From positions 1-64,000 of the forward strand of contig CANPYZ010000008.1 of NCBI GenBank assembly GCA_947589035.1: a DNA stretch of 64,000 nucleotides, read 5' to 3'. Both the position numbers and the translations under genes were made by a program. The stretch is from an uncultured Clostridia bacterium. GTDB lineage: Bacteria > Bacillota > Clostridia > Oscillospirales > Ruminococcaceae. A model generated the notes under the pieces. It saw nothing but the letters and a program-made list of their open reading frames with translations, searched no databases and was not told where the DNA came from. This document shows, piece by piece, positions 1 through 64,000 of this stretch (position 1 is its first letter; every line of letters starts with the position of its first letter).

Positions 1-83
1 CTTCTCTGTTAGTTTTTGTATCTTCATACCTATATTTTATCATATTTTTGTGAAAAAGTAAATGCTGTTGCCGTGGAAAAAAC

Positions 84-112
84 TTGACAGATATTATTTT
101 TTCGTGTATACT
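84..112 (+). promoter_or_regulatory. sigma-A promoter for the PARG-like gene
   Basis: TTGACA at 84-89 and TATACT at 107-112 are separated by exactly 17 bases. The start codon follows at 134 after an AGGTG ribosome-binding site. Confidence 0.75.
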
Positions 113-133
113 TAAAACAGAGGTGATTATTTT

Positions 134-985
134 ATGGATATTCGAAATGAATTAGTCAACATATTTGAAGATACCCGAAACTGGATTCGTTCTGATGCTG
201 AACTGCGGCAGTCGGCGAATAATTCACGGGAAAATACAATTCTTTATTCTGCTGAAGAATTTCCCGATTTGCCGGAATACAAACCCGTGAATACAACCAT
301 TTCCGTGACGGGGCGTAAATCTTTTGAAGCTGCTTGCGCATTAAGAGAACAATTTCCGGAAGCAAAAATTGCCGTGCATAATTTCGCATCAGCAACTAAC
401 CCTGGCGGAGGTGTCACGAACGGTTCACGAGCGCAGGAAGAATCTTTATGCCGTTGTTCAACGCTGTATACTTGTTTAACAAGGGAAGATTTATGGAAAG
501 ATTTCTACCAGTTTCACCGAGAACGGCAAGACGTGCGCTACACGGATTCTTGCATTTATTCCCCGAACGTGTTAATTATTAAAAGCGATACAGATTTCCC
601 TGAACGACTTCCGAAAGAAAATTTCTGTCAGGTGGATATACTCACATGTGCCGCTCCGAATTTAAGAACGAAGCCTTACAACATAATGAACCCCGGGAAA
701 GGCAATGCGCTAAACCTTACAGAACAAGAACTGAAAGACATTCACCGTTCACGGGCAAGGCATTTATTGACCATTGCCGCCGCCCATGAAGAAAATATTC
801 TTGTTCTGGGGGCGTTCGGCTGCGGAGCATTCCGCAACAATCCCTATGTTGTTGCGCAGGCTTATCAGGAAATATTGGAAGAAAATGCCTTCCGGAATCG
901 TTTCCAGCATATTGAATTTGCGGTTTATCATACGCCGAGAGAAACGGAAAATTTCACTGCTTTCCAGAAAGTGTTCAGCAAATGA
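134..985 (+). CDS. TIGR02452-type microbial PARG-like macrodomain protein
   Basis: A 283-residue protein of the bacterial poly(ADP-ribose) glycohydrolase-like family (DUF2263/TIGR02452). The family signature is visible near residues 92-115: an Asn-Pro-Gly-Gly-Gly loop followed by a Gln-Glu-Glu catalytic motif (NPGGG, then RAQEESLCR). Family members remove ADP-ribose from proteins or nucleic acids in the cytoplasm; the substrate here cannot be told. The length is normal for the family. Its stop codon overlaps the start of the downstream LysR gene by four bases (ATGA), so the two are probably translationally coupled and share the promoter at 84-112. No ADP-ribosyltransferase partner is visible in the window. 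Confidence 0.85.
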   Translation: MDIRNELVNIFEDTRNWIRSDAELRQSANNSRENTILYSAEEFPDLPEYKPVNTTISVTGRKSFEAACALREQFPEAKIAVHNFASATNPGGGVTNGSRAQEESLCRCSTLYTCLTREDLWKDFYQFHRERQDVRYTDSCIYSPNVLIIKSDTDFPERLPKENFCQVDILTCAAPNLRTKPYNIMNPGKGNALNLTEQELKDIHRSRARHLLTIAAAHEENILVLGAFGCGAFRNNPYVVAQAYQEILEENAFRNRFQHIEFAVYHTPRETENFTAFQKVFSK

Positions 986-1893
986 CTTTACAGCAACTGA
1001 AATATATTATTGAAATCGCTGAAACAGGGTCAATTACGCAGGCAGCAGAGCGGCTTTTCATTGCTCAGCCGAGTTTGTCGAAATCCGTTGCCGAACTGGA
1101 AAAAGAAATGGGCATTGTGATTTTCAACCGCAGCAACAGAGGCGTTTATCTTTCGGAAGAAGGAACGAAATTTTTATCCTACGCAAGGCAGATTGTTGAA
1201 CAAACTGCCTTGCTTGAACATCATTATAAATCTTCCCCGTTGCCGAGAAGATTATTTTCTGTTTCTGCACAGCATTATGCATTTGTGGTTAATGCTTTTG
1301 TGGAGCTTGTCCGTGAATACGAACAAAGTCAATATGAATTTGCCTTGCGTGAACTGAAAACAGCTGAAATTATTGAAGATGTCCGCACACATAGAAGTGA
1401 CATAGGCATTTTATTCCTGTGTCACTTCAATCATGAAGTAATTTTGCATATTCTGCATGAAGAAGGCATTCAGTTTCACAAATTATTCACGGCAAAACCG
1501 CATATTTTCGTGAGCAGAGAAAACCCGCTTGCCGGAAAAGAAAAAGTTACTCTACAGGAATTAAAAGCCTTTCCCCGTTTAACATATGACCAAGGCGTGA
1601 AAAATTCTTTTTATTTTGCGGAAGAATTACATATTACTGCCGAATCTCCGAAAAATATTATTGTTTCCGACAGGGCAACGCTGTTTAATCTGTTAATCGG
1701 GCTGAATGGATATACCATTTCTTCCGGCATTCTCAGCGAAGATTTAAACGGAAAAAATATTGTTTCCATTCCGTTAGAAACAGAAGAAATTATGGAAATT
1801 GGCTATATTATTCCAACAGAACGCCCCATGAATCAAATCACAAGTGAATATTTACTTCACCTGAAAAAATATATTTCAGCGTATTCTTCCTGA
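982..1893 (+). CDS. LysR-family transcriptional regulator
   Basis: A 303-residue LysR regulator. The N-terminal winged helix-turn-helix covers about residues 1-60 (SITQAAERLFIAQPSLSKSV), followed by the usual periplasmic-binding-like effector domain. It overlaps the PARG-like gene by four bases and lies directly upstream of metE, whose promoter region carries two inverted repeats (1901-1925 and 1969-1985). Context therefore suggests, as inference, that it controls metE in response to a methionine-pathway metabolite, as MetR does in other bacteria. There is no strong Shine-Dalgarno of its own, which fits coupling to the upstream gene. The effector is unknown. Confidence 0.9.
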   Translation: MTLQQLKYIIEIAETGSITQAAERLFIAQPSLSKSVAELEKEMGIVIFNRSNRGVYLSEEGTKFLSYARQIVEQTALLEHHYKSSPLPRRLFSVSAQHYAFVVNAFVELVREYEQSQYEFALRELKTAEIIEDVRTHRSDIGILFLCHFNHEVILHILHEEGIQFHKLFTAKPHIFVSRENPLAGKEKVTLQELKAFPRLTYDQGVKNSFYFAEELHITAESPKNIIVSDRATLFNLLIGLNGYTISSGILSEDLNGKNIVSIPLETEEIMEIGYIIPTERPMNQITSEYLLHLKKYISAYSS

Positions 1894-1900
1894 TATAGCT

Positions 1901-1925
1901 TTTCACTATGGCATAGCATGAAAAT
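1901..1925. promoter_or_regulatory. candidate LysR box upstream of metE
   Basis: CTATG-G-CATAG at 1906-1916 is a perfect inverted repeat of 5-1-5. It is flanked by TTTCA on the left and TGAAA on the right, displaced by two bases, giving a larger imperfect dyad. It is centred about 57 bases before the expected metE transcription start, where LysR proteins usually bind. Confidence 0.5.
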
Positions 1926-1955
1926 TTCATATTAACACATTTCCGGAAAATGTGC

Positions 1956-1985
1956 TATAATTAAATATGTTCAGTTGAACTGAAC
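1956..1985 (+). promoter_or_regulatory. metE promoter -10 and start-site palindrome
   Basis: TATAAT lies at 1956-1961 with no good -35 box, which suggests activator dependence. At 1969-1985, where transcription should start, there is a perfect 8-1-8 inverted repeat, GTTCAGTT-G-AACTGAAC. It could be an operator or a 5'-terminal hairpin of the short leader. No T-box or SAM riboswitch fits in the roughly 40-base leader. Confidence 0.6.
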
Positions 1986-2010
1986 GAAAAATTACCGGAG
2001 GTAAATGAAT

Positions 2011-4284
2011 ATGAATATATCTGTAATTGGCTATCCAAGAATTGGAAATTTACGGGAGCTGAAATTCGCCTGTGAAAAATATTTCCGTCAGGAAATTTCC
2101 CAGGAAGAATTGGAACAAACTGCGAAAACCATTCGCCTGAATAATTTGCTTTTGCAAAAAAATTCCGGAATTGATTTCATTCCGTCGAATGATTTTTCCT
2201 ATTATGACGGAATACTGGACACAGCATTTCTGCTGAATGCCGTGCCGGAACGGTACACTTCACTCGGGTTATCGGAATTAGATACTTATTTTTCCGCCGC
2301 AAGAGGTTATCAAGGCGAAAAAGGCGACGTGAAAGCCCTTGCCATGAAAAAATGGTACAACACGAATTATCATTACATGGTGCCGGAAATCAGCGACAAC
2401 ACCGAAATCCGTTTAACTGGAACGAAACCGTTTTCCCTGTATCAGGAAGCGAAAAATTCCGGCATTCAGACAAAACCCGTGATTATTGGGGCGTATACGT
2501 TTCTGAAATTAGCAAAATACACCGGAAAAAAATCTGCTGTTGATTTTCTGGACGATACCGCAAAGGCTTACGCCGAATTACTCCAGAAATTCAGCACATC
2601 AGGCGCAGAATGGGTTCAATTTGATGAACCGTCTTTAGTCATGGACATGACGAAAGAAGAAATTTCCCTGTTTGTTTCGCTTTACGAGAAAATTCTTTCC
2701 CATAAGGGAAATTTGAACGTTTTATTACAAACATATTTCGGTGATGTTCGTGACTGCTATCAGGAACTTTGTGCTTTACCTGTGGACGGTATCGGGCTTG
2801 ACTTCCTCGAAGGGAAACAAACTTTGTCGCTGATTCAGAAAAACGGTTTCCCTGAAGGGAAATTTCTGTTCGCTGGTTTAGTCAACGGAAAAAATATCTG
2901 GCGTAATCATTACGCTGAAACGGTAGCTGAATTATCAGAATTAGCTGCTTACACGAATCATCTTGTATTAAGCACTTCCTGTTCTTTACTGCATGTTCCC
3001 TGCACGGTGAAAAATGAATCTCACCTTGACGAAAACGTGAAAAAACATTTCGCTTACGCAGAAGAAAAATTAACCGAACTTTCTGAACTGAAACAGATTT
3101 TACAGGCAGAACACCCCACTGAAACAGAACTGTTTCTGAAAAACGTTGCTTTACATCAAGAACCGAAAGAAAATCGAAATGATGCAGTCAGAACGTTAAT
3201 TTCCCATTTAACAGAAAAAGACTTCCAACGTCAGCCGGAATTTTCCGAACGGGAAACCATTCAGAAAAAGCGTTTCCATTTGCCAATTTTCCCGACAACG
3301 ACAATTGGGTCATTTCCACAGACAGCGGAAGTGAAATCTGCAAGAAAGGCTTTCCGCAATGGTGAACTTTCCGAACAGGATTATGAAAATTTCATTAAAG
3401 AAAAAATTGCTGAATGCATTGCTTTACAGGAAGAAATTGGTTTAGATGTTCTTGTGCATGGTGAATTTGAACGGAACGACATGGTAGAATATTTCGGAGA
3501 ATGCCTTGATGGGTATATTTTCACGGAAAAAGCCTGGGTGCAGTCTTACGGAACACGTTGCGTTAAACCGCCGGTGATTTGGGGAGACATTTCCCGTGCA
3601 AAGCCTATGACGGTGAAATGGTCGGTTTACGCCCAGAGTTTAACCGAAAAGCCCGTGAAAGGCATGTTGACAGGTCCTGTTACTATTCTGAACTGGTCAT
3701 TCCCTCGTGAAGATATTTCTTTAAAAGAAAGCGCATTTCAAATTGCGCTGGCAATTCGTGAAGAAGTGCTTGCACTGGAAGAAAACGGAATTAAAATAAT
3801 TCAGATTGATGAAGCTGCTTTAAGAGAAAAACTTCCCCTCCGGAAAGCTGACTGGAAAGAAGATTACCTGAATTGGGCAATTCCGGCATTTCGTTACGTG
3901 CATAGCGGCGTAAAGCCGGAAACGCAGATTCACACGCACATGTGCTACAGCGAATTTGCCGATATTATTCAGGAAATTGATGACATGGACGCTGATGTGA
4001 TTACCTTTGAGGCTTCCCGTTCTGATTTGTCAATTCTTGACGTACTGAAAGAAAATCATTTCCGCACAGAAACAGGTCCTGGAGTATATGACATTCATTC
4101 CCCACGAATCCCCTCAACGGAAGAAATTCAAGCTGTCATTGACAAAATGATTACCCGTGTTCCCATAGAAAAACTATGGATTAACCCTGACTGCGGTCTG
4201 AAAACAAGAAATTTTCAGGAAACAATCCCAAGCCTGAAAAATTTAGTTTCCGCCGCTGAACAAGCAAGAAAAAATTTTTCCTGA
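2011..4284 (+). CDS. metE: Cobalamin-independent methionine synthase MetE
   Basis: 5-methyltetrahydropteroyltriglutamate-homocysteine S-methyltransferase, the last step of methionine synthesis, cytoplasmic. About 757 residues, the full family length, with the N-terminal folate-binding barrel and the C-terminal zinc/homocysteine barrel. The zinc ligands are recognisable in IHTHMCYSEF (His and Cys) and in NPDCGLKTR (Cys) near the C-terminus; the substrate loop FPTTTIGSFPQT is present. ATG codons occur at 2005 and 2011; the second is preferred because GGAGGT at 1997-2002 is then eight bases away rather than two. The preceding LysR gene is the likely regulator. A strong terminator follows. Confidence 0.96.
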   Translation: MNISVIGYPRIGNLRELKFACEKYFRQEISQEELEQTAKTIRLNNLLLQKNSGIDFIPSNDFSYYDGILDTAFLLNAVPERYTSLGLSELDTYFSAARGYQGEKGDVKALAMKKWYNTNYHYMVPEISDNTEIRLTGTKPFSLYQEAKNSGIQTKPVIIGAYTFLKLAKYTGKKSAVDFLDDTAKAYAELLQKFSTSGAEWVQFDEPSLVMDMTKEEISLFVSLYEKILSHKGNLNVLLQTYFGDVRDCYQELCALPVDGIGLDFLEGKQTLSLIQKNGFPEGKFLFAGLVNGKNIWRNHYAETVAELSELAAYTNHLVLSTSCSLLHVPCTVKNESHLDENVKKHFAYAEEKLTELSELKQILQAEHPTETELFLKNVALHQEPKENRNDAVRTLISHLTEKDFQRQPEFSERETIQKKRFHLPIFPTTTIGSFPQTAEVKSARKAFRNGELSEQDYENFIKEKIAECIALQEEIGLDVLVHGEFERNDMVEYFGECLDGYIFTEKAWVQSYGTRCVKPPVIWGDISRAKPMTVKWSVYAQSLTEKPVKGMLTGPVTILNWSFPREDISLKESAFQIALAIREEVLALEENGIKIIQIDEAALREKLPLRKADWKEDYLNWAIPAFRYVHSGVKPETQIHTHMCYSEFADIIQEIDDMDADVITFEASRSDLSILDVLKENHFRTETGPGVYDIHSPRIPSTEEIQAVIDKMITRVPIEKLWINPDCGLKTRNFQETIPSLKNLVSAAEQARKNFS

Positions 4285-4292
4285 ATTAACGC

Positions 4293-4335
4293 AAATTTCC
4301 CTTGTTAATCTCAGCAAGGGAAATTTTTATTTTTC
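4293..4335 (+). terminator. metE terminator
   Basis: The arms AAATTTCCCTTG (4293-4304) and CAAGGGAAATTT (4315-4326) are perfectly complementary over 12 bp and are followed by a T-rich run. Confidence 0.85.
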
Positions 4336-4342
4336 TCAGGTC

Positions 4343-4371
4343 TTGACATATGGAAAAAAGAATGCTATAAT
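4343..4371 (+). promoter_or_regulatory. sigma-A promoter for the DegV-family gene
   Basis: TTGACA at 4343-4348 and TATAAT at 4366-4371, with a 17-base spacer: a consensus promoter. Confidence 0.85.
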
Positions 4372-4410
4372 AAAAGTAATAGTGAGAGACGTTCCCACAT
4401 ACTGATGAAA

Positions 4411-4450
4411 AGGAGGTTTTGTTTATTTTTAAAAATAAACAGAATGAACT
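4411..4450 (+). promoter_or_regulatory. displaced Shine-Dalgarno followed by a 20-bp palindrome
   Basis: AGGAGG sits at 4411-4416, more than 30 bases before the ATG at 4451, with a perfect 20-bp palindrome (GTTTATTTTT-AAAAATAAAC) at 4421-4440 between them. Folding the palindrome would bring the Shine-Dalgarno to about 14 bases from the ATG. Alternatively the Shine-Dalgarno serves a short leader frame that ends in a TAATG overlap at 4464-4468. Confidence 0.5.
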
Positions 4451-5314
4451 ATGGAAGAAAAAATAATGATTACTTGCGACAGTGCATTGGATTTAAGTCC
4501 GGATTTAGTGAAAGAATATAATATTCGGGTACTTCCGATGATTGTCCGTATGGGCAGTTCGGAATACCTTGATATTGAAGAAGCCACGCCGGACGACATT
4601 CTCGCCTATCATGATAAAACTGATGACCTCGCTGTCACCATGCCCCCCACAGTGGAACAAACTGCAAGATTTTTCACTCGTCTTGTGCATATGGGTTACA
4701 CAGTTATTCATTTCAGCTTGAGTTCCACATTGTCAAAGGCTTATGAAAATGCCGTTACTGCGGCGGGAACTTTCCCGAAAAAAGTCACTGTCATTGACTC
4801 GAAAACCGCTTCCGTTGCCGGAGGTCTCGTGTTAATTGCTGCCGCTGAAATGCTCCGTGCAGGGAAATCTTCTTTAGAAATTATTCAGGAATCGAAAAGC
4901 ATTATTTCCCGTTTAAGGGGTCCGTTCTTGTTAGATGACATGGAATTTCTTTACAAAGGCGGCAGGGCTTCCACGGTGTCAACAGTTTTAGCGGGGCTGT
5001 TTAATATTAAACCCAGTCTTTACATTGACCCCACTGACGGAATTATGAAAGCCGGAAAAAGATTTCGTGGAAAATTCCAGAACTGCACGCCGAAATTCAT
5101 TCAGGAATACGTCACAGAAGCCGCCGACAGCATGGATAAAAATCATTTCATGATTGGGCATACTGGTCTGGAACATGGTTTTCTTCAGGACTGCAAAACC
5201 GAAATAGAACGCATTTCCGGCTGTAAAAATATTCACATTGTCCGTGCAGGCTGTACAATTACTTCCCATTTAGGGAAAAATGTTCTTGTGCTTTGCTGGT
5301 ACACGAAGAAATAA
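4451..5314 (+). CDS. DegV family protein (fatty-acid binding)
   Basis: A 287-residue DegV/FakB-type protein. In Firmicutes such proteins bind a single fatty acid and can present it to the FakA kinase; no fakA is seen here. Typical features are the N-terminal ITCDSALDLS, the IRVLPMIV strand, the conserved TMPPTVEQ segment and the SSTLSKAYENA loop. Two starts are possible: ATG 4451, or ATG 4466, which gives a family-like beginning (MITCDSALDL), has a weak GGAAGA upstream and overlaps the TAA of a short leader frame. An in-frame stop at 4445 rules out earlier starts. Monocistronic, with its own promoter and terminator. Confidence 0.9.
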   Translation: MEEKIMITCDSALDLSPDLVKEYNIRVLPMIVRMGSSEYLDIEEATPDDILAYHDKTDDLAVTMPPTVEQTARFFTRLVHMGYTVIHFSLSSTLSKAYENAVTAAGTFPKKVTVIDSKTASVAGGLVLIAAAEMLRAGKSSLEIIQESKSIISRLRGPFLLDDMEFLYKGGRASTVSTVLAGLFNIKPSLYIDPTDGIMKAGKRFRGKFQNCTPKFIQEYVTEAADSMDKNHFMIGHTGLEHGFLQDCKTEIERISGCKNIHIVRAGCTITSHLGKNVLVLCWYTKK

Positions 5315-5354
5315 ATTTTTCCCTCTGGTTCACACCGGAGGGAATTTTTAATTT
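5314..5354 (+). terminator. terminator after the DegV-family gene
   Basis: A stem with CCCTCTGG and CCGGAGGG at its core, extended by AAATTTTT-type flanks, is followed by TTTTTAATTTTT. Confidence 0.8.
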
Positions 5355-5380
5355 TTAGGGAAAAAATTTTCAAAAAGGGC

Positions 5381-5409
5381 TTGACAAATTTTTAGTTGTA
5401 TGTTATAAT
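5381..5409 (+). promoter_or_regulatory. sigma-A promoter for the 98-residue gene
   Basis: TTGACA at 5381-5386 and TATAAT at 5404-5409, spacer 17. It predicts an unusually long leader of about 155 bases. Confidence 0.8.
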
Positions 5410-5501
5410 GAAAGTAGTTTATTTTTCACTATTTTTATTCAAAATACACAAAATCTATGGCAGTATTTGTTCAGCTATGCGTGAAAATGACCATGTTCAA
5501 C

Positions 5502-5562
5502 ACAGACTAATGGTTTTCGACCATTTTTCTGTACCGCAATGAAATTCTTTTCATCAAGGAGG
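5502..5562 (+). other. structured leader with two hairpins before the ribosome-binding site
   Basis: The first hairpin is 5502-5532: ACAGA/TCTGT outside and AATGGT/ACCATT inside, separated by a 2x2 internal loop, with loop TTTCG. The second is ATGAAA/TTTCAT at 5539-5554, immediately before AGGAGG at 5557-5562. No known riboswitch was recognised. Confidence 0.4.
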
Positions 5563-5569
5563 AATTAAG

Positions 5570-5866
5570 ATGAGTAAACACGTCTACGCTAAGGTATTTT
5601 GTACGCAGGAAGAAAACAAGTTGAATTTCTATCTGATGGCAGATGCGCAGGAAATTTACCTGTTTTCGACAACTTACCACTCCTGCCCGATTTATCAGGA
5701 GTACGCCGGAGGAAAGCCGCTGAACTATCTTTTCCGTAAGTCACGGAAATGCCGTCAGCAAAACATCCGTTCACGGGCGATTCGAATGCTGTCCTATGTG
5801 GAAAAAGAATATCATCTGCAATTATTCGAAAAAACAAAACAAAGTCAAAACAAATACAAAGTTTAA
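5570..5866 (+). CDS. small basic protein of unknown function
   Basis: A 98-residue protein I do not recognise. It has no signal peptide or membrane segment. The first half is mixed beta-like sequence with Tyr and Phe; the second half is rich in Lys and Arg (LFRKSRKCRQQNIRSRAIRM), which could contact nucleic acid. AGGAGG lies seven bases before the ATG, and the gene has a consensus promoter, a long leader with hairpins and a strong terminator, so it is a real, independently expressed gene. It ends 57 bases before the convergent PASTA gene, with which it shares a bidirectional terminator. Confidence 0.75.
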   Translation: MSKHVYAKVFCTQEENKLNFYLMADAQEIYLFSTTYHSCPIYQEYAGGKPLNYLFRKSRKCRQQNIRSRAIRMLSYVEKEYHLQLFEKTKQSQNKYKV

Positions 5867-5875
5867 ATTTACTTA

Positions 5876-5913
5876 AAAATTCCTTGCTGATTTCAAATTC
5901 AGCAAGGAATTTT
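5876..5913. terminator. bidirectional terminator
   Basis: Perfect 15-bp stem AAAATTCCTTGCTGA / TCAGCAAGGAATTTT. It lies between convergent genes and has T-runs on both strands. Confidence 0.9.
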
Positions 5914-5922
5914 AATTTATTT

Positions 5923-7578
5923 TTAGTTTCCGATTCCGCCGACTTTTTCGAATGCGCCGTCCATATCTTCTTCAATGACGGTATATGTCCCTGTGGAGAA
6001 ATCGAAATTATATTTACCGAGTTCGGCTTGTAAATTCGTACTATAATTATTCAGTACAACAGTTACTTCCTGAGAGCCGACACCTTCCACGGGAACGGCA
6101 CTTCCGGCGGAAAATCCTGCAACAATGACATCACTGGAGGCAATGACATTTCCGTCTTTATTAATGAAATCTAAAATAAATCTTCCGTTTGCATAAGCCG
6201 GGAAATTCACCTGATACGGCACTGTTCCGCTCGGCTGTTCGCCGGAACTGTACCCTAAAGTGATTACCGTATGGAAAGGAACGGTTGAACCGGCTTCAAT
6301 ACTTTGTTCAACAACAACGTTTTCCGCCTGTAATGCCGGAATGGGAACGGCTTCCACTTCTAAACCGTACATTTCGCAAAGGTCTTCCGCATCAGCTAAT
6401 AACATATTCGTGAAATCCTGCACTTGTGCCGCTTCCGCACCGAGTCCGGAACTAACATATAACGTAATTTCTGAACCCATGGCAATTTCATCACCGGAAG
6501 CCGGAAGAGTACGAATGACATTATTTGTTGTTGTGCCGTTCAGGCTTGCTTCATATTCGAGTTTTGTTTTGAATCCGGATTGCTCCAGTAATTTCTGGGC
6601 ATAATCGAATTGATAATTTCTGACATCGGGAACAGTGGTCATGGCATAACCTAAACTTAAGCTGATTTTCACAGGCTGACCAATTTTCACTTCTGTTCCT
6701 GCCGGAATATTCTGCGCAAAAATCACATCTTTATCATAAGCGGAATAATCTGATTGTTCGACCTGAATATCTAATTTCGTGTAATCTTCGCCGAGGTCGT
6801 AATAATTTCTTCCCACGAGGTCGGGCATGTAATACGCTTCCCGTTCGTCGAATAACCCTAACTGGAAACAATATGCAAACCCTAATGCAACCACTAACAC
6901 AATCATGACGGGAATCGCCACAGAAAAGAAATTTTTCTTTCTTGTGCCGTCCGGATTAAATTCATCATCTTCTTCCTCGTCTTCATCTTCTTCAGTTTCT
7001 GCTGGGGGTGATGAGGGAATTTCATCTTCCATGAAATCGAAAAAAGAATCTTCCGGTTTTTCTTCCGGTTCTGGCTTGCCGTCTATGGTAACAATGCCCT
7101 CATCGGACATTTCCAAATGCGGCATATCTGCATGATTTTCAGGGAAATCCGGCATTTCTTCCGGAGCGTCTTCTAATTCTGTATATTCCGTATATTCTTC
7201 TATTGGTTCTGGTTCTGGCTCAACAGTTTTTGCAATTTCAGGGAAAATTTCTTCTTCCGGTTCTGGTGCTGAAACTTCTGAAACAATTTCTTCTGTTTCT
7301 GGTTGTTCCGGTTCTTCTGGTTCGTCAGGGAAATTTTCTTCCTGTTCCGGAATTTCCGGAAAAACTTCTTCTGTTTCTTCTGATTGTTCGGAAGGCGGTT
7401 CTTGTTCCGGTTCTTCTTCTACGAGAGCCTTAGCGATTCTGGAAAAAAATGCTTTTAAGCCTTTCTGGGGCGGCGGTGCTTGTTCGGGTTCTTCCGGCAT
7501 ATCTGTTTCCCATTCTTCCACAACGGGCTGAACTGGTTTCTGATGTGGTTCGGAATGGATTTGTTTTCTTGTTTTCAT
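5923..7578 (-). CDS. PASTA-repeat membrane protein with an acidic cytoplasmic domain, no kinase
   Basis: 551 residues. Residues 1 to about 212 form a very acidic, Glu/Pro-rich region without a fold I recognise. A single membrane segment follows at about 218-240 (VAIPVMIVLVVALGFAYCF), then three PASTA repeats at about 250-450 (MPDLVGRNYYDLG, VPDVRNYQFDYA and a more divergent third) and a beta-rich tail of about 100 residues. PASTA domains bind muropeptides or beta-lactams and normally sit on a Ser/Thr kinase or a penicillin-binding protein. Here there is no enzyme domain, while the kinase at 56620-59232 has no PASTA. A consensus promoter lies upstream. The Shine-Dalgarno is about 50 bases before the ATG, separated from it by a hairpin. 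Confidence 0.88.
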   Translation of the reverse strand: MKTRKQIHSEPHQKPVQPVVEEWETDMPEEPEQAPPPQKGLKAFFSRIAKALVEEEPEQEPPSEQSEETEEVFPEIPEQEENFPDEPEEPEQPETEEIVSEVSAPEPEEEIFPEIAKTVEPEPEPIEEYTEYTELEDAPEEMPDFPENHADMPHLEMSDEGIVTIDGKPEPEEKPEDSFFDFMEDEIPSSPPAETEEDEDEEEDDEFNPDGTRKKNFFSVAIPVMIVLVVALGFAYCFQLGLFDEREAYYMPDLVGRNYYDLGEDYTKLDIQVEQSDYSAYDKDVIFAQNIPAGTEVKIGQPVKISLSLGYAMTTVPDVRNYQFDYAQKLLEQSGFKTKLEYEASLNGTTTNNVIRTLPASGDEIAMGSEITLYVSSGLGAEAAQVQDFTNMLLADAEDLCEMYGLEVEAVPIPALQAENVVVEQSIEAGSTVPFHTVITLGYSSGEQPSGTVPYQVNFPAYANGRFILDFINKDGNVIASSDVIVAGFSAGSAVPVEGVGSQEVTVVLNNYSTNLQAELGKYNFDFSTGTYTVIEEDMDGAFEKVGGIGN

Positions 7579-7587
7579 TTAAGAATT

Positions 7588-7636
7588 GCGGCAGTCCTCG
7601 ACTTGCCAATCGGGAAAGAATGCCGCTTCCTCCTTT
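7588..7636 (-). promoter_or_regulatory. Shine-Dalgarno plus hairpin before the PASTA-protein start
   Basis: On the minus strand AAAGGAGG (7636-7629) is followed by GCGGCA (7626-7621) and TGCCGC (7593-7588), a perfect 6-bp GC-rich stem with further internal pairing. The ATG at 7578 comes nine bases after the stem, and a TAA in its frame directly precedes it. Only the folded form brings the Shine-Dalgarno near the start codon. Confidence 0.5.
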
Positions 7637-7687
7637 CAAAATAAAATTCATTGATGAGTATCACTCTTTCTGAATCAGACTGTTTTT

Positions 7688-7716
7688 ATTATACACGTTT
7701 TTCAACAAAATGTCAA
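7688..7716 (-). promoter_or_regulatory. sigma-A promoter for the PASTA-protein gene
   Basis: On the minus strand TTGACA (7716-7711) and TATAAT (7693-7688) are 17 bases apart. Confidence 0.8.
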
Positions 7717-7747
7717 GGGAAAAATGAATTTTCTGTGTAAGGCAACA

Positions 7748-8887
7748 TTATTCTTTCATTCCGGAAACGTCAATTTCTCCGTTCATCAGTTTTGGCAAAA
7801 GAGAATTTCTAATCGTTTGCAATCTGCATATTTCTTCATGATAATTAAAAATAGTTTTGTCAATGGAACTTGCAATATTTTCAAATTGTTCTATTAAATT
7901 TGACGGCGGTATAACTATTTCCATAGAATTTAATGCTTCTTTGCCAATCGAGCCGAAAACAGTACCTTCACCATTAAATATATCAAAACGATTTTTCAAA
8001 GTAAACAGCGTATAAAGCACAAATGACTGGTGATTGTCTTTAGAACGGATAGCAGAAAGTCCACGCCCGATACAGCATTTTTCACAGGCTACGTTCAAAT
8101 CTCCGACAGGCGCACGGACACTCATCAGTATATCTCCGCATAATGCCGTGCGTTTGGGGGCTGTTGTATATAATCGTTTTGTCGGGAATCTGAATCCGAA
8201 ATCTGTTCGTCCCTGATAAAATACAGCACCATTCCCAACTTCATTGAAAGTATCTCCTTTTGGGGATTGTCCCATTGTAATTACTGCAATATCAGATAAA
8301 ATACCAGTTTTCCATGATTTTTCTGCATGTTCAATGAACATTTCATGATAAATTGCCTGTGCCTGCTGTTCTAAATTTTCGTTAATCGCTGTATTCAGTT
8401 CTATTTTGTCGTCAATAGCGGAAAGAATGCTTGCAATTTTTCTTTGAATAGCTATATCAGGAATATCTAATTCAAGGTTTTGTAATACATCTGTTTGCAC
8501 ACGCTGCCTGCCTGATGAACCTACCATGGATTTTATTGCCAGTTCACGAATTGCGGAACTACGAACAAGATAATAAATAAAATCTTCATCTGTTACGCCC
8601 TCTATTGCACGGAAAACAATAAATTCTGTTGAGCCGAAACCGATTTCATCAGTATCAAGTATATTGATTTTTGCCACTTTTCCATTTTCTAAGCAAGGAG
8701 TAATTCTTGCCATAATTGTATCACCATTCCGGAATTTTGTTCCGCCATGAAAAGTTGTCAGTTCATAACTGCGGACATCTCGACAAAAAGGCTGTAAAAC
8801 GTCCATTGCAATTTTTTTCGCAATTGTTCCTTTTTTTATGGATTCTTTTGGATTAAACTGTATTATATCACCTAATTTATAAATTAT
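7748..8887 (-). CDS. hsdS: Type I restriction-modification specificity subunit HsdS (orphan), AUA start
   Basis: About 379 residues with two target-recognition domains, each followed by a helical spacer (QRKIASILSAIDDKIELN around the middle, and LIEQFENIASSIDKTI near the end). The subunit selects the DNA sequence methylated or cut by a type I complex. The first ATG (8806) would remove 27 residues that look like the normal HsdS start (YKLGDIIQFNPKESIKKG). The open frame extends upstream to ATA at 8887, nine bases after an AGGAGG on the minus strand, with no ATG, GTG or TTG in between. No hsdM or hsdR lies in the window, so it is an orphan subunit; its partners must be elsewhere or lost. Codon use is more AT-rich than in its neighbours, consistent with acquisition. 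Confidence 0.85.
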   Translation of the reverse strand: MIYKLGDIIQFNPKESIKKGTIAKKIAMDVLQPFCRDVRSYELTTFHGGTKFRNGDTIMARITPCLENGKVAKINILDTDEIGFGSTEFIVFRAIEGVTDEDFIYYLVRSSAIRELAIKSMVGSSGRQRVQTDVLQNLELDIPDIAIQRKIASILSAIDDKIELNTAINENLEQQAQAIYHEMFIEHAEKSWKTGILSDIAVITMGQSPKGDTFNEVGNGAVFYQGRTDFGFRFPTKRLYTTAPKRTALCGDILMSVRAPVGDLNVACEKCCIGRGLSAIRSKDNHQSFVLYTLFTLKNRFDIFNGEGTVFGSIGKEALNSMEIVIPPSNLIEQFENIASSIDKTIFNYHEEICRLQTIRNSLLPKLMNGEIDVSGMKE

Positions 8888-8985
8888 GGCTAATTGCCTC
8901 CTGTCATTTTTTGATTTTATTGTTATTCTTAATTTATTATAATATACATATTCAAGTCATTTGTGAATATTTAATGAATAAAACG

Positions 8986-9828
8986 TTAATTTTTCTTGAA
9001 ACCTATCCACGAAAAAACACTAAACAGAAAAAATATCAGTATATTCACTGCAACAATTGTCGACCCGACCGGAGTGGAAAACAATATGGAAACAATCATG
9101 CCTATTCCTGCACAAAATACTGAAATGACTGCCGAACAAATGACCACGCTCCGGAAACTGCTGAAAATTCTCATTGCCGACAACGCCGGAAAAATAATTA
9201 ACGCTGAAATTAACAAAGAACCAACTAAATTCATTGCTAACACAATGACTAATGCGGTAATCACAGCAATCAGTAAATTATATCTTTCCGCATGAATCCC
9301 CGTTGCATTGGCGAAATTTTCATCGAACGTCACGGAAAAAATTTTATGATAGAACAGTAAAAATATTCCCATCACAAAAACAGATAAAATCACGCAAACC
9401 CAGACTTCCGCCGGCTTCAATGTCAGCATGGAAGTTGACCCGAACAGCGTACTGCATACATCTCCGGAAATATTCGTTGAATCAGAAGAAATATGCATGA
9501 GTAAATACCCTATTGCCAACGCTCCGACGGAAATCATGGCAATGACAGCATCGCCTTTAATTTTCGTATTTTGTCCGGTTTTCAATAATAGAATTGCTGA
9601 AATGACCGTGACCGGAAGAACAATCAACATATTTTTCGAAATGTTCATCACTCCGGCAATTGCCATTGCACCGAATGCCACATGAGAAAGCCCATCACCA
9701 ATGAATGAAAAACGCTTTAATACTAATGTCACCCCCAGTAAAGAAGAACATAATGCCGTCAGCAAGCCGACAATTACTGCATACTGTACAAACGGATAAT
9801 GCAAATAGTTAATTAGTGTCTGCATCAT
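8986..9828 (-). CDS. znuB: Metal (zinc) ABC transporter permease
   Basis: 280 residues, ABC-3 family permease with about eight hydrophobic segments. The GDGLSHVAFGA motif near residue 37 is typical of ZnuB/MntB permeases. Last gene of a three-gene operon; its start overlaps the stop of the ATPase gene (position 9828 is shared). The His-rich binding protein encoded first in the operon points to zinc, although manganese permeases look alike. Confidence 0.92.
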   Translation of the reverse strand: MMQTLINYLHYPFVQYAVIVGLLTALCSSLLGVTLVLKRFSFIGDGLSHVAFGAMAIAGVMNISKNMLIVLPVTVISAILLLKTGQNTKIKGDAVIAMISVGALAIGYLLMHISSDSTNISGDVCSTLFGSTSMLTLKPAEVWVCVILSVFVMGIFLLFYHKIFSVTFDENFANATGIHAERYNLLIAVITALVIVLAMNLVGSLLISALIIFPALSAMRIFSSFRSVVICSAVISVFCAGIGMIVSILFSTPVGSTIVAVNILIFFLFSVFSWIGFKKN

Positions 9829-10544
9829 TATTCCCCCTCTCCGGAAACTTCTAAAAATGCTTTTCCAATTCGGCTGCGCAAATACGCATCTTTTTCCCCG
9901 AAAAATAATTGTTTTCCGCCAATGTGCAGAATATGGTCAGCATATTGCACTGCCGCACGCAAATCATGCGAAACCATAATAATGGTAATTTTATCTTTCT
10001 GGTTAAGTTCAGCAATTAACGAATATAATTCATTCGTAGCTTTCGGGTCAAGTCCTGTAACAGGTTCATCTAAAAGGAGCATTTTTTGTGCGGCACATAA
10101 TGCCCTTGCTAATAAAACTCTTTGCTGTTGTCCACCGGACAAATCCCGGTAACATTTTTTAGCGAACTGGAAAATATCTAATTTTTTCATCATTTCCACA
10201 GCGAGTTGTTTTTCTTCCCGATTGTAAAACGGACGAAACCCGCAACGATTTAAACAACCGGACTGCACAATTTCCTGCACGGAAGCCGGAAAATCTCTTT
10301 GTATTGGTGTTTGCTGCGGTAAATAGCCAATCTGATTTTTTCCGACATCTTCCCCGAAAATAATTTTCCCGCTGATTTGCGGTTTAAGCCCGAGTAAAGC
10401 CTTCATCAATGTGCTTTTCCCCGAACCATTTTCACCGAGAACGCATAAATAATCGCCTTCATTCACCATGAAATGCAAATCCTGCACGACAATTTTATTT
10501 TCATAGCCTAATGCCGCATTTTCACAAATAATTTGCGTTTTCAT
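9828..10544 (-). CDS. znuC: Metal (zinc) ABC transporter ATP-binding protein
   Basis: 238 residues. Walker A GENGSGKSTLMK, the signature LSGGQQQRVLLARAL and Walker B MLLLDEPVTGLD are intact. It powers the permease encoded immediately downstream. It overlaps the binding-protein gene by four bases and the permease gene by one, so the three are translated as a unit under the Fur-type operator at 11572-11586. Confidence 0.94.
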   Translation of the reverse strand: MKTQIICENAALGYENKIVVQDLHFMVNEGDYLCVLGENGSGKSTLMKALLGLKPQISGKIIFGEDVGKNQIGYLPQQTPIQRDFPASVQEIVQSGCLNRCGFRPFYNREEKQLAVEMMKKLDIFQFAKKCYRDLSGGQQQRVLLARALCAAQKMLLLDEPVTGLDPKATNELYSLIAELNQKDKITIIMVSHDLRAAVQYADHILHIGGKQLFFGEKDAYLRSRIGKAFLEVSGEGE

Positions 10545-11527
10545 GAAAAACTCTCTTTCAGCGTGTGCAAATTTTCCTGCATAATCTGTAAATAATTCGC
10601 TCCGGCATCAATTTGTTTCTGTGTGACCGCCTGCATAGAATTTAATACAGCAATTTGCTGATTTTTTTCTTTCGTACTGGAAATAATTGTTTCCGCAAGG
10701 GCAGTATCTGCATTTTCCATAGTGAAAACAGTTGTTAAATGAAGTTCGTCTAATTTTTCCGCTAAAAAAGTAATCGTGGAAAAACTTGCTTCTGTTTCCG
10801 CTGAACAACCTGCGAACGCTGCATAATATTCTATTCCATAATCTTCTGTTAAGTACCGGAAAGGAAATCTATCCGCAAACAAAACAATTTTATTCAGGGT
10901 TTGTTCCGCCCATGAAGAAAAATTCTGATTTAATTCCTGAAGTTTTTCCACATAAGCGGAAAGATTCGCCTGATAGGCTTCAGCGCATTCCGGTTGAATT
11001 TCGCAAAGTGTATCGCAAATTGTTTCGCAAAGAATTTCCGCACGATTCAAGGAAAGCCAGACATGTTCATCATATTCTTCTTCGTGTTCTTTTTCGTGTT
11101 CTTCTTCATGTCCGTGATGTTTTTCTGTCTGCATACCTTCTTTAATTTCTTCAGTTTTCACATTTTCCCCTAAAGCGTCCATTAGTCGAATGACTTTTCT
11201 TTCGGGGTTATGGCATTCTGTTAAAGCCTTTTCCACCCAATTTTCCGACTCTCCGCCAACGTAAATCAATACATCACAATCGGCAATTTCTGCCATATCT
11301 TTCACACTCGGCTGATAATTATGCAAATCCATTCCGCCGTTTAACAAATAAGTTACTTCTACATCTTGTCCGGAAGTAATTTCTTTCGTCCAGTCATATT
11401 CCGGAAATAATGTGCAAATAATTTTCAGCCCTGTGTGTTCATTTTTCTGTGCATTAGCAATAGTTTCACTGCAACCTGTTAATAACAAACAAATCATCAT
11501 GATCACTAAAATTAACCTTTTCTTCAT
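10541..11527 (-). CDS. znuA: Zinc ABC transporter substrate-binding lipoprotein
   Basis: 328 residues, cluster A-I metal-binding lipoprotein. The lipobox LLLTGC near residue 19 predicts a membrane-anchored extracellular protein. A His/Glu-rich loop at about residues 138-156 (KHHGHEEEHEKEHEEE) is the hallmark of zinc-binding ZnuA/AdcA proteins. Other metal-site segments are LHNYQPSVKD, DEHVWLSL and LFADRFPFRYL. First gene of the operon with the ATPase and permease. A 15-bp Fur-family operator lies just after its promoter, so expression is probably switched on by metal shortage. Confidence 0.93.
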   Translation of the reverse strand: MKKRLILVIMMICLLLTGCSETIANAQKNEHTGLKIICTLFPEYDWTKEITSGQDVEVTYLLNGGMDLHNYQPSVKDMAEIADCDVLIYVGGESENWVEKALTECHNPERKVIRLMDALGENVKTEEIKEGMQTEKHHGHEEEHEKEHEEEYDEHVWLSLNRAEILCETICDTLCEIQPECAEAYQANLSAYVEKLQELNQNFSSWAEQTLNKIVLFADRFPFRYLTEDYGIEYYAAFAGCSAETEASFSTITFLAEKLDELHLTTVFTMENADTALAETIISSTKEKNQQIAVLNSMQAVTQKQIDAGANYLQIMQENLHTLKESFS

Positions 11528-11571
11528 GACAAAACCGTCCTTTCTGATTTTTTAACATTCGAATTTAAAAA

Positions 11572-11586
11572 TGAAAATCATTTTCA
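11572..11586. promoter_or_regulatory. Fur/Zur-family operator
   Basis: A perfect 7-1-7 inverted repeat, TGAAAAT-C-ATTTTCA, the classic Fur-family architecture. It lies about 11-25 bases after the predicted znuA transcription start, where a bound repressor would block transcription. Confidence 0.75.
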
Positions 11587-11603
11587 ATTTGTTCATGCTA
11601 TAT

Positions 11604-11632
11604 ATTATAGCACATTTTTCTTTGCTTGTCAA
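11604..11632 (-). promoter_or_regulatory. sigma-A promoter of the znuACB operon
   Basis: On the minus strand TTGACA (11632-11627) and TATAAT (11609-11604), spacer 17. Confidence 0.85.
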
Positions 11633-11661
11633 GTGCATTTCTGATGATTTCGGAAAAAGCA

Positions 11662-11690
11662 TTGACTTTTTGCGCCATTTGTGCTATAAT
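11662..11690 (+). promoter_or_regulatory. sigma-A promoter of the toxin-antitoxin pair
   Basis: TTGACT at 11662-11667 and TATAAT at 11685-11690, spacer 17. Divergent from the znu promoter. Confidence 0.8.
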
Positions 11691-11716
11691 ATAAAAAACT
11701 AAAGGAGTTGGTTTTT

Positions 11717-11950
11717 ATGAGTACACGAGAAAAGGCATATGACATTTTTCAACAACTTACAGAAGAACAGTTAGAACAATTCGTGAAAATGTTCGAAAAA
11801 GTGCAAAAACCAAAAAAACGTTCTGCTCGTGGAATTTTACATGAATGTGCTAATCCCGAATTGATACCACTTGAAAAAACAGCATGGGAACAAGCCGCTG
11901 TTGAACAGGAAATAAAATTTTGGGAGGAGTTCAATAGCGAAAATTCTTGA
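11717..11950 (+). CDS. Probable antitoxin of a PIN-domain toxin
   Basis: 77 residues, small and charged (MSTREKAYDIFQQLTEEQLE at the start). The C-terminal half, with a PLEKTAWEQAA motif, resembles the toxin-wrapping tail of VapB-like antitoxins; I do not recognise the exact family. ATG 11717 is chosen because AAAGGAG at 11701-11707 is nine bases upstream; an earlier in-frame TTG at 11708 lies inside that spacing. The following PIN gene overlaps its last 17 bases, the usual antitoxin-first arrangement. The assignment rests mainly on the neighbour. Confidence 0.7.
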   Translation: MSTREKAYDIFQQLTEEQLEQFVKMFEKVQKPKKRSARGILHECANPELIPLEKTAWEQAAVEQEIKFWEEFNSENS

Positions 11951-12434
11951 TGCAAACATAATACTTCGCTATATCATTGAGGATAATAAAGAAATGGCAG
12001 ATATTGCGGAAAAAATAATTACTGAAAACACCGTTTATCTTCTGCCAGAAGTGATAGCAGAAGTTGTTTTTGTCGTCACAAAATTTTACAAAATGCCAAG
12101 GGAAACTGCTGTAGATAGTATCTTAATGTTCATGGAAGACTGCAAGGAACTTTTTGGAGTTGTGCAAATAATTAAAAAAGGATTAGTATTATTCAAAGAA
12201 ACTTCACTTGATTTCGTAGATTGCCTATTGTGTGCATATCATACGGAAGACGGGTTTGAAATCTGCACCTTTGACAAAAAACTAAATAAATTGATAGCAA
12301 AAAAAGACAAAGAAAAATTTCAGACAATTCTTTCGACACCCGTTCCAAATTGGGATAAAATAGAACATGAAGCAAACGAACTCGAAAAGAAAATGATTGA
12401 AGAAAGAAAAAAACACGATGACTGGCAAGAATAA
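11934..12434 (+). CDS. PIN-domain ribonuclease toxin (VapC-like), AUA start
   Basis: About 166 residues. PIN domains are metal-dependent RNases that act as toxins when freed from their antitoxin. The catalytic acids are visible: Asp in AKILDANIILRYI, Glu in LLPEVIAEVVF, Asp in LDFVDCLLCAY and Asp in TFDKKLNKL. The first ATG in frame (11994) would delete the first conserved Asp. The frame continues to ATA at 11934, six bases after GGAGG, giving the standard PIN beginning; no ATG, GTG or TTG occurs between the upstream stop (11913) and 11994. The gene overlaps the antitoxin gene by 17 bases, so translation is probably coupled. Confidence 0.82.
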   Translation: MAKILDANIILRYIIEDNKEMADIAEKIITENTVYLLPEVIAEVVFVVTKFYKMPRETAVDSILMFMEDCKELFGVVQIIKKGLVLFKETSLDFVDCLLCAYHTEDGFEICTFDKKLNKLIAKKDKEKFQTILSTPVPNWDKIEHEANELEKKMIEERKKHDDWQE

Positions 12435-12560
12435 CTATTATAATAAAATTATTTAGCATTATATTGCAAGTGCATTTCCGGATTTTTTCAAACAACAAAA
12501 GTAACATGTAATCTGTTTCTTTCATATGATGTATTATTCTATAGAAAGGAGGACTTCATT

Positions 12561-12803
12561 ATGCAGCTCCATGCATTTGAATGCTTTGCCACAGGAACAG
12601 TTGAACCAATGCCGGAAATGTCCTGCAAACCTCAGCAGCAGCCGGAACAGATTTTTCCGGACGTGACACCGCCGGCAATGGCATATGTGCCTTATCAACT
12701 CTGGAGTGAGCATATTTACGATGCCCAGACAGGGTTACAGCAAGGAACAATGTTTCCTGTACTGGATATGCCGTTCGCCCCTACCGGAGGTGACTGCGCA
12801 TGA
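12561..12803 (+). CDS. cotJA: Spore coat-associated protein CotJA
   Basis: 80 residues, Pro- and Met-rich, with the CotJA pattern (AMAYVPYQLWSEHIYDAQTG). AAAGGAGG lies ten bases before the ATG. First gene of a cotJA-cotJB-cotJC operon with a four-base overlap to cotJB. CotJ proteins are small inner-coat proteins of endospores, made in the mother cell. No sigma-A promoter is seen upstream, in line with a sporulation sigma factor, although I could not identify a convincing sigma-E site. Confidence 0.88.
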   Translation: MQLHAFECFATGTVEPMPEMSCKPQQQPEQIFPDVTPPAMAYVPYQLWSEHIYDAQTGLQQGTMFPVLDMPFAPTGGDCA

Positions 12804-13054
12804 ACCGGCGTGAACAGTTAATTCGAATGATTCAGAAATATGATTTCGCCTTGTATGACTTAATGCTTTACCTTGACACGCACACGCAATGCAAGGAAGC
12901 CCTTGCATTATACCAGAAATACAAACTTCAGCGTGAAAAAGCCGTGCAGGAATATGTGTCGAAATTCGGCACACTTCAGGCTGACCAGCAGAACAATCCT
13001 GACCAGTGGGAATGGGGCATGGGTCCTTACCCGTGGGAAAAGGAGGCGAACTGA
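12800..13054 (+). CDS. cotJB: Spore coat protein CotJB
   Basis: 84 residues, CotJB family: an N-terminal helical region (LIRMIQKYDFALYDLMLYLD), the HTQCKEALALYQKY segment and the Trp/Pro-rich ending (WEWGMGPYPWEKEAN) typical of the family. It overlaps cotJA by four bases and is followed within seven bases by cotJC. Confidence 0.9.
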   Translation: MNRREQLIRMIQKYDFALYDLMLYLDTHTQCKEALALYQKYKLQREKAVQEYVSKFGTLQADQQNNPDQWEWGMGPYPWEKEAN

Positions 13055-13060
13055 TTAGTT

Positions 13061-13696
13061 ATGTGGATTTATGACAAGAAACTGCAATACCCTGTGAAAA
13101 TTACTCACCCTGACCCGAAAACGGCGCAAATTATTATGAGCCAGATTGGCGGTCCAGACGGTGAATTAACGGCTTCTCTGCGGTATTTAAATCAGCGGTA
13201 TTCCATGCCGACAGATGAAATTAAAGGTTTACTCACCGACATTGGCACGGAAGAATTAGCACATTTAGAAATTGTCAGTGCGATTGTTTACCAATTAACC
13301 AGAAATCTTAAGCCGGAAGAAGTAAAACAATGCGGTTTTGACAAATATTTCGTTGACCATACAACGGGAATTTATCCGGTTTCTGCAAATGGCGTGCCAT
13401 TCACAGCGGCGTATTTTCAGTCAAAAGGTGATGCCTTCGCTGATTTAACGGAAGATTTAGCCGCTGAACAGAAAGCAAGAGCAACGTATGATAATATTTT
13501 GCGTTTAATTGATAATCCGGAAGTGATTGACCCGATTCGTTATTTACGTCAAAGGGAAATCGTGCATTTCCAGCGATTTGGAGAGGCTTTGCGGTTAGTA
13601 CAGGACAGATTGAATGCTAAAAATTTTTACGCCTGCAATCCGTCTTTTGACAAATCCTGCGGAAATCAATGCCCCGACAGATGCGCCCATAAATAA
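13061..13696 (+). CDS. cotJC: Spore coat protein CotJC, manganese-catalase-like
   Basis: 211 residues, ferritin-like dimanganese catalase family, standard length for CotJC. The start MWIYDKKLQYPVKI and the metal-binding Glu/His segments (DIGTEELAHLEIVSAIVYQL, and REIVHFQRFGEALRL) are characteristic. Its family role is peroxide protection or coat assembly in the spore. Last gene of the operon and followed by a terminator. Its GGAGG is rather far (14 bases) from the ATG. Confidence 0.93.
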   Translation: MWIYDKKLQYPVKITHPDPKTAQIIMSQIGGPDGELTASLRYLNQRYSMPTDEIKGLLTDIGTEELAHLEIVSAIVYQLTRNLKPEEVKQCGFDKYFVDHTTGIYPVSANGVPFTAAYFQSKGDAFADLTEDLAAEQKARATYDNILRLIDNPEVIDPIRYLRQREIVHFQRFGEALRLVQDRLNAKNFYACNPSFDKSCGNQCPDRCAHK

Positions 13697-13701
13697 ACAG
13701 T

Positions 13702-13733
13702 TATGCACAGCGGAAAATGCTGTGCATATTTTT
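13702..13733 (+). terminator. cotJ operon terminator
   Basis: Stem TATGCACAGC (13702-13711) and GCTGTGCATA (13719-13728), then TTTTTAT. Confidence 0.85.
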
Positions 13734-13860
13734 ATATTATTTTTATATTATCATAAATTAAAATTCAGTTATTCCATTCGTATTCGGATTGCCAATTTTC
13801 GGGTATGTTGATAACATTTACTTCATACATCAAATGATTTAAAAAGTCAAGCAATTTCTG

Positions 13861-13898
13861 AAAAAAACAAGCACTTTTCGAATGAGAAGTACTTGTTT
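13861..13898 (-). terminator. terminator of the carB-NUDIX operon
   Basis: The arms AAACAAGCACTT and AAGTACTTGTTT pair with one mismatch; on the minus strand the stem is followed by a run of seven T. Confidence 0.75.
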
Positions 13899-13919
13899 AG
13901 CTTATTGTTTTTTGAAATT

Positions 13920-14744
13920 TTATTTATTTCGGCGGTAAAGTTTCGCCGGACGGTGTCCTGCTCCCTGTGTAAATTCTCCTGTTTCGGCAACATATTCCGC
14001 TGCTTTCCGGCGGAAATTCGCTGAAAGAATTTGCTTGTCCAGCACTGCCTGCTGAACTTGCTGCAATTCGCTGAGGGTGAATTTTTCCGGCAGAAACTGA
14101 AACAATAACTGAAAATGTTTCACTTCTTCCCGTAAATTTGTTAATGCAGAAGCAATAATTTTCGCATGGTCAAACGCTAAACCATCATTATTTAATATGT
14201 TCCATTTCTGCATGTCATATTGATTTTTCACAGACTGCAATTCTGCGGAAAGAACGGTTTGCCCTTGTTCAAGCGTTAAAATTTCCCGATTGTCAAGATG
14301 ACTGAATTTCACATCAAACCATTCCGCATGGGTGGCATCATCTCCGCCCTGAATTAACATATTCTGCAATTGCTGTTCAGAAAGAATGGACAAAAACGCC
14401 TGCGAAATAATCCAACCTCTCGGGTCTCTTTCCGGTTCGCTGAATGTGCCGATATGCCGAAGTAAACTAATTTCCGCATTAGTTTCTTCATGAAGTTCAC
14501 GTTCGGCACAAGTTTCAATTGTTTCATTCGGCTGGAGAAATCCCCCAGGTAAAGCCCAATGGTGCTTAAAAGGCGGATTTCCCCGTTTAATCAGCAAAAG
14601 AGAAAGTTTTTTCTTAGGTTCGTCACGGTAAGTTAAAGGCGTTTCGTTGCGTAAACTGAATACGGCAATATCAGAAGTCACAGACGGGCGGGGGTAATCT
14701 TCTAAATGATAGCCGGACAGAAATTCTTTTTCTTCTGGATTCAT
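13920..14744 (-). CDS. NUDIX hydrolase with a C-terminal winged helix (NrtR-like)
   Basis: 274 residues. The N-terminal NUDIX domain carries a complete Nudix box at about residues 67-89 (GGFLQPNETIE, then AERELHEETN). The C-terminal third (LPEKFTLSELQQVQQAVLDK and following) resembles the winged helix of NrtR-type regulators, which sense ADP-ribose and control NAD metabolism. An intact Nudix box suggests it may still be an ADP-ribose or nucleotide pyrophosphatase. It lies 13 bases after carB in the same direction, so the two are probably cotranscribed. Whether it regulates anything cannot be told from here. Confidence 0.8.
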   Translation of the reverse strand: MNPEEKEFLSGYHLEDYPRPSVTSDIAVFSLRNETPLTYRDEPKKKLSLLLIKRGNPPFKHHWALPGGFLQPNETIETCAERELHEETNAEISLLRHIGTFSEPERDPRGWIISQAFLSILSEQQLQNMLIQGGDDATHAEWFDVKFSHLDNREILTLEQGQTVLSAELQSVKNQYDMQKWNILNNDGLAFDHAKIIASALTNLREEVKHFQLLFQFLPEKFTLSELQQVQQAVLDKQILSANFRRKAAEYVAETGEFTQGAGHRPAKLYRRNK

Positions 14745-14757
14745 GAAAATGTTCCTT

Positions 14758-17700
14758 TCAGCTTGTGCTGATTTCCTTGTGATGTGCCTGTAAAGATTTC
14801 ACGCCGAAACGGGGATTTTCTTTAATGGCACGAATGCCTTCTACACTGGCTTTTGCGGCTGCCATTGTAGTAATATAAGGAATTTTATGCTTGATTGCGG
14901 CTTTTCTAATGTAACTATCATCATGACGGCTTTCTTTCCCGACAGGCGTGTTAATAATTAACTGAATTTCTCCGTTCGTAATGCCGTCAGCAATATTTGG
15001 TCTTGCGCCCTCGTATAACTTGTAAATGCGTTCACAGGGAATATTTTTTTCCTGTAAATATTTATAGCATTTATGCGTAGCAAGAACTTTAAAGCCTAAC
15101 GCATTAAACGCTTCCGCAATTTCAGGAAGTTCAGCCTTATCTCTGTCACAAACGCTTAATAAAACTGTTCCCTCAGAAGGTAATTTAGTTTGAGTAGCCT
15201 CTTCTGCTTTATAATAAGCTTCCCCGAATGATTCTGAAATGCCTAACACTTCACCAGTAGAACGCATTTCAGGACCTAATAACGGGTCAACTTCCGGAAA
15301 CATGTTAAACGGGAAAACGGCTTCTTTCACTCCGTAATGCTTAATGATTCTGTCTTTCAGGAACGGCACAGGAGAAGCATTTCCGGTTAATTCAGCAGTA
15401 ATAATTTCCGTGGCTAATTTCACCATGTTAATATCACAAACTTTCGATACTAACGGCACTGTACGGGAAGCACGGGGATTCGCTTCTAACACATATACAG
15501 TATCTTCTTCAATGGCGTATTGCATATTCATTAACCCGCAAACGCCCATTTCCACAGCGATTTTTTTAGTGTAGTCTTTAATTGTCGAAATTTGCTTTTC
15601 GGTTAAATTTTTCGCCGGAAGAATGCAAGCAGAATCTCCGGAATGCACGCCGGCGAGTTCGATATGTTCCATAACTGCCGGAACGAAACATTCTTTTCCG
15701 TCTGAAATGGCATCGGCTTCACATTCCGTTGCATGATTTAAAAATCTGTCAATTAAAATTGGTCGGTCAGGCGTTACTCCTACTGCTGCGGACATGTAAA
15801 TTTTCATCATTTCATCATCATGCACAATTTCCATTCCCCTGCCGCCTAACACGTAAGACGGGCGCACCATAACCGGATAGCCGATTTGATTGGCAATGTT
15901 TAACGCATCTTCCACAGTCACTGCCATTCCGGATTCCGGCATAGGAATTTGCAATTTCTCCATCATTGCCCGGAAATGGTCACGGTCTTCCGCTAAATCA
16001 ATGGTTTCCGGAGAAGTGCCTAAAATTTTCACACCGTATTTTTTCAAATCACTGGCTAAATTCAAGGGCGTTTGTCCTCCGAATTGGGCAATTACGCCAA
16101 CAGGCTTTTCTTTTTCGTAAATGCTTAACACGTCCTCTAATGTCAACGGTTCGAAATATAATTTATCTGAAGTGTCATAATCTGTAGAAACGGTTTCCGG
16201 ATTACAGTTGACAATAATTGACTCAAAGCCTAATTTTTTCAAGGCAAGTGCCGCATGTACACAGCAATAGTCAAATTCAATGCCTTGTCCGATTCGGTTA
16301 GGACCTCCGCCGAGAATCATAATTTTCGGCTTAGTAATATCGCAAGGGCTGGAATCTTTGTCTAAATGATAAGTAGAATAATAATAGGCAGCATTTTGTG
16401 TTCCACTGACATGAACGCCTTCCCACGCCTGACGAATACCGAATTTCTTTCGGGTTTCCCGAATTTCTTCTTCTGATACTTCCAGTAACTGACTTAAATA
16501 TCTGTCACTGAATCCGTCTAATTTCGCCTGTTTTAAAATTGGCATTTCCGGAACAGTATGTTTTAATGATAATAATTGTTCTTCTTCCTGAACTAAGGCA
16601 AACATTTCCTGTAAAAAGTAATGTTTAATTTTCGTTAATTCGTAAATTTCTTCAATGCTTGCGCCTTTGCGGAACGCTTCATAAATAATGAATTGCCGTT
16701 CACTTGTGGGAACATTCAGCATAGCGAGTAATTCTTCTTTGGTTTTTTCATGAAAATCTTTCGCAAAGCCTAATCCGTAACGACCCGTTTCAAGACTGCG
16801 GATTGCTTTCTGGAATGCTTCTTTGTAAGTTTTCCCAATACTCATGACTTCGCCAACGGCTTTCATTTGTGTGCCGAGGCGGTCTTCTGCGCCTTTGAAT
16901 TTTTCGAACGCCCAACGGGCAAATTTAATGACAACATAATCCCCGTCTGGGACATATTTATCCAATGTGCCGTATTTCCCGCAAGGAATTTCGTCTAATG
17001 TCATTCCACAAGCAAGCATTGCGGAAACTAATGCAATCGGAAAACCTGTTGCTTTAGAGGCTAATGCAGAAGAACGGGAAGTTCTCGGATTGATTTCAAT
17101 GACAACAATTCTGCCTGTTTTCGGGTCATGTGCAAATTGACAATTACAACCACCGATGACTTCAATCGCTTCTACAATTTTGTAGGAAAATTCCTGTAAT
17201 TTTTTCTGCACTTCTTCCGAAATGGTCAGCATTGGTGCGCAACAGAAAGAATCTCCGGTATGAACGCCAATCGGGTCAATATTTTCAATGAAACAAACTG
17301 TAATCACTTGATTTTTCGCATCACGGACGACTTCTAATTCTAATTCTTCCCAGCCGCTAATGCATTCTTCCACCAGTACCTGATGAACTAAAGACGCTTG
17401 TAACCCTCTTGCGCAAACGGTTTTCAATTCTTCCACGTTGTAAACCATTCCACCGCCTGCACCGCCCATTGTATACGCCGGACGTAACACAACCGGATAA
17501 TGTAATTCTTCCGCAATTTTCACGGCTTCTTCTACAGAATAAGCCTCACGGCTTTTCGGCATTTCAATGCCTAATTGGTTCATTGTGCGTTTAAATTCAA
17601 TTCTGTCTTCACCACGTTCAATGGCATCTACCTGCACGCCAATCACCTGAACATGAAATTTTTCCAGAACTCCGGCTTTCGCAAGTTCTGAACAAAGATT

Positions 17701-17988
17701 TAACCCTGACTGACCGCCGAGATTCGGCAGAAGTGCATCAGGTCTTTCTTTTTCAATAATCTGTGTAAGGCGTGCAAGATTCAGCGGTTCAATGTAAGTC
17801 ATATCCGCTACATCGGGGTCAGTCATAATCGTTGCCGGATTCGAATTGACTAAAATAATTTCATAACCGAGTTTTTTCAAGGCTTTACAAGCCTGTGTTC
17901 CGGAATAGTCAAATTCGCAAGCCTGACCAATAATAATTGGTCCTGACCCGATAATCATAATCTTGTGAATATCCTGTTTTCTTGGCAT
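14758..17988 (-). CDS. carB: Carbamoyl-phosphate synthase large subunit
   Basis: 1076 residues, full length. Two homologous ATP-grasp halves are present (GSGPIIIGQACEFDYSGTQA near the start, and GGGPNRIGQGIEFDYCC in the second half), with a C-terminal methylglyoxal-synthase-like allosteric domain from about residue 940. It makes carbamoyl phosphate for pyrimidine and arginine synthesis using ammonia delivered by CarA. carA is not adjacent: the gene upstream is divergent and a NUDIX gene follows. AGGAG precedes the ATG, with its own promoter at 18053-18081. Confidence 0.97.
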   Translation of the reverse strand: MPRKQDIHKIMIIGSGPIIIGQACEFDYSGTQACKALKKLGYEIILVNSNPATIMTDPDVADMTYIEPLNLARLTQIIEKERPDALLPNLGGQSGLNLCSELAKAGVLEKFHVQVIGVQVDAIERGEDRIEFKRTMNQLGIEMPKSREAYSVEEAVKIAEELHYPVVLRPAYTMGGAGGGMVYNVEELKTVCARGLQASLVHQVLVEECISGWEELELEVVRDAKNQVITVCFIENIDPIGVHTGDSFCCAPMLTISEEVQKKLQEFSYKIVEAIEVIGGCNCQFAHDPKTGRIVVIEINPRTSRSSALASKATGFPIALVSAMLACGMTLDEIPCGKYGTLDKYVPDGDYVVIKFARWAFEKFKGAEDRLGTQMKAVGEVMSIGKTYKEAFQKAIRSLETGRYGLGFAKDFHEKTKEELLAMLNVPTSERQFIIYEAFRKGASIEEIYELTKIKHYFLQEMFALVQEEEQLLSLKHTVPEMPILKQAKLDGFSDRYLSQLLEVSEEEIRETRKKFGIRQAWEGVHVSGTQNAAYYYSTYHLDKDSSPCDITKPKIMILGGGPNRIGQGIEFDYCCVHAALALKKLGFESIIVNCNPETVSTDYDTSDKLYFEPLTLEDVLSIYEKEKPVGVIAQFGGQTPLNLASDLKKYGVKILGTSPETIDLAEDRDHFRAMMEKLQIPMPESGMAVTVEDALNIANQIGYPVMVRPSYVLGGRGMEIVHDDEMMKIYMSAAVGVTPDRPILIDRFLNHATECEADAISDGKECFVPAVMEHIELAGVHSGDSACILPAKNLTEKQISTIKDYTKKIAVEMGVCGLMNMQYAIEEDTVYVLEANPRASRTVPLVSKVCDINMVKLATEIITAELTGNASPVPFLKDRIIKHYGVKEAVFPFNMFPEVDPLLGPEMRSTGEVLGISESFGEAYYKAEEATQTKLPSEGTVLLSVCDRDKAELPEIAEAFNALGFKVLATHKCYKYLQEKNIPCERIYKLYEGARPNIADGITNGEIQLIINTPVGKESRHDDSYIRKAAIKHKIPYITTMAAAKASVEGIRAIKENPRFGVKSLQAHHKEISTS

Positions 17989-18052
17989 AAAAAATTCTCC
18001 TCACTGTAATTTAAAAATTTTCAGGCATTGTTCTTGATTTATGCTTATTACT

Positions 18053-18081
18053 ATCATAACATAATTTCTTAAAAAAAGCAA
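18053..18081 (-). promoter_or_regulatory. probable carB promoter
   Basis: On the minus strand TTGCTT (18081-18076) and TATGAT (18058-18053), spacer 17. No attenuator was seen in the short leader. Confidence 0.6.
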
Positions 18082-18135
18082 GTGCAATTTGTAAATTATT
18101 TCTGTTTTTTCTTTGTGCATAGTGTCAAAAAACTA

Positions 18136-18164
18136 TTGACAAATTGAAAAAAACATGTTATACT
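18136..18164 (+). promoter_or_regulatory. sigma-A promoter of fucO
   Basis: TTGACA at 18136-18141 and TATACT at 18159-18164, spacer 17. Confidence 0.8.
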
Positions 18165-18221
18165 GTAATAGATGAATTAAGTCCGAAATTTTCGAAATTT
18201 TCATGAAAGGAGTTTTATTTT

Positions 18222-19373
18222 ATGACTCACAGAATTGTATTGAATGAAATTTCTTATCACGGCGCAGGAGCAATTACTGAAATTGCCGGAGAAATTCAAC
18301 GCCGTGGCTTCAGAAAAGCTTTTCTCTGCACGGATTCTGATTTACTTCGTTTCGGGGTAACGTCTAAAGTCACGAAAATTCTTGAAGAAAATGATTTGCC
18401 TTATGAAATTTACACCGAAATTAAACCTAATCCCACAATGGATAATGTGCTGAACGGCGTTGCCGCTTATAAGGCTTCCGGTTCAGATTATGTGATTGCT
18501 ATTGGCGGCGGTTCGGTGATTGATACAGCTAAGGCAATCAGCATAATTATTCGAAATCCGGAATTTTCAGACGTTCGTTCTTTAGAAGGCGTTGCCGAAA
18601 CGAAAAATGCCGGTGTTCCACTTCTTGCCGTTCCGACAACTGCCGGAACTGCCGCAGAAGTCACAATTAATTATGTCATTACCGACGAGGAAAAAAACAG
18701 AAAAATGGTTTGTGTCGATACGCATGACATTCCCGTTATTGCATTCGTTGACCCTGACATGATGAGTTCCATGCCGAAAAGTTTAACTGCTGCTACCGGA
18801 ATGGACGCTTTAACACATGCCATTGAAGGCTTTATCACAAAATCCGCATGGGCAATGACGGATATGTTTCACTTGAAAGCAATTGAAATTATTTCTTCTT
18901 CTCTCCGGAAAGCCGTTGCAAATGACCCTGACGGAAGGGAAAAAATGGCATTAGGGCAATATATTGCCGGAATGGGCTTTTCTAACGTAGGACTTGGGCT
19001 TGTGCATTCTATGGCTCACCCTTTAGGCGCATTATACGACACGCCGCACGGAGTCGCTAATGCAATTATTCTTCCGTTAGTCATGGAATACAACGCCCCC
19101 GAAACAGGCGATAAATATAAATATATCGCTTCCGCTATGGGCGTGAAAAATGTTGAATCCATGTCGCAGGAAGATTACCGTTACGCCGCCGTGAAAGCCG
19201 TTCGGCAGCTTGCAAAAGATGTCGGCATTCCTGAAAATTTAGCCGGAATTGTGAAAACGGAAGATTTAGATTTCCTTGCGAAATCTGCCTATGATGATGC
19301 TTGCCGTCCTGGAAATCCCCGTGAAACGTCCATTGAAGAAATTAAAGCCCTATACAAAAAATTATTATCTTAA
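18222..19373 (+). CDS. fucO: Lactaldehyde reductase, iron-containing alcohol dehydrogenase
   Basis: 383 residues, group III Fe-alcohol dehydrogenase. It closely follows the E. coli FucO pattern as I recall it: ADVRSLEG-like SDVRSLEGV, TTAGTAAEVTINYVITDEEK, GMDALTHAIEGFI and GLVHSMAHPLGALYDTPHG, which holds the metal-binding histidines. It reduces lactaldehyde to 1,2-propanediol with NADH during fucose or rhamnose fermentation. GGGSVIDTAKA is the nucleotide-binding loop. The gene stands alone with its own promoter and terminator and no sugar-pathway neighbours, so a broader aldehyde reductase role is possible. Confidence 0.93.
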   Translation: MTHRIVLNEISYHGAGAITEIAGEIQRRGFRKAFLCTDSDLLRFGVTSKVTKILEENDLPYEIYTEIKPNPTMDNVLNGVAAYKASGSDYVIAIGGGSVIDTAKAISIIIRNPEFSDVRSLEGVAETKNAGVPLLAVPTTAGTAAEVTINYVITDEEKNRKMVCVDTHDIPVIAFVDPDMMSSMPKSLTAATGMDALTHAIEGFITKSAWAMTDMFHLKAIEIISSSLRKAVANDPDGREKMALGQYIAGMGFSNVGLGLVHSMAHPLGALYDTPHGVANAIILPLVMEYNAPETGDKYKYIASAMGVKNVESMSQEDYRYAAVKAVRQLAKDVGIPENLAGIVKTEDLDFLAKSAYDDACRPGNPRETSIEEIKALYKKLLS

Positions 19374-19380
19374 AAAATTA

Positions 19381-19407
19381 ACCGCTGAAAAAATTCAGCG
19401 GTTTTTA
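19381..19407 (+). terminator. fucO terminator
   Basis: ACCGCTGAA (19381-19389) pairs perfectly with TTCAGCGGT (19394-19402), followed by TTTTATT. It may also serve the convergent gene. Confidence 0.85.
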
Positions 19408-19410
19408 TTA

Positions 19411-19671
19411 TTATTTGTTCGGAAAAATTTTATCGGAATAAGCCGTTTTAGCGGAAATTCCCTTTAATCTGCCAATTTTCCCCGAAAGAGCGTTAATGAT
19501 ATTCTGCGGAGCGTCAATTGCCACGCTGATAATATGAATTTTTTTCTCTTTGTAGGGAATGCCCATTCTGCCAATAATATATTCTCCGTATTCGTGAAGA
19601 ATTTCATTTAATTGGCTGATTTGTTCCGGATTACTGACAATAATGCCAATAATGGCTACTCTTGTTTCCAT
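19411..19671 (-). CDS. TM1266-family iron-only hydrogenase system regulator
   Basis: 86 residues, ACT/NikR-C-like small protein of the TM1266 (TIGR03959) family. The start RVAIIGIIVSNPEQISQLNE and the GRMGIPYKEK segment are typical. The family is linked by genome context to [FeFe]-hydrogenase maturation (hydEFG); none of those genes is in this window. It lies 18 bases after the vWA-protease gene, so the two are probably cotranscribed. Confidence 0.85.
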   Translation of the reverse strand: METRVAIIGIIVSNPEQISQLNEILHEYGEYIIGRMGIPYKEKKIHIISVAIDAPQNIINALSGKIGRLKGISAKTAYSDKIFPNK

Positions 19672-19689
19672 ACTAATTTTTATTCACCC

Positions 19690-20883
19690 TTAATCTAAAA
19701 ACGGTTTCACGAACGGTAAAATATGTTTATAATTCACAGCGAGGTTAATATTTTCACCGCCGCCAATTTTAGAAGTCGTCATTCCAATGACTTCCCCGTA
19801 CATATTTAATAACGCTCCGCCGGAACTTCCTGAAGAAATCGGTGCAGTGAACTGAATAAATTCCGTATGTTCTATTTTCCGGAACCCTGAAATAATTCCG
19901 TCGGAAACAGAATTGAATAAGCCTAACGGGCTGCCAATGGCAACACATTTCTGCCCACGGACTAATTCTTTTGCATTCTGGTAAATGTTCAACGGCGATA
20001 ATTCGCACGGAATGCGAATAATGGCTAAATCAAACAAACTGTGATATTTAATCATTTCTGCCGGAGCGAAAATTTTTTCCTGATTTTCTAATTTAACGGA
20101 AAGAATGCCTGTTTGGCTGACAACATGACAATTTGTTAAAATATAGCCTTTTTTGCTGATTGCAATTCCCGACCCTGAACCAATCATTTCCCCTGTTTTA
20201 TCATGAATGCCAATCATGACGACAGAAGGCGCAAGGGCAGCGAGTTCTTCATAACTTTTTTCTGAAATTTTTTCAGAATTTTTTTCCGGACGTTTTTCAG
20301 AAGTTTTAAAATGATTTTCCGGAATAATTTTTCGTTTCGGTTTCATTGCAGGGAAAATTTGATTCACTTCCTGTTCCACGAATGCGAAAAATTCCGGAAT
20401 TTGCGAAATGATTTTCACTTGTTCCGTTAATTCGTTCAGAAAAGAAAAATTCTGATTTTCCCCAATGGCAAAAGCAAATATTTTCGCTGAAAGTAATTGG
20501 TTTACTTTTCGGGCGTTCTGCTGAAAAATTGCCATGTCAGACGGCGAACCGTCCGTGAACAGGAAAATTAACGGCTGTAAATTGCTTTTCTGGCGTACTT
20601 CTTTCTGAAGGCATTCTGATAAAAGTAATAGAGCTTTTCCGCACATTGTCGCACCGTTTACCGGAAAATTAAGCATTTGCATTTGTTCAATTTTCGTTAA
20701 GGGAATCATTTGTTCCACTGTGCTGGAAAACGTAATGACCGAAACAGAAATGGCTGCATTCTGCAATTTCCACTGTGTAAATAATTGGTTCATGCCTTGC
20801 GTGACAGCGGTAATTTTTTCACCACGCATTGAACCGGAACAGTCCATTAAAAAATAAATAGGAAGTCTTTTCTGAAAGTCCAT
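19690..20883 (-). CDS. Fusion of a von Willebrand A domain and a trypsin-like (HtrA-type) protease
   Basis: 397 residues. Residues 1 to about 185 are a TerY/YegL-like vWA domain with a complete metal site (DCSGS at 14-18, Thr79, Asp111 in FTDGSP). A charged Lys/Glu/Ser linker covers about 190-212. Residues 220-397 are an S1C serine protease with His253 in TNCHVV, Asp285 in FDLAII and Ser354 in GSSGGAL; there is no PDZ domain. Neither a signal peptide nor a membrane segment is visible, so it is predicted to be cytoplasmic, unlike most HtrA proteins. It has a consensus promoter and probably forms an operon with the TM1266-family gene. The fusion is unusual; the substrate is unknown. Confidence 0.87.
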   Translation of the reverse strand: MDFQKRLPIYFLMDCSGSMRGEKITAVTQGMNQLFTQWKLQNAAISVSVITFSSTVEQMIPLTKIEQMQMLNFPVNGATMCGKALLLLSECLQKEVRQKSNLQPLIFLFTDGSPSDMAIFQQNARKVNQLLSAKIFAFAIGENQNFSFLNELTEQVKIISQIPEFFAFVEQEVNQIFPAMKPKRKIIPENHFKTSEKRPEKNSEKISEKSYEELAALAPSVVMIGIHDKTGEMIGSGSGIAISKKGYILTNCHVVSQTGILSVKLENQEKIFAPAEMIKYHSLFDLAIIRIPCELSPLNIYQNAKELVRGQKCVAIGSPLGLFNSVSDGIISGFRKIEHTEFIQFTAPISSGSSGGALLNMYGEVIGMTTSKIGGGENINLAVNYKHILPFVKPFLD

Positions 20884-20921
20884 TAATTTTCACCTCAATT
20901 CTTAATTCTTAATACTTCTTA

Positions 20922-20950
20922 ATTATAGCATAAAATTAGATTTTTGTCAA
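20922..20950 (-). promoter_or_regulatory. sigma-A promoter of the vWA-protease gene
   Basis: On the minus strand TTGACA (20950-20945) and TATAAT (20927-20922), spacer 17. Confidence 0.8.
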
Positions 20951-20989
20951 GAATTTTGTTAAATTCTAAATTTTTTTTTGAAAAAACTA

Positions 20990-21018
20990 TTGACAAAGTA
21001 TTCAGAGTATGCTATACT
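20990..21018 (+). promoter_or_regulatory. sigma-A promoter of the MacAB-like operon
   Basis: TTGACA at 20990-20995 and TATACT at 21013-21018, spacer 17. Confidence 0.8.
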
Positions 21019-21067
21019 ATATATGTACTATTCTTGATAATACAGATACACACAAGGAGGAAATTTT

Positions 21068-22561
21068 ATGAATCCGGTCAGAAAAAAACGAAAAAAAATC
21101 ATTATTTTCACAGTGGTTTTAGCGTTGTTAGGTGGTGTTGCCTTCGGCGTAACTTCCTGCATGAAAACCGTTTCCGGAAGTATGGAAACACTTTCTTCCA
21201 CTGCCCCTGAAATCGTAAAAGCGGAAATCCGTGACATTCACAATTCCATTAACGTTTCCGGCATGGTGGAAAGTCAGAACACTGTCAAAGTCACCAGCAA
21301 ACTGAACGCTAAAATTAAAACGCTTAACGTTGGTGTGGGAACTTATGTTAAAGCCGGAGATGTTCTTTGTACGTTCGATAATACGGAATTACAACAACAA
21401 TATGATTCCTTGCTGAAAAGTCAGCAGAATGCACAAGGTCAATCGGAAAACCAACACAAAATCAATCTCCGCAATTTAGAATCCGCTAAACAGGATAAAC
21501 TAATTTCTTTAGAACAGGCACAGCGTTCCATTGATGAAGCCGTTCAGGCGCAAAATGACATTTACCAGAAAGAAAACCAGCTTGTCAATGAACTGAATGA
21601 ACAAATCGCTCAACGAGATGAAATGAAAGCTTTATTAGAAAATAGCTCTGATGAAGAAATGGCTGAAGAAACAATGCAGGCATATCAGGAAGCCGCCGCA
21701 TTAGTTGAATCAAAACAAGCGGAATTAGATGCAATCAGGGAACAATTCAGCACTTATGATAACGCTGTACAATCTGCTGTAGATGCTTATTCCGCAGCGG
21801 AACGTTCCGCCGACACGGCAATTCAAAGTTATCAAGATGTTTTAGATGCGGAACAATTTCAGCAAGATAACGACCAACAAGCGGAATTAAATCAGCTTGC
21901 CGATTCTCTCGCACAATGCACAGTGACCGCCCCGAAAAGCGGCATGATTACGGCGTTAAACATTTCTGAAGGCAGTATTCCCACCGAAGAAGAACTAATG
22001 ACCATTGAAGACGTGAATGCGTTAAAAGTAACGGTTCAGATTGGGGAAGCGAATATTTTAAACGTTCATGAAGGACAGCGTGCAATTGTAAAAACAAATG
22101 CTACCGGAGATGAAGAATTAGAAGCGAAAGTTTCCCGAGTGGTGAATATTTATCATGCGAATAATTCGCAGGAAAATCCGAATTTTTCCGGAACGGGAGG
22201 ATATTCAGCGGAAATTTTATTAAAGCAAAATGATAATTTATTAATTGGCATGAATGCCAAAGTACAAATTATTCTGGAAGAAAAACAGAATGTGTTATCT
22301 GTGCCGTATGAATCCATTCTTCCCATGAACGAGAAAAAACAAGTGCTGAAAATTATTCGCAATGATGACGGCACGACGGCAACCCTTAAGGCGGTTGACG
22401 TGGAAACCGGAATGGAAGGTACTTACTACACGGAAATTACTTCTGAAGAACTTAAAGAGGGCGACGAAATTTTAATGACACCGGATTCCCACCATGACGG
22501 AGAACAGATTATTCTTTCGGGAGCAATTTCCAATGCACTGGGGGGAGAACTTCATGAATAA
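21068..22561 (+). CDS. Efflux periplasmic-adaptor-type protein (MacA/HlyD-like)
   Basis: 497 residues. One N-terminal membrane segment at about 9-28 (IIIFTVVLALLGGVAFGVT), a lipoyl/barrel-sandwich half near 70-110 (AKIKTLNVGVGTYVKAGDVL), a long alpha-helical coiled coil at about 115-285, the second lipoyl half (TVTAPKSGMITALNISEGS), then beta-barrel and membrane-proximal domains. In Gram-positives such proteins pair with MacB-type ABC exporters for peptides or antibiotics. First gene of a three-gene operon; GGAGG lies before the ATG and the stop overlaps the ATPase start by eight bases. Confidence 0.92.
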   Translation: MNPVRKKRKKIIIFTVVLALLGGVAFGVTSCMKTVSGSMETLSSTAPEIVKAEIRDIHNSINVSGMVESQNTVKVTSKLNAKIKTLNVGVGTYVKAGDVLCTFDNTELQQQYDSLLKSQQNAQGQSENQHKINLRNLESAKQDKLISLEQAQRSIDEAVQAQNDIYQKENQLVNELNEQIAQRDEMKALLENSSDEEMAEETMQAYQEAAALVESKQAELDAIREQFSTYDNAVQSAVDAYSAAERSADTAIQSYQDVLDAEQFQQDNDQQAELNQLADSLAQCTVTAPKSGMITALNISEGSIPTEEELMTIEDVNALKVTVQIGEANILNVHEGQRAIVKTNATGDEELEAKVSRVVNIYHANNSQENPNFSGTGGYSAEILLKQNDNLLIGMNAKVQIILEEKQNVLSVPYESILPMNEKKQVLKIIRNDDGTTATLKAVDVETGMEGTYYTEITSEELKEGDEILMTPDSHHDGEQIILSGAISNALGGELHE

Positions 22562-23264
22562 ACCTGTCATTCAAATGCAGAATGTCATTAAGCGGTACTA
22601 CATCGGGCAGCCGAATGAATTACAAATTCTGAACGGCATTTCGTTAGAAATTCATGAACATGAATTTGTTTCCATTGTTGGGCAGTCTGGTTCTGGGAAA
22701 AGCACACTAATGAATATTATTGGCGCATTAGACAGACCAACGGAAGGAACATATCATTTAAACGGCGTTGATGTCAGTACTTTAGACGATGACGAATTAA
22801 GTTATATCCGGAATCAGGAAATTGGGTTCGTGTTTCAGACATTTAATTTAATTTCCCGGACAAATGCCCTGAAAAATGTGGAAATGCCAATGATGTACGC
22901 AGGACTTTCCCGAAAGAAACGCCTTGAACGGGCGAAAGAATTACTCGCTTTAGTGGACATGTCCGAACGGGCAACTCACCAGCCGAATGAACTTTCCGGC
23001 GGACAAAAGCAACGTGTTGCCATTGCCAGAGCTATGGCAAATCACCCTTCTATTCTGTTAGCGGACGAACCAACCGGCGCATTAGATTCTAAAACCGGTC
23101 ATAAAATTATGGACTTATTCCATAAACTTCACCAGGAAGAAGGCACGACAATTATTTTAATCACGCACAGCAGCGAACTTGCGGAAGAAACAGAACGCAT
23201 GATTACGATTAGTGACGGAAATATTATTGCTGACACAGGAGGGGAAAATAATGCAGTTCATTGA
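22554..23264 (+). CDS. MacB-type ABC transporter ATP-binding protein
   Basis: 236 residues from the preferred start at 22554, which follows GGGGGAG and fits the family beginning; an open frame extends upstream to 22494 without support. Walker A GQSGSGKSTLMN, signature LSGGQKQRVAIARAM and Walker B ILLADEPTGALD are intact, the LolD/MacB subtype. It overlaps the adaptor gene by eight bases and the permease gene by 14. Confidence 0.94.
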   Translation: MNKPVIQMQNVIKRYYIGQPNELQILNGISLEIHEHEFVSIVGQSGSGKSTLMNIIGALDRPTEGTYHLNGVDVSTLDDDELSYIRNQEIGFVFQTFNLISRTNALKNVEMPMMYAGLSRKKRLERAKELLALVDMSERATHQPNELSGGQKQRVAIARAMANHPSILLADEPTGALDSKTGHKIMDLFHKLHQEEGTTIILITHSSELAEETERMITISDGNIIADTGGENNAVH

Positions 23265-24552
23265 AAATCTCCGCTTAGCGATTACTTCCATTTTAGCAAA
23301 TAAAATGCGTTCTATTCTGACTATGTTAGGCATTATTATTGGCATTAGTGCCGTGATTATGATTACGACTATCGGCACTTCCATTCAGAAAACGTTAGTG
23401 AATACGTTTAATTCCATGGGTTCAATGAATTATTTTGAAGTATATACCAGTTGGAATTATTCTGAAGAAGATTTCGGTTTAACCTATACAGATAATTCAG
23501 AAGACCGCCTCAGCGTGGAAATGTTAAACCAATTAGTGGAACAATATCCGGAATATTTCTATTTGAATTTGTCTGACGATGTCGGTTCATTTCCGTTGAA
23601 TAACTGGAAAAAGCAGCAAATCAGCGTGAATGTTTCCAGTATCACGAATTTTGAAAATTTAGATGATTTTCCTTTTGTGCGTGGTCGGGGAATTAACCAG
23701 AATGACGGAAACGGTTTAAAACAAGTCATGAATGTGTCCACGTTATTTGTGGAACAATATTTTCCGGCAGGAACGAACCCAATCGGACAGACAGTTTCCA
23801 CGGAAATAGGCGATTTTGTGATTGTTGGTGTTTTCGAATTGCCGGATTATTATGTAAAACAAATGTACAACGAAGGACAGCAGGACATTGACAAAGTCAC
23901 TCCGGTTTACATTCCTTACGATACGGCAAGGCATTTATTAGAAAAAGAACAGGAACCGTTATATTACGCAGATGTGTATTATTATCCGGAGCAGGACATT
24001 GACATGTTAGAAAATTTATTGAATAATTATTTTCAGGAAATTTACAAAGATAAGCCTTACGTGCAAATTGAAGTGTTTAATATGCAATCAGAACTGGGCA
24101 TGATTAACACAGTGATTAACGTCATTACTATTGCGATTTCCGTTATTGCGGCGATTTCGTTAATTGTTGGCGGTGTCGGCGTAATGAATATTATGCTTGT
24201 AAGCATTACTGAACGAACGAAAGAAATTGGCGTTCGAAAAGCTCTCGGCGCAAGAAATTCCGCTATTTTGGCGCAATTCGTTGTGGAAGCGATTTTACTT
24301 TGTTTAATTGGCGGAATCATTGGCATTCTTTTAGGCGTTGCCGGCGGTGTAGGCATTGGCTTTATTGCGAAATTCATGGTGAATCAATTTTATCCGGAAT
24401 ACGCCGGAATGTTTAAAATTACAATTCAACCGTCAATTCCGGCGATGTTAATTGCAGTGATTTTTTCCATTTTAACGGGAGTATTTTTCGGATACTACCC
24501 AGCGAATAAAGCCGCTAAACTGAATCCCATTGACGCATTGCGTTATGATTAA
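23251..24552 (+). CDS. MacB-type ABC transporter permease
   Basis: 433 residues from ATG 23251, which follows GGAGGGG. It has the MacB architecture: one N-terminal membrane helix (LTMLGIIIGISAVIMITTIG), a large extracellular domain at about 60-290, and three C-terminal helices of the FtsX-like permease domain (GGVGVMNIMLVSITERTKEIGVR is split between loop and helix). Last gene of the operon. The substrate is unknown. No terminator is obvious; an AT-rich stretch and the repeat region follow. Confidence 0.93.
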   Translation: MQFIENLRLAITSILANKMRSILTMLGIIIGISAVIMITTIGTSIQKTLVNTFNSMGSMNYFEVYTSWNYSEEDFGLTYTDNSEDRLSVEMLNQLVEQYPEYFYLNLSDDVGSFPLNNWKKQQISVNVSSITNFENLDDFPFVRGRGINQNDGNGLKQVMNVSTLFVEQYFPAGTNPIGQTVSTEIGDFVIVGVFELPDYYVKQMYNEGQQDIDKVTPVYIPYDTARHLLEKEQEPLYYADVYYYPEQDIDMLENLLNNYFQEIYKDKPYVQIEVFNMQSELGMINTVINVITIAISVIAAISLIVGGVGVMNIMLVSITERTKEIGVRKALGARNSAILAQFVVEAILLCLIGGIIGILLGVAGGVGIGFIAKFMVNQFYPEYAGMFKITIQPSIPAMLIAVIFSILTGVFFGYYPANKAAKLNPIDALRYD

Positions 24553-24621
24553 ATATATTAAAAAATATTAAAAATATTAAAATATCAAGATTTTACTAAA
24601 GCTTAATTTTCCGCTATATTT

Positions 24622-24770
24622 AGCCATATATTGCTATGGGTGTAAGTCGTGTAACTCGTTTCCAAAACTCTCTATAACTAAATTTTCCGAAAAATTTCAG
24701 CCCTAAAGGGGTTTTAAGAGATGACCTACACGACCTACACCTTTTTTTCAATTTCGGCGATATTAAGCCG
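24622..24770. repeat. Structured repeat element, copy 1
   Basis: Order: a weak 5' dyad (AGC...GCT), the 5' arm TGTAAGTCG TGTAACTCG (24641-24658), a loop with the invariant core CAGCCCTAAAGGGGTTTTAA (24699-24718), the 3' arm ACCTACACG ACCTACACC (24724-24741), and a 3' hairpin CGGCGATATTAAGCCG (24755-24770). The arms are each a tandem 9-mer and pair with one another. Confidence 0.85.
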
Positions 24771-25010
24771 TAAAGTTAAATTTTCCGGAATTTTTTCATT
24801 TTCCAGAAAAATGAGTTCAGTGTTTCCCAACGGGAAATTAAATTCTTCCGTTCGCCGTAAAGCCGTTTAACCGCCCGAATAACCCGTTGACAAGGGTTCA
24901 TTCGTGTAAGTTACTACCCCTGAAGAAACGTTCCGGAAAATGCCTTTTAAATGCAAATTAGAACTATCGCTCTAAAAAATTAATGCTGTTTCCATTCCGG
25001 AATGATTTTT

Positions 25011-25030
25011 AATGTTCCACGTGGAACATT
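25011..25030. promoter_or_regulatory. parS-like centromere site for ParB
   Basis: AATGTTCCACGTGGAACATT is a perfect 20-bp palindrome. Its inner 16 bases, TGTTCCACGTGGAACA, match the bacterial parS consensus TGTTTCACGTGAAACA at 14 of 16 positions, and the same CC/GG variant is used as parS in other bacteria. It lies between repeat copies 1 and 2. Confidence 0.75.
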
Positions 25031-25067
25031 TTTGAATTGTCGGAAATTGTCGAATTTTTAAATTTTT

Positions 25068-25216
25068 CGCCATATATCGCCATTGTTGGAAGTCGTGGAA
25101 CTCGTTTCAAAAACTTCCTATATAGACTAATTTTTGAAATTTTCAGCCCTAAAGGGGTTTTAAGAGATGACCTCCACGACCTCCACCATTTTTCAAATTT
25201 CGGCTATATTAAGCCG
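25068..25216. repeat. Structured repeat element, copy 2
   Basis: Same layout as copy 1: 5' arm TGGAAGTCG TGGAACTCG (25087-25104), invariant core (25144-25163), 3' arm ACCTCCACG ACCTCCACC (25170-25187), 3' hairpin CGGCTATATTAAGCCG (25201-25216). Relative to copy 1, T to G changes in the 5' arm are matched by A to C changes in the 3' arm. Confidence 0.85.
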
Positions 25217-25285
25217 GAAGTTTTAATTTCCGGAAATTTTTTTAAATTGTCGGAAATTGTCGAATTTTGTCGAAATTTAATTTTT

Positions 25286-25442
25286 GGCGATATATCGCCA
25301 TGTGCCGGTCGTGTCGGTCAATTCCGAAACTCTATATATAAACTAATTTTCCGAAAAATTTCAGCCCTAAAGGGGTTTTAAGAAACGACTGTCACGACTG
25401 GCACACTTTTCATTTTTTCTAAATTTTCGGCTATATTAAGCC
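25286..25442. repeat. Structured repeat element, copy 3
   Basis: It begins with a perfect 14-bp palindrome GGCGATATATCGCC (25286-25299). Then come the 5' arm TGCCGGTCG TGTCGGTCA (25303-25320), the invariant core (25362-25381), the 3' arm ACTGTCACG ACTGGCACA (25388-25405) and the same 3' hairpin near 25428-25443. The arms have diverged furthest here but still pair. Confidence 0.85.
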
Positions 25443-25486
25443 GGAATTTTATTTTGGTAAAATATTGACATTTTCAAAAAAATAAA

Positions 25487-25503
25487 CCGGAGAATTTCTC
25501 CGG
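25487..25503 (-). terminator. glmM operon terminator
   Basis: CCGGAGAA-T-TTCTCCGG, an 8-1-8 stem. On the minus strand it is followed by TTTATTTTTTT. Confidence 0.85.
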
Positions 25504-25517
25504 TTGTTTTATTCTGT

Positions 25518-26903
25518 TTATAGGGCATGATTTTTCGCTTTCAGGACTTCAACAATTCGGTTGACTTGTTCATGGCAAGCTTCTTCTGTTTGCGCTTCTG
25601 CCATTACTCGTATAACAGGTTCTGTTCCGGATTCACGCACTAAAATTCTTCCCGTTGTGCCGAGTGCCGTTTCTGCTTGTTTCACGGTTTCCTGAACATC
25701 AGGGTCATTTTGCGCTTGCGCTTTATCTTTCACACGAACATTCACTAAAACTTGCGGATAAATTTTCAACGGTGCAGCAAGTTCACTCATTTTCGATTTT
25801 TTCGCAATCATGACTTCCATCATTTTCAGGCTTGTTAATAAGCCGTCACCAGTGGTAGCATATTTAGAAAAAATAATATGACCGGAATCTTCCCCGCCTA
25901 AACGACAGCCATTTTTAGACATATATTCATAAACATATTTGTCCCCGACTGCCGTTTTCACGTAATCAATGCCAATTTCATCAAGGGCTTTATATAAACC
26001 GAAATTGGACATGACTGTTGTGACAATTGTATTTGTTTTTAATTTTTCCCGTTCTTTCATATATTTTCCGTAAATATATAAAATATGGTCGCCGGTTAAA
26101 ACATTTCCGTTTTCGTCCACGCAGAGACATCTGTCCGCATCGCCGTCATAAGCGAAACCAACGTCTAATTGATGTTCAACAACGAATTTCTGCAAGCCTT
26201 CAATATGCGTAGAACCTGCATTTTCATTAATGTTTAAGCCGTCAGGCTTTGCGTTAATGACATAAGTTGTTGCCCCTAATGCGTCAAAAACTGCTTTCGC
26301 TAAAGTCCATGCCGCCCCGTTCGCACAGTCTAAACCTACTTTAATGCCTTTGAACGAATATAACCCCAAAGAAATTAAATAGCCTAAATAGCGATTTCTT
26401 CCGGAAACATAATCCACTGTACAGCCTATGTGATTTCTCGTTGCAAAAGGCAATTCTTTCCAGGTTTTTCCGAAACAAGTTAAATTCTTGTCTAAATATT
26501 CTTCTACAAGTAAAATGGTTTCTTCTTCCATTTTCTCCCCGTGGGAATTAATTAATTTAATTCCGTTATCGTAATAGGGGTTATGGCTTGCGGAAATCAT
26601 AATGCCACAGTCGAAAGAATCGGTTTTCGTGACGTAAGCCACGGAAGGCGTTGTTGTCACGTGCAGCAAATACGCATCTGCGCCAGAAGCCGTTAAACCG
26701 CTGACAAGCGAATATTCTAACATATAACTGGAACGCCTTGTGTCTTTGCCGATAACAATTTTCGCCGGGGAAGAATCGCCGTTCTGTTGTTTTAACATGC
26801 CATAATACCACCCAAGGAAACGCCCGACTTCATACGCATGTTCTGCTGTTAAAGTTTTATTCGCCTCTCCACGGAAACCGTCTGTACCGAAATATTTACC
26901 CAT
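25518..26903 (-). CDS. glmM: Phosphoglucosamine mutase
   Basis: 461 residues, normal for GlmM. It converts glucosamine-6-phosphate to glucosamine-1-phosphate for peptidoglycan precursors. The start GKYFGTDGFRGEAN, the active-site serine loop ISASHNPYYDNGIK, the metal loop DGDADRCLCVDENG and the C-terminal phosphate loop RESGTEPVIRVM are all present. Last gene of the leuB-ilvE-yitT-glmM operon, ten bases after yitT. Confidence 0.96.
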   Translation of the reverse strand: MGKYFGTDGFRGEANKTLTAEHAYEVGRFLGWYYGMLKQQNGDSSPAKIVIGKDTRRSSYMLEYSLVSGLTASGADAYLLHVTTTPSVAYVTKTDSFDCGIMISASHNPYYDNGIKLINSHGEKMEEETILLVEEYLDKNLTCFGKTWKELPFATRNHIGCTVDYVSGRNRYLGYLISLGLYSFKGIKVGLDCANGAAWTLAKAVFDALGATTYVINAKPDGLNINENAGSTHIEGLQKFVVEHQLDVGFAYDGDADRCLCVDENGNVLTGDHILYIYGKYMKEREKLKTNTIVTTVMSNFGLYKALDEIGIDYVKTAVGDKYVYEYMSKNGCRLGGEDSGHIIFSKYATTGDGLLTSLKMMEVMIAKKSKMSELAAPLKIYPQVLVNVRVKDKAQAQNDPDVQETVKQAETALGTTGRILVRESGTEPVIRVMAEAQTEEACHEQVNRIVEVLKAKNHAL

Positions 26904-26913
26904 TAAAAAAACT

Positions 26914-27825
26914 TCACTCCTTGTTTATATTATTTATAGTTGCATTTGTAGTTGTATTAGCATTAGCATTAGTTTGTATTGGTTTTTGTTTAATGTGCCT
27001 GCCGATAATTTCACTGACATCTGAAACAGTCATGAATGCGGAATAGTCATCTTTTTCTACAATTTTAATCATCGTCGACAATTCTAAGCGGGTAATCACG
27101 CAATATAAAACGCTTTTTTCTCCGGAAATTAACCCGTTCCCCTCAAGTAAAGTCACTGTTCTGCCTAACGTCTGATAAATATCTTCCGCAATAGCAGTTC
27201 CGTTATTCGTGATAATCATGACAGACTTTCCAGCTTGCAATCCAGTATTGACATAATCTTCAATTTTAGAAACAATCACATAAGTTAATAAGCTATATAA
27301 TGCCCTGTCTAACCCGAAAATAATTCCTGCTGTCAAATAAATCACACAGTTGAAAAATAAAATAATTTGCCCTACTGAAAACCGGAATTTTTTACTAATT
27401 AAAATGGCTACCGCTTCTGTTCCGTCAAGACAACCGCCATTTAATAATACTAACCCTACGCCGAACCCTAACAGTAAACCGCCGAACACCGTTGCTAATA
27501 ATTTATCTTCCGTAATCATCATCTTTTCGAAAAGATTCATTTTAAATATTTCTAACGCAAAGGAAAATATTGCCATAGCAATAATTGACCGGATAAAAAA
27601 AGATTTTTCTAATTTCTTTCCGCCAATCCAGACAAGCGGAAGATTCAACCCAATGGTCAGCACACCGAGCGGCATTCCGGTCAGTGTGCTGATAATCATG
27701 GCAATACCTACCATTCCGCCGTCCATAATTAACGAGGGAATCAGAATTTTCTCTAAAGCGAATGCGGCGGTAATGCTTCCGGCAATTAGCAATATGTACT
27801 GTAAAATAATATTTTTCGGCTTCAT
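26914..27825 (-). CDS. YitT family membrane protein
   Basis: 303 residues. Five or six hydrophobic segments in the first 200 residues (YitT/DUF161) are followed by a soluble DUF2179 domain at about 200-285 (LEGNGLISGEKSVLYCVITR). Function is unknown; the family is widespread in Firmicutes. The last 20 or so residues are a low-complexity Asn/Thr/Ala tail encoded by short GCATTA-like repeats. The start overlaps the end of ilvE by four bases. Confidence 0.9.
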   Translation of the reverse strand: MKPKNIILQYILLIAGSITAAFALEKILIPSLIMDGGMVGIAMIISTLTGMPLGVLTIGLNLPLVWIGGKKLEKSFFIRSIIAMAIFSFALEIFKMNLFEKMMITEDKLLATVFGGLLLGFGVGLVLLNGGCLDGTEAVAILISKKFRFSVGQIILFFNCVIYLTAGIIFGLDRALYSLLTYVIVSKIEDYVNTGLQAGKSVMIITNNGTAIAEDIYQTLGRTVTLLEGNGLISGEKSVLYCVITRLELSTMIKIVEKDDYSAFMTVSDVSEIIGRHIKQKPIQTNANANTTTNATINNINKE

Positions 27826-28847
27826 TTCTGGATTTCGTGAATCCAGCCTTCCGGAGCTTCAATTCTTCCCATTTGAATCCCCGTCAGCGTGTCGTATAAT
27901 TTCTGAATGGTTTCGCCCATTTTTTCCATTCCGGACGGGAAACAAATTTCTTCATCATGATTGACAATCTTTCCAACAGGGGAAATGACTGCTGCTGTTC
28001 CGCAAAGTCCGCATTCGGTGAAATCTTTCACTTCACTGAATAATACTTCCCGTTCCTGTACTTCTAAGCCGAGATAATGTTCAGCCACGTAAACTAATGA
28101 CCTTCTTGTAATGGAAGGCAAAATGCTGTTGCTTTTCGGAGTAACAATTTTTCCGTCTTTCGTCACGAATAAGAAATTCGCTCCGCCGGTTTCTTCTACT
28201 TTAGTATGTGTGGCAGGGTCAAGGAACATATTTTCGTCAAAACCGTTTCTGTGTGCGTCCATTAACGTATGCAAAGACATTGCATAATTCAAACCGGCTT
28301 TAATATTTCCTGTTCCGTGCGGTGCGGCTCTGTCTAAGTCGCTCACCCGTAATACAATCGGCTGCACGCCGTCTTTGAAATAAGGTCCTACCGGAGTACA
28401 GAACAAACGGAATTGATATTCTGTTGCAGGCTTTACGCCAATGACTGAATCAAATCCGAACATATACGGTCTTAAATATAACGTTGCGCCGCTGCCGTAG
28501 GGCGGAACATATTCCACATTCGCTTTTACTACCTGTTCTACTGCGTCAATAAATCTTTCTTTCGGGAATGTAGGCATTTCCAAACGTTCAGCAGAAGCAA
28601 GCATTCTTTCAGCATTCAAATCCGGTCGGAAAGTCACAATTCTTCCGTCTTGCGTGGTGTAAGCCTTCAGCCCTTCAAAAACGGTCTGGGCATATTGCAG
28701 AACGCAAGCGCATTCGTTAATTGTAATTGTTGCATCTTCCGTTAATTTCCCCTCGTCCCATGCGCCGTCTTTGTACTGGGAAACATACCGCTTGTCGGTT
28801 TGCATGTAGGCAAACCCTAAATTACTCCAGTCAATTGTTTTACTCAT
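27822..28847 (-). CDS. ilvE: Branched-chain amino acid aminotransferase
   Basis: 341 residues, PLP fold-type IV, BCAT group II. It transfers the amino group in the last step of leucine, isoleucine and valine synthesis. Recognisable segments are FEGLKAYTTQDGRIVTFRPD, LYLRPYMFG, the PLP-lysine region NIKAGLNYAMSLH and VEETGGANFLFV. It is 27 bases after leuB, fitting leucine synthesis. Confidence 0.95.
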   Translation of the reverse strand: MSKTIDWSNLGFAYMQTDKRYVSQYKDGAWDEGKLTEDATITINECACVLQYAQTVFEGLKAYTTQDGRIVTFRPDLNAERMLASAERLEMPTFPKERFIDAVEQVVKANVEYVPPYGSGATLYLRPYMFGFDSVIGVKPATEYQFRLFCTPVGPYFKDGVQPIVLRVSDLDRAAPHGTGNIKAGLNYAMSLHTLMDAHRNGFDENMFLDPATHTKVEETGGANFLFVTKDGKIVTPKSNSILPSITRRSLVYVAEHYLGLEVQEREVLFSEVKDFTECGLCGTAAVISPVGKIVNHDEEICFPSGMEKMGETIQKLYDTLTGIQMGRIEAPEGWIHEIQK

Positions 28848-28874
28848 CGAAAAATTCCTTCTTTCTGAAATTCG

Positions 28875-29957
28875 CTAAATCCGTTCTGCAATTAAGCTGC
28901 CCATTTCGGAACAGGAAACTTGCTGACAATTTTCTGACATAATGTCCGCCGTCCGGTAATTTTCCTGTAACACTTTCTGTACAGCCTTTTCTACAGCATC
29001 GGCTTCAGTTTGTAAATCTAATGAATATCTTAACAACATTGCCGCAGATAAAATTGCCGCAATGGGGTTAGCAATATTTTTTCCGGCGATGTCCGGTGCG
29101 CTGCCGCCGCTGGGTTCATATAAACCGAATTTCGTTTCGTTCAGGCTTGCGGAAGGTAACATTCCTAAAGAACCTGTTACCATAGCGGCTTCATCGGAAA
29201 GAATATCCCCGAACATATTTTCTGTTACCATTACATCAAATTGCGCCGGATTTTTCACAATTTGCATGGCAGTGCTGTCCACTAAAGCATGTTCTAAAGT
29301 CACTTCCGGATAATCTTTCGCCGTTTCAGTCACAATTTTTCTCCATAAACGGGAAGAATCCAAAACATTCGCCTTGTCTACGCTGGTTACTTTTTTCTTG
29401 CGTTTCATGGCAACTTCAAACGCTTTCACAGCAATTCTTCTGATTTCGTTTTCGTTATAGCGTAAAGTGTCCACGGCGGTCATTACTCCGTCAACGGGTT
29501 CTGTTTTCCGTTCGCCGAAATATAACCCTCCGGTTAATTCACGCATAATTAACATATCAAATCCATTCCGGCTAATCTCTTCCCTTAATGTGCAAGCTCC
29601 CCTTAATTCAGGATATAACACGCAAGGTCTTAAATTAGCGAATAAATTTAATGATTTTCTTAATTTTAATAATCCTGCTTCCGGTCTTAATTCCGGCGGA
29701 AGCTGATACCACGGAGAAGTGGTTGTATTTCCGCCAATTGAACCCATTAGCACAGCATCGCTTTCACGGCACGCCTGAATGGTTTCTTCCGTTAATGGCA
29801 CGCCGTACGCATCTATGGAACAGCCCCCCATTAACAATTCTGTATACGTAAATTCATGCTGATAAATTTCAGCGACTTTGTCTAACACCCGAATTGCTTC
29901 ATTAACAATTTCTGGTCCGATACCGTCGCCCTTAATGACTCCTATCCGGTAATGCAC
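28875..29957 (-). CDS. leuB: 3-isopropylmalate dehydrogenase
   Basis: About 360 residues, NAD-dependent, third step of leucine synthesis. Motifs: [30 protein letters not shown], the [17 protein letters not shown] segment and the ending with MLRYSLDL. GTG at 29957 is the preferred start (AAAGGTGG eight bases upstream); a GTG at 29969 lies within the ribosome-binding site. First gene of a four-gene operon with a consensus promoter. leuA, leuC and leuD are not in the window. Confidence 0.95.
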
Positions 29958-29990
29958 GCAGATAACCACCTTTCTGAAATTTCTGTTTTT

Positions 29991-30019
29991 ATTATACTAC
30001 TTCTATTGAAAAATGTCAA
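29991..30019 (-). promoter_or_regulatory. sigma-A promoter of the leuB operon
   Basis: On the minus strand TTGACA (30019-30014) and TATAAT (29996-29991), spacer 17. No T-box or leucine leader is visible in the short leader. Confidence 0.8.
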
Positions 30020-30051
30020 TCATTTTCCACATAATTTTTTTCTGAATTTTC

Positions 30052-30080
30052 TTGCAATTATCACTTCAATATGCTATAAT
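30052..30080 (+). promoter_or_regulatory. promoter of the small membrane protein/PPIase/nth operon
   Basis: TTGCAA at 30052-30057 and TATAAT at 30075-30080, spacer 17. Confidence 0.65.
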
Positions 30081-30120
30081 AATAGTATTGCCGGACGGCT
30101 GGAAAGGAGTGAACCCAAAA

Positions 30121-30515
30121 TGCGAAGATATATGATTGCTTATCTTGAATGGCTGACAAAAAAATTACAACATCCGGAAACCCTCAGTACAGAGGAAATT
30201 TCTTCCCTCCGGAAAGAAATTCTCGTGCAGATTGGCTTCATGCAACATGAACGGCTAATTCATTTCCTTGTGGTGATACTGGTCGGCATTGCCTTTTTTC
30301 TGACTTTGGGCATGTGTTTATATTTCCAAACGGCTGGACTGGTAATTTTATGTGTGATGCTTTTAGGGCTGCTTGCGCCGTATTTGTGGCATTATTATTT
30401 TTTAGAAAATACCACACAGAAAATTTACGTTCTCTATAACCGTGTTGCCGCCTTAGAAGACCACATGAATTACCCTAATACGGAAAAAATTACTGACGCA
30501 TTAGGGCAATTCTGA
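30121..30515 (+). CDS. small two-helix membrane protein of unknown function
   Basis: 131 residues from ATG 30121, preceded by AAAGGAG; a longer frame from 29952 lacks a ribosome-binding site and crosses the promoter. It has about 55 polar, helical N-terminal residues, two adjacent membrane segments (FLVVILVGIAFFLTLGMCLY and GLVILCVMLLGLLAPYLW) and a soluble C-terminus. I do not recognise the family. It is the first gene of an operon with a foldase and nth, so a role at the membrane near protein export is possible but unproven. Confidence 0.8.
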
Positions 30516-30533
30516 CAAACTTAAGAAAGGACT

Positions 30534-32267
30534 ATGCTTATGAAAAACAACCAAAACCCTGAAAATTCCGAAGAACAGTATAACGGGATTCTCGGCGACT
30601 ATCAGGAAAAACCGAAAGACCCACAACTTCCTGTTCCTGAAACGGCTTCCGTTCCGAAAAAAACTAACCCGTTGAAAGTCGCCGGAATTGCTGTTGTTTC
30701 CGCAGCAATTATTGGCTGTGTCGGATTTTTCGGCATAAGACCTATGCTTTCTTCTGAAAACAATTCCGATTCCACACAATTAGAAGAAACTAATCCTTCC
30801 GGAGAAACAAGCGTTCCCCTTCCGGAAAATACCACCGCAGCAGTCTATTCAGAACATTTTGAAATTACGCCGGCTGTCATGAGTTGCCTTTATCATGATT
30901 ATTTAAATCAATATGCTTCTGCATTAAGCTATTACGGCATTGACCCTGCAACGACTTCTTTAAAAGAGGAAAAACTTCCGGAACAAGCCGGAGAAGATAT
31001 GACCTGGTTTGACTATATCATGTCACAAGTGCAGAATACGGCTTCACAACTGTTAATATTTCAGGAGGCTGCCAGTGCGGACGGCTACGAATTAACCGAA
31101 GAAGATAAGCAACGAGTGGAAGAACAACTCGCTACTATGGATTTATCCACTTACGGCGAAAACGTCACGGAAGACGACGCAAGAACAATGCTTGAATTAG
31201 AAATATTAACTTCTTCTTATGTGGAGCATTTAATGAACGAAATGCAATTCACTGACGAAGAACTCGAAGAATATTACCAGGAAAACCGGAAACAATTCGA
31301 CACTTGTTCGTTAATGGGCTTTAACGTTCCCTACCAGACAGAAGAAGAAACTTCTGCATCAGATTCAGAATCAGAATCTTCTTCTGAAACAGAAACTGAA
31401 CCGGAAACTGAAGCAGAAACCCAAATGCCCCAGGAAGAGGCGAAAGCCATTGCAGATGATTTATTATCTTCTTCTTCTCCTGAAGAATTTGAATCGAAAA
31501 TCAGTGATTTCTTAAAAACTCATGAAAATTACACTGATGAAGATTTAGAAGAACTTTCAAGCAGTATCCGGAGCGACACTTTCGGCTATACAGAAGGCTT
31601 TGCAGCGGCAGAATGGGCGTTCGGCGGAACAGCAAAAGCCGGAGAAACACATTTAATTGAAAATGACGGCTATTATTCCGTTTACTTCTTAATCAGCGAA
31701 CCGGCAAGAGACGACACAGAAACCATTAACGTCCGGCATATTTTATTCAGCACGGACAACCACATGGAAGACGTTCAGAAAGATTCCAATACAACAGAAG
31801 AAGAAACTTCCGAAACAGAAGAAACTTCTGAACTTTCCCCGGAAGAACAAGCCGCCCAGGAAGAAGCCGCTATGGAAATTTGTCATACTTACGCTGAAAA
31901 TGCCCTGAAAGAATGGGAATCCGGCGACAAAACAGAAGACAGTTTCGCCGAATTAGCCAACCAATATTCTGAAGACCCTGGTTCTAATACGACCGGCGGA
32001 CTTTATGAAAATGTTTCCCCTGGCGACATGGTACAGGCGTTCAATGACTGGTGTTTTGATTCTTCCCGAAAAACTGGTGATACTGGTCTTGTGGAAACAG
32101 AATACGGCGTTCATGTCATGTATTTTTCCGGAAAAGGTTCTCCGAAATGGAAAATTACTGCTGAATCTGATTTGCAATCAAGCAAAATGGACGATTGGTT
32201 CGCCGAACAGAAAACTAAATTTTCCACTGCCGCTAATGATGATGTCATTAACGCTATTGAGGAGTAA
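30534..32267 (+). CDS. Membrane-anchored peptidyl-prolyl isomerase (PrsA/SurA-like foldase)
   Basis: 577 residues. A short acidic cytoplasmic start, one membrane segment at about 43-65 (VAGIAVVSAAIIGCVGFFGI), a SurA-N-like helical region, a Ser/Glu/Thr-rich insertion near 265-300, and a C-terminal parvulin domain from about 395 (NVRHILFSTDN, SFAELANQYSEDPGSNTTGG, GLVETEYGVHVMYF). The parvulin domain is interrupted by a second Glu/Thr/Ser-rich insert. It should fold exported proteins outside the membrane. The start may be ATG 30534 or 30540. It ends three bases before nth. Confidence 0.88.
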   Translation: MLMKNNQNPENSEEQYNGILGDYQEKPKDPQLPVPETASVPKKTNPLKVAGIAVVSAAIIGCVGFFGIRPMLSSENNSDSTQLEETNPSGETSVPLPENTTAAVYSEHFEITPAVMSCLYHDYLNQYASALSYYGIDPATTSLKEEKLPEQAGEDMTWFDYIMSQVQNTASQLLIFQEAASADGYELTEEDKQRVEEQLATMDLSTYGENVTEDDARTMLELEILTSSYVEHLMNEMQFTDEELEEYYQENRKQFDTCSLMGFNVPYQTEEETSASDSESESSSETETEPETEAETQMPQEEAKAIADDLLSSSSPEEFESKISDFLKTHENYTDEDLEELSSSIRSDTFGYTEGFAAAEWAFGGTAKAGETHLIENDGYYSVYFLISEPARDDTETINVRHILFSTDNHMEDVQKDSNTTEEETSETEETSELSPEEQAAQEEAAMEICHTYAENALKEWESGDKTEDSFAELANQYSEDPGSNTTGGLYENVSPGDMVQAFNDWCFDSSRKTGDTGLVETEYGVHVMYFSGKGSPKWKITAESDLQSSKMDDWFAEQKTKFSTAANDDVINAIEE

Positions 32268-32270
32268 ATC

Positions 32271-32921
32271 ATGACGAAAAAACAACGTGCAGAAAAAATT
32301 GTTCAAATTTTAAAAGATTATTACCCTGATTCAGCTTGTTCTTTAATTTATCAAGAACCCTATCAGTTAATGATTGCCGCAAGACTTTCCGCACAATGTA
32401 CAGATACCCGTGTCAACATCATCACGAAAAGACTTTTCCGGAAATATCCTACTCTACAATCTTTCGCACAAGCGAATCTTTCAGAACTTGAACGGGTAAT
32501 TAGACCTTGCGGCTTTTATCGCATGAAGGCGAAAAGCATTATTGAAGCCTGCCAGCGTTTACAGAATGTCTATCATGGCATTCTTCCCGATACGTTGGAA
32601 GAATTAATGACCCTTTCCGGAATTGGACGGAAAACGGCAAATTTATTATTAGGTGATATTTATCACAAACCAGCTATTGTTACAGATACACATTTCATTC
32701 GCATTACTGGCAGACTCGGTTTAACAGAAGAAACTATTCCCAAAAAAGTAGAAGACGATTTACGCCCTTTACTCCCTCCGGAAGAATCTTCCGCATTCTG
32801 TCATCGTATTGTACAGTTCGGCAGAGAAATCTGCAACGCAAGAAACCCGAAATGCACTTCTTGCCCCCTGAATGAAATCTGTCCTTCAAAAACTATTGAC
32901 AAATCTGTGAAAATCAGCTAA
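32271..32921 (+). CDS. nth: Endonuclease III
   Basis: 216 residues. Bifunctional DNA glycosylase/AP lyase for oxidised pyrimidines. The helix-hairpin-helix LSGIGRKTANLLLG carries the catalytic Lys, the catalytic Asp is in VTDTHFIRI, and a [4Fe-4S] cluster is formed by CNARNPKCTSCPLNEIC. The length is standard. The secA promoter is embedded in its last codons. Confidence 0.96.
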   Translation: MTKKQRAEKIVQILKDYYPDSACSLIYQEPYQLMIAARLSAQCTDTRVNIITKRLFRKYPTLQSFAQANLSELERVIRPCGFYRMKAKSIIEACQRLQNVYHGILPDTLEELMTLSGIGRKTANLLLGDIYHKPAIVTDTHFIRITGRLGLTEETIPKKVEDDLRPLLPPEESSAFCHRIVQFGREICNARNPKCTSCPLNEICPSKTIDKSVKIS

Positions 32922-32924
32922 AAT
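32896..32924 (+). promoter_or_regulatory. secA promoter inside the end of nth
   Basis: TTGACA at 32896-32901 and TAAAAT at 32919-32924, spacer 17, overlapping the nth stop codon. Confidence 0.7.
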
Positions 32925-32962
32925 AAAAGTAAACCAAAATTTAATATAAGGCGGTATCGCAA

Positions 32963-35641
32963 ATGGGTATTTTAACAGCAATTTTCGGTTCTTACAGTGA
33001 AAAAGAACTCGAACGTATTAAACCAATCAAAGATAAAGTTCTCGCACTGGAAGAAGAATATAAAGCTCTTTCTGACGCAGAACTGAAAGAAAAAACAGTA
33101 GAATTTAAAGAACGCATTAAAGAAGGCACGGATACAATAGATTCCCTTCTGCCGGAAGCATTAGCCACCGTTCGGGAAGCCGGCGACAGAGTTCTCGGAA
33201 AACGTGCATTCGAAGTGCAGATTATCGGCGCAATTGTTCTTCATCAGGGACGTATTGCCGAAATGAAAACCGGTGAAGGGAAAACGCTTGTTGCCTGCCT
33301 CGCTGCTTATGCTAACGCTTTATCCGGTCACGGCGTTCACGTTGTCACCGTAAATGACTACTTAGCCAAAACGCAATCAGAAGAAATGGGAAAAGTTCAT
33401 CGTTTTCTGGGTCTGTCCGTTGGTTGTATTCTGCACGGACTGAATAACGCACAACGGCGTGCAGCGTACGCTTGCGACATTACTTACGGAACAAATAACG
33501 AATTTGGTTTCGATTATTTGCGTGATAACATGGTCACTTATAAAAAAGACATGGTGCAGCGTGAATTGAATTTCGCCATTGTGGACGAAGTCGACTCCAT
33601 TCTGATTGATGAAGCCCGTACACCGTTAATTATTTCCGGTCAGGGCGATAAGTCTACAGAATTATATACTTTAGTGGACAAATTCGTCAAAACCCTTACG
33701 CCAATTACTTTCGTTGAAATGGACGACAAAGTCGACCAGGAAGAAATTGCAGAAGGCGCAGATTACATTATTGATGAAAAATCTAAAACTGCTACAATTA
33801 CTAAACAAGGCGTTGAAAAAGCAGAAAAACATTTCCATGTCGATAACCTCATGGCACAGGAAAATATGACCCTTCTGCACCATATTAACCAGGCATTGAA
33901 AGCCGTCGGCATTATGAAAAATGATATTGATTACATCGTGGAAGACGGCGAAGTTGTCATTGTTGATGAATTTACCGGAAGAAAAATGCTCGGCAGACGT
34001 TTCAATGACGGCTTACATCAGGCAATTGAAGCCAAAGAAGGCGTTCAGGTTCAACGTGAATCTAAAACTTTAGCAACAATTACCTTCCAGAATTATTTCC
34101 GGTTATATGCGAAACTTTCCGGTATGACCGGTACGGCAATGACGGAAGAAGACGAATTTAAAGAAATTTACAAATTAGATGTCATCGCCATTCCGACGAA
34201 TAAACCCGTTCAGAGAATTGACCACCCCGACCAGGTTTATCGCTCCGAAAAAGGGAAATTCCTTTCCATTATTGAACAAATTGTGGAATGTCATAAAAAA
34301 GGTCAGCCCGTCCTGGTGGGTACGGTTTCCATTGAAAAATCAGAACTTCTGTCCGCTTTATTAAAAAAGCGTGGCATTAAACATGAAGTGCTTAATGCAA
34401 AATATCACGCTAAAGAAGCGGAAATTGTCGCTCAGGCAGGAAAACTCGGTGCTGTGACCATTGCCACAAACATGGCTGGACGTGGTACGGATATTATTCT
34501 CGGCGGTAATGCGGAATTTACTGCCCGTGCAGAATTACGGAAACTTCAGAAAGAAAATGGCGAACAGCTTTATGATGATGCCATTATTAACGAAGCAATC
34601 GGTTTCGCTGATACAGATAATCAGGAAATTCTGGAAGCCCGTGAAGTTTATCAGAAACTTTACAAAAAATATAATGAAAAAGTGAAAGAAGCTTCCGTTG
34701 CCGTTCGGGAAGCAGGCGGTTTATTCATTATCGGTACAGAACGCCATGAGGCACGCCGTATTGATAACCAGTTGCGTGGGCGTTCCGGTCGTCAGGGTGA
34801 CCCTGGAGAAAGTCGCTTTTTCCTTTCCGTGGAAGACGATTTAATGCGGATTTTCGCCGGCGACAGAATGGAAAACGTCATGAAAACACTTAACGTTGAG
34901 GAAACTCAGCCAATCGAAAGTAAATTCCTGACGAAAATTATTGCTTCTTCTCAGAAAAAAGTAGAGGGCAGAAACTTCAGCATTCGTAAAAATACCCTGA
35001 ATTACGATGATGTCATGAACGCCCAAAGAGAAATTATTTACAAACAGCGTTCACAAGTTCTTAACGGGGAAGATTTACACGAATCTATTTTAAGCATGAT
35101 GGAAGACTTAGTGAAAACAATTACTGGTCAATACCTCGCTGAAGAAGAAGAACAGGATAACTGGAATTTAATCGGCTTGAAAGAATATTTTTCCGGTTGG
35201 CTCTTATCCGAAAATGACTTATCTTTCACAGAAGAAGAACTCCAGAAACAAACGAAAACAACAATTACGGACTTCTTAATTAACAAAATGAAATCGACTT
35301 ACGCCGAAAAAGAAGAAAATTACGGTGAAAAAGTCATTCGTGAATTAGAACGTGTCGTTATGCTCCGTGTAGTTGACACGAAATGGATGGCACATATTGA
35401 CGATATGCAGGAACTCAAGAAAGGCATTAACTTAAGAAGTTACGGACAGAAAAACCCTGTTGTTGAATATCGTTATGAAGGTTTCGAAATGTTCGATGCG
35501 ATGGTCGAAAGTATCCGTGAAGACACAGTGAGAATGCTTTTAACCATTCAGATTCAGCAAGCCCCGCAAAGACAACAGGTCATGAAACCTTACGCCCCGA
35601 ATGCCGGAAGTCCAGAGGCGAAAAAAAATAAACAGGCTTAA
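32963..35641 (+). CDS. secA: Preprotein translocase ATPase SecA
   Basis: 892 residues. Cytoplasmic/membrane ATPase that drives protein export through SecYEG. Walker [12 protein letters not shown], the [16 protein letters not shown] helicase motif II region, [25 protein letters not shown] and the C-terminal wing/scaffold are present. The protein ends in an Ala/Lys-rich tail ([12 protein letters not shown]) without the Cys-rich zinc-binding SecB/lipid-interaction tail found in many SecA proteins. It follows nth but has its own promoter. Confidence 0.97.
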
Positions 35642-35660
35642 TGCCGTTGCAGAATTTAGG

Positions 35661-35708
35661 CTCTCTCTTAACAGAGAGGGCTTCTCTGCTTGAAAGCAGG
35701 TGTTTTTT
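35661..35708 (+). terminator. weak terminator or attenuator between secA and the methyltransferase
   Basis: A hairpin CTCTCT/AGAGAG (35661-35678) is followed by CTGCT-TGAA-AGCAG (35686-35699) and GTGTTTTTTT. The T-run overlaps the spacing before the TTG start at 35708, so partial read-through into the next gene is likely. Confidence 0.4.
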
Positions 35709-36487
35709 TGGATTATTTTCATTTTGCAGAATTTTATGATACGCTGACGAAAAATGTTCAATATCCCTTACGGGCGAAAAGAATTGATTTCTTAGTGAAA
35801 AATTATTTAAATACTAATACAGCCGGAAATTTATTATTAGATTTAGCTTGCGGAACAGGTTCACTCAGTGAAGAATTAGCTAAATTACATTATGATGTCA
35901 TTGGTGTGGATTATTCCCCGGCTATGCTGAATTTAGCCATGCAGAAAAAATTTACCAGTCAACTCCCCATTCAATACCTTTGTCAGGATATGAAAGAATT
36001 AGACATGTTCGGCACAATGGACATTACTGTCTGTATGCTTGACAGCCTGAATCATTTAGAAAATTTTCAGGAAGTTCAGCAAGTTTTTCAGAAAGTTTCT
36101 TTATTTGCACAGCCTGGCGGTTTATTTCTTTTCGATATGAATACGCTATATAAACATCATGAAATTTTAAATCAGCAGACTTTTCTTTACGATACGGAAA
36201 ATGTTTTCTGTGCGTGGGAAAATCAGTTAATCGGTGATACTGTCGAAATGCAATTGACATTTTTCGCCCGTGACCCCGAAACAAATCAATATTCCCGTTC
36301 AGAAGAATATATTCGTGAAACTGCTTACCCTATTCCTAAAATTGAACAGGCAATTCAACAAGCTGGTTTACTTCTTTTAGAAGAATTTGATGCAGATGCG
36401 AATTTATTACATCCTGAACGCCTGCTTCCCGTTTCCGAAAAAACAGAACGCATTCTGTTTCTTACGCAAAAACCAAGAAAGAAGTGA
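35708..36487 (+). CDS. Class I SAM-dependent methyltransferase
   Basis: About 260 residues. The SAM-binding motif LLLDLACGTGSLSEELAKL, the acidic loop VIGVDYSPAMLNLA and the CMLDSLNHL segment are typical of small-molecule class I methyltransferases; the substrate is unknown. TTG 35708 (DYFHFAEFYDTL) is preferred, with AGGTG six bases upstream; an earlier TTG at 35690 would place the start inside a hairpin. It ends eight bases before the hslO ATG, so the two are cotranscribed. Confidence 0.87.
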   Translation: MDYFHFAEFYDTLTKNVQYPLRAKRIDFLVKNYLNTNTAGNLLLDLACGTGSLSEELAKLHYDVIGVDYSPAMLNLAMQKKFTSQLPIQYLCQDMKELDMFGTMDITVCMLDSLNHLENFQEVQQVFQKVSLFAQPGGLFLFDMNTLYKHHEILNQQTFLYDTENVFCAWENQLIGDTVEMQLTFFARDPETNQYSRSEEYIRETAYPIPKIEQAIQQAGLLLLEEFDADANLLHPERLLPVSEKTERILFLTQKPRKK

Positions 36488-36495
36488 TTTTCTTA

Positions 36496-37362
36496 ATGAG
36501 TATTCTTAAAAGAGCCATTTCCGCTGACGGCAGTGTAATTGTTTCAGCAATTGACGCTAAAGAAATGATTTCCCGAATGGAACAAATTCATTGCCCTTCT
36601 GCCGTAGTCACTGCCGCTCTCGGAAGATTAACAATTGCCGCTTCATTAATGGGTTACAACCAGAAAAATGAAACTGACCGCTTAACCATTCGCATTGACG
36701 GCGACGGGCAAATCGGCAGTATGGTTGCCATTTCCGACAGTCACGGCAATGTCCGCTGCTGTGCGGATAATTATATTGTTGAAATTCCTTTGAATAATAA
36801 ACATAAACTCGATGTCGGAAAAGCCGTCGGAAACGGCACGCTTTCCGTGATGAAAGACTTAGGGTTAAAAGAACCCTATGTCGGAACAATTCCTTTAGTT
36901 TCCGGCGAAATTGCGGAAGATATTGCAAGTTATTTCGCTAATAGTGAACAAATTCCAACAGTGTTAAGCCTCGGCGTTCTCGTTGCTCCTGATTTAACCG
37001 TAAAGCAAGCCGGCGGTTTTCTTCTTCAGTTACTTCCTTTCGCAGACGAAAATTGCATTCCCGTTTTAGAAAAAAATATTGCCGCTATGCCAAACATTAC
37101 AACAATGCTTGAAAACGGCATGACGGCTGAAGAAATTGCTTTACAATGTCTTGACGGTTTATCGCCAAATCTTTTAGATACAGGAGAAGCCAATTATCTT
37201 TGCGATTGCTCCCGTGAACGTACTTCTAAAATATTAATCAGTCTCGGCAAAACAGAATTGCAGAATTTAGCCGATTCTCAGGAAAAAATTGAAGTCTGTT
37301 GTCATTTCTGTAACAAAACTTACCAGTTCACCCCGAATGAAATTCTTTCCTTAATAAAATAA
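36496..37362 (+). CDS. hslO: Redox-regulated chaperone Hsp33
   Basis: 288 residues from ATG 36496. Hsp33 is a cytoplasmic holdase switched on by oxidation of a zinc site: the C-terminal CDC and CHFC motifs (YLCDCSRERTSK, VCCHFCNKTYQF) are present with the normal spacing. Other conserved segments are AVVTAALGRLTIAASLMG and LVSGEIAEDIASYF. GTG at 36484 gives a slightly longer frame but has less support. A shared terminator follows. Confidence 0.95.
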   Translation: MSILKRAISADGSVIVSAIDAKEMISRMEQIHCPSAVVTAALGRLTIAASLMGYNQKNETDRLTIRIDGDGQIGSMVAISDSHGNVRCCADNYIVEIPLNNKHKLDVGKAVGNGTLSVMKDLGLKEPYVGTIPLVSGEIAEDIASYFANSEQIPTVLSLGVLVAPDLTVKQAGGFLLQLLPFADENCIPVLEKNIAAMPNITTMLENGMTAEEIALQCLDGLSPNLLDTGEANYLCDCSRERTSKILISLGKTELQNLADSQEKIEVCCHFCNKTYQFTPNEILSLIK

Positions 37363-37376
37363 TTTTTATTTAAAAT

Positions 37377-37410
37377 AAAAAGCCCTCTTCTTGAATTAGT
37401 GAGGGCTTTT
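37377..37410. terminator. bidirectional terminator
   Basis: AAAAGCCCTC (37377-37386) pairs with GAGGGCTTTT (37401-37410), between two convergent genes. Confidence 0.85.
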
Positions 37411-37419
37411 AATTATTTA

Positions 37420-38103
37420 TTATTTAAATAAAGAGAAAAACGCTGAAGCCGCTGAAGCTGTTGCCGCAGCAGAGGCACTATTCGCAGCATCTACAGAGGC
37501 TCTCGCTGAAATTTCTGATAACATTTCCACTCTTGCCTGATGACGTTCCACTTCCAAAAGATTCAACGCTTCTTTTAAAGAACTTGCACGCATATTATTT
37601 AAATAATTGTACATCATGACAAAACTTGTGCTGTCTCGGTAATCATAGGGAAGCCAGGAAATTACTTCATCATTTTTCAACGTTTCCAGTTCAGCCCGCT
37701 TTTCTGAAAGATTCTGATTCACTTCAGCTAATTTTTTCTTGCTGGAATTGTATTTGCTAATTGTATGCACAATCACAACAATTCCCAGAAGATAGAAGAT
37801 AATCAAAGCCACTCCGAGGATAATAAAATGGTCTCTTCTGGTTTTGTCTGAATGTTTTTCAAGTTCAGGCAGTTCACTTTCCAGTTTCGCTATCTCGTCT
37901 TCCGTTTGTTTTAATGCTGTCATCACTTCAAAACTGTTGTTCATTTTGTCCAGAAGTAATGCCCTTTCCTGTTCAGGGTCAGCAATCGTTGCCACACGAT
38001 TAGTATTAGCAACACTGATTGCCGTTTCTTGCTGAGAACCCCCGCAAGCAGGACAGAATGCTGCATTTTCCGCTATTTCTGCGCCACAATGTTTACAAAA
38101 CAT
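37420..38103 (-). CDS. zinc-ribbon membrane protein of unknown function
   Basis: 227 residues. An N-terminal zinc ribbon (FCKHCGAEIAENAAFCPACG), a coiled coil at about 50-90, a single membrane segment (FIILGVALIIFYLLGIVVIV) and a second coiled coil. The C-terminus is Ala/Ser-rich (AANSASAAATASAASAFF). Proteins with this start are common in Clostridia but their function is not established. Monocistronic with its own promoter; GGAGG precedes the ATG. Confidence 0.85.
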   Translation of the reverse strand: MFCKHCGAEIAENAAFCPACGGSQQETAISVANTNRVATIADPEQERALLLDKMNNSFEVMTALKQTEDEIAKLESELPELEKHSDKTRRDHFIILGVALIIFYLLGIVVIVHTISKYNSSKKKLAEVNQNLSEKRAELETLKNDEVISWLPYDYRDSTSFVMMYNYLNNMRASSLKEALNLLEVERHQARVEMLSEISARASVDAANSASAAATASAASAFFSLFK

Positions 38104-38139
38104 GAATAAAACCTCCGCTTTTCTTTAAAGTTCTTTTTT

Positions 38140-38168
38140 ATTATAAAATATCCATAAAGAAAAGTCAA
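38140..38168 (-). promoter_or_regulatory. sigma-A promoter of the zinc-ribbon gene
   Basis: On the minus strand TTGACT (38168-38163) and TATAAT (38145-38140), spacer 17. Confidence 0.75.
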
Positions 38169-38221
38169 GATAAAATGCTTAATTTTCAGAGCGGGTCAAC
38201 AGAACGCATTCTAAGCCTTTT

Positions 38222-38246
38222 TTTCGTCAACATACTGTTGACGAAA
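38222..38246. promoter_or_regulatory. 10-bp inverted repeat between divergent genes
   Basis: TTTCGTCAAC and GTTGACGAAA are perfectly complementary with a 5-base centre. It lies just upstream of the sirtuin -35 box, so an operator is possible. It is not followed by a clear T-run, so it does not look like a terminator. Confidence 0.45.
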
Positions 38247-38264
38247 TTTCTTGAAAATTTTCAC

Positions 38265-38293
38265 TTGCATTTTTTCAGAAAATGTGCTATAAT
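38265..38293 (+). promoter_or_regulatory. promoter of the sirtuin gene
   Basis: TTGCAT at 38265-38270 and TATAAT at 38288-38293, spacer 17. Confidence 0.7.
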
Positions 38294-38327
38294 GAAAAAT
38301 GAAAAAATATGATTTGGAGGAATTTTC

Positions 38328-39044
38328 ATGCAGATTCAACAATTGCAGGAAATAATTGACCATGCGAAAAATATGGTGTTCTTCGGCGGTGCTGGTGTGT
38401 CCACGGAAAGCGGTATTCCGGATTTCCGGAGCGTGGACGGGCTTTATGCACAGAAATATCATGATATTATGCCGGAAGAAATTATCAGTCACCATTATTT
38501 TTTGCAGCATACGAAAGAATTTTATACATTCTATCGGGATAAAATGATTTTCCTTGAGGCTGAACCAAATGCCGCACACCGGAAACTCGCTGAATGGGAA
38601 CAGAAAGGCATTCTTTCAGCGGTAATTACACAAAATATTGACGGCTTGCACCAAAAAGCAGGAAGTCAGAACGTTTTGGAATTACATGGAAGTATTCACC
38701 GGAATTATTGCCAGAAATGCGGAAAATTTTTCCCTGTGGAAAAAATTCTTGAATCGGAAAACATTCCGGAATGTGACTGCGGCGGTGTCATTAAGCCTGA
38801 CGTAGTACTTTATGAAGAAGGACTCGACCAGAATATTATTCGGAAATCTGTGGAAGCTATTCAACAGGCAGACGTGTTAATCATTGGCGGAACGTCTCTG
38901 AATGTTTATCCGGCTGCCGGATTTATCCATTATTTTCGGGGAAAGCATTTAATTATTATCAATCGGGATAAAACACCGGCAGACGATTCAGCAGAACTTT
39001 GCCTTCATGAAAAAATCGGAGAAGTTTTTTCAGCTCTGCACTAA
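38328..39044 (+). CDS. NAD-dependent protein deacylase (sirtuin)
   Basis: 238 residues, Sir2 family. NAD-binding GAGVSTESGIPDFRS, catalytic TQNIDGLHQKAG with His in ELHGSIHRNYC, a four-Cys zinc site (CQKCG and CDCGG) and the substrate loop GVIKPDVVLYEEGL are all present. It removes acetyl or acyl groups from lysines in the cytoplasm; the targets cannot be told. The 3' end overlaps the convergent 1-phosphofructokinase gene by 15 bases. Confidence 0.94.
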   Translation: MQIQQLQEIIDHAKNMVFFGGAGVSTESGIPDFRSVDGLYAQKYHDIMPEEIISHHYFLQHTKEFYTFYRDKMIFLEAEPNAAHRKLAEWEQKGILSAVITQNIDGLHQKAGSQNVLELHGSIHRNYCQKCGKFFPVEKILESENIPECDCGGVIKPDVVLYEEGLDQNIIRKSVEAIQQADVLIIGGTSLNVYPAAGFIHYFRGKHLIIINRDKTPADDSAELCLHEKIGEVFSALH

Positions 39045-39941
39045 TTTCCGGTAAAGTTCAGCAATTTGTTCTTTCGTCGCTAATTCTCCTGAAAAAGCAC
39101 TCGCACTTCCGGCGGAAACACCTAAATATAACGCATTCAGAAAATTCTGCGATTTTTCATAAGCGGCTAAAAATCCGGCAAGCATGGAATCTCCTGCTCC
39201 TGTTGCACTGACAACATTCCCACGGAAAGCCGCTTGCTGGTAAATTTCCCCGTCTTCACAAACTAAAACCGCTCCTTTTTCCGCCATTGAAACTAAAACA
39301 TTCCTTGCGCCCCATTCCTGAACTTTCTGCGCATAGCGAATCACTTCTGACGGGCGGTGAAGCTTTACGCCGAATAATTCGCCTAATTCATGATGATTCG
39401 GCTTAATTAAAAACGGATGATATGCGAACGTTTTCTTCAGGAGTTCTCCGGAAGCGTCCACGGCGAAACGAATATTTTTTTCCTGATATTTCTGCATAAT
39501 GTCGCAATACATGCTGTCCGGCAGAAATTCCGGAATGCTTCCGGCTAATACTAACGTATCCCCTTCTTGCATTTGGTCAAGTCTTGCAAAAAGCTGCTGC
39601 AAGGATTGTTCATCTATGCAAGCCCCTTTGCCGTTGATTTCCGTTTCCTGATGAGTAATTAACTTAATATTAATGCGGGTATTCCCTTCAGGAAGCATAA
39701 TTAATTCTTGCGGAATATTATCTTGTTTCAGCAGTGCGGAAAGCATTGCACCGGTAAACCCCGCAATAAAGCCTAATGCTACTGTTTCCACGCCTAAATG
39801 ATGCAGAACAGTAGAAACATTTATGCCTTTTCCGCCGGCTTGTAAACTTTCCCGACTGGTGCGGTTGACTTGTCCGGAATGAAATTCGTCAAGATGAATC
39901 CGGTAATCTAATGCCGGATTACAAGTTAAAGTATAAATCAT
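39030..39941 (-). CDS. fruK: 1-phosphofructokinase family sugar kinase
   Basis: 303 residues, PfkB family, FruK/LacC group. The start MIYTLTCNPALDYRIHLDEF, the GGKGINVSTVLHHLG segment and the catalytic GAGDSMLAGFLAAYE are typical. It phosphorylates fructose-1-phosphate (FruK) or tagatose-6-phosphate (LacC); no PTS genes lie nearby to decide. GGAA precedes the ATG. Confidence 0.88.
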   Translation of the reverse strand: MIYTLTCNPALDYRIHLDEFHSGQVNRTSRESLQAGGKGINVSTVLHHLGVETVALGFIAGFTGAMLSALLKQDNIPQELIMLPEGNTRINIKLITHQETEINGKGACIDEQSLQQLFARLDQMQEGDTLVLAGSIPEFLPDSMYCDIMQKYQEKNIRFAVDASGELLKKTFAYHPFLIKPNHHELGELFGVKLHRPSEVIRYAQKVQEWGARNVLVSMAEKGAVLVCEDGEIYQQAAFRGNVVSATGAGDSMLAGFLAAYEKSQNFLNALYLGVSAGSASAFSGELATKEQIAELYRKLVQS

Positions 39942-40007
39942 AAAAAAATTCCTCTTTTTGAAAAAATTTCCAGTGATAATTATTTCGCAAATGCTTATAC
40001 TAACCTT

Positions 40008-40025
40008 GCGGCAGGAAAACGCCGC
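40008..40025 (+). other. small hairpin in the SASP leader
   Basis: GCGGC (40008-40012) pairs with GCCGC (40021-40025) about 40 bases before the start codon. Confidence 0.3.
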
Positions 40026-40062
40026 TTGAATTTGAAAAAGATTATCACAAAGGAGATTGTTG

Positions 40063-40245
40063 ATGATGAAAGGCGAAATGACTCAGAAGGGCAGAGAAGC
40101 TCTTGAACGTTTCAAAATGGAATCCGCAAATGAAGTAGGTGTCAACCTGAAGCCTGGCGATAACGGCGACCTGACTGCAAGAGAAGCCGGAAAAATTGGC
40201 GGGCAGATGGTCAAGAAAATGATTGACTCCTACAAAATGCAGTAA
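40063..40245 (+). CDS. Alpha/beta-type small acid-soluble spore protein
   Basis: 60 residues. It has the two SASP signatures: EALERFKMESANEVGV, with the GPR protease-type Glu site region, and GDLTAREAGKIGGQMVKKMI, the DNA-binding helix. Such proteins coat and protect DNA in dormant spores. AAGGAG is seven bases before ATG 40063. No sigma-A promoter is visible; TGATA about 17 bases before TATACTA (39994-40001) is weakly like a forespore sigma-G site. Monocistronic, with a terminator. Confidence 0.93.
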   Translation: MMKGEMTQKGREALERFKMESANEVGVNLKPGDNGDLTAREAGKIGGQMVKKMIDSYKMQ

Positions 40246-40272
40246 ATTAAGTTTCTCTGCGTTTTTGATAAG

Positions 40273-40308
40273 AATCCCTGTTCCGGAATACTGGAGCAGG
40301 GATTTTTG
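40273..40308 (+). terminator. SASP gene terminator
   Basis: AATCCCTG (40273-40280) pairs with CAGGGATT (40297-40304), then TTTTG. Confidence 0.8.
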
Positions 40309-40318
40309 CATTTAAAGT

Positions 40319-41860
40319 TTATCTCTTGATAAAATATTCTTCATACCAGACAAGAAACGTGTAAATTGTCCAGACTTTCCGCCATAAGTCAGAATTTCCT
40401 CCGACATATTCAGCGAAAATTTTTTCCAGTTCTTCTAAATGGAAAAATTTTCCGGCATATTCACTGTGAAATTTCGCTTTCACATCAGCGTTATAGCGGT
40501 CGTCTGCAAGCCATATCCGAATCGGAACAATAAAGCCTAATTTCTTCCGGAAGGCAATTTCTTCAGGAAGTACTTTTGCGGCAGCCGTCCGGAAAGCAAT
40601 TTTATTCTGTTCGGCATTCACTTTAAATTTCGAAGGCATTCGGGAAGCAATGTCAAACACTCTGCGGTCTGTTAAGGGCATTCGAATTTCTAAACCGGCA
40701 GCTGTACTCATTTTGTCAACATTCAAATAAATATCGCCCTCAAGCCAAATCTGAATATCTACATTGCACATTTTTGTCATCGGGTCAAGCCCTTCAGATT
40801 CTTCATAAATCGATTTCACTAAATGAATCGGCAAAATTTCCGGATTATAACATTGCAGAAGTTTTTGCTTTTCTTCTTCTTTCATAATATTAGTATTGCC
40901 AACATAGAAATTTTTCAGATTTTCGCCGTAACGTTCTGCATTCCGGTAAATATTATACCCTCCGAAAAATTCATCTGCACCTTCACCGGAATAGCATAAT
41001 TTAGTATGCTTTGCCGTTGCCTGACACCCTAATGTAAACACAATCGCTGAAGCATCTGCAAGCGGTTGTTCCATTTCATACATGACATACGGCACAACGG
41101 AAAAATATTCTTCCGGTTGAATATTACAAACCGAATGTTCCACGTGGAGCAATTCAGCCGTTTTCGCAGCGATTTTCGATTCGTCGAAACGTTCTTCATC
41201 ATATCCGCAAGAGTCCGCACGTTTCGCATCAGACATTGCTAACACATAAGAAGAATCTACTCCGCCGGAAAGAAATGATTCCGCTGTTTCATCTTCCGTT
41301 TTGATTTCCAGAAACATTTGCTGAACGGTTTCATGAATTTCTTCCGCCCATTGGTCAAGCGTTTTGCTGTTATCCGGTTGAAATTCCGGTTTCCAGTAGC
41401 GTTGAATGGTTAATTCACCATTCCGGAACTTCAGCCAATGCCCGGGCATTAACTTTTTCACGCCTTTGAAAAATGTTTCCTCTCCGGCAACATAAGTTAA
41501 AGAAAGATAAATCTGCAACATATCTAAATTTAATTCTTTAACAAATCCTTCCTGTGAAAGAATGTCCCGAATCATTGTGCCATATAATAACTTTCCATTT
41601 TTTGTTAAATAATAATAAAATGGCTTCGTTCCGAATTGGTCACGCAAACAGAATAATTCCTGTTTTTCCTCGTCCCAAATCGCAAGGGCAAACATTCCGT
41701 AAAGATGTTCCGGCATTGCTTCCCCCCATGTTTCATATGCTTTCAGTAATAATTCCTGTTCCCGTTCTTCTCTCGATAAACCGGAAACATTGACATTCAG
41801 TTCCTGACTGAGGGCTTGCCAGTTGCGAATATGCCCCCGATAAGTTTCAAGTCTAAGCAT
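40319..41860 (-). CDS. Asparagine synthase-like protein lacking the N-terminal glutaminase nucleophile
   Basis: About 513 residues against roughly 610-630 for AsnB. The synthetase domain is complete: pyrophosphate loop SFLSGGVDSSYV, YSGEGADEFFGGYNIY and the C-terminal helical domain. The N-terminal half begins inside the glutamine-amidotransferase domain (ALSQELN, then GMFALAIWDEEKQELFCLRDQFG). It lacks the first 80-90 residues, including the catalytic Cys2 and the HRGPD region. The gene has its own promoter (41881-41909) and CCGGAGG eight bases before ATG 41860, so this is not a simple 5' truncation. It may use free ammonia or make a different amide. A parS-like 16-mer lies within it at 41137-41152. 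Confidence 0.85.
   Translation of the reverse strand: MLRLETYRGHIRNWQALSQELNVNVSGLSREEREQELLLKAYETWGEAMPEHLYGMFALAIWDEEKQELFCLRDQFGTKPFYYYLTKNGKLLYGTMIRDILSQEGFVKELNLDMLQIYLSLTYVAGEETFFKGVKKLMPGHWLKFRNGELTIQRYWKPEFQPDNSKTLDQWAEEIHETVQQMFLEIKTEDETAESFLSGGVDSSYVLAMSDAKRADSCGYDEERFDESKIAAKTAELLHVEHSVCNIQPEEYFSVVPYVMYEMEQPLADASAIVFTLGCQATAKHTKLCYSGEGADEFFGGYNIYRNAERYGENLKNFYVGNTNIMKEEEKQKLLQCYNPEILPIHLVKSIYEESEGLDPMTKMCNVDIQIWLEGDIYLNVDKMSTAAGLEIRMPLTDRRVFDIASRMPSKFKVNAEQNKIAFRTAAAKVLPEEIAFRKKLGFIVPIRIWLADDRYNADVKAKFHSEYAGKFFHLEELEKIFAEYVGGNSDLWRKVWTIYTFLVWYEEYFIKR
41137..41152. promoter_or_regulatory. second parS-like sequence, inside a coding region
   Basis: TGTTCCACGTGGAGCA differs from the palindrome core at 25013-25028 at one position. 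It lies in the asparagine-synthase-like gene; parS sites are often within genes. Confidence 0.45.
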
Positions 41861-41880
41861 GAAAAACACCTCCGGTTCTT

Positions 41881-41909
41881 ATTATAACATATCTGAAAAA
41901 AATTTTCAA
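41881..41909 (-). promoter_or_regulatory. promoter of the asparagine-synthase-like gene
   Basis: On the minus strand TTGAAA (41909-41904) and TATAAT (41886-41881), spacer 17. Confidence 0.65.
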
Positions 41910-41973
41910 TATCTTTTTGAAAAAAATCACAAACCTGTCAACAGATTTTCATTTTTCAGTAAACAAAAAGCAC

Positions 41974-42002
41974 TTGACAAGAACATCAAAAAAGTGTATA
42001 AT
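41974..42002 (+). promoter_or_regulatory. sigma-A promoter of the lipoprotein gene
   Basis: TTGACA at 41974-41979 and TATAAT at 41997-42002, spacer 17. Confidence 0.85.
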
Positions 42003-42046
42003 GAAATAAACGTCAAAAAGAAGTTTTCGAAAGGAAGGTATATTTC

Positions 42047-43009
42047 ATGAAAAATACAATGAAAAAGGCGTTGACAATCTGCCTGCTTGCCACAATGACC
42101 GTGATGTCGTTCGGGTGTAGCAGTGATTCCGCTGATAACAGTAATGCCGGCGACGGAGAACCAGTCACCAAACAAGAAACAATTTCCCTTGACCAGACCA
42201 AACAGCCCTTGACTTTCGTTCATGACCAGGACGAAGAAAAAGATGCCACAGAAGCTAATGAAGAAGCGACAGAAGCTGCTGCTTCCGCCGGAGAAACTCC
42301 CGCTGCTACGACAGCTGTTTCCAATGTGGAAGTTACTGAATACGTTCCCGTAACCGATGCACAAGGACAACAACAGACAGATGCTAAAGGACAGCCACAG
42401 ACAGAAATAGTAAAAGTGACACAGGTTGTTCAGGTAACTGATGCTCAAGGACAAGCCCAGACTGACGCACAAGGACAAACCCAGACTGAAGTCGTTCCCG
42501 TTACCGAAACTGCCGTTGTGACTGAACAGCCCGCAACATTAAGTTCTTCCGCAAATACTGAATATACTCCGGAATATGATTCCTGTCGGGCGTATTGGCT
42601 CGATATGTCACAGGAAAGCGATTTCTTCTTTGAAGGAGAATTTTTAGTGATTGCTTTCCAAATCAATGAAAATGTTCCCAACGGACATTACCCCATCACA
42701 ATCGAAAATGCCGATATTGCAAGCTGGGACGTGAAAAAATGGGAACCGCATATTATCAACGGTGAAATTTCCATTGGTGAAGAACCAGCAGCACAGGAAG
42801 ATTTTCCTGACTCGGATTTCACTTTGAAAGTCAATAGCATAAAAGCAAATGCAGGTGATATGGCATTGCTGACCATTGACCTGAAAAATAACCCTGGATT
42901 CTGCGGATTTGTTTTAGATATTCAATATGATAAATCAGCAATGACAATTGCAGATACTCATGGCGGAAAAGATTTCACTGATACCGCAATTAACTATGTA
43001 CAAAATTAA
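42047..43009 (+). CDS. Lipoprotein with split cohesin-like sequence
   Basis: 320 residues. A signal peptide with a lipobox-like SFGC at about residue 24 suggests an exported, lipid-anchored protein. Residues about 60-160 are a Thr/Gln/Val-rich linker with repeated VTDAQGQ-type units. Residues about 180-245 resemble the C-terminal half of a cohesin (FLVIAFQINENVPNGHYPIT, ending INGEISIG). Residues about 255-315 resemble the N-terminal half (SIKANAGDMALLTIDLKNNP, then GFVLDIQYDKSAM). The order is therefore reversed relative to a normal cohesin. Cohesins bind dockerins; a dockerin protein is encoded at 47400-49463. Monocistronic with a consensus promoter and terminator. Confidence 0.75.
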   Translation: MKNTMKKALTICLLATMTVMSFGCSSDSADNSNAGDGEPVTKQETISLDQTKQPLTFVHDQDEEKDATEANEEATEAAASAGETPAATTAVSNVEVTEYVPVTDAQGQQQTDAKGQPQTEIVKVTQVVQVTDAQGQAQTDAQGQTQTEVVPVTETAVVTEQPATLSSSANTEYTPEYDSCRAYWLDMSQESDFFFEGEFLVIAFQINENVPNGHYPITIENADIASWDVKKWEPHIINGEISIGEEPAAQEDFPDSDFTLKVNSIKANAGDMALLTIDLKNNPGFCGFVLDIQYDKSAMTIADTHGGKDFTDTAINYVQN

Positions 43010-43018
43010 ACATGAACT

Positions 43019-43058
43019 AAGCAGAAATCTGAATTTAGGTTTCTGCTTGTTATTTTAG
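43019..43058 (+). terminator. lipoprotein gene terminator
   Basis: AAGCAGAAA (43019-43027) pairs with TTTCTGCTT (43040-43048), then GTTATTTTAG. Confidence 0.75.
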
Positions 43059-43104
43059 ATACTTTAAAATTTTCAAAATTTTCTAAAATTTAAGGAGAAA
43101 TGGC

Positions 43105-43761
43105 ATGTCACGAATATTAATTATCGATGATGATGAATTTATTAGCAATTTATTAGAAGAAAGTTTAACTAATCATGGCTATTTCGTCAGTAAAGCCTTT
43201 TCAGGAACAGAGGCTTTACTTGTTTTAGAAAAAAATCAGCCTGATTTAATTTTAATGGATTTAATGCTTCCCGGGCTTTGCGGTGAAGAGTTATTGCCGA
43301 AAATTAATACTATTCCTGTAATTGTAATCAGCGCAAAAACAGATGTGACTAATAAAGTGAATCTTTTACTCGGCGGGGCAGTGGATTATTTAACAAAACC
43401 GTTTGATATGAATGAATTATTAGCAAGAATTAACGTTCAGCTCAGAAAAAGGAATCTTCTTTCTACTGTTTTTTCTTATCAGGATATTACTTTATATGCG
43501 GATAAATTAACCGTAATGCTTAATAATACAGAAATTCGTCTCACTCGCACAGAATGCGCTATTTTAAAATTGTTAATGCAGAACCCTGATATGCCCATTG
43601 GGAAAACAACTATTCTTGATTATATTAGCCATGATACGCCCGACTGCACGGAACGTTCCCTGAAACAGCATATTAGCAATATTCGGCGTAAATTACAAGC
43701 TGTAAATGGAAATGATTATATTGAAGCCGTTTACGGAATCGGTTTTAAAATGAAATCTTGA
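43105..43761 (+). CDS. OmpR/PhoB-family response regulator
   Basis: 218 residues. Receiver domain with the acidic pocket (DDD at 8-10), phospho-acceptor Asp52 (LILMDLMLPG), Ser76 and Lys98 (YLTKPF). The C-terminal winged helix (about 125-218) has the recognition-helix region RSLKQHISNIRRKLQ and the ending AVYGIGFKMKS. First gene of a locus encoding an ABC exporter and a histidine kinase. Four CTTGAC direct repeats right after the gene are its likely binding sites. Confidence 0.94.
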   Translation: MSRILIIDDDEFISNLLEESLTNHGYFVSKAFSGTEALLVLEKNQPDLILMDLMLPGLCGEELLPKINTIPVIVISAKTDVTNKVNLLLGGAVDYLTKPFDMNELLARINVQLRKRNLLSTVFSYQDITLYADKLTVMLNNTEIRLTRTECAILKLLMQNPDMPIGKTTILDYISHDTPDCTERSLKQHISNIRRKLQAVNGNDYIEAVYGIGFKMKS

Positions 43762-43812
43762 CGAAATCTTGACATTTTCTTGACCGCTTTCTTGACTTTT
43801 GTATGGTATACT
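43757..43812 (+). promoter_or_regulatory. CTTGAC direct repeats and promoter of the ABC exporter genes
   Basis: CTTGAC occurs at 43757, 43768, 43779 and 43791 (spacing 11, 11 and 12 bases), followed by TATACT at 43807-43812. No -35 element stands at the right distance from TATACT, so an activator bound to the repeats would be needed. PhoB/OmpR-type regulators bind tandem direct repeats of 11-bp period, one turn of DNA. Confidence 0.7.
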
Positions 43813-43845
43813 GATTTCAGAAACTAAAGAAAGAAGGTCTTAATT

Positions 43846-44760
43846 ATGGACTATGTGTTACAAACTAACAGCCTTTGCAAGCATTACACGCATTTCAAGG
43901 CTCTTAACGGAGTAACAATGCACATTCCTAAAGGTTCAATTTACGGATTCGTCGGGAAAAATGGTGCTGGCAAAACGACGCTAATCCGGTTAATTTGCGG
44001 GTTGCAATACCCCACAGGCGGAGATTTCGAATTATACGGTGTGAAAAATACCGATAAAAAAATTTCAGACTCCCGCAGCAGAATGGGCGCAGTTGTGGAA
44101 ACGCCTTCCATTCACCCGAATATGACAGCAGAAGACAATTTAAAAATTCAGTACCGGCTTTTGGGTATGCCCAGTTTTGACGGCATACAGGAATTATTAA
44201 CTTTAGTCGGGCTTGAACACACCGGAAAGAAAAAAGCAAAACATTTTTCTTTAGGAATGAAACAACGCCTTGGCATTGCCATTGCCCTTTGCGGAAATCC
44301 TGATTTCTTAATTTTAGACGAACCAATCAACGGACTTGACCCGCAAGGCATTATTGAAATTCGTGAACTAATTCTGAAATTAAATCACGAACGGCAAATT
44401 ACTGTGTTAATTTCCAGTCATATTCTGGACGAACTCGCAAAATTAGCCACGCATTACGGATTTATTGACGGCGGAAGAATTGTGAAGGAAATGAGTGCGG
44501 AAGAATTAGAACAAGCCTGCCAGAAATGCACGCACATGACCGTGACAGACACGAAAATTCTTGCAAGAGTTCTCGACAGTATGGAAATTTCCTACAAAAT
44601 TCTTGATGATACAACGGCTGATGTTTACGCAAAACCGAATTTCTCGCAGCTTGCCCTTGCGCTTTCTAAAGAAAATTGTGAAGTCATTTCTATGGAAGAA
44701 CATGACGAAAATTTAGAAAGCTTTTTCGTGAATCTCGTGGGAGGTGCGAATCATGAGTAG
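43846..44760 (+). CDS. ABC transporter ATP-binding protein, bacitracin/lantibiotic-resistance type
   Basis: 304 residues. Walker A GFVGKNGAGKTTLIR, signature HFSLGMKQRLGIAIAL and Walker B FLILDEPINGLDPQG, plus a C-terminal extension of about 80 residues as in BcrA-like exporters. It is followed by two permease genes, the usual layout of immunity/resistance transporters against cell-wall-active peptides. It overlaps the first permease by eight bases. Confidence 0.92.
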   Translation: MDYVLQTNSLCKHYTHFKALNGVTMHIPKGSIYGFVGKNGAGKTTLIRLICGLQYPTGGDFELYGVKNTDKKISDSRSRMGAVVETPSIHPNMTAEDNLKIQYRLLGMPSFDGIQELLTLVGLEHTGKKKAKHFSLGMKQRLGIAIALCGNPDFLILDEPINGLDPQGIIEIRELILKLNHERQITVLISSHILDELAKLATHYGFIDGGRIVKEMSAEELEQACQKCTHMTVTDTKILARVLDSMEISYKILDDTTADVYAKPNFSQLALALSKENCEVISMEEHDENLESFFVNLVGGANHE

Positions 44761-45511
44761 GCTTTTATCTACAGAGTTTTTTAAGCTTCGTGGAAAATTC
44801 ATTGCAGTTTTTATTGTAATGATAATATTCGCAGTTGTCGGAGTGCTTTGCTCGATGTCAATCGAAGGCACATTCTATCTTGGTCTGAATGCATATGCTA
44901 CTGTTTTCGGGTCAATTTTCTGCGGAATGGCGGGAGTTTCCATAAGTCAGGATTTTGCCAATAACACGATACGCAACAAATTGATTATGGGTCATACGAG
45001 ATTCAACATCTATCTTTCTTATCAGATTGCTTTTGCAGTACTCACTTTTCTGATGACAGCTGTTTTTATTGGGGCATATATTTTGTCGGGAAAAATTTTT
45101 TCCGATATGGAGTCATTTCAGGCAGACCAGCCTGCTCCCGATATGTTGAAATTTTACAGGGACAATTTTTTCAAAACGTTGCCCGTGTACCTTGTTGCAG
45201 TGCCTGCACTTACAACATTAGGTGTATTTACTTCAATGACACTAAAGAACAGTTTAGGCGGTGTCCTGACTATGATTTTATTGTTTGCGCTATTTTTTTG
45301 GTCAACTATGGGTGAAATTTTCATTTTTTCCGGAAATAAATTCCTTATATTTGTCAATACTATTTTGCCGTCTTCGCAGATATATCTGATGCAAATATTT
45401 TCAGAAGAATCTGATTTCTCGCCTGTAAAATATATTTTACTCTCAACGGCTTTTGCAGTTGTACTGATAACGCTTGGCTATGCGATATTCAGAAAAGCTG
45501 ATTTGAAATGA
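44753..45511 (+). CDS. ABC transporter permease (first of two)
   Basis: 253 residues from ATG 44753, which follows GGGAGGTG. Six hydrophobic segments, ABC-2 type. The fold matches the second permease (both have the DFANNTIRNK/SDYSDGTIRNK-type motif near residue 70) but the sequences have diverged, so this is a heterodimeric pair. Codon use differs somewhat from that of its neighbours. Confidence 0.88.
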   Translation: MSRLLSTEFFKLRGKFIAVFIVMIIFAVVGVLCSMSIEGTFYLGLNAYATVFGSIFCGMAGVSISQDFANNTIRNKLIMGHTRFNIYLSYQIAFAVLTFLMTAVFIGAYILSGKIFSDMESFQADQPAPDMLKFYRDNFFKTLPVYLVAVPALTTLGVFTSMTLKNSLGGVLTMILLFALFFWSTMGEIFIFSGNKFLIFVNTILPSSQIYLMQIFSEESDFSPVKYILLSTAFAVVLITLGYAIFRKADLK

Positions 45512-45521
45512 GGCGCAAATC

Positions 45522-46376
45522 ATGAGTAAATTATTAAGGGCTGATTTTTTCAGGCTGTTCAAAAGTAAAATTTTCTGGTTAGGTGTTCTGTTCATGGCAG
45601 GGCTTGCCGGATTTGCGGTGTTCACTCGCTGGAGTGATATGCAGGCATTTCCGGAATATTACCGTTCCCGTTCGTCAGATGCCTTTATTTTAAACGGCGG
45701 AATGTATGTCGGCATTGTCATTGCCGTTTTCACGGGAATTTTCATCGGTTCGGACTACAGCGACGGAACAATCCGAAATAAACATATTATCGGACATTCC
45801 CGAATGAAAATATATTTGTCGAATTTAATCATTTGTTTTTTCGCTTCTGTAGTCATGTATTCCGCATTTCTTATTATGATTCTCGGAAGTTCTGCATTAA
45901 ACATCATCGGCGGAATAGAAATGTCCGGTGATACACTGGCGAAATTGCTTGTGACTTATCTGTTTTCCATTTGGGCAATATCGGCAATGTGTTTATTTTT
46001 AGCTATGCTGATTCATAAAAAGACAGCAGGCGTTGTAACAGCAATGATTTTTTCTATTTTCATGATTATTGCCGCAAATGCAATAGATTACCGGCTTTCG
46101 GCAAAAGAATATACAGAACCGTATTCCGTTACAGTCACCACTGCGGACGGAACCGAAAAAGACATTGAACAGCCTTCCGTGAAAAATCCGAAATATTTAA
46201 CCGGAACGAAAAAAGAAATTTTTCAGTTTCTTCATGATACGCTTCCTGTTGACCAGATTATGCAGGCATATTATGAGTTGAATTTCGAAAAACATTTCCC
46301 GTTGCGTTCATTGTGCATTATTGCCATTGTCACGGGGGCAGGAATTTTATTATTCCGTAAAAAAGATTTAACCTGA
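45522..46376 (+). CDS. ABC transporter permease (second of two)
   Basis: 284 residues, about six membrane segments. The conserved SDYSDGTIRNKHIIGHSRMK stretch is typical of BcrB-type permeases. An extracytoplasmic loop of about 60 residues precedes the last helix. It starts ten bases after the first permease with GAGGCG upstream. A strong hairpin terminator follows before the kinase gene. Confidence 0.9.
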   Translation: MSKLLRADFFRLFKSKIFWLGVLFMAGLAGFAVFTRWSDMQAFPEYYRSRSSDAFILNGGMYVGIVIAVFTGIFIGSDYSDGTIRNKHIIGHSRMKIYLSNLIICFFASVVMYSAFLIMILGSSALNIIGGIEMSGDTLAKLLVTYLFSIWAISAMCLFLAMLIHKKTAGVVTAMIFSIFMIIAANAIDYRLSAKEYTEPYSVTVTTADGTEKDIEQPSVKNPKYLTGTKKEIFQFLHDTLPVDQIMQAYYELNFEKHFPLRSLCIIAIVTGAGILLFRKKDLT

Positions 46377-46378
46377 AC

Positions 46379-46412
46379 ATTCAAGCGGAGCAATCCGCTT
46401 GAATTTGTTTTT
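46379..46412 (+). terminator. terminator with a GCAA tetraloop between permease and kinase
   Basis: ATTCAAGCGGA (46379-46389), loop GCAA, TCCGCTTGAAT (46394-46404), then TTGTTTTT. Read-through is needed for the kinase unless it has its own promoter, which I could not see. Confidence 0.8.
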
Positions 46413-46438
46413 ATGATTTATTAAAAGGAGAAAAATTC

Positions 46439-47323
46439 ATGTGTTATTTGTGTTTATTTTTAATTTTTGTCATAATTTTATTATTAGTGAAAATTTTACT
46501 CATGCGAAAATCAATAAAAGAAATTTCCATTCAATTTACGGAAATACTCAACACCGACACGAACAAGTTAATTTCCATTTCCAGCAATGACAAAGCAATT
46601 AAATTTCTTGCCAATAGCATTAACAAGCAACTGAAAACACTCCGAAAAGAACATATTCGCTACATGCAGGGCGACAGAGAATTGAAAACTGCTATAACCA
46701 ATATTGCCCATGATATTCGCACGCCGCTAACAGCAATTTATGGCTATCTTGATTTAATGCAGAAAAATGAAATTCCTGAAAAAAATGCCTATTATCTTTC
46801 CATTATGAAAAATCGTGCAGAACTCATGAAACAACTCACGGAAGAATTATTCTGCTATTCAGTCATGATTTCCGGCAATTTCGTTTCCGAAACGGAAGAA
46901 GTTTCTATCAATCAAGTTTTAGAAGACAGCATTATGGGCTATTATGCCGTACTCACGGAAAAAGAAATTTTTCCGGAAATTCACCTCACTGAAAAGCCTA
47001 TTAAAGCAAAATTAAATAAAGAATATCTTTCCAGAATTTTTTCTAATTTGCTGAATAACGCTGTAAAATACAGCGACGGCGATTTGAAGATTACTTTAAC
47101 TGATGACGGAGAAATTACTTTTACTAATACTGCTGAAAAATTATCTTCCGTTCAGGTAGAACGGATTTTCGACCGGTTCTACACGGTGGAAACAGCAAGA
47201 AATTCCACGGGATTAGGGCTTTCTATTGCGAAAATGCTCGCCGAAGAAATGCACGGAATATTATTTGCGGAATACAAAAATAATAAATTATCTATCAAAT
47301 TAAAATTTCCCGAAAATAAATAA
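46439..47323 (+). CDS. Sensor histidine kinase, single membrane helix
   Basis: 294 residues. One N-terminal membrane helix (about 3-22) and no extracellular sensor domain. The HisKA region has phospho-acceptor His91 (NIAHDIRTPLTAIYG); the ATPase domain has the N-box FSNLLNNAVKYSDG, the F-box FDRFYTVETARN and the G-box STGLGLSIAK. Kinases without a sensor often read flux through a partner ABC transporter, which fits the adjacent exporter. It should phosphorylate the regulator at 43105-43761. AAAAGGAG precedes the ATG. Confidence 0.92.
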   Translation: MCYLCLFLIFVIILLLVKILLMRKSIKEISIQFTEILNTDTNKLISISSNDKAIKFLANSINKQLKTLRKEHIRYMQGDRELKTAITNIAHDIRTPLTAIYGYLDLMQKNEIPEKNAYYLSIMKNRAELMKQLTEELFCYSVMISGNFVSETEEVSINQVLEDSIMGYYAVLTEKEIFPEIHLTEKPIKAKLNKEYLSRIFSNLLNNAVKYSDGDLKITLTDDGEITFTNTAEKLSSVQVERIFDRFYTVETARNSTGLGLSIAKMLAEEMHGILFAEYKNNKLSIKLKFPENK

Positions 47324-47343
47324 TTTTATTAGCTAAGTCATAT

Positions 47344-47376
47344 AAAAAGCCCTGCATGAACACATGCAGGGTTTTT
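47344..47376. terminator. bidirectional terminator at the end of the kinase gene and of the Tad-linked operon
   Basis: GCCCTGCATG (47349-47358) pairs with CATGCAGGG (47363-47371), flanked by A4 and T5. It is the only terminator seen for the 16-kb minus-strand operon. Confidence 0.88.
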
Positions 47377-47399
47377 CGAGAGAGAACCTAAAATTTATG

Positions 47400-49463
47400 T
47401 TATTTCTGAATCAGCAAATATTTCAGTTTCACCAAATCAAAAATATTGATGATGTCGTCTTTGCAAACATCAGCGGCTTTTTCACTGGTCAGCTTAGTCC
47501 CGTCATTCAACAAGAAACGCTGAAGCGTAATCGCATCAACTACGGTCAATACGCCGTCGCCGTTGCAGTCGCCGGCAAGCACTTCCGGTTCAGGGGGTGT
47601 GGGTGTACTCTGTGAAGCACTCGGCACGATAGACACATCTGCAAGAGCATAGGCAACATTTTCATTATAGCCGCCACTCCGGTTAAGCTTAATCCGCAAG
47701 ACGTTTGTATTGGAAACGTCAATCGTGTAAGGCGTGTTTTCCATATCTGATGCCAAAGAAACTTCATTGTATTTTTTATTGTCTAAATAAAATATCAACG
47801 TTCCGCCATAGTTTCCAGAATCATCCAAATGTCCGATAGTGAAACTAACAGAGTCCAAATTTTCTACATTGAAGCTAAGGGTTTGACTATTGTTTGCTTT
47901 CGTAAAAACAAGACCTTGATAGTAACCCTGTTCCATCATGTAAAATTCCGGTTCTTTCGCTTCAATATTCGGAATCCAGATACCTGATGTAGCTTCAAAA
48001 TTACTTTTCAGAAAATCATAGCCATCTGCATACTGCGGTACAGAATGCATTGTTGATGGCTGTTTTTCATCAACAGAAAATTCAGCAAATGCATAGCTAC
48101 TGTTTTCCTGGTAACCGCCACTTCTTTCTACAACAATTCTCAATACTTTAGCTTTGGATACATCCAGTGTGTATTCCTGCAAAGGCATCGTCCAGGAAAG
48201 TCCGACACTGTCAGCTTCCTGATTATCCAAATAAAACCTTACTGTTGCACCATAATCTCCCTTACCATCTACATGCCCTATTGTAAAACTGATAGACTGG
48301 ATATTTTCAACATTATAACACACAGAAGAATTAGCATTTGAATCACTGAACACAAGTCCCTGATAGTATGCTCTTCCATTCATGTAAAATTCAGGGCTGA
48401 CTGATTCTGGATCAGCTACCCAGATTCTGGAATAAGAATATCCACCATTCAGAAAGCTTTCTACTGTATCATGTTCGGCAATTTTGTATGTTTTGACAGG
48501 GGCATAATCGTCAACAGAAACATCTGCAAACGCATAGCTGCTGTTTTCCTGATAACCACCGCTTCTTTCAATTACAATACGCAGTGATTTTGCACTGGAC
48601 ACGTCCAATGTGTAATCAATCAAATTCATATTCCAATTCAAAGAAATTCGGTCATATTCTTTGTCATCTAAATAAATGACAGCATCCTCAGAATATGTTG
48701 ATGCATTATCCACATGCCCGATAGTGAAGGACAGAGTATTCACATTTTCCACATTGAAACTCACATAAGAATTAACATTTGTGTCATTGAAAATCAATCC
48801 CTGATAATATCCCCTGCCGTTCATGTAGAAATCCGGGTTTTTGGAATCCGTATTTCCTAAATGCATATTACTTGAACTAAAACCATGATTCAGAAAATCT
48901 TCTGCTGAATCATATTCCGGCGTTTTGGACTGTCGTTCCGGAGCAATCCCGTCAACAGTAACGTCTGCAAAGGCATAGCTGCCTTTTCCACTGTGTTCAA
49001 GCACAATCTGAAGAGAATCCACGCCGTTGAGATCAAGTTCATATTCCATTAAATTCATTGTCCAATGTAAAGAAAAGCTATCATATTCTTCCCCGTCAAG
49101 ATAAAATTTTGCTTTTGCTCCTCCAGTGCTTGTGTTGTCCGTATGTCCAACAGTAAACGAAAGCGTGTTCACTTCTGAAACGTCAAATGTCATTTGCGCA
49201 GTGCTTTCGCTGTTGTCAAACACAATCCCTTGATAATAGGTGTTTCCATTCATCTGGAAAGAATATTTCGAGCGAGTATTATACACTGTCATACCACTGG
49301 CTTCTGTAGCCGTACCAAGAAATTCTTCCGCACTTCCAGAAACTGCTTCTGCCGTCAATGCAATTCCGGCATTTTGCCAAAGATTTGGCGTTGCCGGACA
49401 CCAGCCCAATAAGGCTAAGGCACTGATGCCGGCGGTTGCTTTTTTCCATAATTGTTTCATCAT
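47400..49463 (-). CDS. Dockerin protein with four repeated beta-sandwich modules
   Basis: 687 residues. A signal peptide is followed by four repeats of about 140 residues at roughly 40-175, 180-330, 335-475 and 480-620. Each holds an FxMNGxxYYQGLVF strand, an LSFTIGHVD strand and a GGYQENSSYAFADVSVD-like end. The layout resembles NPCBM/CBM-like carbohydrate-binding modules, but I cannot assign a family. The C-terminal type I dockerin (about 628-687) has one good calcium loop (GDCNGDGVLTVVDAITLQ) and one degenerate loop (VCKDDIINIFDL). It should dock onto a cohesin on a scaffold or on the cell. Last gene of the operon, 17 bases after the Ig-like gene. Confidence 0.85.
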   Translation of the reverse strand: MMKQLWKKATAGISALALLGWCPATPNLWQNAGIALTAEAVSGSAEEFLGTATEASGMTVYNTRSKYSFQMNGNTYYQGIVFDNSESTAQMTFDVSEVNTLSFTVGHTDNTSTGGAKAKFYLDGEEYDSFSLHWTMNLMEYELDLNGVDSLQIVLEHSGKGSYAFADVTVDGIAPERQSKTPEYDSAEDFLNHGFSSSNMHLGNTDSKNPDFYMNGRGYYQGLIFNDTNVNSYVSFNVENVNTLSFTIGHVDNASTYSEDAVIYLDDKEYDRISLNWNMNLIDYTLDVSSAKSLRIVIERSGGYQENSSYAFADVSVDDYAPVKTYKIAEHDTVESFLNGGYSYSRIWVADPESVSPEFYMNGRAYYQGLVFSDSNANSSVCYNVENIQSISFTIGHVDGKGDYGATVRFYLDNQEADSVGLSWTMPLQEYTLDVSKAKVLRIVVERSGGYQENSSYAFAEFSVDEKQPSTMHSVPQYADGYDFLKSNFEATSGIWIPNIEAKEPEFYMMEQGYYQGLVFTKANNSQTLSFNVENLDSVSFTIGHLDDSGNYGGTLIFYLDNKKYNEVSLASDMENTPYTIDVSNTNVLRIKLNRSGGYNENVAYALADVSIVPSASQSTPTPPEPEVLAGDCNGDGVLTVVDAITLQRFLLNDGTKLTSEKAADVCKDDIINIFDLVKLKYLLIQK

Positions 49464-49480
49464 ATATTCCTCCTGAAAAA

Positions 49481-52400
49481 TTAATGATTAGATTTTTTGT
49501 TCCGCTTAATCATAAAGTAAACCAATACTGCACCTGAAAGAATCGCAATCACGATAAATAAAGCATACGCTTCAAAATTATCCTTGACTAAAATTCTGAA
49601 TTGGTTCACCACTAAAGGCTCGTTTTCACGTCCGGACGCATCTTTGCAAATGACTTTCAGCTGGTGATATTGGCTGGATAATCGGGGTTCGGCTTCAACA
49701 TTAAATTCAAATTCTCCGTCGCTGAAATCCGATTCCAATTCCGCACTTCCCCAATGCTGATAAGCGGTTTTTTCATCATCTAAATAAACTGAAACTTCCG
49801 AAAGTTTTAAATTATCATTTGCAGACATGTACACCGTCATCTGACCACCGTCAACCTGATACGTCTTCCCCGTTTCAAGATTGGCAATCATGGCTGTCGG
49901 AGGCGTTTTGTCTACGAAAAAGCGTACTTTTTCTTCTTTTCCGTCATAGGTATTTCTTGAATTATTGCCGGCTTTATCCGTTGAACTTAATTCAATGTTG
50001 TATGCACCGTCATCTTCAAAAATTTCCGGATGTATGCGGTAGGTGTACTTGTGCCATTTTTTCTCTTCCTTGGCAATTTCTTGCTCATAATCTTCATCTT
50101 CCGGTGAAATGACTTCCTCATTGTTTTTCATCAGGGCAATTTCTACATCATAGTCTTCATCTTGCTGTAAAACAATTTCTTGACTATTTTTAAACAGCGT
50201 GATAGCATACTGTTGTAAACGATTCGGGTTAATTTCAGAAATAATGACTTCTCCGGTATTCTGAACATATTGATTCAGCATAGGTTTAATTTTAGTAATA
50301 TCATATGTTGACCCGAAACGATTCACAGAAAATGTCATACTGTTTTTGTCAGCGTTTCCGGAATGTGAAATCCGTCCGGCTTTGTCTTTGACAAATACAG
50401 AGAATGTGTAAATATCATCAAAACTATTATTTTTATCTTTAGTCGGGTCAGACGGAAAATCATTGAATGTAATGGTTTTCCCGTAAACTTTCCCATTTTT
50501 GACGATTTTTTTAATTTCACCTGTCCATGTTCTGGATTCTTCAGATTTTGTCAGAGAAAAACTAATTTGGTCGTCAGTAATTTTCGGTTCAGATACAGTG
50601 ACATTCATGCCGCCAGTCAGCTGAATAGATACCTGACTGTCATCTAAATTAGCATCTTCATATTGAATCATCGGAGTAATTGTTTCCCCTTGCCCATAAG
50701 CCGTGAACGTCGTGTCACCATTGACAGAAATATTCAGTTCAGGGTCAGTGTTATCCACATAGAAATCTGTGTTGAACTCTTTTCCCGCATTTCCGGCTTC
50801 ATCAGTATAGCCAACATTAAGATGATATTTTGCATCTTCTGAAAAAGCAACTGTGGTTGTGTGCTGAGTTCCGCTTTCTTTCCATTCACTAACGGTTGTT
50901 GTTATTGGTCTTCCGTCTGCATCACCAGTTACTTTTATTCCGGAAGTAGCATTTTCTTTATTGAAATTCTTTTCATCAATAGTAATTGTCGCAATTCGTT
51001 CGCCTTTATAGTAATTTCCTTGCGGGTTAGTGTCTTTGTCAGAAAATTCTACTGTAATTTCAGGAATTGTCGCATCAATGGAAAAATCTGACGGAAGAAC
51101 AGTGCCTTCTGCATAATTGATTTCACTGCTTTTGTTTTCAGCAAGGTCAGTGCATTCAATACTGAGTGAATATGTTCCATCTTCTGAAAACGGTACATCT
51201 GCATACCAAAGCGTATTATCTCCATTGCCGGAACCTTCTGTCTGCTCCCAAATCACAGAAGGGGAATATTCCACGCCGTCTTTTTTCGCAATAATATTCA
51301 CATACTCTTTACTGAAATTCCGTTCAGAAATGTTGATTCTTGCTGTTCGTCCGCCACGGAACAAATCATTCTGCATCTGATTATTATCAAACGAAACAAG
51401 AATTTGCGGCGGAGTAATATCAATGCTTAAAGAAATCGTTTCTACAGAAGCATTCATGACATTATCCTGTGCATAAATTTCCAGAACAACATCATTGCTG
51501 TTGTTGAGTTCACTGCTGATAGTGACTTCGCCTTCCCATACCTGAAGTAAATCGCTATATTGCGGCATTGTATTGTCAAATGTGTATAACGTTTCGCTCT
51601 GGGTTTCCTGCCCCATATTCAACACACGATAAGTAATGGATTGTAATCCGGAATATGCATCATTCACGGACGGGTCTTCTACCCGAACAGAAACAGTGAC
51701 ATCACCGTTATAAATACCGCCTTCCGCTGGTTCTACCGTCATGGAAATATCCGGCGGCTGTATTTCACTGACCGGAAGACTATCATCAATGACTAATGCA
51801 TTTGTACTAAGATACCGGTCATTTCCTGCTGCATCAAGAATTTTAAGATAAACCATACAGCGTTCATTATTACTGAGTGAAAGTTCACTGAATGGCTTCC
51901 AATCCTGTAATTTTACAATTTCGTCTGCGGTCAATGCTGTTGTTGCTAACGATTTATAATATTCTACGCTTTGAATAGGAGAAGTAACATCCGTATATTC
52001 TGCAAGAATCTGAATGCTGGATTTCGACCAGAATCCGAAATATTGCTGATATACTACACCGTTCCATGTTTCTTCTCTGCCTTCTGCCGAAACTGCTGTA
52101 ATTGTTCCTTCTGGAACTGTCTGGTCAACAGTGAACGTTTCAGGTGCGATTGTGCCTTCACGAATGTTAATTTTTCCGGAAGTGTTACGAGCTTTATCCG
52201 TATAGGGACTAATTTCCAGCTGATATTTTCCATCAAAATATGCACCTTCTGCATTTACGCCGATTGTCACAGGAATGCTATATACAGCATCATCGCCATT
52301 TGCGGCTTTGGCTTTTTCTTCTTTCCAGCTGCCGAAATAATAGCCGCCATCTACTCCTTTTACTGAAATGCATTTCAATGCCTGTTCTTTATCAAAATGT

Positions 52401-55400
52401 TCTGCACGCTCTTTAAAATGAATGGTTGCCGTCCGTGCCTCTTTAAAATAATATGCTCCTTCAAATGCATTGCCTTTATTATTATCATAACTGATTTCAA
52501 TTTCAGGTGCAGTGCAGTCAATATCTATAGGGAAAGTTTCGTCGCCTTCGTTTCCGGCAAAATCTTCTGTATGAACATGCAAAATCAAATCACTTCTGTT
52601 GTAATCTTTAGGAATTGTGAATGTTAAAGATTGTTCATCATATGCTTTGTTTTTATCCTTTAATTCTGTTTTATCTTCATAGGGTGGTGAAATGATTGTT
52701 TCTTCTTTTTTATCAGAACCATTAATAAGAGGTAATTTTTCTTCACTGTTTTCAACCGTCAGCCAGCATTCAACCGTTTTAATTCCGGAATAGGGGAACT
52801 TGTCTTTGATGCTGAGCTTTACGGGAATGTCATCACGGTAATATGTATGCTTGTTTTCTCCTTCTCCGACGGTTACAGCTATAGCCTCAGGATTATCTGA
52901 ATCAATACCTAATTCAACATTACAGGAGGTAGTATCATAAATATACCCATTTGAACTAATGAAAAACTCATCATTCATTGATTCATCAACGAACCATGCA
53001 TAAACAATATTACCGTCTTTAATTTCAAAAGGTTTGCCACTTTCGCATTCTACCCATTCATCTTTAGGAATTTTATTTAACTCTGTCTTTGTTTTTGGAG
53101 GGCTTTCTTTTTTTCGAATATCCCAAAGATAATATCGGATTTTGACATCTTTTTTTCCAGATTCTTCTTTAATCGTAACTTTGAGTTTATCTTTATAATA
53201 TTTCCCGAAAGTAAGGAAATCTACCACTTTATCTTTAAAAGTGTCAAATTCTTCAATTGTTATAGAACCTACTGCTTTAATTGGCTCTATTTCAAATTCT
53301 GTTGATGTTTCTGGCGAAACATTCCCTGCCTTATCTTGATAATCACTTACTTCAATCTTGTATGGTTGTGTTCCTTCTTTTTGTGTTCCTTCTTTTTGTG
53401 TTCCTTCTTTAAGAAAATCAAGTTCCAAGATGTGCTTGTTTTTATTGTTTTCATCGACTTTCCAGTCTTCTGCCACTGTCCAGCCGAGAGAAGCTTTTTC
53501 CTTGTCAGACAAATGTCTATACCCTTCAAGAGTCAAATTTTGAAACTGTTCAGATAATTTTTTAGATCCATCCTGAATATGAATGCATTTTTCAGCAGAA
53601 TCTTTTGAAAAATAATGCTCTTCAATCGTTAAAACTACCCTGCGTTTGTCCTTGTATTTTTCTATATCATCTCTGAAAATTCTTTCACTTTTTTCGTCCT
53701 TATCGTTCAACATGTAATGTTCCAACGTAACAAGTGGTGTTACATTGTCTACAATAATCTTCTGGGGAAGAATGGTTTGTTCAGTTCCATTATTATACAA
53801 TATATGTACAAAATATTCCAGTTCACCCTCATAATTTGAAGGAATATTACTAATTGTATCTTTTAAATCTTTTTTCGAAATGATTTCGTTATTTTCAGCA
53901 GAAAAAATTTGTCTGTGTTCACTTTCTACTTCACCTATTTTGTACCATGCTTCTACACTTTTAATACCAGTAAAAACATTGCTTTCTACACGTTTGATAT
54001 GAATGTCGACTGGAATTTTACTATCTTTACAATAATACTTATCTTCTTTCTTCTCAGCAGAATTAAATTCAAATTGAACCGTACTTTTGTTATTTTCGTT
54101 CTGCTCTGAAGAAACGACATATCCGTCCGAACAAATATAAGTGTTAATTCCAGAAGAGTCTGTCAGACGAGCGTAAACAACAAAATATGTTTTTTCCGGT
54201 TTGAATGGGAATGTTCCGGTGTAAGGATTCCACTTGTCATCAAGATCCTCTAAATCCTCCCGTGAGAGAATTTTCACTTCGTCTTTAGTATCACCTTGCA
54301 TAATATAATATGCCATTTCCGGCTGGTCAGCATCTTCCGATGTAATGGAAACAGTCACTTCTGATCTGGCAAAAAATCCGAATGTCAGTGTACTCAGCAA
54401 ATTTATCCAGAAGTTTTCTTCAACTTGCATTTCACCTTTAGGTGCTTCTTTATCAATCACAAAGTCTGTAATATGAGTACTTCCTTCTTCGTAAGAAATT
54501 TCTGCTGATTGTCCAAGAGTGTTTTCATAGAAAAATTCCCAGCGGTAATAGCCTGTTTTGCTGAAAGTAATAAAAATAGTCATAACATCATAATTTTCTT
54601 TTTTAGAAATTTCTGGGTCAACCTGAATCATGGTTTCTTTTTCTTCATCTGAAATAACTTCCGTATTATTGCGATAAATATTAATATTTTTTACTATTTC
54701 TTCCTTCGCAGGCATACAATCCAGTTTATCTCTCACCTCAATAATCACTGTTCGGTCAAAGGAATACCGCCCTTCCACGGTTGCCTGATTTTTTTCTTCA
54801 GTGCTTTTTATGCCAGCTGAGACTTCCGGTGGTAATATAATCGTAAATGGTTCACTTTTCAACGTCAGCATTTGTCCATTTATGTCTTTGAGTTCTACAT
54901 AAACGGTAAGGGTTTCATTTTCTCCCTGGACAGTAAATTTTCTTGTATTAAGGTCAATATTTGTTTTTTCCGTGAACTCGCCGTTTTCTTTCTGAAGATA
55001 ATACTGATAGCTGTTGTATTGCTCGAAAATACTTTCGTCTTCTGCGGTAATCTGAAATCTTGCACTATTGACATAATAATTCTGGTCATTAAGTCCACTC
55101 GAAAGAAGTTGAAGTGAAATTTGCTTTTCTTCTTCAAATTCAGCTGTTACCTGAACATTTCCAGAAAGATTGTTCAAATAAAACAAATAATTTCCAGTGC
55201 CGTCTGATTTCATTTCTTCCGAAGAATACGTTTTTTCTTTCAGTGCATCGCCGGAAATAGTAACCGAAAGAAGACGGTGATTTTCTTTCGGGGAAACATA
55301 GCCGATAATTTTATCACCTTCAGCAGCACTGGTAACATACTCGTCAGAGCCTTCCCGCTGGAAAAAAATACTTCCGGCTTCGTCATCACGGGTTCCGTCT

Positions 55401-56158
55401 AACAAATACTGTTTCGGAGAAAAAATGACTTCTATTTTGTGATTCTGATTTTTGTCTAAAGGTCTTTCAAGCGTTTCCACATGGAGATATTCGGGAATGC
55501 CATCAATGATTAACTGGTCAATCCAGTAACTTTCTTCTGCTTGTAAAACAAGAACTTGTTCTTCATCAGGAGCAGCTTCAAATTTGGAAAGATTTTCTTT
55601 TGTTTCAGTAGCAGTTTTATCTTTAATGATTGCTGTTCCATGTTGCGTGTCATTGGTCACTTCCGTCACATAATAGGGAGAACCTTCAATTTTTACGGGA
55701 ATATTGCCGTTCTCGTCAGCAACAGCTTTTGAAATTGGCAACCCTTCCCATGAATAAGAAGTATTCCGAATATTCGCATGTTCAAGCAAAACATTATTGC
55801 CCATCTGAACTTTATTTAATTCATAATGTTTGTCTGCCTTATCCGTAACAGTAACAGTCATGTTGATGGAATTTTCGTCGCCACTGGTAATGTCCACAGA
55901 AAATACATCCTGCAATTCTTCCGGAATATCAGGAAAAACTTTATATTCCTGATTGATAACAACCGGTTCTGTCGTTTCTTCCGGCAAGGTGGAAATTTCT
56001 TCTTCTGTTTCTTCTTCCGGAATGTATGTACTGATTTCTTCTGAAGATTCTGTTTCAGTGAGTTGTTCCGTAAATCCATAGACCGGAGTCATACTGAATG
56101 TCAGTGCGGCGGAAAGTACGCCGGCAAGAATGCGTTCAATAACGGTTTTTTTCTTCAT
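49481..56158 (-). CDS. Giant Ig-like repeat surface protein with a C-terminal membrane anchor
   Basis: 2225 residues. Signal peptide at about 1-30 (VIERILAGVLSAALTFSMTP), then an acidic Thr/Glu segment. A very long series of Ig-like repeats follows, many with the pattern PPEISVSFDNN, a YYFKEARTATIHF-type strand and a SEDGTYSLSIECTD-type strand. Near the C-terminus come one membrane helix (YALFIVIAILSGAVLVYFMI) and a basic tail (KRNKKSNH). There is no LPXTG motif. Three tandem KEGTQ copies (DNA 53367-53411) mark a slippage-prone site. An adhesive or stalk-like role is inferred. It lies in the Tad/kinase operon, 29 bases after the 142-residue gene. Confidence 0.85.
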   Translation of the reverse strand: MKKKTVIERILAGVLSAALTFSMTPVYGFTEQLTETESSEEISTYIPEEETEEEISTLPEETTEPVVINQEYKVFPDIPEELQDVFSVDITSGDENSINMTVTVTDKADKHYELNKVQMGNNVLLEHANIRNTSYSWEGLPISKAVADENGNIPVKIEGSPYYVTEVTNDTQHGTAIIKDKTATETKENLSKFEAAPDEEQVLVLQAEESYWIDQLIIDGIPEYLHVETLERPLDKNQNHKIEVIFSPKQYLLDGTRDDEAGSIFFQREGSDEYVTSAAEGDKIIGYVSPKENHRLLSVTISGDALKEKTYSSEEMKSDGTGNYLFYLNNLSGNVQVTAEFEEEKQISLQLLSSGLNDQNYYVNSARFQITAEDESIFEQYNSYQYYLQKENGEFTEKTNIDLNTRKFTVQGENETLTVYVELKDINGQMLTLKSEPFTIILPPEVSAGIKSTEEKNQATVEGRYSFDRTVIIEVRDKLDCMPAKEEIVKNINIYRNNTEVISDEEKETMIQVDPEISKKENYDVMTIFITFSKTGYYRWEFFYENTLGQSAEISYEEGSTHITDFVIDKEAPKGEMQVEENFWINLLSTLTFGFFARSEVTVSITSEDADQPEMAYYIMQGDTKDEVKILSREDLEDLDDKWNPYTGTFPFKPEKTYFVVYARLTDSSGINTYICSDGYVVSSEQNENNKSTVQFEFNSAEKKEDKYYCKDSKIPVDIHIKRVESNVFTGIKSVEAWYKIGEVESEHRQIFSAENNEIISKKDLKDTISNIPSNYEGELEYFVHILYNNGTEQTILPQKIIVDNVTPLVTLEHYMLNDKDEKSERIFRDDIEKYKDKRRVVLTIEEHYFSKDSAEKCIHIQDGSKKLSEQFQNLTLEGYRHLSDKEKASLGWTVAEDWKVDENNKNKHILELDFLKEGTQKEGTQKEGTQPYKIEVSDYQDKAGNVSPETSTEFEIEPIKAVGSITIEEFDTFKDKVVDFLTFGKYYKDKLKVTIKEESGKKDVKIRYYLWDIRKKESPPKTKTELNKIPKDEWVECESGKPFEIKDGNIVYAWFVDESMNDEFFISSNGYIYDTTSCNVELGIDSDNPEAIAVTVGEGENKHTYYRDDIPVKLSIKDKFPYSGIKTVECWLTVENSEEKLPLINGSDKKEETIISPPYEDKTELKDKNKAYDEQSLTFTIPKDYNRSDLILHVHTEDFAGNEGDETFPIDIDCTAPEIEISYDNNKGNAFEGAYYFKEARTATIHFKERAEHFDKEQALKCISVKGVDGGYYFGSWKEEKAKAANGDDAVYSIPVTIGVNAEGAYFDGKYQLEISPYTDKARNTSGKINIREGTIAPETFTVDQTVPEGTITAVSAEGREETWNGVVYQQYFGFWSKSSIQILAEYTDVTSPIQSVEYYKSLATTALTADEIVKLQDWKPFSELSLSNNERCMVYLKILDAAGNDRYLSTNALVIDDSLPVSEIQPPDISMTVEPAEGGIYNGDVTVSVRVEDPSVNDAYSGLQSITYRVLNMGQETQSETLYTFDNTMPQYSDLLQVWEGEVTISSELNNSNDVVLEIYAQDNVMNASVETISLSIDITPPQILVSFDNNQMQNDLFRGGRTARINISERNFSKEYVNIIAKKDGVEYSPSVIWEQTEGSGNGDNTLWYADVPFSEDGTYSLSIECTDLAENKSSEINYAEGTVLPSDFSIDATIPEITVEFSDKDTNPQGNYYKGERIATITIDEKNFNKENATSGIKVTGDADGRPITTTVSEWKESGTQHTTTVAFSEDAKYHLNVGYTDEAGNAGKEFNTDFYVDNTDPELNISVNGDTTFTAYGQGETITPMIQYEDANLDDSQVSIQLTGGMNVTVSEPKITDDQISFSLTKSEESRTWTGEIKKIVKNGKVYGKTITFNDFPSDPTKDKNNSFDDIYTFSVFVKDKAGRISHSGNADKNSMTFSVNRFGSTYDITKIKPMLNQYVQNTGEVIISEINPNRLQQYAITLFKNSQEIVLQQDEDYDVEIALMKNNEEVISPEDEDYEQEIAKEEKKWHKYTYRIHPEIFEDDGAYNIELSSTDKAGNNSRNTYDGKEEKVRFFVDKTPPTAMIANLETGKTYQVDGGQMTVYMSANDNLKLSEVSVYLDDEKTAYQHWGSAELESDFSDGEFEFNVEAEPRLSSQYHQLKVICKDASGRENEPLVVNQFRILVKDNFEAYALFIVIAILSGAVLVYFMIKRNKKSNH
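53367..53411. repeat. three tandem copies of a 15-bp repeat
   Basis: The unit encodes KEGTQ in the giant Ig-like protein. A unit of 15 bp keeps the frame when copies are gained or lost. Confidence 0.8.
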
Positions 56159-56187
56159 AAAAGTTCCTCCTTGGTGAAAAATGCAAA

Positions 56188-56616
56188 TTATTGAATAATT
56201 TCCTGGCTGCTGGTGAAACTTAATTCTTCTATAATAGAAAATTCAGTTTCGGTTAATTTTTCTGAAACAGGCTTTGACTGTTCAGATTTTTGCTTTTTGG
56301 TTATCGATTTCAATGCTGCTGATTCCGGCGAAAGTTTCGTCGTGGCAAGTTTCTGCTGTGTTCCCGTCAATGAACTGGAAATCAATTCAGAAGAAAGTAA
56401 ACTTTCACTCGTGCCGTAAGCTTTTTCTTCCGGAATTTCTTCTGTATTTTTTTTCTGGGCTTCTGCAATGAATTTCTGCGCATCTCGTCCGGTAAGTTCG
56501 TTGAATAATTTCGGAATATGAAACACAAAAAATAAAACTACTGCCGTCAGAAATAAAATTACCGCAATGATGATACAAATTAAAGATAAATTCTGTAAAA
56601 TTTCTACGTTATTCAT
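56188..56616 (-). CDS. small single-helix membrane protein of unknown function
   Basis: 142 residues. One membrane segment at about 11-33 (LICIIIAVILFLTAVVLFFV), then a polar Ser/Thr/Glu/Lys-rich cytoplasmic tail with several Ser/Thr clusters (SESLLSSELISSSLTGTQ). It sits three bases after the Ser/Thr kinase gene and before the giant Ig-like gene, so the tail is a candidate kinase substrate. I do not recognise a family. Confidence 0.75.
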   Translation of the reverse strand: MNNVEILQNLSLICIIIAVILFLTAVVLFFVFHIPKLFNELTGRDAQKFIAEAQKKNTEEIPEEKAYGTSESLLSSELISSSLTGTQQKLATTKLSPESAALKSITKKQKSEQSKPVSEKLTETEFSIIEELSFTSSQEIIQ

Positions 56617-56619
56617 TGA

Positions 56620-59232
56620 TTACTCTCCTGCATTCTGACAAGCTGCCTCAACGGCTTTTTTTGTTTTGGATATTTTTTCTTCTATGGCTGATTTTTCAGC
56701 ATGTATCGGATGTGTTTTCTCATAATTTTCAACATTGATACTTTTCAGAGTATCTTCTATTTTCTGATAAAGCTGCTGTAAGCGATTCGCAGAATAATCC
56801 TTCGTGCTGGTTCTATAGTGTTTGTCTAATGCATTACGGAAATTTTTAGCATAATCTTTAAGAATATCACAGGCATCTTCCAAAGATCTCAGGCGGAGAA
56901 TTTCTTCTTTGTCTCCATTTGCACTGACTTTATCCACTAAATCTTCTATGCCTTTAAATAATGTTAAACACACTTCTTCAGTATCGCCGTCTTTTTCGAT
57001 ATCCATAGTGGCTGAATAGATTTCAGAATAAGTTTCTGCAAGTTCTACATTTTCTTTGTTAGCATAACTTCCGGCGTTCTCTGTAACATGTTCAAAATAT
57101 TTGACTGCTTCTTTTCGGCGGGCATTTTCATTTGGACTATCATAATAATACCAGCACAATTCGCCGATTTCGTAACAAATTTCAGCGTAATCTTCGGGAT
57201 TCTCTTCTAAAGCAATTTGGTTATCTGTAAGTAGTTTGTCTATTTCTTCCTGTTCGTCCTGAGAAAACACGGGAATATTGCTATCATTTTCCTTAAATGT
57301 ATTGATTATTCCGAGATAGGCTTTTGCTTCTCCAGCTTTATTGGTAACTTCCATAGCTTGTTTATAAAGGGAAAGTTTTTCTTGATAAATTTTTAAATAA
57401 TCCGAACTTTTCGGATCAATTGTGAGCTGTTCTGCCTCATTCAGTAAATTCTGGTAACTCCCTTTATCTGTCGCTTTTTCCTGATTCTGGCAGGCTTCTT
57501 CAATAATTTCCAGGGTTCCAGGCATTTCTTTTTCTATGGCTAATTTTTCAACATATACCGGATGACTTTTATCATAATTTTCAACGTTGATACTTTGCAA
57601 GATATTTTCTATTTTCAGATAAAGCCGCTGTAAATGCTCCGCAGAAGGATCTTCTAAAGTGGAATCTTTATATTTTATATTTTTTAATGTCCTGTAAAAA
57701 TCCGTAGCATATTGTCGGAGAGACAGACGAGCACTATCTAAAGCCTTCAACCGGAGAATATCTCGTTTACTTTCATCTGCACCAACTTTATCAACTAACT
57801 CTTCTGTACTTTCCAACAATTGTAAATAAAAATTTTCATCTTGTCCTTCTTTAATAAATCTATTCATGCTTTCACTAATTGAACCGAGTTTATCATAAAC
57901 TTCTGCCAGTTCTAATTTTTCTGGGTCAACCTGAGCTTTTTCAGCGCAAGCTTCGACACTTTCAAAATATTTGACGGCTTCTTTTTTGTCTGGTGCATCA
58001 TAATAATACCAGTATAATTCGCCGAGTTCATAACAAATTTCAGCGTAATTTTGGGGATTTTCTTCTAAAACGGCTTTATGATTCAGGAGCAGTTTGACGA
58101 TTTCGTTTGACTCATCCTGAGAAAATACTGGAATACTACCGTCATTTTCTCTAAATGTATTGATTACACCGAGATAGGCTTCTGCTTCTCCGGCTTTATT
58201 GGGAACTTCAATAGCCTGTTCATAAAGAGAAAGCTTTTCCTGATAAACCTGTAAATAATCCGGACTTTCTGGATTGATTGTGAGCTGTTCTGCACTGTCC
58301 AGCAATTCCTGATAATTGTCTGTGGCTAATGCTTTTGCCCGTAAATTCAGCATTACCCCACAAACGCCTAAAATCAGCGACAACGCAAAACTGGAAACAA
58401 ATAAACCTATTTGCAGACGCTTTCTTTTCCGGCTGCCTTTGTCAATTTCTTTGTAACGCTCTAAATAATATAATAATTCTTCACAGGATTGATACCGGTC
58501 AGCGGGATTTTTCCGAGTGCATTTCTGGACAATGTCATCTAAACCGGAAGTAAATTCAGGATTAACTTTTCTGATTGATGTATCCGGAACGAAATTTTTC
58601 TGTGGGTCAATTCCCGTTAATAATGCATACATGGTCATACCTAAACAAAAAATATCCGTTCTTGCATCTGTACGCCCATAACCGCCGTACTGCTCCGGAG
58701 CGGCAAAACCTGCCGTTCCTAAACCAGTAGTTTCTCCGGAATCATATTCATATTTCTTTGCCGTCCCGAAATCAATAATCGTAATTTCTCCGTTTTTCTT
58801 CAACATGACATTGGACGGCTTCATGTCACGATAAACAATATTTTTTGAATGCAGATAACCAAGCACTTCACAAAGCTGTTTTGCCCAGTCAACAACTTTT
58901 TCTTCCGGCTGTGCGCCCTTTCTGGAAAAAATTTTATCCAGCGAAACGCCTTCAATATAATCCATGACAATAATAAAGCTATCATCATTATCAATCACAT
59001 CAGCAATTTCAGGAAGTTTGGGGTGTTTGACTTCTTTCAGCGTTTCAATTTCGGCAATTAAATTCTGTCTGACAACGTTATAATCATTTCTGCCGTCTTT
59101 CCGAACTTCTTTGACCGCCCAGATTTTTCCGGAACGTTCAACAGTCGCACGGTAAACAATACTCATTCCGCCCCGTCCGATTTCATCAAGAATTTTATAC
59201 CGGTGATCAATCACCATATTTGTTGAAAGCAT
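56620..59232 (-). CDS. Membrane Ser/Thr protein kinase with a duplicated helical ectodomain
   Basis: 870 residues. Kinase domain at about 1-265: glycine loop IGRGGMSIVYRA, VKEVRK lysine, YRDMKPSNVML catalytic loop, IDFGTAKKY and AAPEQYGG. A basic stretch (GSRKRKR) leads into one membrane helix at about 277-297. Two copies of a helical TPR-like unit of about 280 residues follow (each starts with a LLxxAEQLTIxPxSxDYLxxYQ pattern and ends with INVENYxKxHPxxxEK). No PASTA repeats are present. A PP2C phosphatase and an FHA protein are encoded just upstream in the same operon, forming a complete phosphothreonine module. Confidence 0.93.
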   Translation of the reverse strand: MLSTNMVIDHRYKILDEIGRGGMSIVYRATVERSGKIWAVKEVRKDGRNDYNVVRQNLIAEIETLKEVKHPKLPEIADVIDNDDSFIIVMDYIEGVSLDKIFSRKGAQPEEKVVDWAKQLCEVLGYLHSKNIVYRDMKPSNVMLKKNGEITIIDFGTAKKYEYDSGETTGLGTAGFAAPEQYGGYGRTDARTDIFCLGMTMYALLTGIDPQKNFVPDTSIRKVNPEFTSGLDDIVQKCTRKNPADRYQSCEELLYYLERYKEIDKGSRKRKRLQIGLFVSSFALSLILGVCGVMLNLRAKALATDNYQELLDSAEQLTINPESPDYLQVYQEKLSLYEQAIEVPNKAGEAEAYLGVINTFRENDGSIPVFSQDESNEIVKLLLNHKAVLEENPQNYAEICYELGELYWYYYDAPDKKEAVKYFESVEACAEKAQVDPEKLELAEVYDKLGSISESMNRFIKEGQDENFYLQLLESTEELVDKVGADESKRDILRLKALDSARLSLRQYATDFYRTLKNIKYKDSTLEDPSAEHLQRLYLKIENILQSINVENYDKSHPVYVEKLAIEKEMPGTLEIIEEACQNQEKATDKGSYQNLLNEAEQLTIDPKSSDYLKIYQEKLSLYKQAMEVTNKAGEAKAYLGIINTFKENDSNIPVFSQDEQEEIDKLLTDNQIALEENPEDYAEICYEIGELCWYYYDSPNENARRKEAVKYFEHVTENAGSYANKENVELAETYSEIYSATMDIEKDGDTEEVCLTLFKGIEDLVDKVSANGDKEEILRLRSLEDACDILKDYAKNFRNALDKHYRTSTKDYSANRLQQLYQKIEDTLKSINVENYEKTHPIHAEKSAIEEKISKTKKAVEAACQNAGE

Positions 59233-59252
59233 ACACTCTCCACCTTTCTGAA

Positions 59253-60020
59253 TTAACAGGTTCTGATGGTAATCACAGAAATATTATCATGTTCCTGCCG
59301 TTGTTTATTCAATTCAATTAAAGTGCCTATATTTTCTTTCATCTGTGCAGAAGTTTTCACTTTCTGGGCGTTCAGATGCTGATAAATTTCTTCACTGGAG
59401 ATTTCATGCCGGAAACCGTCACTGCAAAGCATATATACAGCATCTTTTTTTGTTTCTCCGAAAAACATGTCCGGAATTACTTGTTCAGAAGCCCCGATAC
59501 ACTGCAATAAAACACTTCTGCGGGGGTCAGTCCTGGCTTGTTCTTCTGTAATGATTCCTAATTCTGTTTCTCTTGCCACAAGTGTCTGGTCTTTCGTTAA
59601 AACTTTCGCTTGCTCAGTTAATTCATAAACTCTTGAATCACCAATATTAATAATATAATATTTTGAATCTGTCAATAATAATGCGGCAAGTGTCGTGCCT
59701 AAATCAATCCCCTGATTTGCACCGTAATTTTTAATTTTCTGATTATAAATTACTGCAATATCACACCATTCATTCTGAATCACTGTTTCAGTAATTTCCG
59801 TTTTGCATAATTCCGGAAGACGCTGTGTTGTCCACGTCCGGAACGCATCAATTACCGTTGCGCTGGCAATTTCCCCTTTTGAAAGTCCCCCCATACCGTC
59901 ACACAACACTGCAACAACCATTTTCCCAAGACGAGTATTCACGGAAATTACACTGTAACTGTCCTGATTGGTCTTTTTCGAAATGCCAATATCCGTTGAG
60001 GCTGAAATTAAAAAATCCAT
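59253..60020 (-). CDS. PP2C-family protein phosphatase
   Basis: 255 residues. Metal-dependent Ser/Thr phosphatase with VLCDGMGGLSKGE, a STDIGISKKTNQDSY start, NIGDSRVYEL, MLCSDGFRHEI and EHDNISVITI. No membrane segment, so cytoplasmic. It presumably reverses phosphorylation by the kinase encoded 20 bases downstream. GGTG lies before the ATG. Confidence 0.94.
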   Translation of the reverse strand: MDFLISASTDIGISKKTNQDSYSVISVNTRLGKMVVAVLCDGMGGLSKGEIASATVIDAFRTWTTQRLPELCKTEITETVIQNEWCDIAVIYNQKIKNYGANQGIDLGTTLAALLLTDSKYYIINIGDSRVYELTEQAKVLTKDQTLVARETELGIITEEQARTDPRRSVLLQCIGASEQVIPDMFFGETKKDAVYMLCSDGFRHEISSEEIYQHLNAQKVKTSAQMKENIGTLIELNKQRQEHDNISVITIRTC

Positions 60021-60033
60021 ATTCTTTCACCTG

Positions 60034-61668
60034 TCAGACAATTCTAAATTCAAATTCTTCATCAGCAAGGCGAATTTTGTCTCTGTCAGACAAAGGTAAT
60101 TCCATGCCAGGCATGAGTTCTCTTTCATTCAGGCAAGTAGTATTCGTTGCTGTCACCCGTGAAAGGAAATATTCATCATTGCGCCGGATAATTTCTGCAT
60201 GACGGCGGCTGATATGCGTATTATCGTTCAACGAATAATCTTTTTCCGGAAGTCCTCTGCCAATACACAAAACATTATTCTGAATAAAGAAATGCGAATG
60301 GTCTTTCAACCGAATCAGGCAAGCCGTTTTTTGCGTTCGTGAAGGCTGATTCAGAACAGTTGTTTCCTGAGAAGCGTTTTGGGACAATAAAACCGTTGTT
60401 TCAGGAACGGCTGAGGGCTGAGTCAGCAAAACCGTTTCTTCATTATTTAAATTAGGAACAGAAGCAGAATTAACTAAAACTGTCGTTTCCTGTGGAGGTT
60501 GCTGAAATTGGTTCGCCTGAATCTGATTTGCTTCATACGGAGAAACAGCATTTTTTAATACTGTTGTCCCCTGATATATTGGTTTCTGCGGTTTCTGTGG
60601 AATTTCCATCGGAATCTGCGGATTTTTCAATAGCGTTGTTTCCTGATATTTTGGCTGAACCGGAACAGGAGTATTCATTTCCGGTTGTTTCATCATCATT
60701 GGCATTGCATTTTCAGAGATTCCTTTTGGCGGAGAAACATACCCTGCCGGAGGTTTACTCTTCCATGGTGTAGAATTATTCCGGATTCCGGCAATTCCTC
60801 CCTGATAACCACCAGAAGGAGCAAATGCCTTTTTTTCGTATTTCTTTTCTGGCTTCTTTTCGGGTCTTTTTTCCGGCTTCTTCTCAAAAGAAGATTTTTT
60901 CGGCTTAGGTGGCTTATTAGTAGAAAAAAGCCTGCCGAGAAATCCGCCTTTTTGTTCTGGCTGAACAGGAATAGGCGGAGGAGCAGGAACGGGGAAAGAA
61001 ATTTCTGGTTTTGGTTGCGAAATTGTAATTTCTTTGGGTTCTTCCACACGAAAATCCGACAATGCGCCGGGTACGCTGGATTCACCGGAATGTAAAGCTT
61101 CACTTTTCTGTTCAGCCTGCTGCATAGCGGCTTTCATGTTGCTTAACGAAAAACCGCTTTCATTACTGGTAATATTCCAGATATGATTAAAATAACTCAC
61201 TTCATTGATATTTAAATTCACATAGCTGTTCTGCACAACAGAACGGAAAAATTCATACGGTCTGTAAGCCTGTGTGACATCTTTCAGGGCTATGCAAAGA
61301 AATGCAATATGATGGTCAATTGCATTGATATATACATAATCCATGTCTAACAAAATCTGATTCACATCAATCATGTATTCATCAAATTGTTCAATCGTAT
61401 CAATTAAATTTAACAACATCTGCCGGAAATCTTCTTGTGAAATATGCTTTCCGGTATACTCCCGTAAAGTAACTTTTCCGGTAATGTCAAACAGCATTTT
61501 GTAATAAATGCCGTTCATTTCTTCAAATGTAATCGGCGCAAGACCAATATTTTCCTGTTGATTACTGTTAATCATCATCAGACTGACACGGTCAATTTTA
61601 ACTTCCGAATCAGTCAGTTCATACACAGCATAAATATTACTGCCTTTCTGGATTCTGTTCAATACCAT
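60034..61668 (-). CDS. FHA-domain protein with a DUF6382-like N-terminus and repeated TTVL motifs
   Basis: 544 residues. Residues 1 to about 165 resemble the DUF6382 domain found with FHA in Clostridia. Residues about 190-330 are a Pro/Lys-rich linker. Between about 335 and 450 there are six short motifs of the type ETTVL (YQETTLL, YQGTTVL, QETTVL, EETVLL, PETTVL, QETTVL). The FHA domain at about 450-544 shows CIGRG, ISRRHAEI and TTCLN, which bind phosphothreonine. Threonines in ETT motifs are phosphorylated in the FHA proteins GarA and OdhI. It is cotranscribed with the PP2C and kinase genes. Confidence 0.88.
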   Translation of the reverse strand: MVLNRIQKGSNIYAVYELTDSEVKIDRVSLMMINSNQQENIGLAPITFEEMNGIYYKMLFDITGKVTLREYTGKHISQEDFRQMLLNLIDTIEQFDEYMIDVNQILLDMDYVYINAIDHHIAFLCIALKDVTQAYRPYEFFRSVVQNSYVNLNINEVSYFNHIWNITSNESGFSLSNMKAAMQQAEQKSEALHSGESSVPGALSDFRVEEPKEITISQPKPEISFPVPAPPPIPVQPEQKGGFLGRLFSTNKPPKPKKSSFEKKPEKRPEKKPEKKYEKKAFAPSGGYQGGIAGIRNNSTPWKSKPPAGYVSPPKGISENAMPMMMKQPEMNTPVPVQPKYQETTLLKNPQIPMEIPQKPQKPIYQGTTVLKNAVSPYEANQIQANQFQQPPQETTVLVNSASVPNLNNEETVLLTQPSAVPETTVLLSQNASQETTVLNQPSRTQKTACLIRLKDHSHFFIQNNVLCIGRGLPEKDYSLNDNTHISRRHAEIIRRNDEYFLSRVTATNTTCLNERELMPGMELPLSDRDKIRLADEEFEFRIV

Positions 61669-61696
61669 AAATTCACCTGCTTTTTTAAATTTAAAT

Positions 61697-63010
61697 TTAC
61701 GAATAAGTAGTCACTCCGATAAATTCCGGAATGCCGTTTTCTTCTGCTAATGCATAACCACCCTGTGTAAATGCCTGCAAATCATCAAATTTCGGTTTGA
61801 TTAACACTATTCCCTGCTCGTCAATACAACCCCATTTTCCATTTTCACAATATGGCGCATAGCCCAGACAGAAAGAATTTGCATCCTGATAGCAAAATTC
61901 TGTTAAAATTTCCCCTGTATGTGAAACAAAACCCCATTTTCCATTACGTTTCACCGCTGCCGGCTCTTCGGAAGCAAATAATTTCGCATCATCAAAGCCT
62001 TCTGAAATCTGTTTCCCTTCAGAATCATACAAATAATACTGGTCATTCTGTTTCGCAAAAAATACTTGATAAGTCGAACAAAAACCGTATTCGTCCATTA
62101 AAATTTCATCAAACTGAAATGGTGTAACCAATTCAAAATCTGTATTAATCACTGCCCATTTCCCATTCTGTTTCACCGGCGCAAGACCATTCGCAAAACA
62201 ACCCGCTTCTTCATATTCAAAATGATATTCTTTCATGTCTTTGTCTAAATAACCATAAACATCATTGATTTTCGCCGGAGCATAATTATCATGAAATGTC
62301 CCTAAATATTCTGCTTCATGGTCTGGAACAAGTTTCCGGTAGCCTTCTTCATTGATATAAAACCATTCGTTTTCTTCATAAATGGGAATAACTCCTTGCC
62401 CAGGAATGCCAATTTCTTCATAAACCGGCTGATAACTTGTTTCTAAATTCGTATTCATAATGCCTTTTTTATCTTGATAAGAAATGACTGCATAGCCTGT
62501 CTGTGTATCATCAGAATAAACAAATGGCGTAATTTCATCATAACTCATATTTTCCACGGAATATTGCCCTTTGATTTCATAAATACGGGAATCAATTTCT
62601 GTCTGGTCTTCCAAATTTTGCTGTGCCTGTATCAACACATCATACGCTTCCTGCAAACTTCCTGTTTCCATATAATAATCAGCTAATAATAAATACGGCT
62701 CTTTCTGAAGTTTATCCGCTGAAATGGCATTCTGACAAGCTTTAATCCAGCCGTTTTCATTGCCTAAATTATCATACAGACCAACAATTTTCATGGCAAC
62801 GTCATAATCTTCCGGCTTCACCTGCAAGGCAAGTTCATATTCACTGACCGCATCAATGTAAATTCTTTTCGCCATGTATGCTTCCGCTTTTTCAATATGT
62901 GACTGGTAAGATTCTGTAATACTGCTGTAATATCCCAGCACATTCTTCCATGAAATCACCAGCATAAATAAAATTACGCCCATAATTAAATACGGCATAA
63001 GCCTGCTCAT
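61697..63010 (-). CDS. Membrane-anchored TPR and WG-repeat protein
   Basis: About 437 residues from ATG 63010 (AGGAAG upstream); a GTG at 63019 is an alternative. One N-terminal membrane helix (about 5-27), TPR-like helices at about 35-150 (IDAVSEYELALQVKPEDYDV and ACQNAISADKLQKEPYLLLA), then WG repeats (KQNGKWAVINTDFELVTPFQ, KRNGKWGFVSHTGEILTEF, ENGKWGCIDEQGIVLIKPKF). WG repeats are beta-rich and often extracytoplasmic; their role is unclear. It lies between the prepilin peptidase and FHA genes, with short gaps on both sides. Confidence 0.85.
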   Translation of the reverse strand: MSRLMPYLIMGVILFMLVISWKNVLGYYSSITESYQSHIEKAEAYMAKRIYIDAVSEYELALQVKPEDYDVAMKIVGLYDNLGNENGWIKACQNAISADKLQKEPYLLLADYYMETGSLQEAYDVLIQAQQNLEDQTEIDSRIYEIKGQYSVENMSYDEITPFVYSDDTQTGYAVISYQDKKGIMNTNLETSYQPVYEEIGIPGQGVIPIYEENEWFYINEEGYRKLVPDHEAEYLGTFHDNYAPAKINDVYGYLDKDMKEYHFEYEEAGCFANGLAPVKQNGKWAVINTDFELVTPFQFDEILMDEYGFCSTYQVFFAKQNDQYYLYDSEGKQISEGFDDAKLFASEEPAAVKRNGKWGFVSHTGEILTEFCYQDANSFCLGYAPYCENGKWGCIDEQGIVLIKPKFDDLQAFTQGGYALAEENGIPEFIGVTTYS

Positions 63011-63025
63011 ATTCTTCACTTCCTG

Positions 63026-63700
63026 TTATGATAGTAAAAGATAATAAATATTCAGCCCAATAAACGCAAATGGTCCTAAGGCAAGTGTGGACTTCATTTT
63101 TGCTTTTTTTGTCAATAATAAAATAATCGCTCCGAATGCTGCTAAAAATACCGTGTAAAACAAAATATTCATCATGGGAATTATCCCAAAATAATACCCC
63201 ACTAAGGCAAATAATTTTACATCTCCTGCCCCTATTCCCCCTCTGGAAATTAACCGGCAAATTAAAATAATTCCTCCACCCAGCAACATTCCTGAAAATG
63301 ACCCCAGTATTAGCGAAATGATTTCTTCCGGCTGATGTGCCATTTCCGCAAAAATTCCTACTGTTCTTGCTCCTAATAAAATTAGAAAAATCAGATTCGG
63401 CATTTTCTTGACATGAAAATCTATCCATGAACTAATTAAAATACAATCCCAGAATAAAATATATTGCGGCAACTGGACTAAATTTAAATGTTTCTGCTGA
63501 TAAACACATAATGCAAGAATGAAAAATGCTGAATAAATCAACAATACCGGAACAAATTGCAAAGGCTTTTCTTGCAGATGGCGTTTCATTTCCGGAAAGG
63601 AAAATGTTTCGCTTTTTCGATAACAATTCTGGTATTCTGTCGCCAGCAGTGAACCAGCGACAGAAATCACAAACAGAAAAATGACATAGACAATCATCAT
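63026..63700 (-). CDS. Prepilin peptidase (A24 family, TadV/CpaA-like)
   Basis: 224 residues, polytopic. The two catalytic aspartates of A24 peptidases are visible in SSWIDFHVKKMPN and in GAGDVKLFALVGYYFG. It cleaves leader peptides of type IV/Flp pilins and pseudopilins at the inner face of the membrane. It lacks the N-terminal methyltransferase domain, or has only a remnant. It begins three bases after the TadE-like gene. No pilin or Tad ATPase gene is in the window; they probably lie beyond the right edge. Confidence 0.88.
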   Translation of the reverse strand: MMIVYVIFLFVISVAGSLLATEYQNCYRKSETFSFPEMKRHLQEKPLQFVPVLLIYSAFFILALCVYQQKHLNLVQLPQYILFWDCILISSWIDFHVKKMPNLIFLILLGARTVGIFAEMAHQPEEIISLILGSFSGMLLGGGIILICRLISRGGIGAGDVKLFALVGYYFGIIPMMNILFYTVFLAAFGAIILLLTKKAKMKSTLALGPFAFIGLNIYYLLLS

Positions 63701-63703
63701 GGT

Positions 63704-64000
63704 TTAATACCCCAACGCACTTAGTGAAAGTAAATTACTTCCATCAGGATGAACCCATGCGGCTGTAGAAGCAACCTGCCGGAAACAAATAGACGTTTTC
63801 ACAAACCCTAAAGTATATTTTTCCAAATTTAACCGATAGCTGATTTGCAATTTTACAGAACGTTTGTCCGTCAGGCATTGTGAACCGTAAAATTCAATAT
63901 CGGAAATTCCTGTATTTTCATAATATTTTTCAATATTTTCTTTATTCCCCGGAGAAAGATATTTCGGCATGAGTTTTTCACAAATCAGCGAAATCACTAA
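63704..64000 (-). CDS. C-terminal part of a TadE-like pseudopilin (partial)
   Basis: 97 or more residues, open to the window edge, so the start is missing; the codon at 63997 is probably internal. The visible part is beta-rich with two Cys (FYGSQCLTDKRSV and KTSICFRQVAS). It resembles the exported domain of TadE/TadF-like proteins only in general; the call rests mostly on its position before a prepilin peptidase. Confidence 0.5.
   Translation of the reverse strand, partial: LVISLICEKLMPKYLSPGNKENIEKYYENTGISDIEFYGSQCLTDKRSVKLQISYRLNLEKYTLGFVKTSICFRQVASTAAWVHPDGSNLLSLSALGY

What the first reader, a model, noticed from the sequence alone, without database searches (positions are those of the whole stretch)
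47400..64000. A 16-kb operon joining Tad-pilus processing, phosphothreonine signalling and giant surface proteins
Nine genes on one strand have gaps of 3-30 bases and a single terminator at the end: TadE-like, prepilin peptidase, TPR/WG protein, FHA protein, PP2C, Ser/Thr kinase, a Ser/Thr-rich membrane protein, a 2225-residue Ig-like protein and a dockerin protein. Tad pili, kinases and cellulosomal proteins are each known; their grouping in one transcript suggests one machine in which phosphorylation controls assembly or display of a surface fibre that carries carbohydrate-binding dockerin proteins. This is an inference from gene order.
Basis: partly seen in the sequence, partly recalled or inferred. 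Interest (0 to 1): 0.76.

Follow-up and report, generated by a model that had tools for sequence, protein, structure and literature searches.

The report
Tad pilus operon with phosphothreonine switch
A gut Ruminococcus carries one long run of genes that builds a Tad-type pilus and ends in a kinase-phosphatase-reader block with a giant surface protein; the same five-gene block, in the same order, serves a different secretion machine (type VII, subtype e) in a relative, which suggests a portable phosphorylation switch for surface machines.

Summary
In detail: nine same-strand genes (gaps 3-29 nt) end at a strong terminator. Beyond the window the run continues to flp-tadC-tadB-tadA-tadZ: 19 genes, about 27.5 kb, a whole Tad locus. 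The grouping is conserved: of 132 DUF6382-FHA genes in 391 class-level genomes, 63 lie within 25 kb of the Tad marker DUF5702, all 63 on its strand and downstream of it. The block FHA-PP2C-kinase-small membrane protein-Ig giant matches, in order, the accessory genes J-F-D-H-I of type VII secretion subtype e, found intact in a congener; the window's genome has neither WXG100 nor EssC. A T-x-[VIL]-L motif recurs in the small protein's tail (39 copies in 15 proteins, 2.7 expected; absent from the window's own) and in the FHA linker (seven copies in the window's). Best model: the kinase phosphorylates these threonines, the FHA domain reads them, PP2C erases them, and this gates the Tad machine. 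Phosphorylation is inferred, not shown. The dockerin gene is not conserved at this position and is probably a local addition, so the 'fibre displaying dockerin proteins' is not supported.

The parts
63704..64000 (-). TadE-like protein, 261 aa in full (continues beyond the window to C8:64489)
   Evidence: L006:705-1490; matches the TadE2 profile in Tad loci of other families
63026..63700 (-). A24 prepilin peptidase, 224 aa
   Evidence: Pfam PF01478, E 2.6e-9
61697..63019 (-). TPR + WG-repeat protein, 440 aa, N-terminal membrane anchor
   Evidence: Pfam WG_beta_rep E 2.4e-34; present in 11 of 42 Tad loci read
60034..61668 (-). DUF6382-linker-FHA protein, 544 aa (TseJ-like); linker holds seven T-x-[VIL]-L matches (QETTLLK, QGTTVLK, QETTVLV, EETVLLT, PETTVLL, ETTVLLS, QETTVLN)
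   Evidence: Pfam PF19909 E 7.5e-14 and PF00498 E 8.6e-11; motif count
59253..60020 (-). PP2C-type Ser/Thr phosphatase, 255 aa (TseF-like)
   Evidence: Pfam PF13672 E 1.3e-9; NCBIfam NF033484 E 5.8e-49, below its cut-off; DGMGG and HDNISV motifs present
56620..59232 (-). transmembrane Ser/Thr kinase, 870 aa (TseD-like), ectodomain duplicated in tandem
   Evidence: Pfam PF00069 E 1.5e-50; ectodomain matched by Tad, T7SSe and free-standing homologues; duplication
56188..56616 (-). small single-pass membrane protein, 142 aa, Ser/Thr-rich cytoplasmic tail (TseH-like; TseK not excluded)
   Evidence: alignment with Tad and T7SSe homologues; profile search
49481..56158 (-). Ig-like giant, 2225 aa, signal peptide, C-terminal transmembrane segment, no LPXTG motif (TseI-like)
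   Evidence: BLASTP to the T7SSe giant in L113: 27% over 951 aa, E 8e-69; to Tad-locus giants E 4e-125 and 6e-138
47400..49463 (-). secreted protein with NPCBM repeats and a type I dockerin, 687 aa; last gene of the run, probably a local addition
   Evidence: Pfam PF08305 E 7.1e-20 (3 stretches), PF00404 E 6e-7; no full-length homologue in 61 genomes of the family
47350..47371 (-). intrinsic terminator hairpin

Best explanation
This is a complete Tad (type IVb-like) pilus operon of a Ruminococcus to which a five-gene phosphothreonine block is joined: DUF6382-FHA reader, PP2C eraser, transmembrane kinase, small membrane protein with a cytoplasmic tail, and a wall-length Ig-like giant. Shown: the gene order, its conservation in Tad loci of at least five families, the same five genes in the same order in a type VII secretion (subtype e) locus of a congener, and the lack of the type VII core in the window's genome. 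Inferred: the kinase senses something through its helical-repeat ectodomain and phosphorylates threonines of T-x-[VIL]-L sites (pThr with Leu at +3) in the tail of the small membrane protein and/or the FHA linker; the FHA domain binds these, which brings the DUF6382-FHA protein to, or releases it from, the membrane platform and so switches Tad pilus assembly; PP2C resets it; the Ig giant spans the wall beside the pilus as a guide, adhesin or receptor. In the window's genus the sites seem to have moved from the small protein's tail (no T-x-[VIL]-L; TTKL instead) to the FHA linker (seven matches in the window). The dockerin protein probably just shares the transcript.
For: Whole Tad locus upstream on the same strand. 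63 of 63 DUF6382-DUF5702 neighbours on the same strand and in the same order; 42 of 51 loci read carry two or more tad core genes, of which 13 have a kinase and 14 a PP2C in the stretch read. Whole block with Tad genes in L023/L087, L027/L088, L055/L089, L106 and, up to the contig end, L077. Same block in order J-F-D-H-I in L113/L116 with EssC, two WXG100 proteins and a ubiquitin-like protein; published T7SSe parts list PMC11217815. In the own genome no WXG100, and no EssC beyond FtsK-like and FHA-domain matches. Motif: 39 copies in 15 small-protein tails, shuffle mean 2.7, maximum 9 of 1000; 25 in 9 block FHA linkers, mean 0.7, maximum 4; 30 in 14 block linkers, mean 1.5, maximum 7 of 500, when all are counted. 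The pThr-contact Ser of the FHA domain is kept in 17 of 22 kinase loci and 10 of 31 kinase-less loci (Fisher p 0.002; relatedness not corrected for). Precedents: in Agrobacterium T6SS, PpkA phosphorylates the membrane protein TssL and Fha binds it (PMC3953482); GarA is phosphorylated on an ETTS motif outside its FHA domain and binds itself (PMC5448819).
Against: No phosphorylation, binding or transcript data. Many Clostridia Tad loci have the FHA gene but no kinase nearby (31 proteins), so the kinase is not needed for every Tad system; 22 of those 31 linkers still carry at least one motif (28 copies against 6.4 expected), so mere presence of the motif does not track the kinase (Fisher p 0.46), only its multiplication does. 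The window's own small membrane protein lacks the motif. PP2C-kinase-small protein(-Ig) blocks also stand alone, without tad or T7SS genes in the stretch read (L121-L123, L126), so the block's partner need not be the Tad machine. The shuffle control ignores tandem duplication and descent, and the looser motif was chosen after looking at the tails.
Confidence: 0.6

Rival explanations
1. Ordinary neighbour effect: an independent signalling operon for general envelope homeostasis (PrkC/Stp-like) that merely sits downstream of a Tad locus, with no working link.
For: Free-standing PP2C-kinase-small protein(-Ig) blocks exist; PP2C and kinase are of common families.
Against: Strict strand and order in 63 of 63 DUF5702-DUF6382 neighbours; block-bearing Tad kinases form one set spread over at least five families; gaps of 3-29 nt.
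Confidence: 0.15
2. The block controls secretion or anchoring of the Ig giant itself, and the Tad apparatus serves as a type II-like exporter for surface proteins rather than as a pilus.
For: The giant is a frequent partner of kinase plus small protein in Tad, T7SS and free-standing loci; Tad belongs to the type II/IV machinery (general knowledge).
Against: The giant has its own Sec-type signal peptide and membrane anchor and needs no exporter; flp, prepilin peptidase and three TadE/G-like proteins are all kept.
Confidence: 0.12
3. One reading: phosphorylation controls display of dockerin-bearing carbohydrate-binding proteins on the pilus, linking pilus and cellulosome.
For: Dockerin/NPCBM gene 17 nt after the Ig gene, before the only strong terminator; the genome has a frame with at least eight cohesin matches.
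Against: No dockerin gene follows the giant in L106, L087, L088 or L089; 91 dockerin matches genome-wide; no full-length homologue in 61 genomes of the family; no cohesin found in the pilus or Ig proteins.
Confidence: 0.06
4. The block is a remnant of a lost T7SSe: the core (EssC, WXG100) was deleted and the regulators survive next to the Tad locus by accident.
For: Same five genes in the same order as T7SSe; no core in the genome.
Against: All five genes are open and kinase and phosphatase keep their catalytic motifs; the Tad-block set is spread over several families.
Confidence: 0.06

Closest known systems
Type VII secretion system subtype e accessory genes TseJ-F-D-H-I (Garrett et al. 2024, PMC11217815)
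   Same: Five genes in the same order, homologous by profile or BLAST to a T7SSe locus of the same genus (L113/L116): DUF6382-FHA, PP2C, transmembrane kinase, single-pass small protein, Ig-like giant with C-terminal anchor
   Different: No TseC ATPase, WXG100 or ubiquitin-like protein; joined to tad genes instead. The main-text passages read mention whole Tad loci only next to T7SSg and T7SSh.
Tad (Flp) pilus
   Same: TadZ, TadA, TadB, TadC, Flp, TadE/G-like proteins, A24 peptidase in one run
   Different: Adds WG-repeat protein, FHA reader, phosphatase, kinase, small membrane protein, Ig giant; the TadG-like protein is a 1380-aa DUF5702 giant
Threonine phosphorylation pathway of type VI secretion (PpkA-PppA-Fha; TssL in Agrobacterium, PMC3953482)
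   Same: Membrane kinase, PP2C phosphatase, FHA reader, and a membrane protein as phospho-target
   Different: Another machine, unrelated membrane protein; here the motif is multiplied and also lies in the FHA protein's own linker
FHA domains in Myxococcus Kil (PMC8460266) and in class III CpaF (PMC12019362)
   Same: FHA domains tied to a Tad-type apparatus
   Different: FHA fused to the ATPase or in other proteins; the passages read do not report the DUF6382-FHA/PP2C/kinase/small protein/Ig block
GarA/OdhI (PMC5448819)
   Same: ETT motif outside the FHA domain as phosphorylation site, read by the protein's own FHA domain
   Different: Small soluble metabolic regulator with one site; here 2-7 sites in a long linker behind DUF6382

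Membership tests
Tad pilus | TadA-type ATPase | tested here: met
   PF00437 E 2e-55 at C8:72499-73377
Tad pilus | TadB and TadC platform proteins | tested here: met
   TadC PF00482 E 3e-8; TadB by homology to TadB/TadC profiles in other loci, no Pfam hit of its own
Tad pilus | Flp pilin and prepilin peptidase | tested here: met
   Flp1_like E 1.3e-5, below Pfam cut-off; Peptidase_A24 E 2.6e-9
Tad pilus | TadZ with atypical receiver domain | tested here: met
   PF21194 E 2.3e-10
Type VII secretion subtype e | EssC/TseC ATPase and WXG100 proteins | tested here: not met
   0 WXG100 matches; best TseC match is FtsK-like over residues 676-908 only, the rest are FHA-domain matches; genome 95.9% complete
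Type VII secretion subtype e | accessory genes J-F-D-H-I | tested here: met
   same order in L113. Published Tse sequences themselves not compared; small protein could be H or K
Type VI secretion threonine phosphorylation pathway | kinase + PP2C + FHA encoded with T6SS genes | tested here: not met
   trio present but encoded with tad genes; no T6SS search elsewhere in the genome was made
Active Ser/Thr kinase | Lys of VxK, catalytic-loop Asp, DFG | tested here: met
   AVKEV, YRDMKPSN, IDFG in the 870-aa protein; activity itself not testable here
pThr-binding FHA domain | conserved Arg, Ser, Asn | tested here: met
   IGR, ISRRH and ATNTT present
Cellulosome component | type I dockerin | tested here: met
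   PF00404 E 6e-7 in 47400-49463; applies to this protein only

The most novel reading that the evidence does not exclude
The five 'T7SSe' genes would then not be type VII genes proper.
Probability: 0.4. Interest if true: 0.8.

Novelty: new variant of a known kind. Interest (0 to 1): 0.64.

Why it matters
Five proteins recently listed as components of type VII secretion subtype e occur, in this genome at least, without any type VII core and next to a Tad pilus. That separates their role from WXG100 export, bears on the proposal that the Ig giant is a substrate conduit, and gives a concrete sequence (T-x-[VIL]-L) at which to test phosphothreonine control of Tad pili, for which no study turned up in the library searched.

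Tried and rejected
DUF6382 fold: AlphaFold2 with two sequences failed (mean pLDDT 37), so no fold search was run. Profile comparison gives a weak lead to a degenerate kinase fold: DUF6382 against the kinase profile 17.7% probability, E 0.0014, over the catalytic-loop region; the known pseudokinase EssB against the same kinase profile scores only 4.6%, unrelated controls below 0.6%; best PDB matches are TP53RK kinases at E 1.6. Not used as evidence; two of the four EssB rows were wrong and were corrected. Presence of the motif as a marker of a local kinase: rejected (p 0.46). A strict TT[VIL][LIV] pattern was tried first; the looser T-x-[VIL]-L was chosen after seeing the tails, so the counts are partly post hoc. 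Two regions asked for did not exist. The search for related loci with the FHA protein gave only one relative. The 347-aa ORF upstream of tadZ has no family match and was not followed.

Full report
What is there. Pfam and NCBIfam confirm A24 peptidase, TPR/WG, DUF6382-FHA, PP2C, Ser/Thr kinase, Ig-like repeats, NPCBM and dockerin. Promoter-like matches are no more frequent than in shuffled sequence. The contig goes on beyond the window, and there the same run continues with TadE, a 1380-aa TadG/DUF5702 protein, another TadE, three small membrane ORFs, Flp, TadC, TadB, TadA and TadZ: 19 genes over about 27.5 kb, with one gap over 30 nt. That 125-nt gap after flp folds into a 20-bp hairpin (z -4.3) without a U-tract, which looks like an RNA-stabilising or processing element rather than an end.

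Which organism. The only named relative found is a Ruminococcus MAG (L086, 52% identity in the FHA protein). The window's genome has 91 dockerin matches and 11 cohesin matches, at least eight of them in one 1952-aa frame: a cellulosome-bearing Ruminococcus.

Conservation. A profile search for DUF6382 in 391 genomes of the class gave 132 places; the Tad-associated DUF5702 was sought in the same genomes (the list was cut at the end, so counts are lower bounds). 63 of the 132 lie within 25 kb of a DUF5702 match, and all 63 are on its strand and downstream of it. Of 51 loci read in detail, 42 hold two or more tad core genes; most of the rest are cut by contig ends or are type VII-like loci. A kinase lies in 13 and a PP2C in 14 of the 42. 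The whole block, FHA-PP2C-kinase-small membrane protein(-small protein)-Ig giant, is with tad genes in L023/L087, L027/L088, L055/L089, L077 (to the contig end) and L106, that is in the window's genus and four other families. A tree of kinase domains puts the block-bearing Tad kinases in one supported set of nine rows (96/88; two of the nine are truncated Tad kinases from the same genus on long branches).

The type VII link. In G614, of the same genus, L113/L116 hold an EssC-type ATPase with FHA domain, two WXG100 proteins and a ubiquitin-like protein, followed by DUF6382-FHA, PP2C, kinase, small membrane protein and Ig giant. This matches the parts list published for type VII secretion subtype e (PMC11217815), where they are called J, F, D, H and I. 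In the window the same five follow each other in the same order. The giants align over 951 residues at 27% (E 8e-69); the kinase ectodomains align too (E 2e-20); the small proteins share the membrane segment, an LTG motif after it, and a conserved C-terminal end. The window's genome has no WXG100 and no EssC. G614 also has pieces of its own Tad locus with PP2C and kinase (L111, L112). Free-standing PP2C-kinase-small protein(-Ig) blocks occur in one more family (L121-L123, L126), and L124 is another T7SS with the set. Whether the small protein is H or K of the published list cannot be settled without those sequences.

The motif. The small protein's tail in T7SSe (L113) carries five tandem DPNATTVLSTAQTV-like repeats. 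The same T-x-[VIL]-L core recurs in other tails: 39 copies in 15 tails, shuffle mean 2.7, maximum 9 in 1000. It recurs also in the linker of the FHA protein: 25 copies in nine block linkers, mean 0.7, maximum 4; the window has seven. A threonine with leucine at +3 is the kind of site some FHA domains prefer (general knowledge). FHA linkers in loci without a local kinase mostly carry one copy (28 in 31 proteins, 6.4 expected), so the motif belongs to the FHA family at large and is multiplied in the block. In the FHA domain itself, the phosphate-contact serine is present in 17 of 22 loci with kinase and 10 of 31 without (p 0.002); descent is not corrected for, so this is a hint. The pattern was widened after looking at the tails, which weakens the counts somewhat.

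How it may work. Inferred: the kinase reads an outside signal by its helical-repeat ectodomain, phosphorylates the motif threonines, the FHA domain binds them in cis or on the membrane tail, and the DUF6382-FHA protein is thereby placed at or kept from the Tad platform; PP2C reverses this. The nearest tested precedent is Agrobacterium T6SS, where PpkA phosphorylates TssL and Fha binds the phosphothreonine (PMC3953482); GarA shows the in-cis version with an ETTS motif (PMC5448819). FHA domains are already known near Tad-type systems, in Myxococcus Kil and in class III CpaF, so a phosphothreonine link to Tad is not unheard of; the full block and its sharing with T7SSe were not found in the papers searched.

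The dockerin gene. It follows the Ig gene by 17 nt and precedes the terminator, so it is probably in the transcript. But no dockerin gene follows the giant in L106, L087, L088 or L089, and no full-length relative was found in 61 genomes of the family, only dockerin or short partial matches. It is most likely a local addition.

Limits. 'Operon' is a strong inference from spacing, not a measured transcript.

Noticed in passing
window 56672-58282 (-): The kinase ectodomain is a tandem duplication: both halves match the single ectodomain of the congener's kinase, and 300-nt and 128-nt stretches repeat at about 855-nt spacing with 79-82% identity.
   Followed up: partly
L006:7207-7331 (C8:70206-70330), - strand: Very strong hairpin (20 bp, -46.9 kcal/mol, z -4.3) directly after flp, no U-tract; possible pilin mRNA stabiliser or processing site.
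   Followed up: partly
window 42047-43042 (+): 320-aa ORF ending in a truncated cohesin domain; the cohesin match runs across two stop codons, so it looks like a broken scaffoldin-type gene.
   Followed up: partly
G000:C7:59608-63552: 1952-aa frame with at least eight cohesin matches, the likely scaffoldin of this genome.
   Followed up: no
L107:9073-17042 and L108:7481-10005: Two congeners carry, after the Tad locus, another set of PP2C, FHA and (in L107) kinase genes of a different kind, in place of the small protein and Ig giant.
   Followed up: no
L120 (G232:C3:44800-64700): Two DUF6382-FHA genes in tandem before PP2C-kinase-small protein, about 10 kb from a Tad locus; the small protein's tail has eight T-x-[VIL]-L copies.
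   Followed up: partly
window 56188-56616 and homologues: The small membrane protein ends in a conserved motif, roughly [FY]-x-[SH]-[ST]-x-[ED]-[IL]-[IV] (SFTSSQEIIQ in the window, YLHTNDIIL and YVHSDEIV elsewhere), perhaps a second docking or phosphorylation site.
   Followed up: partly
window 61129-61668 (-), DUF6382 domain: Weak profile similarity of DUF6382 to protein kinases (better than the known pseudokinase EssB gives in the same test), so it may be a degenerate kinase fold.
   Followed up: partly
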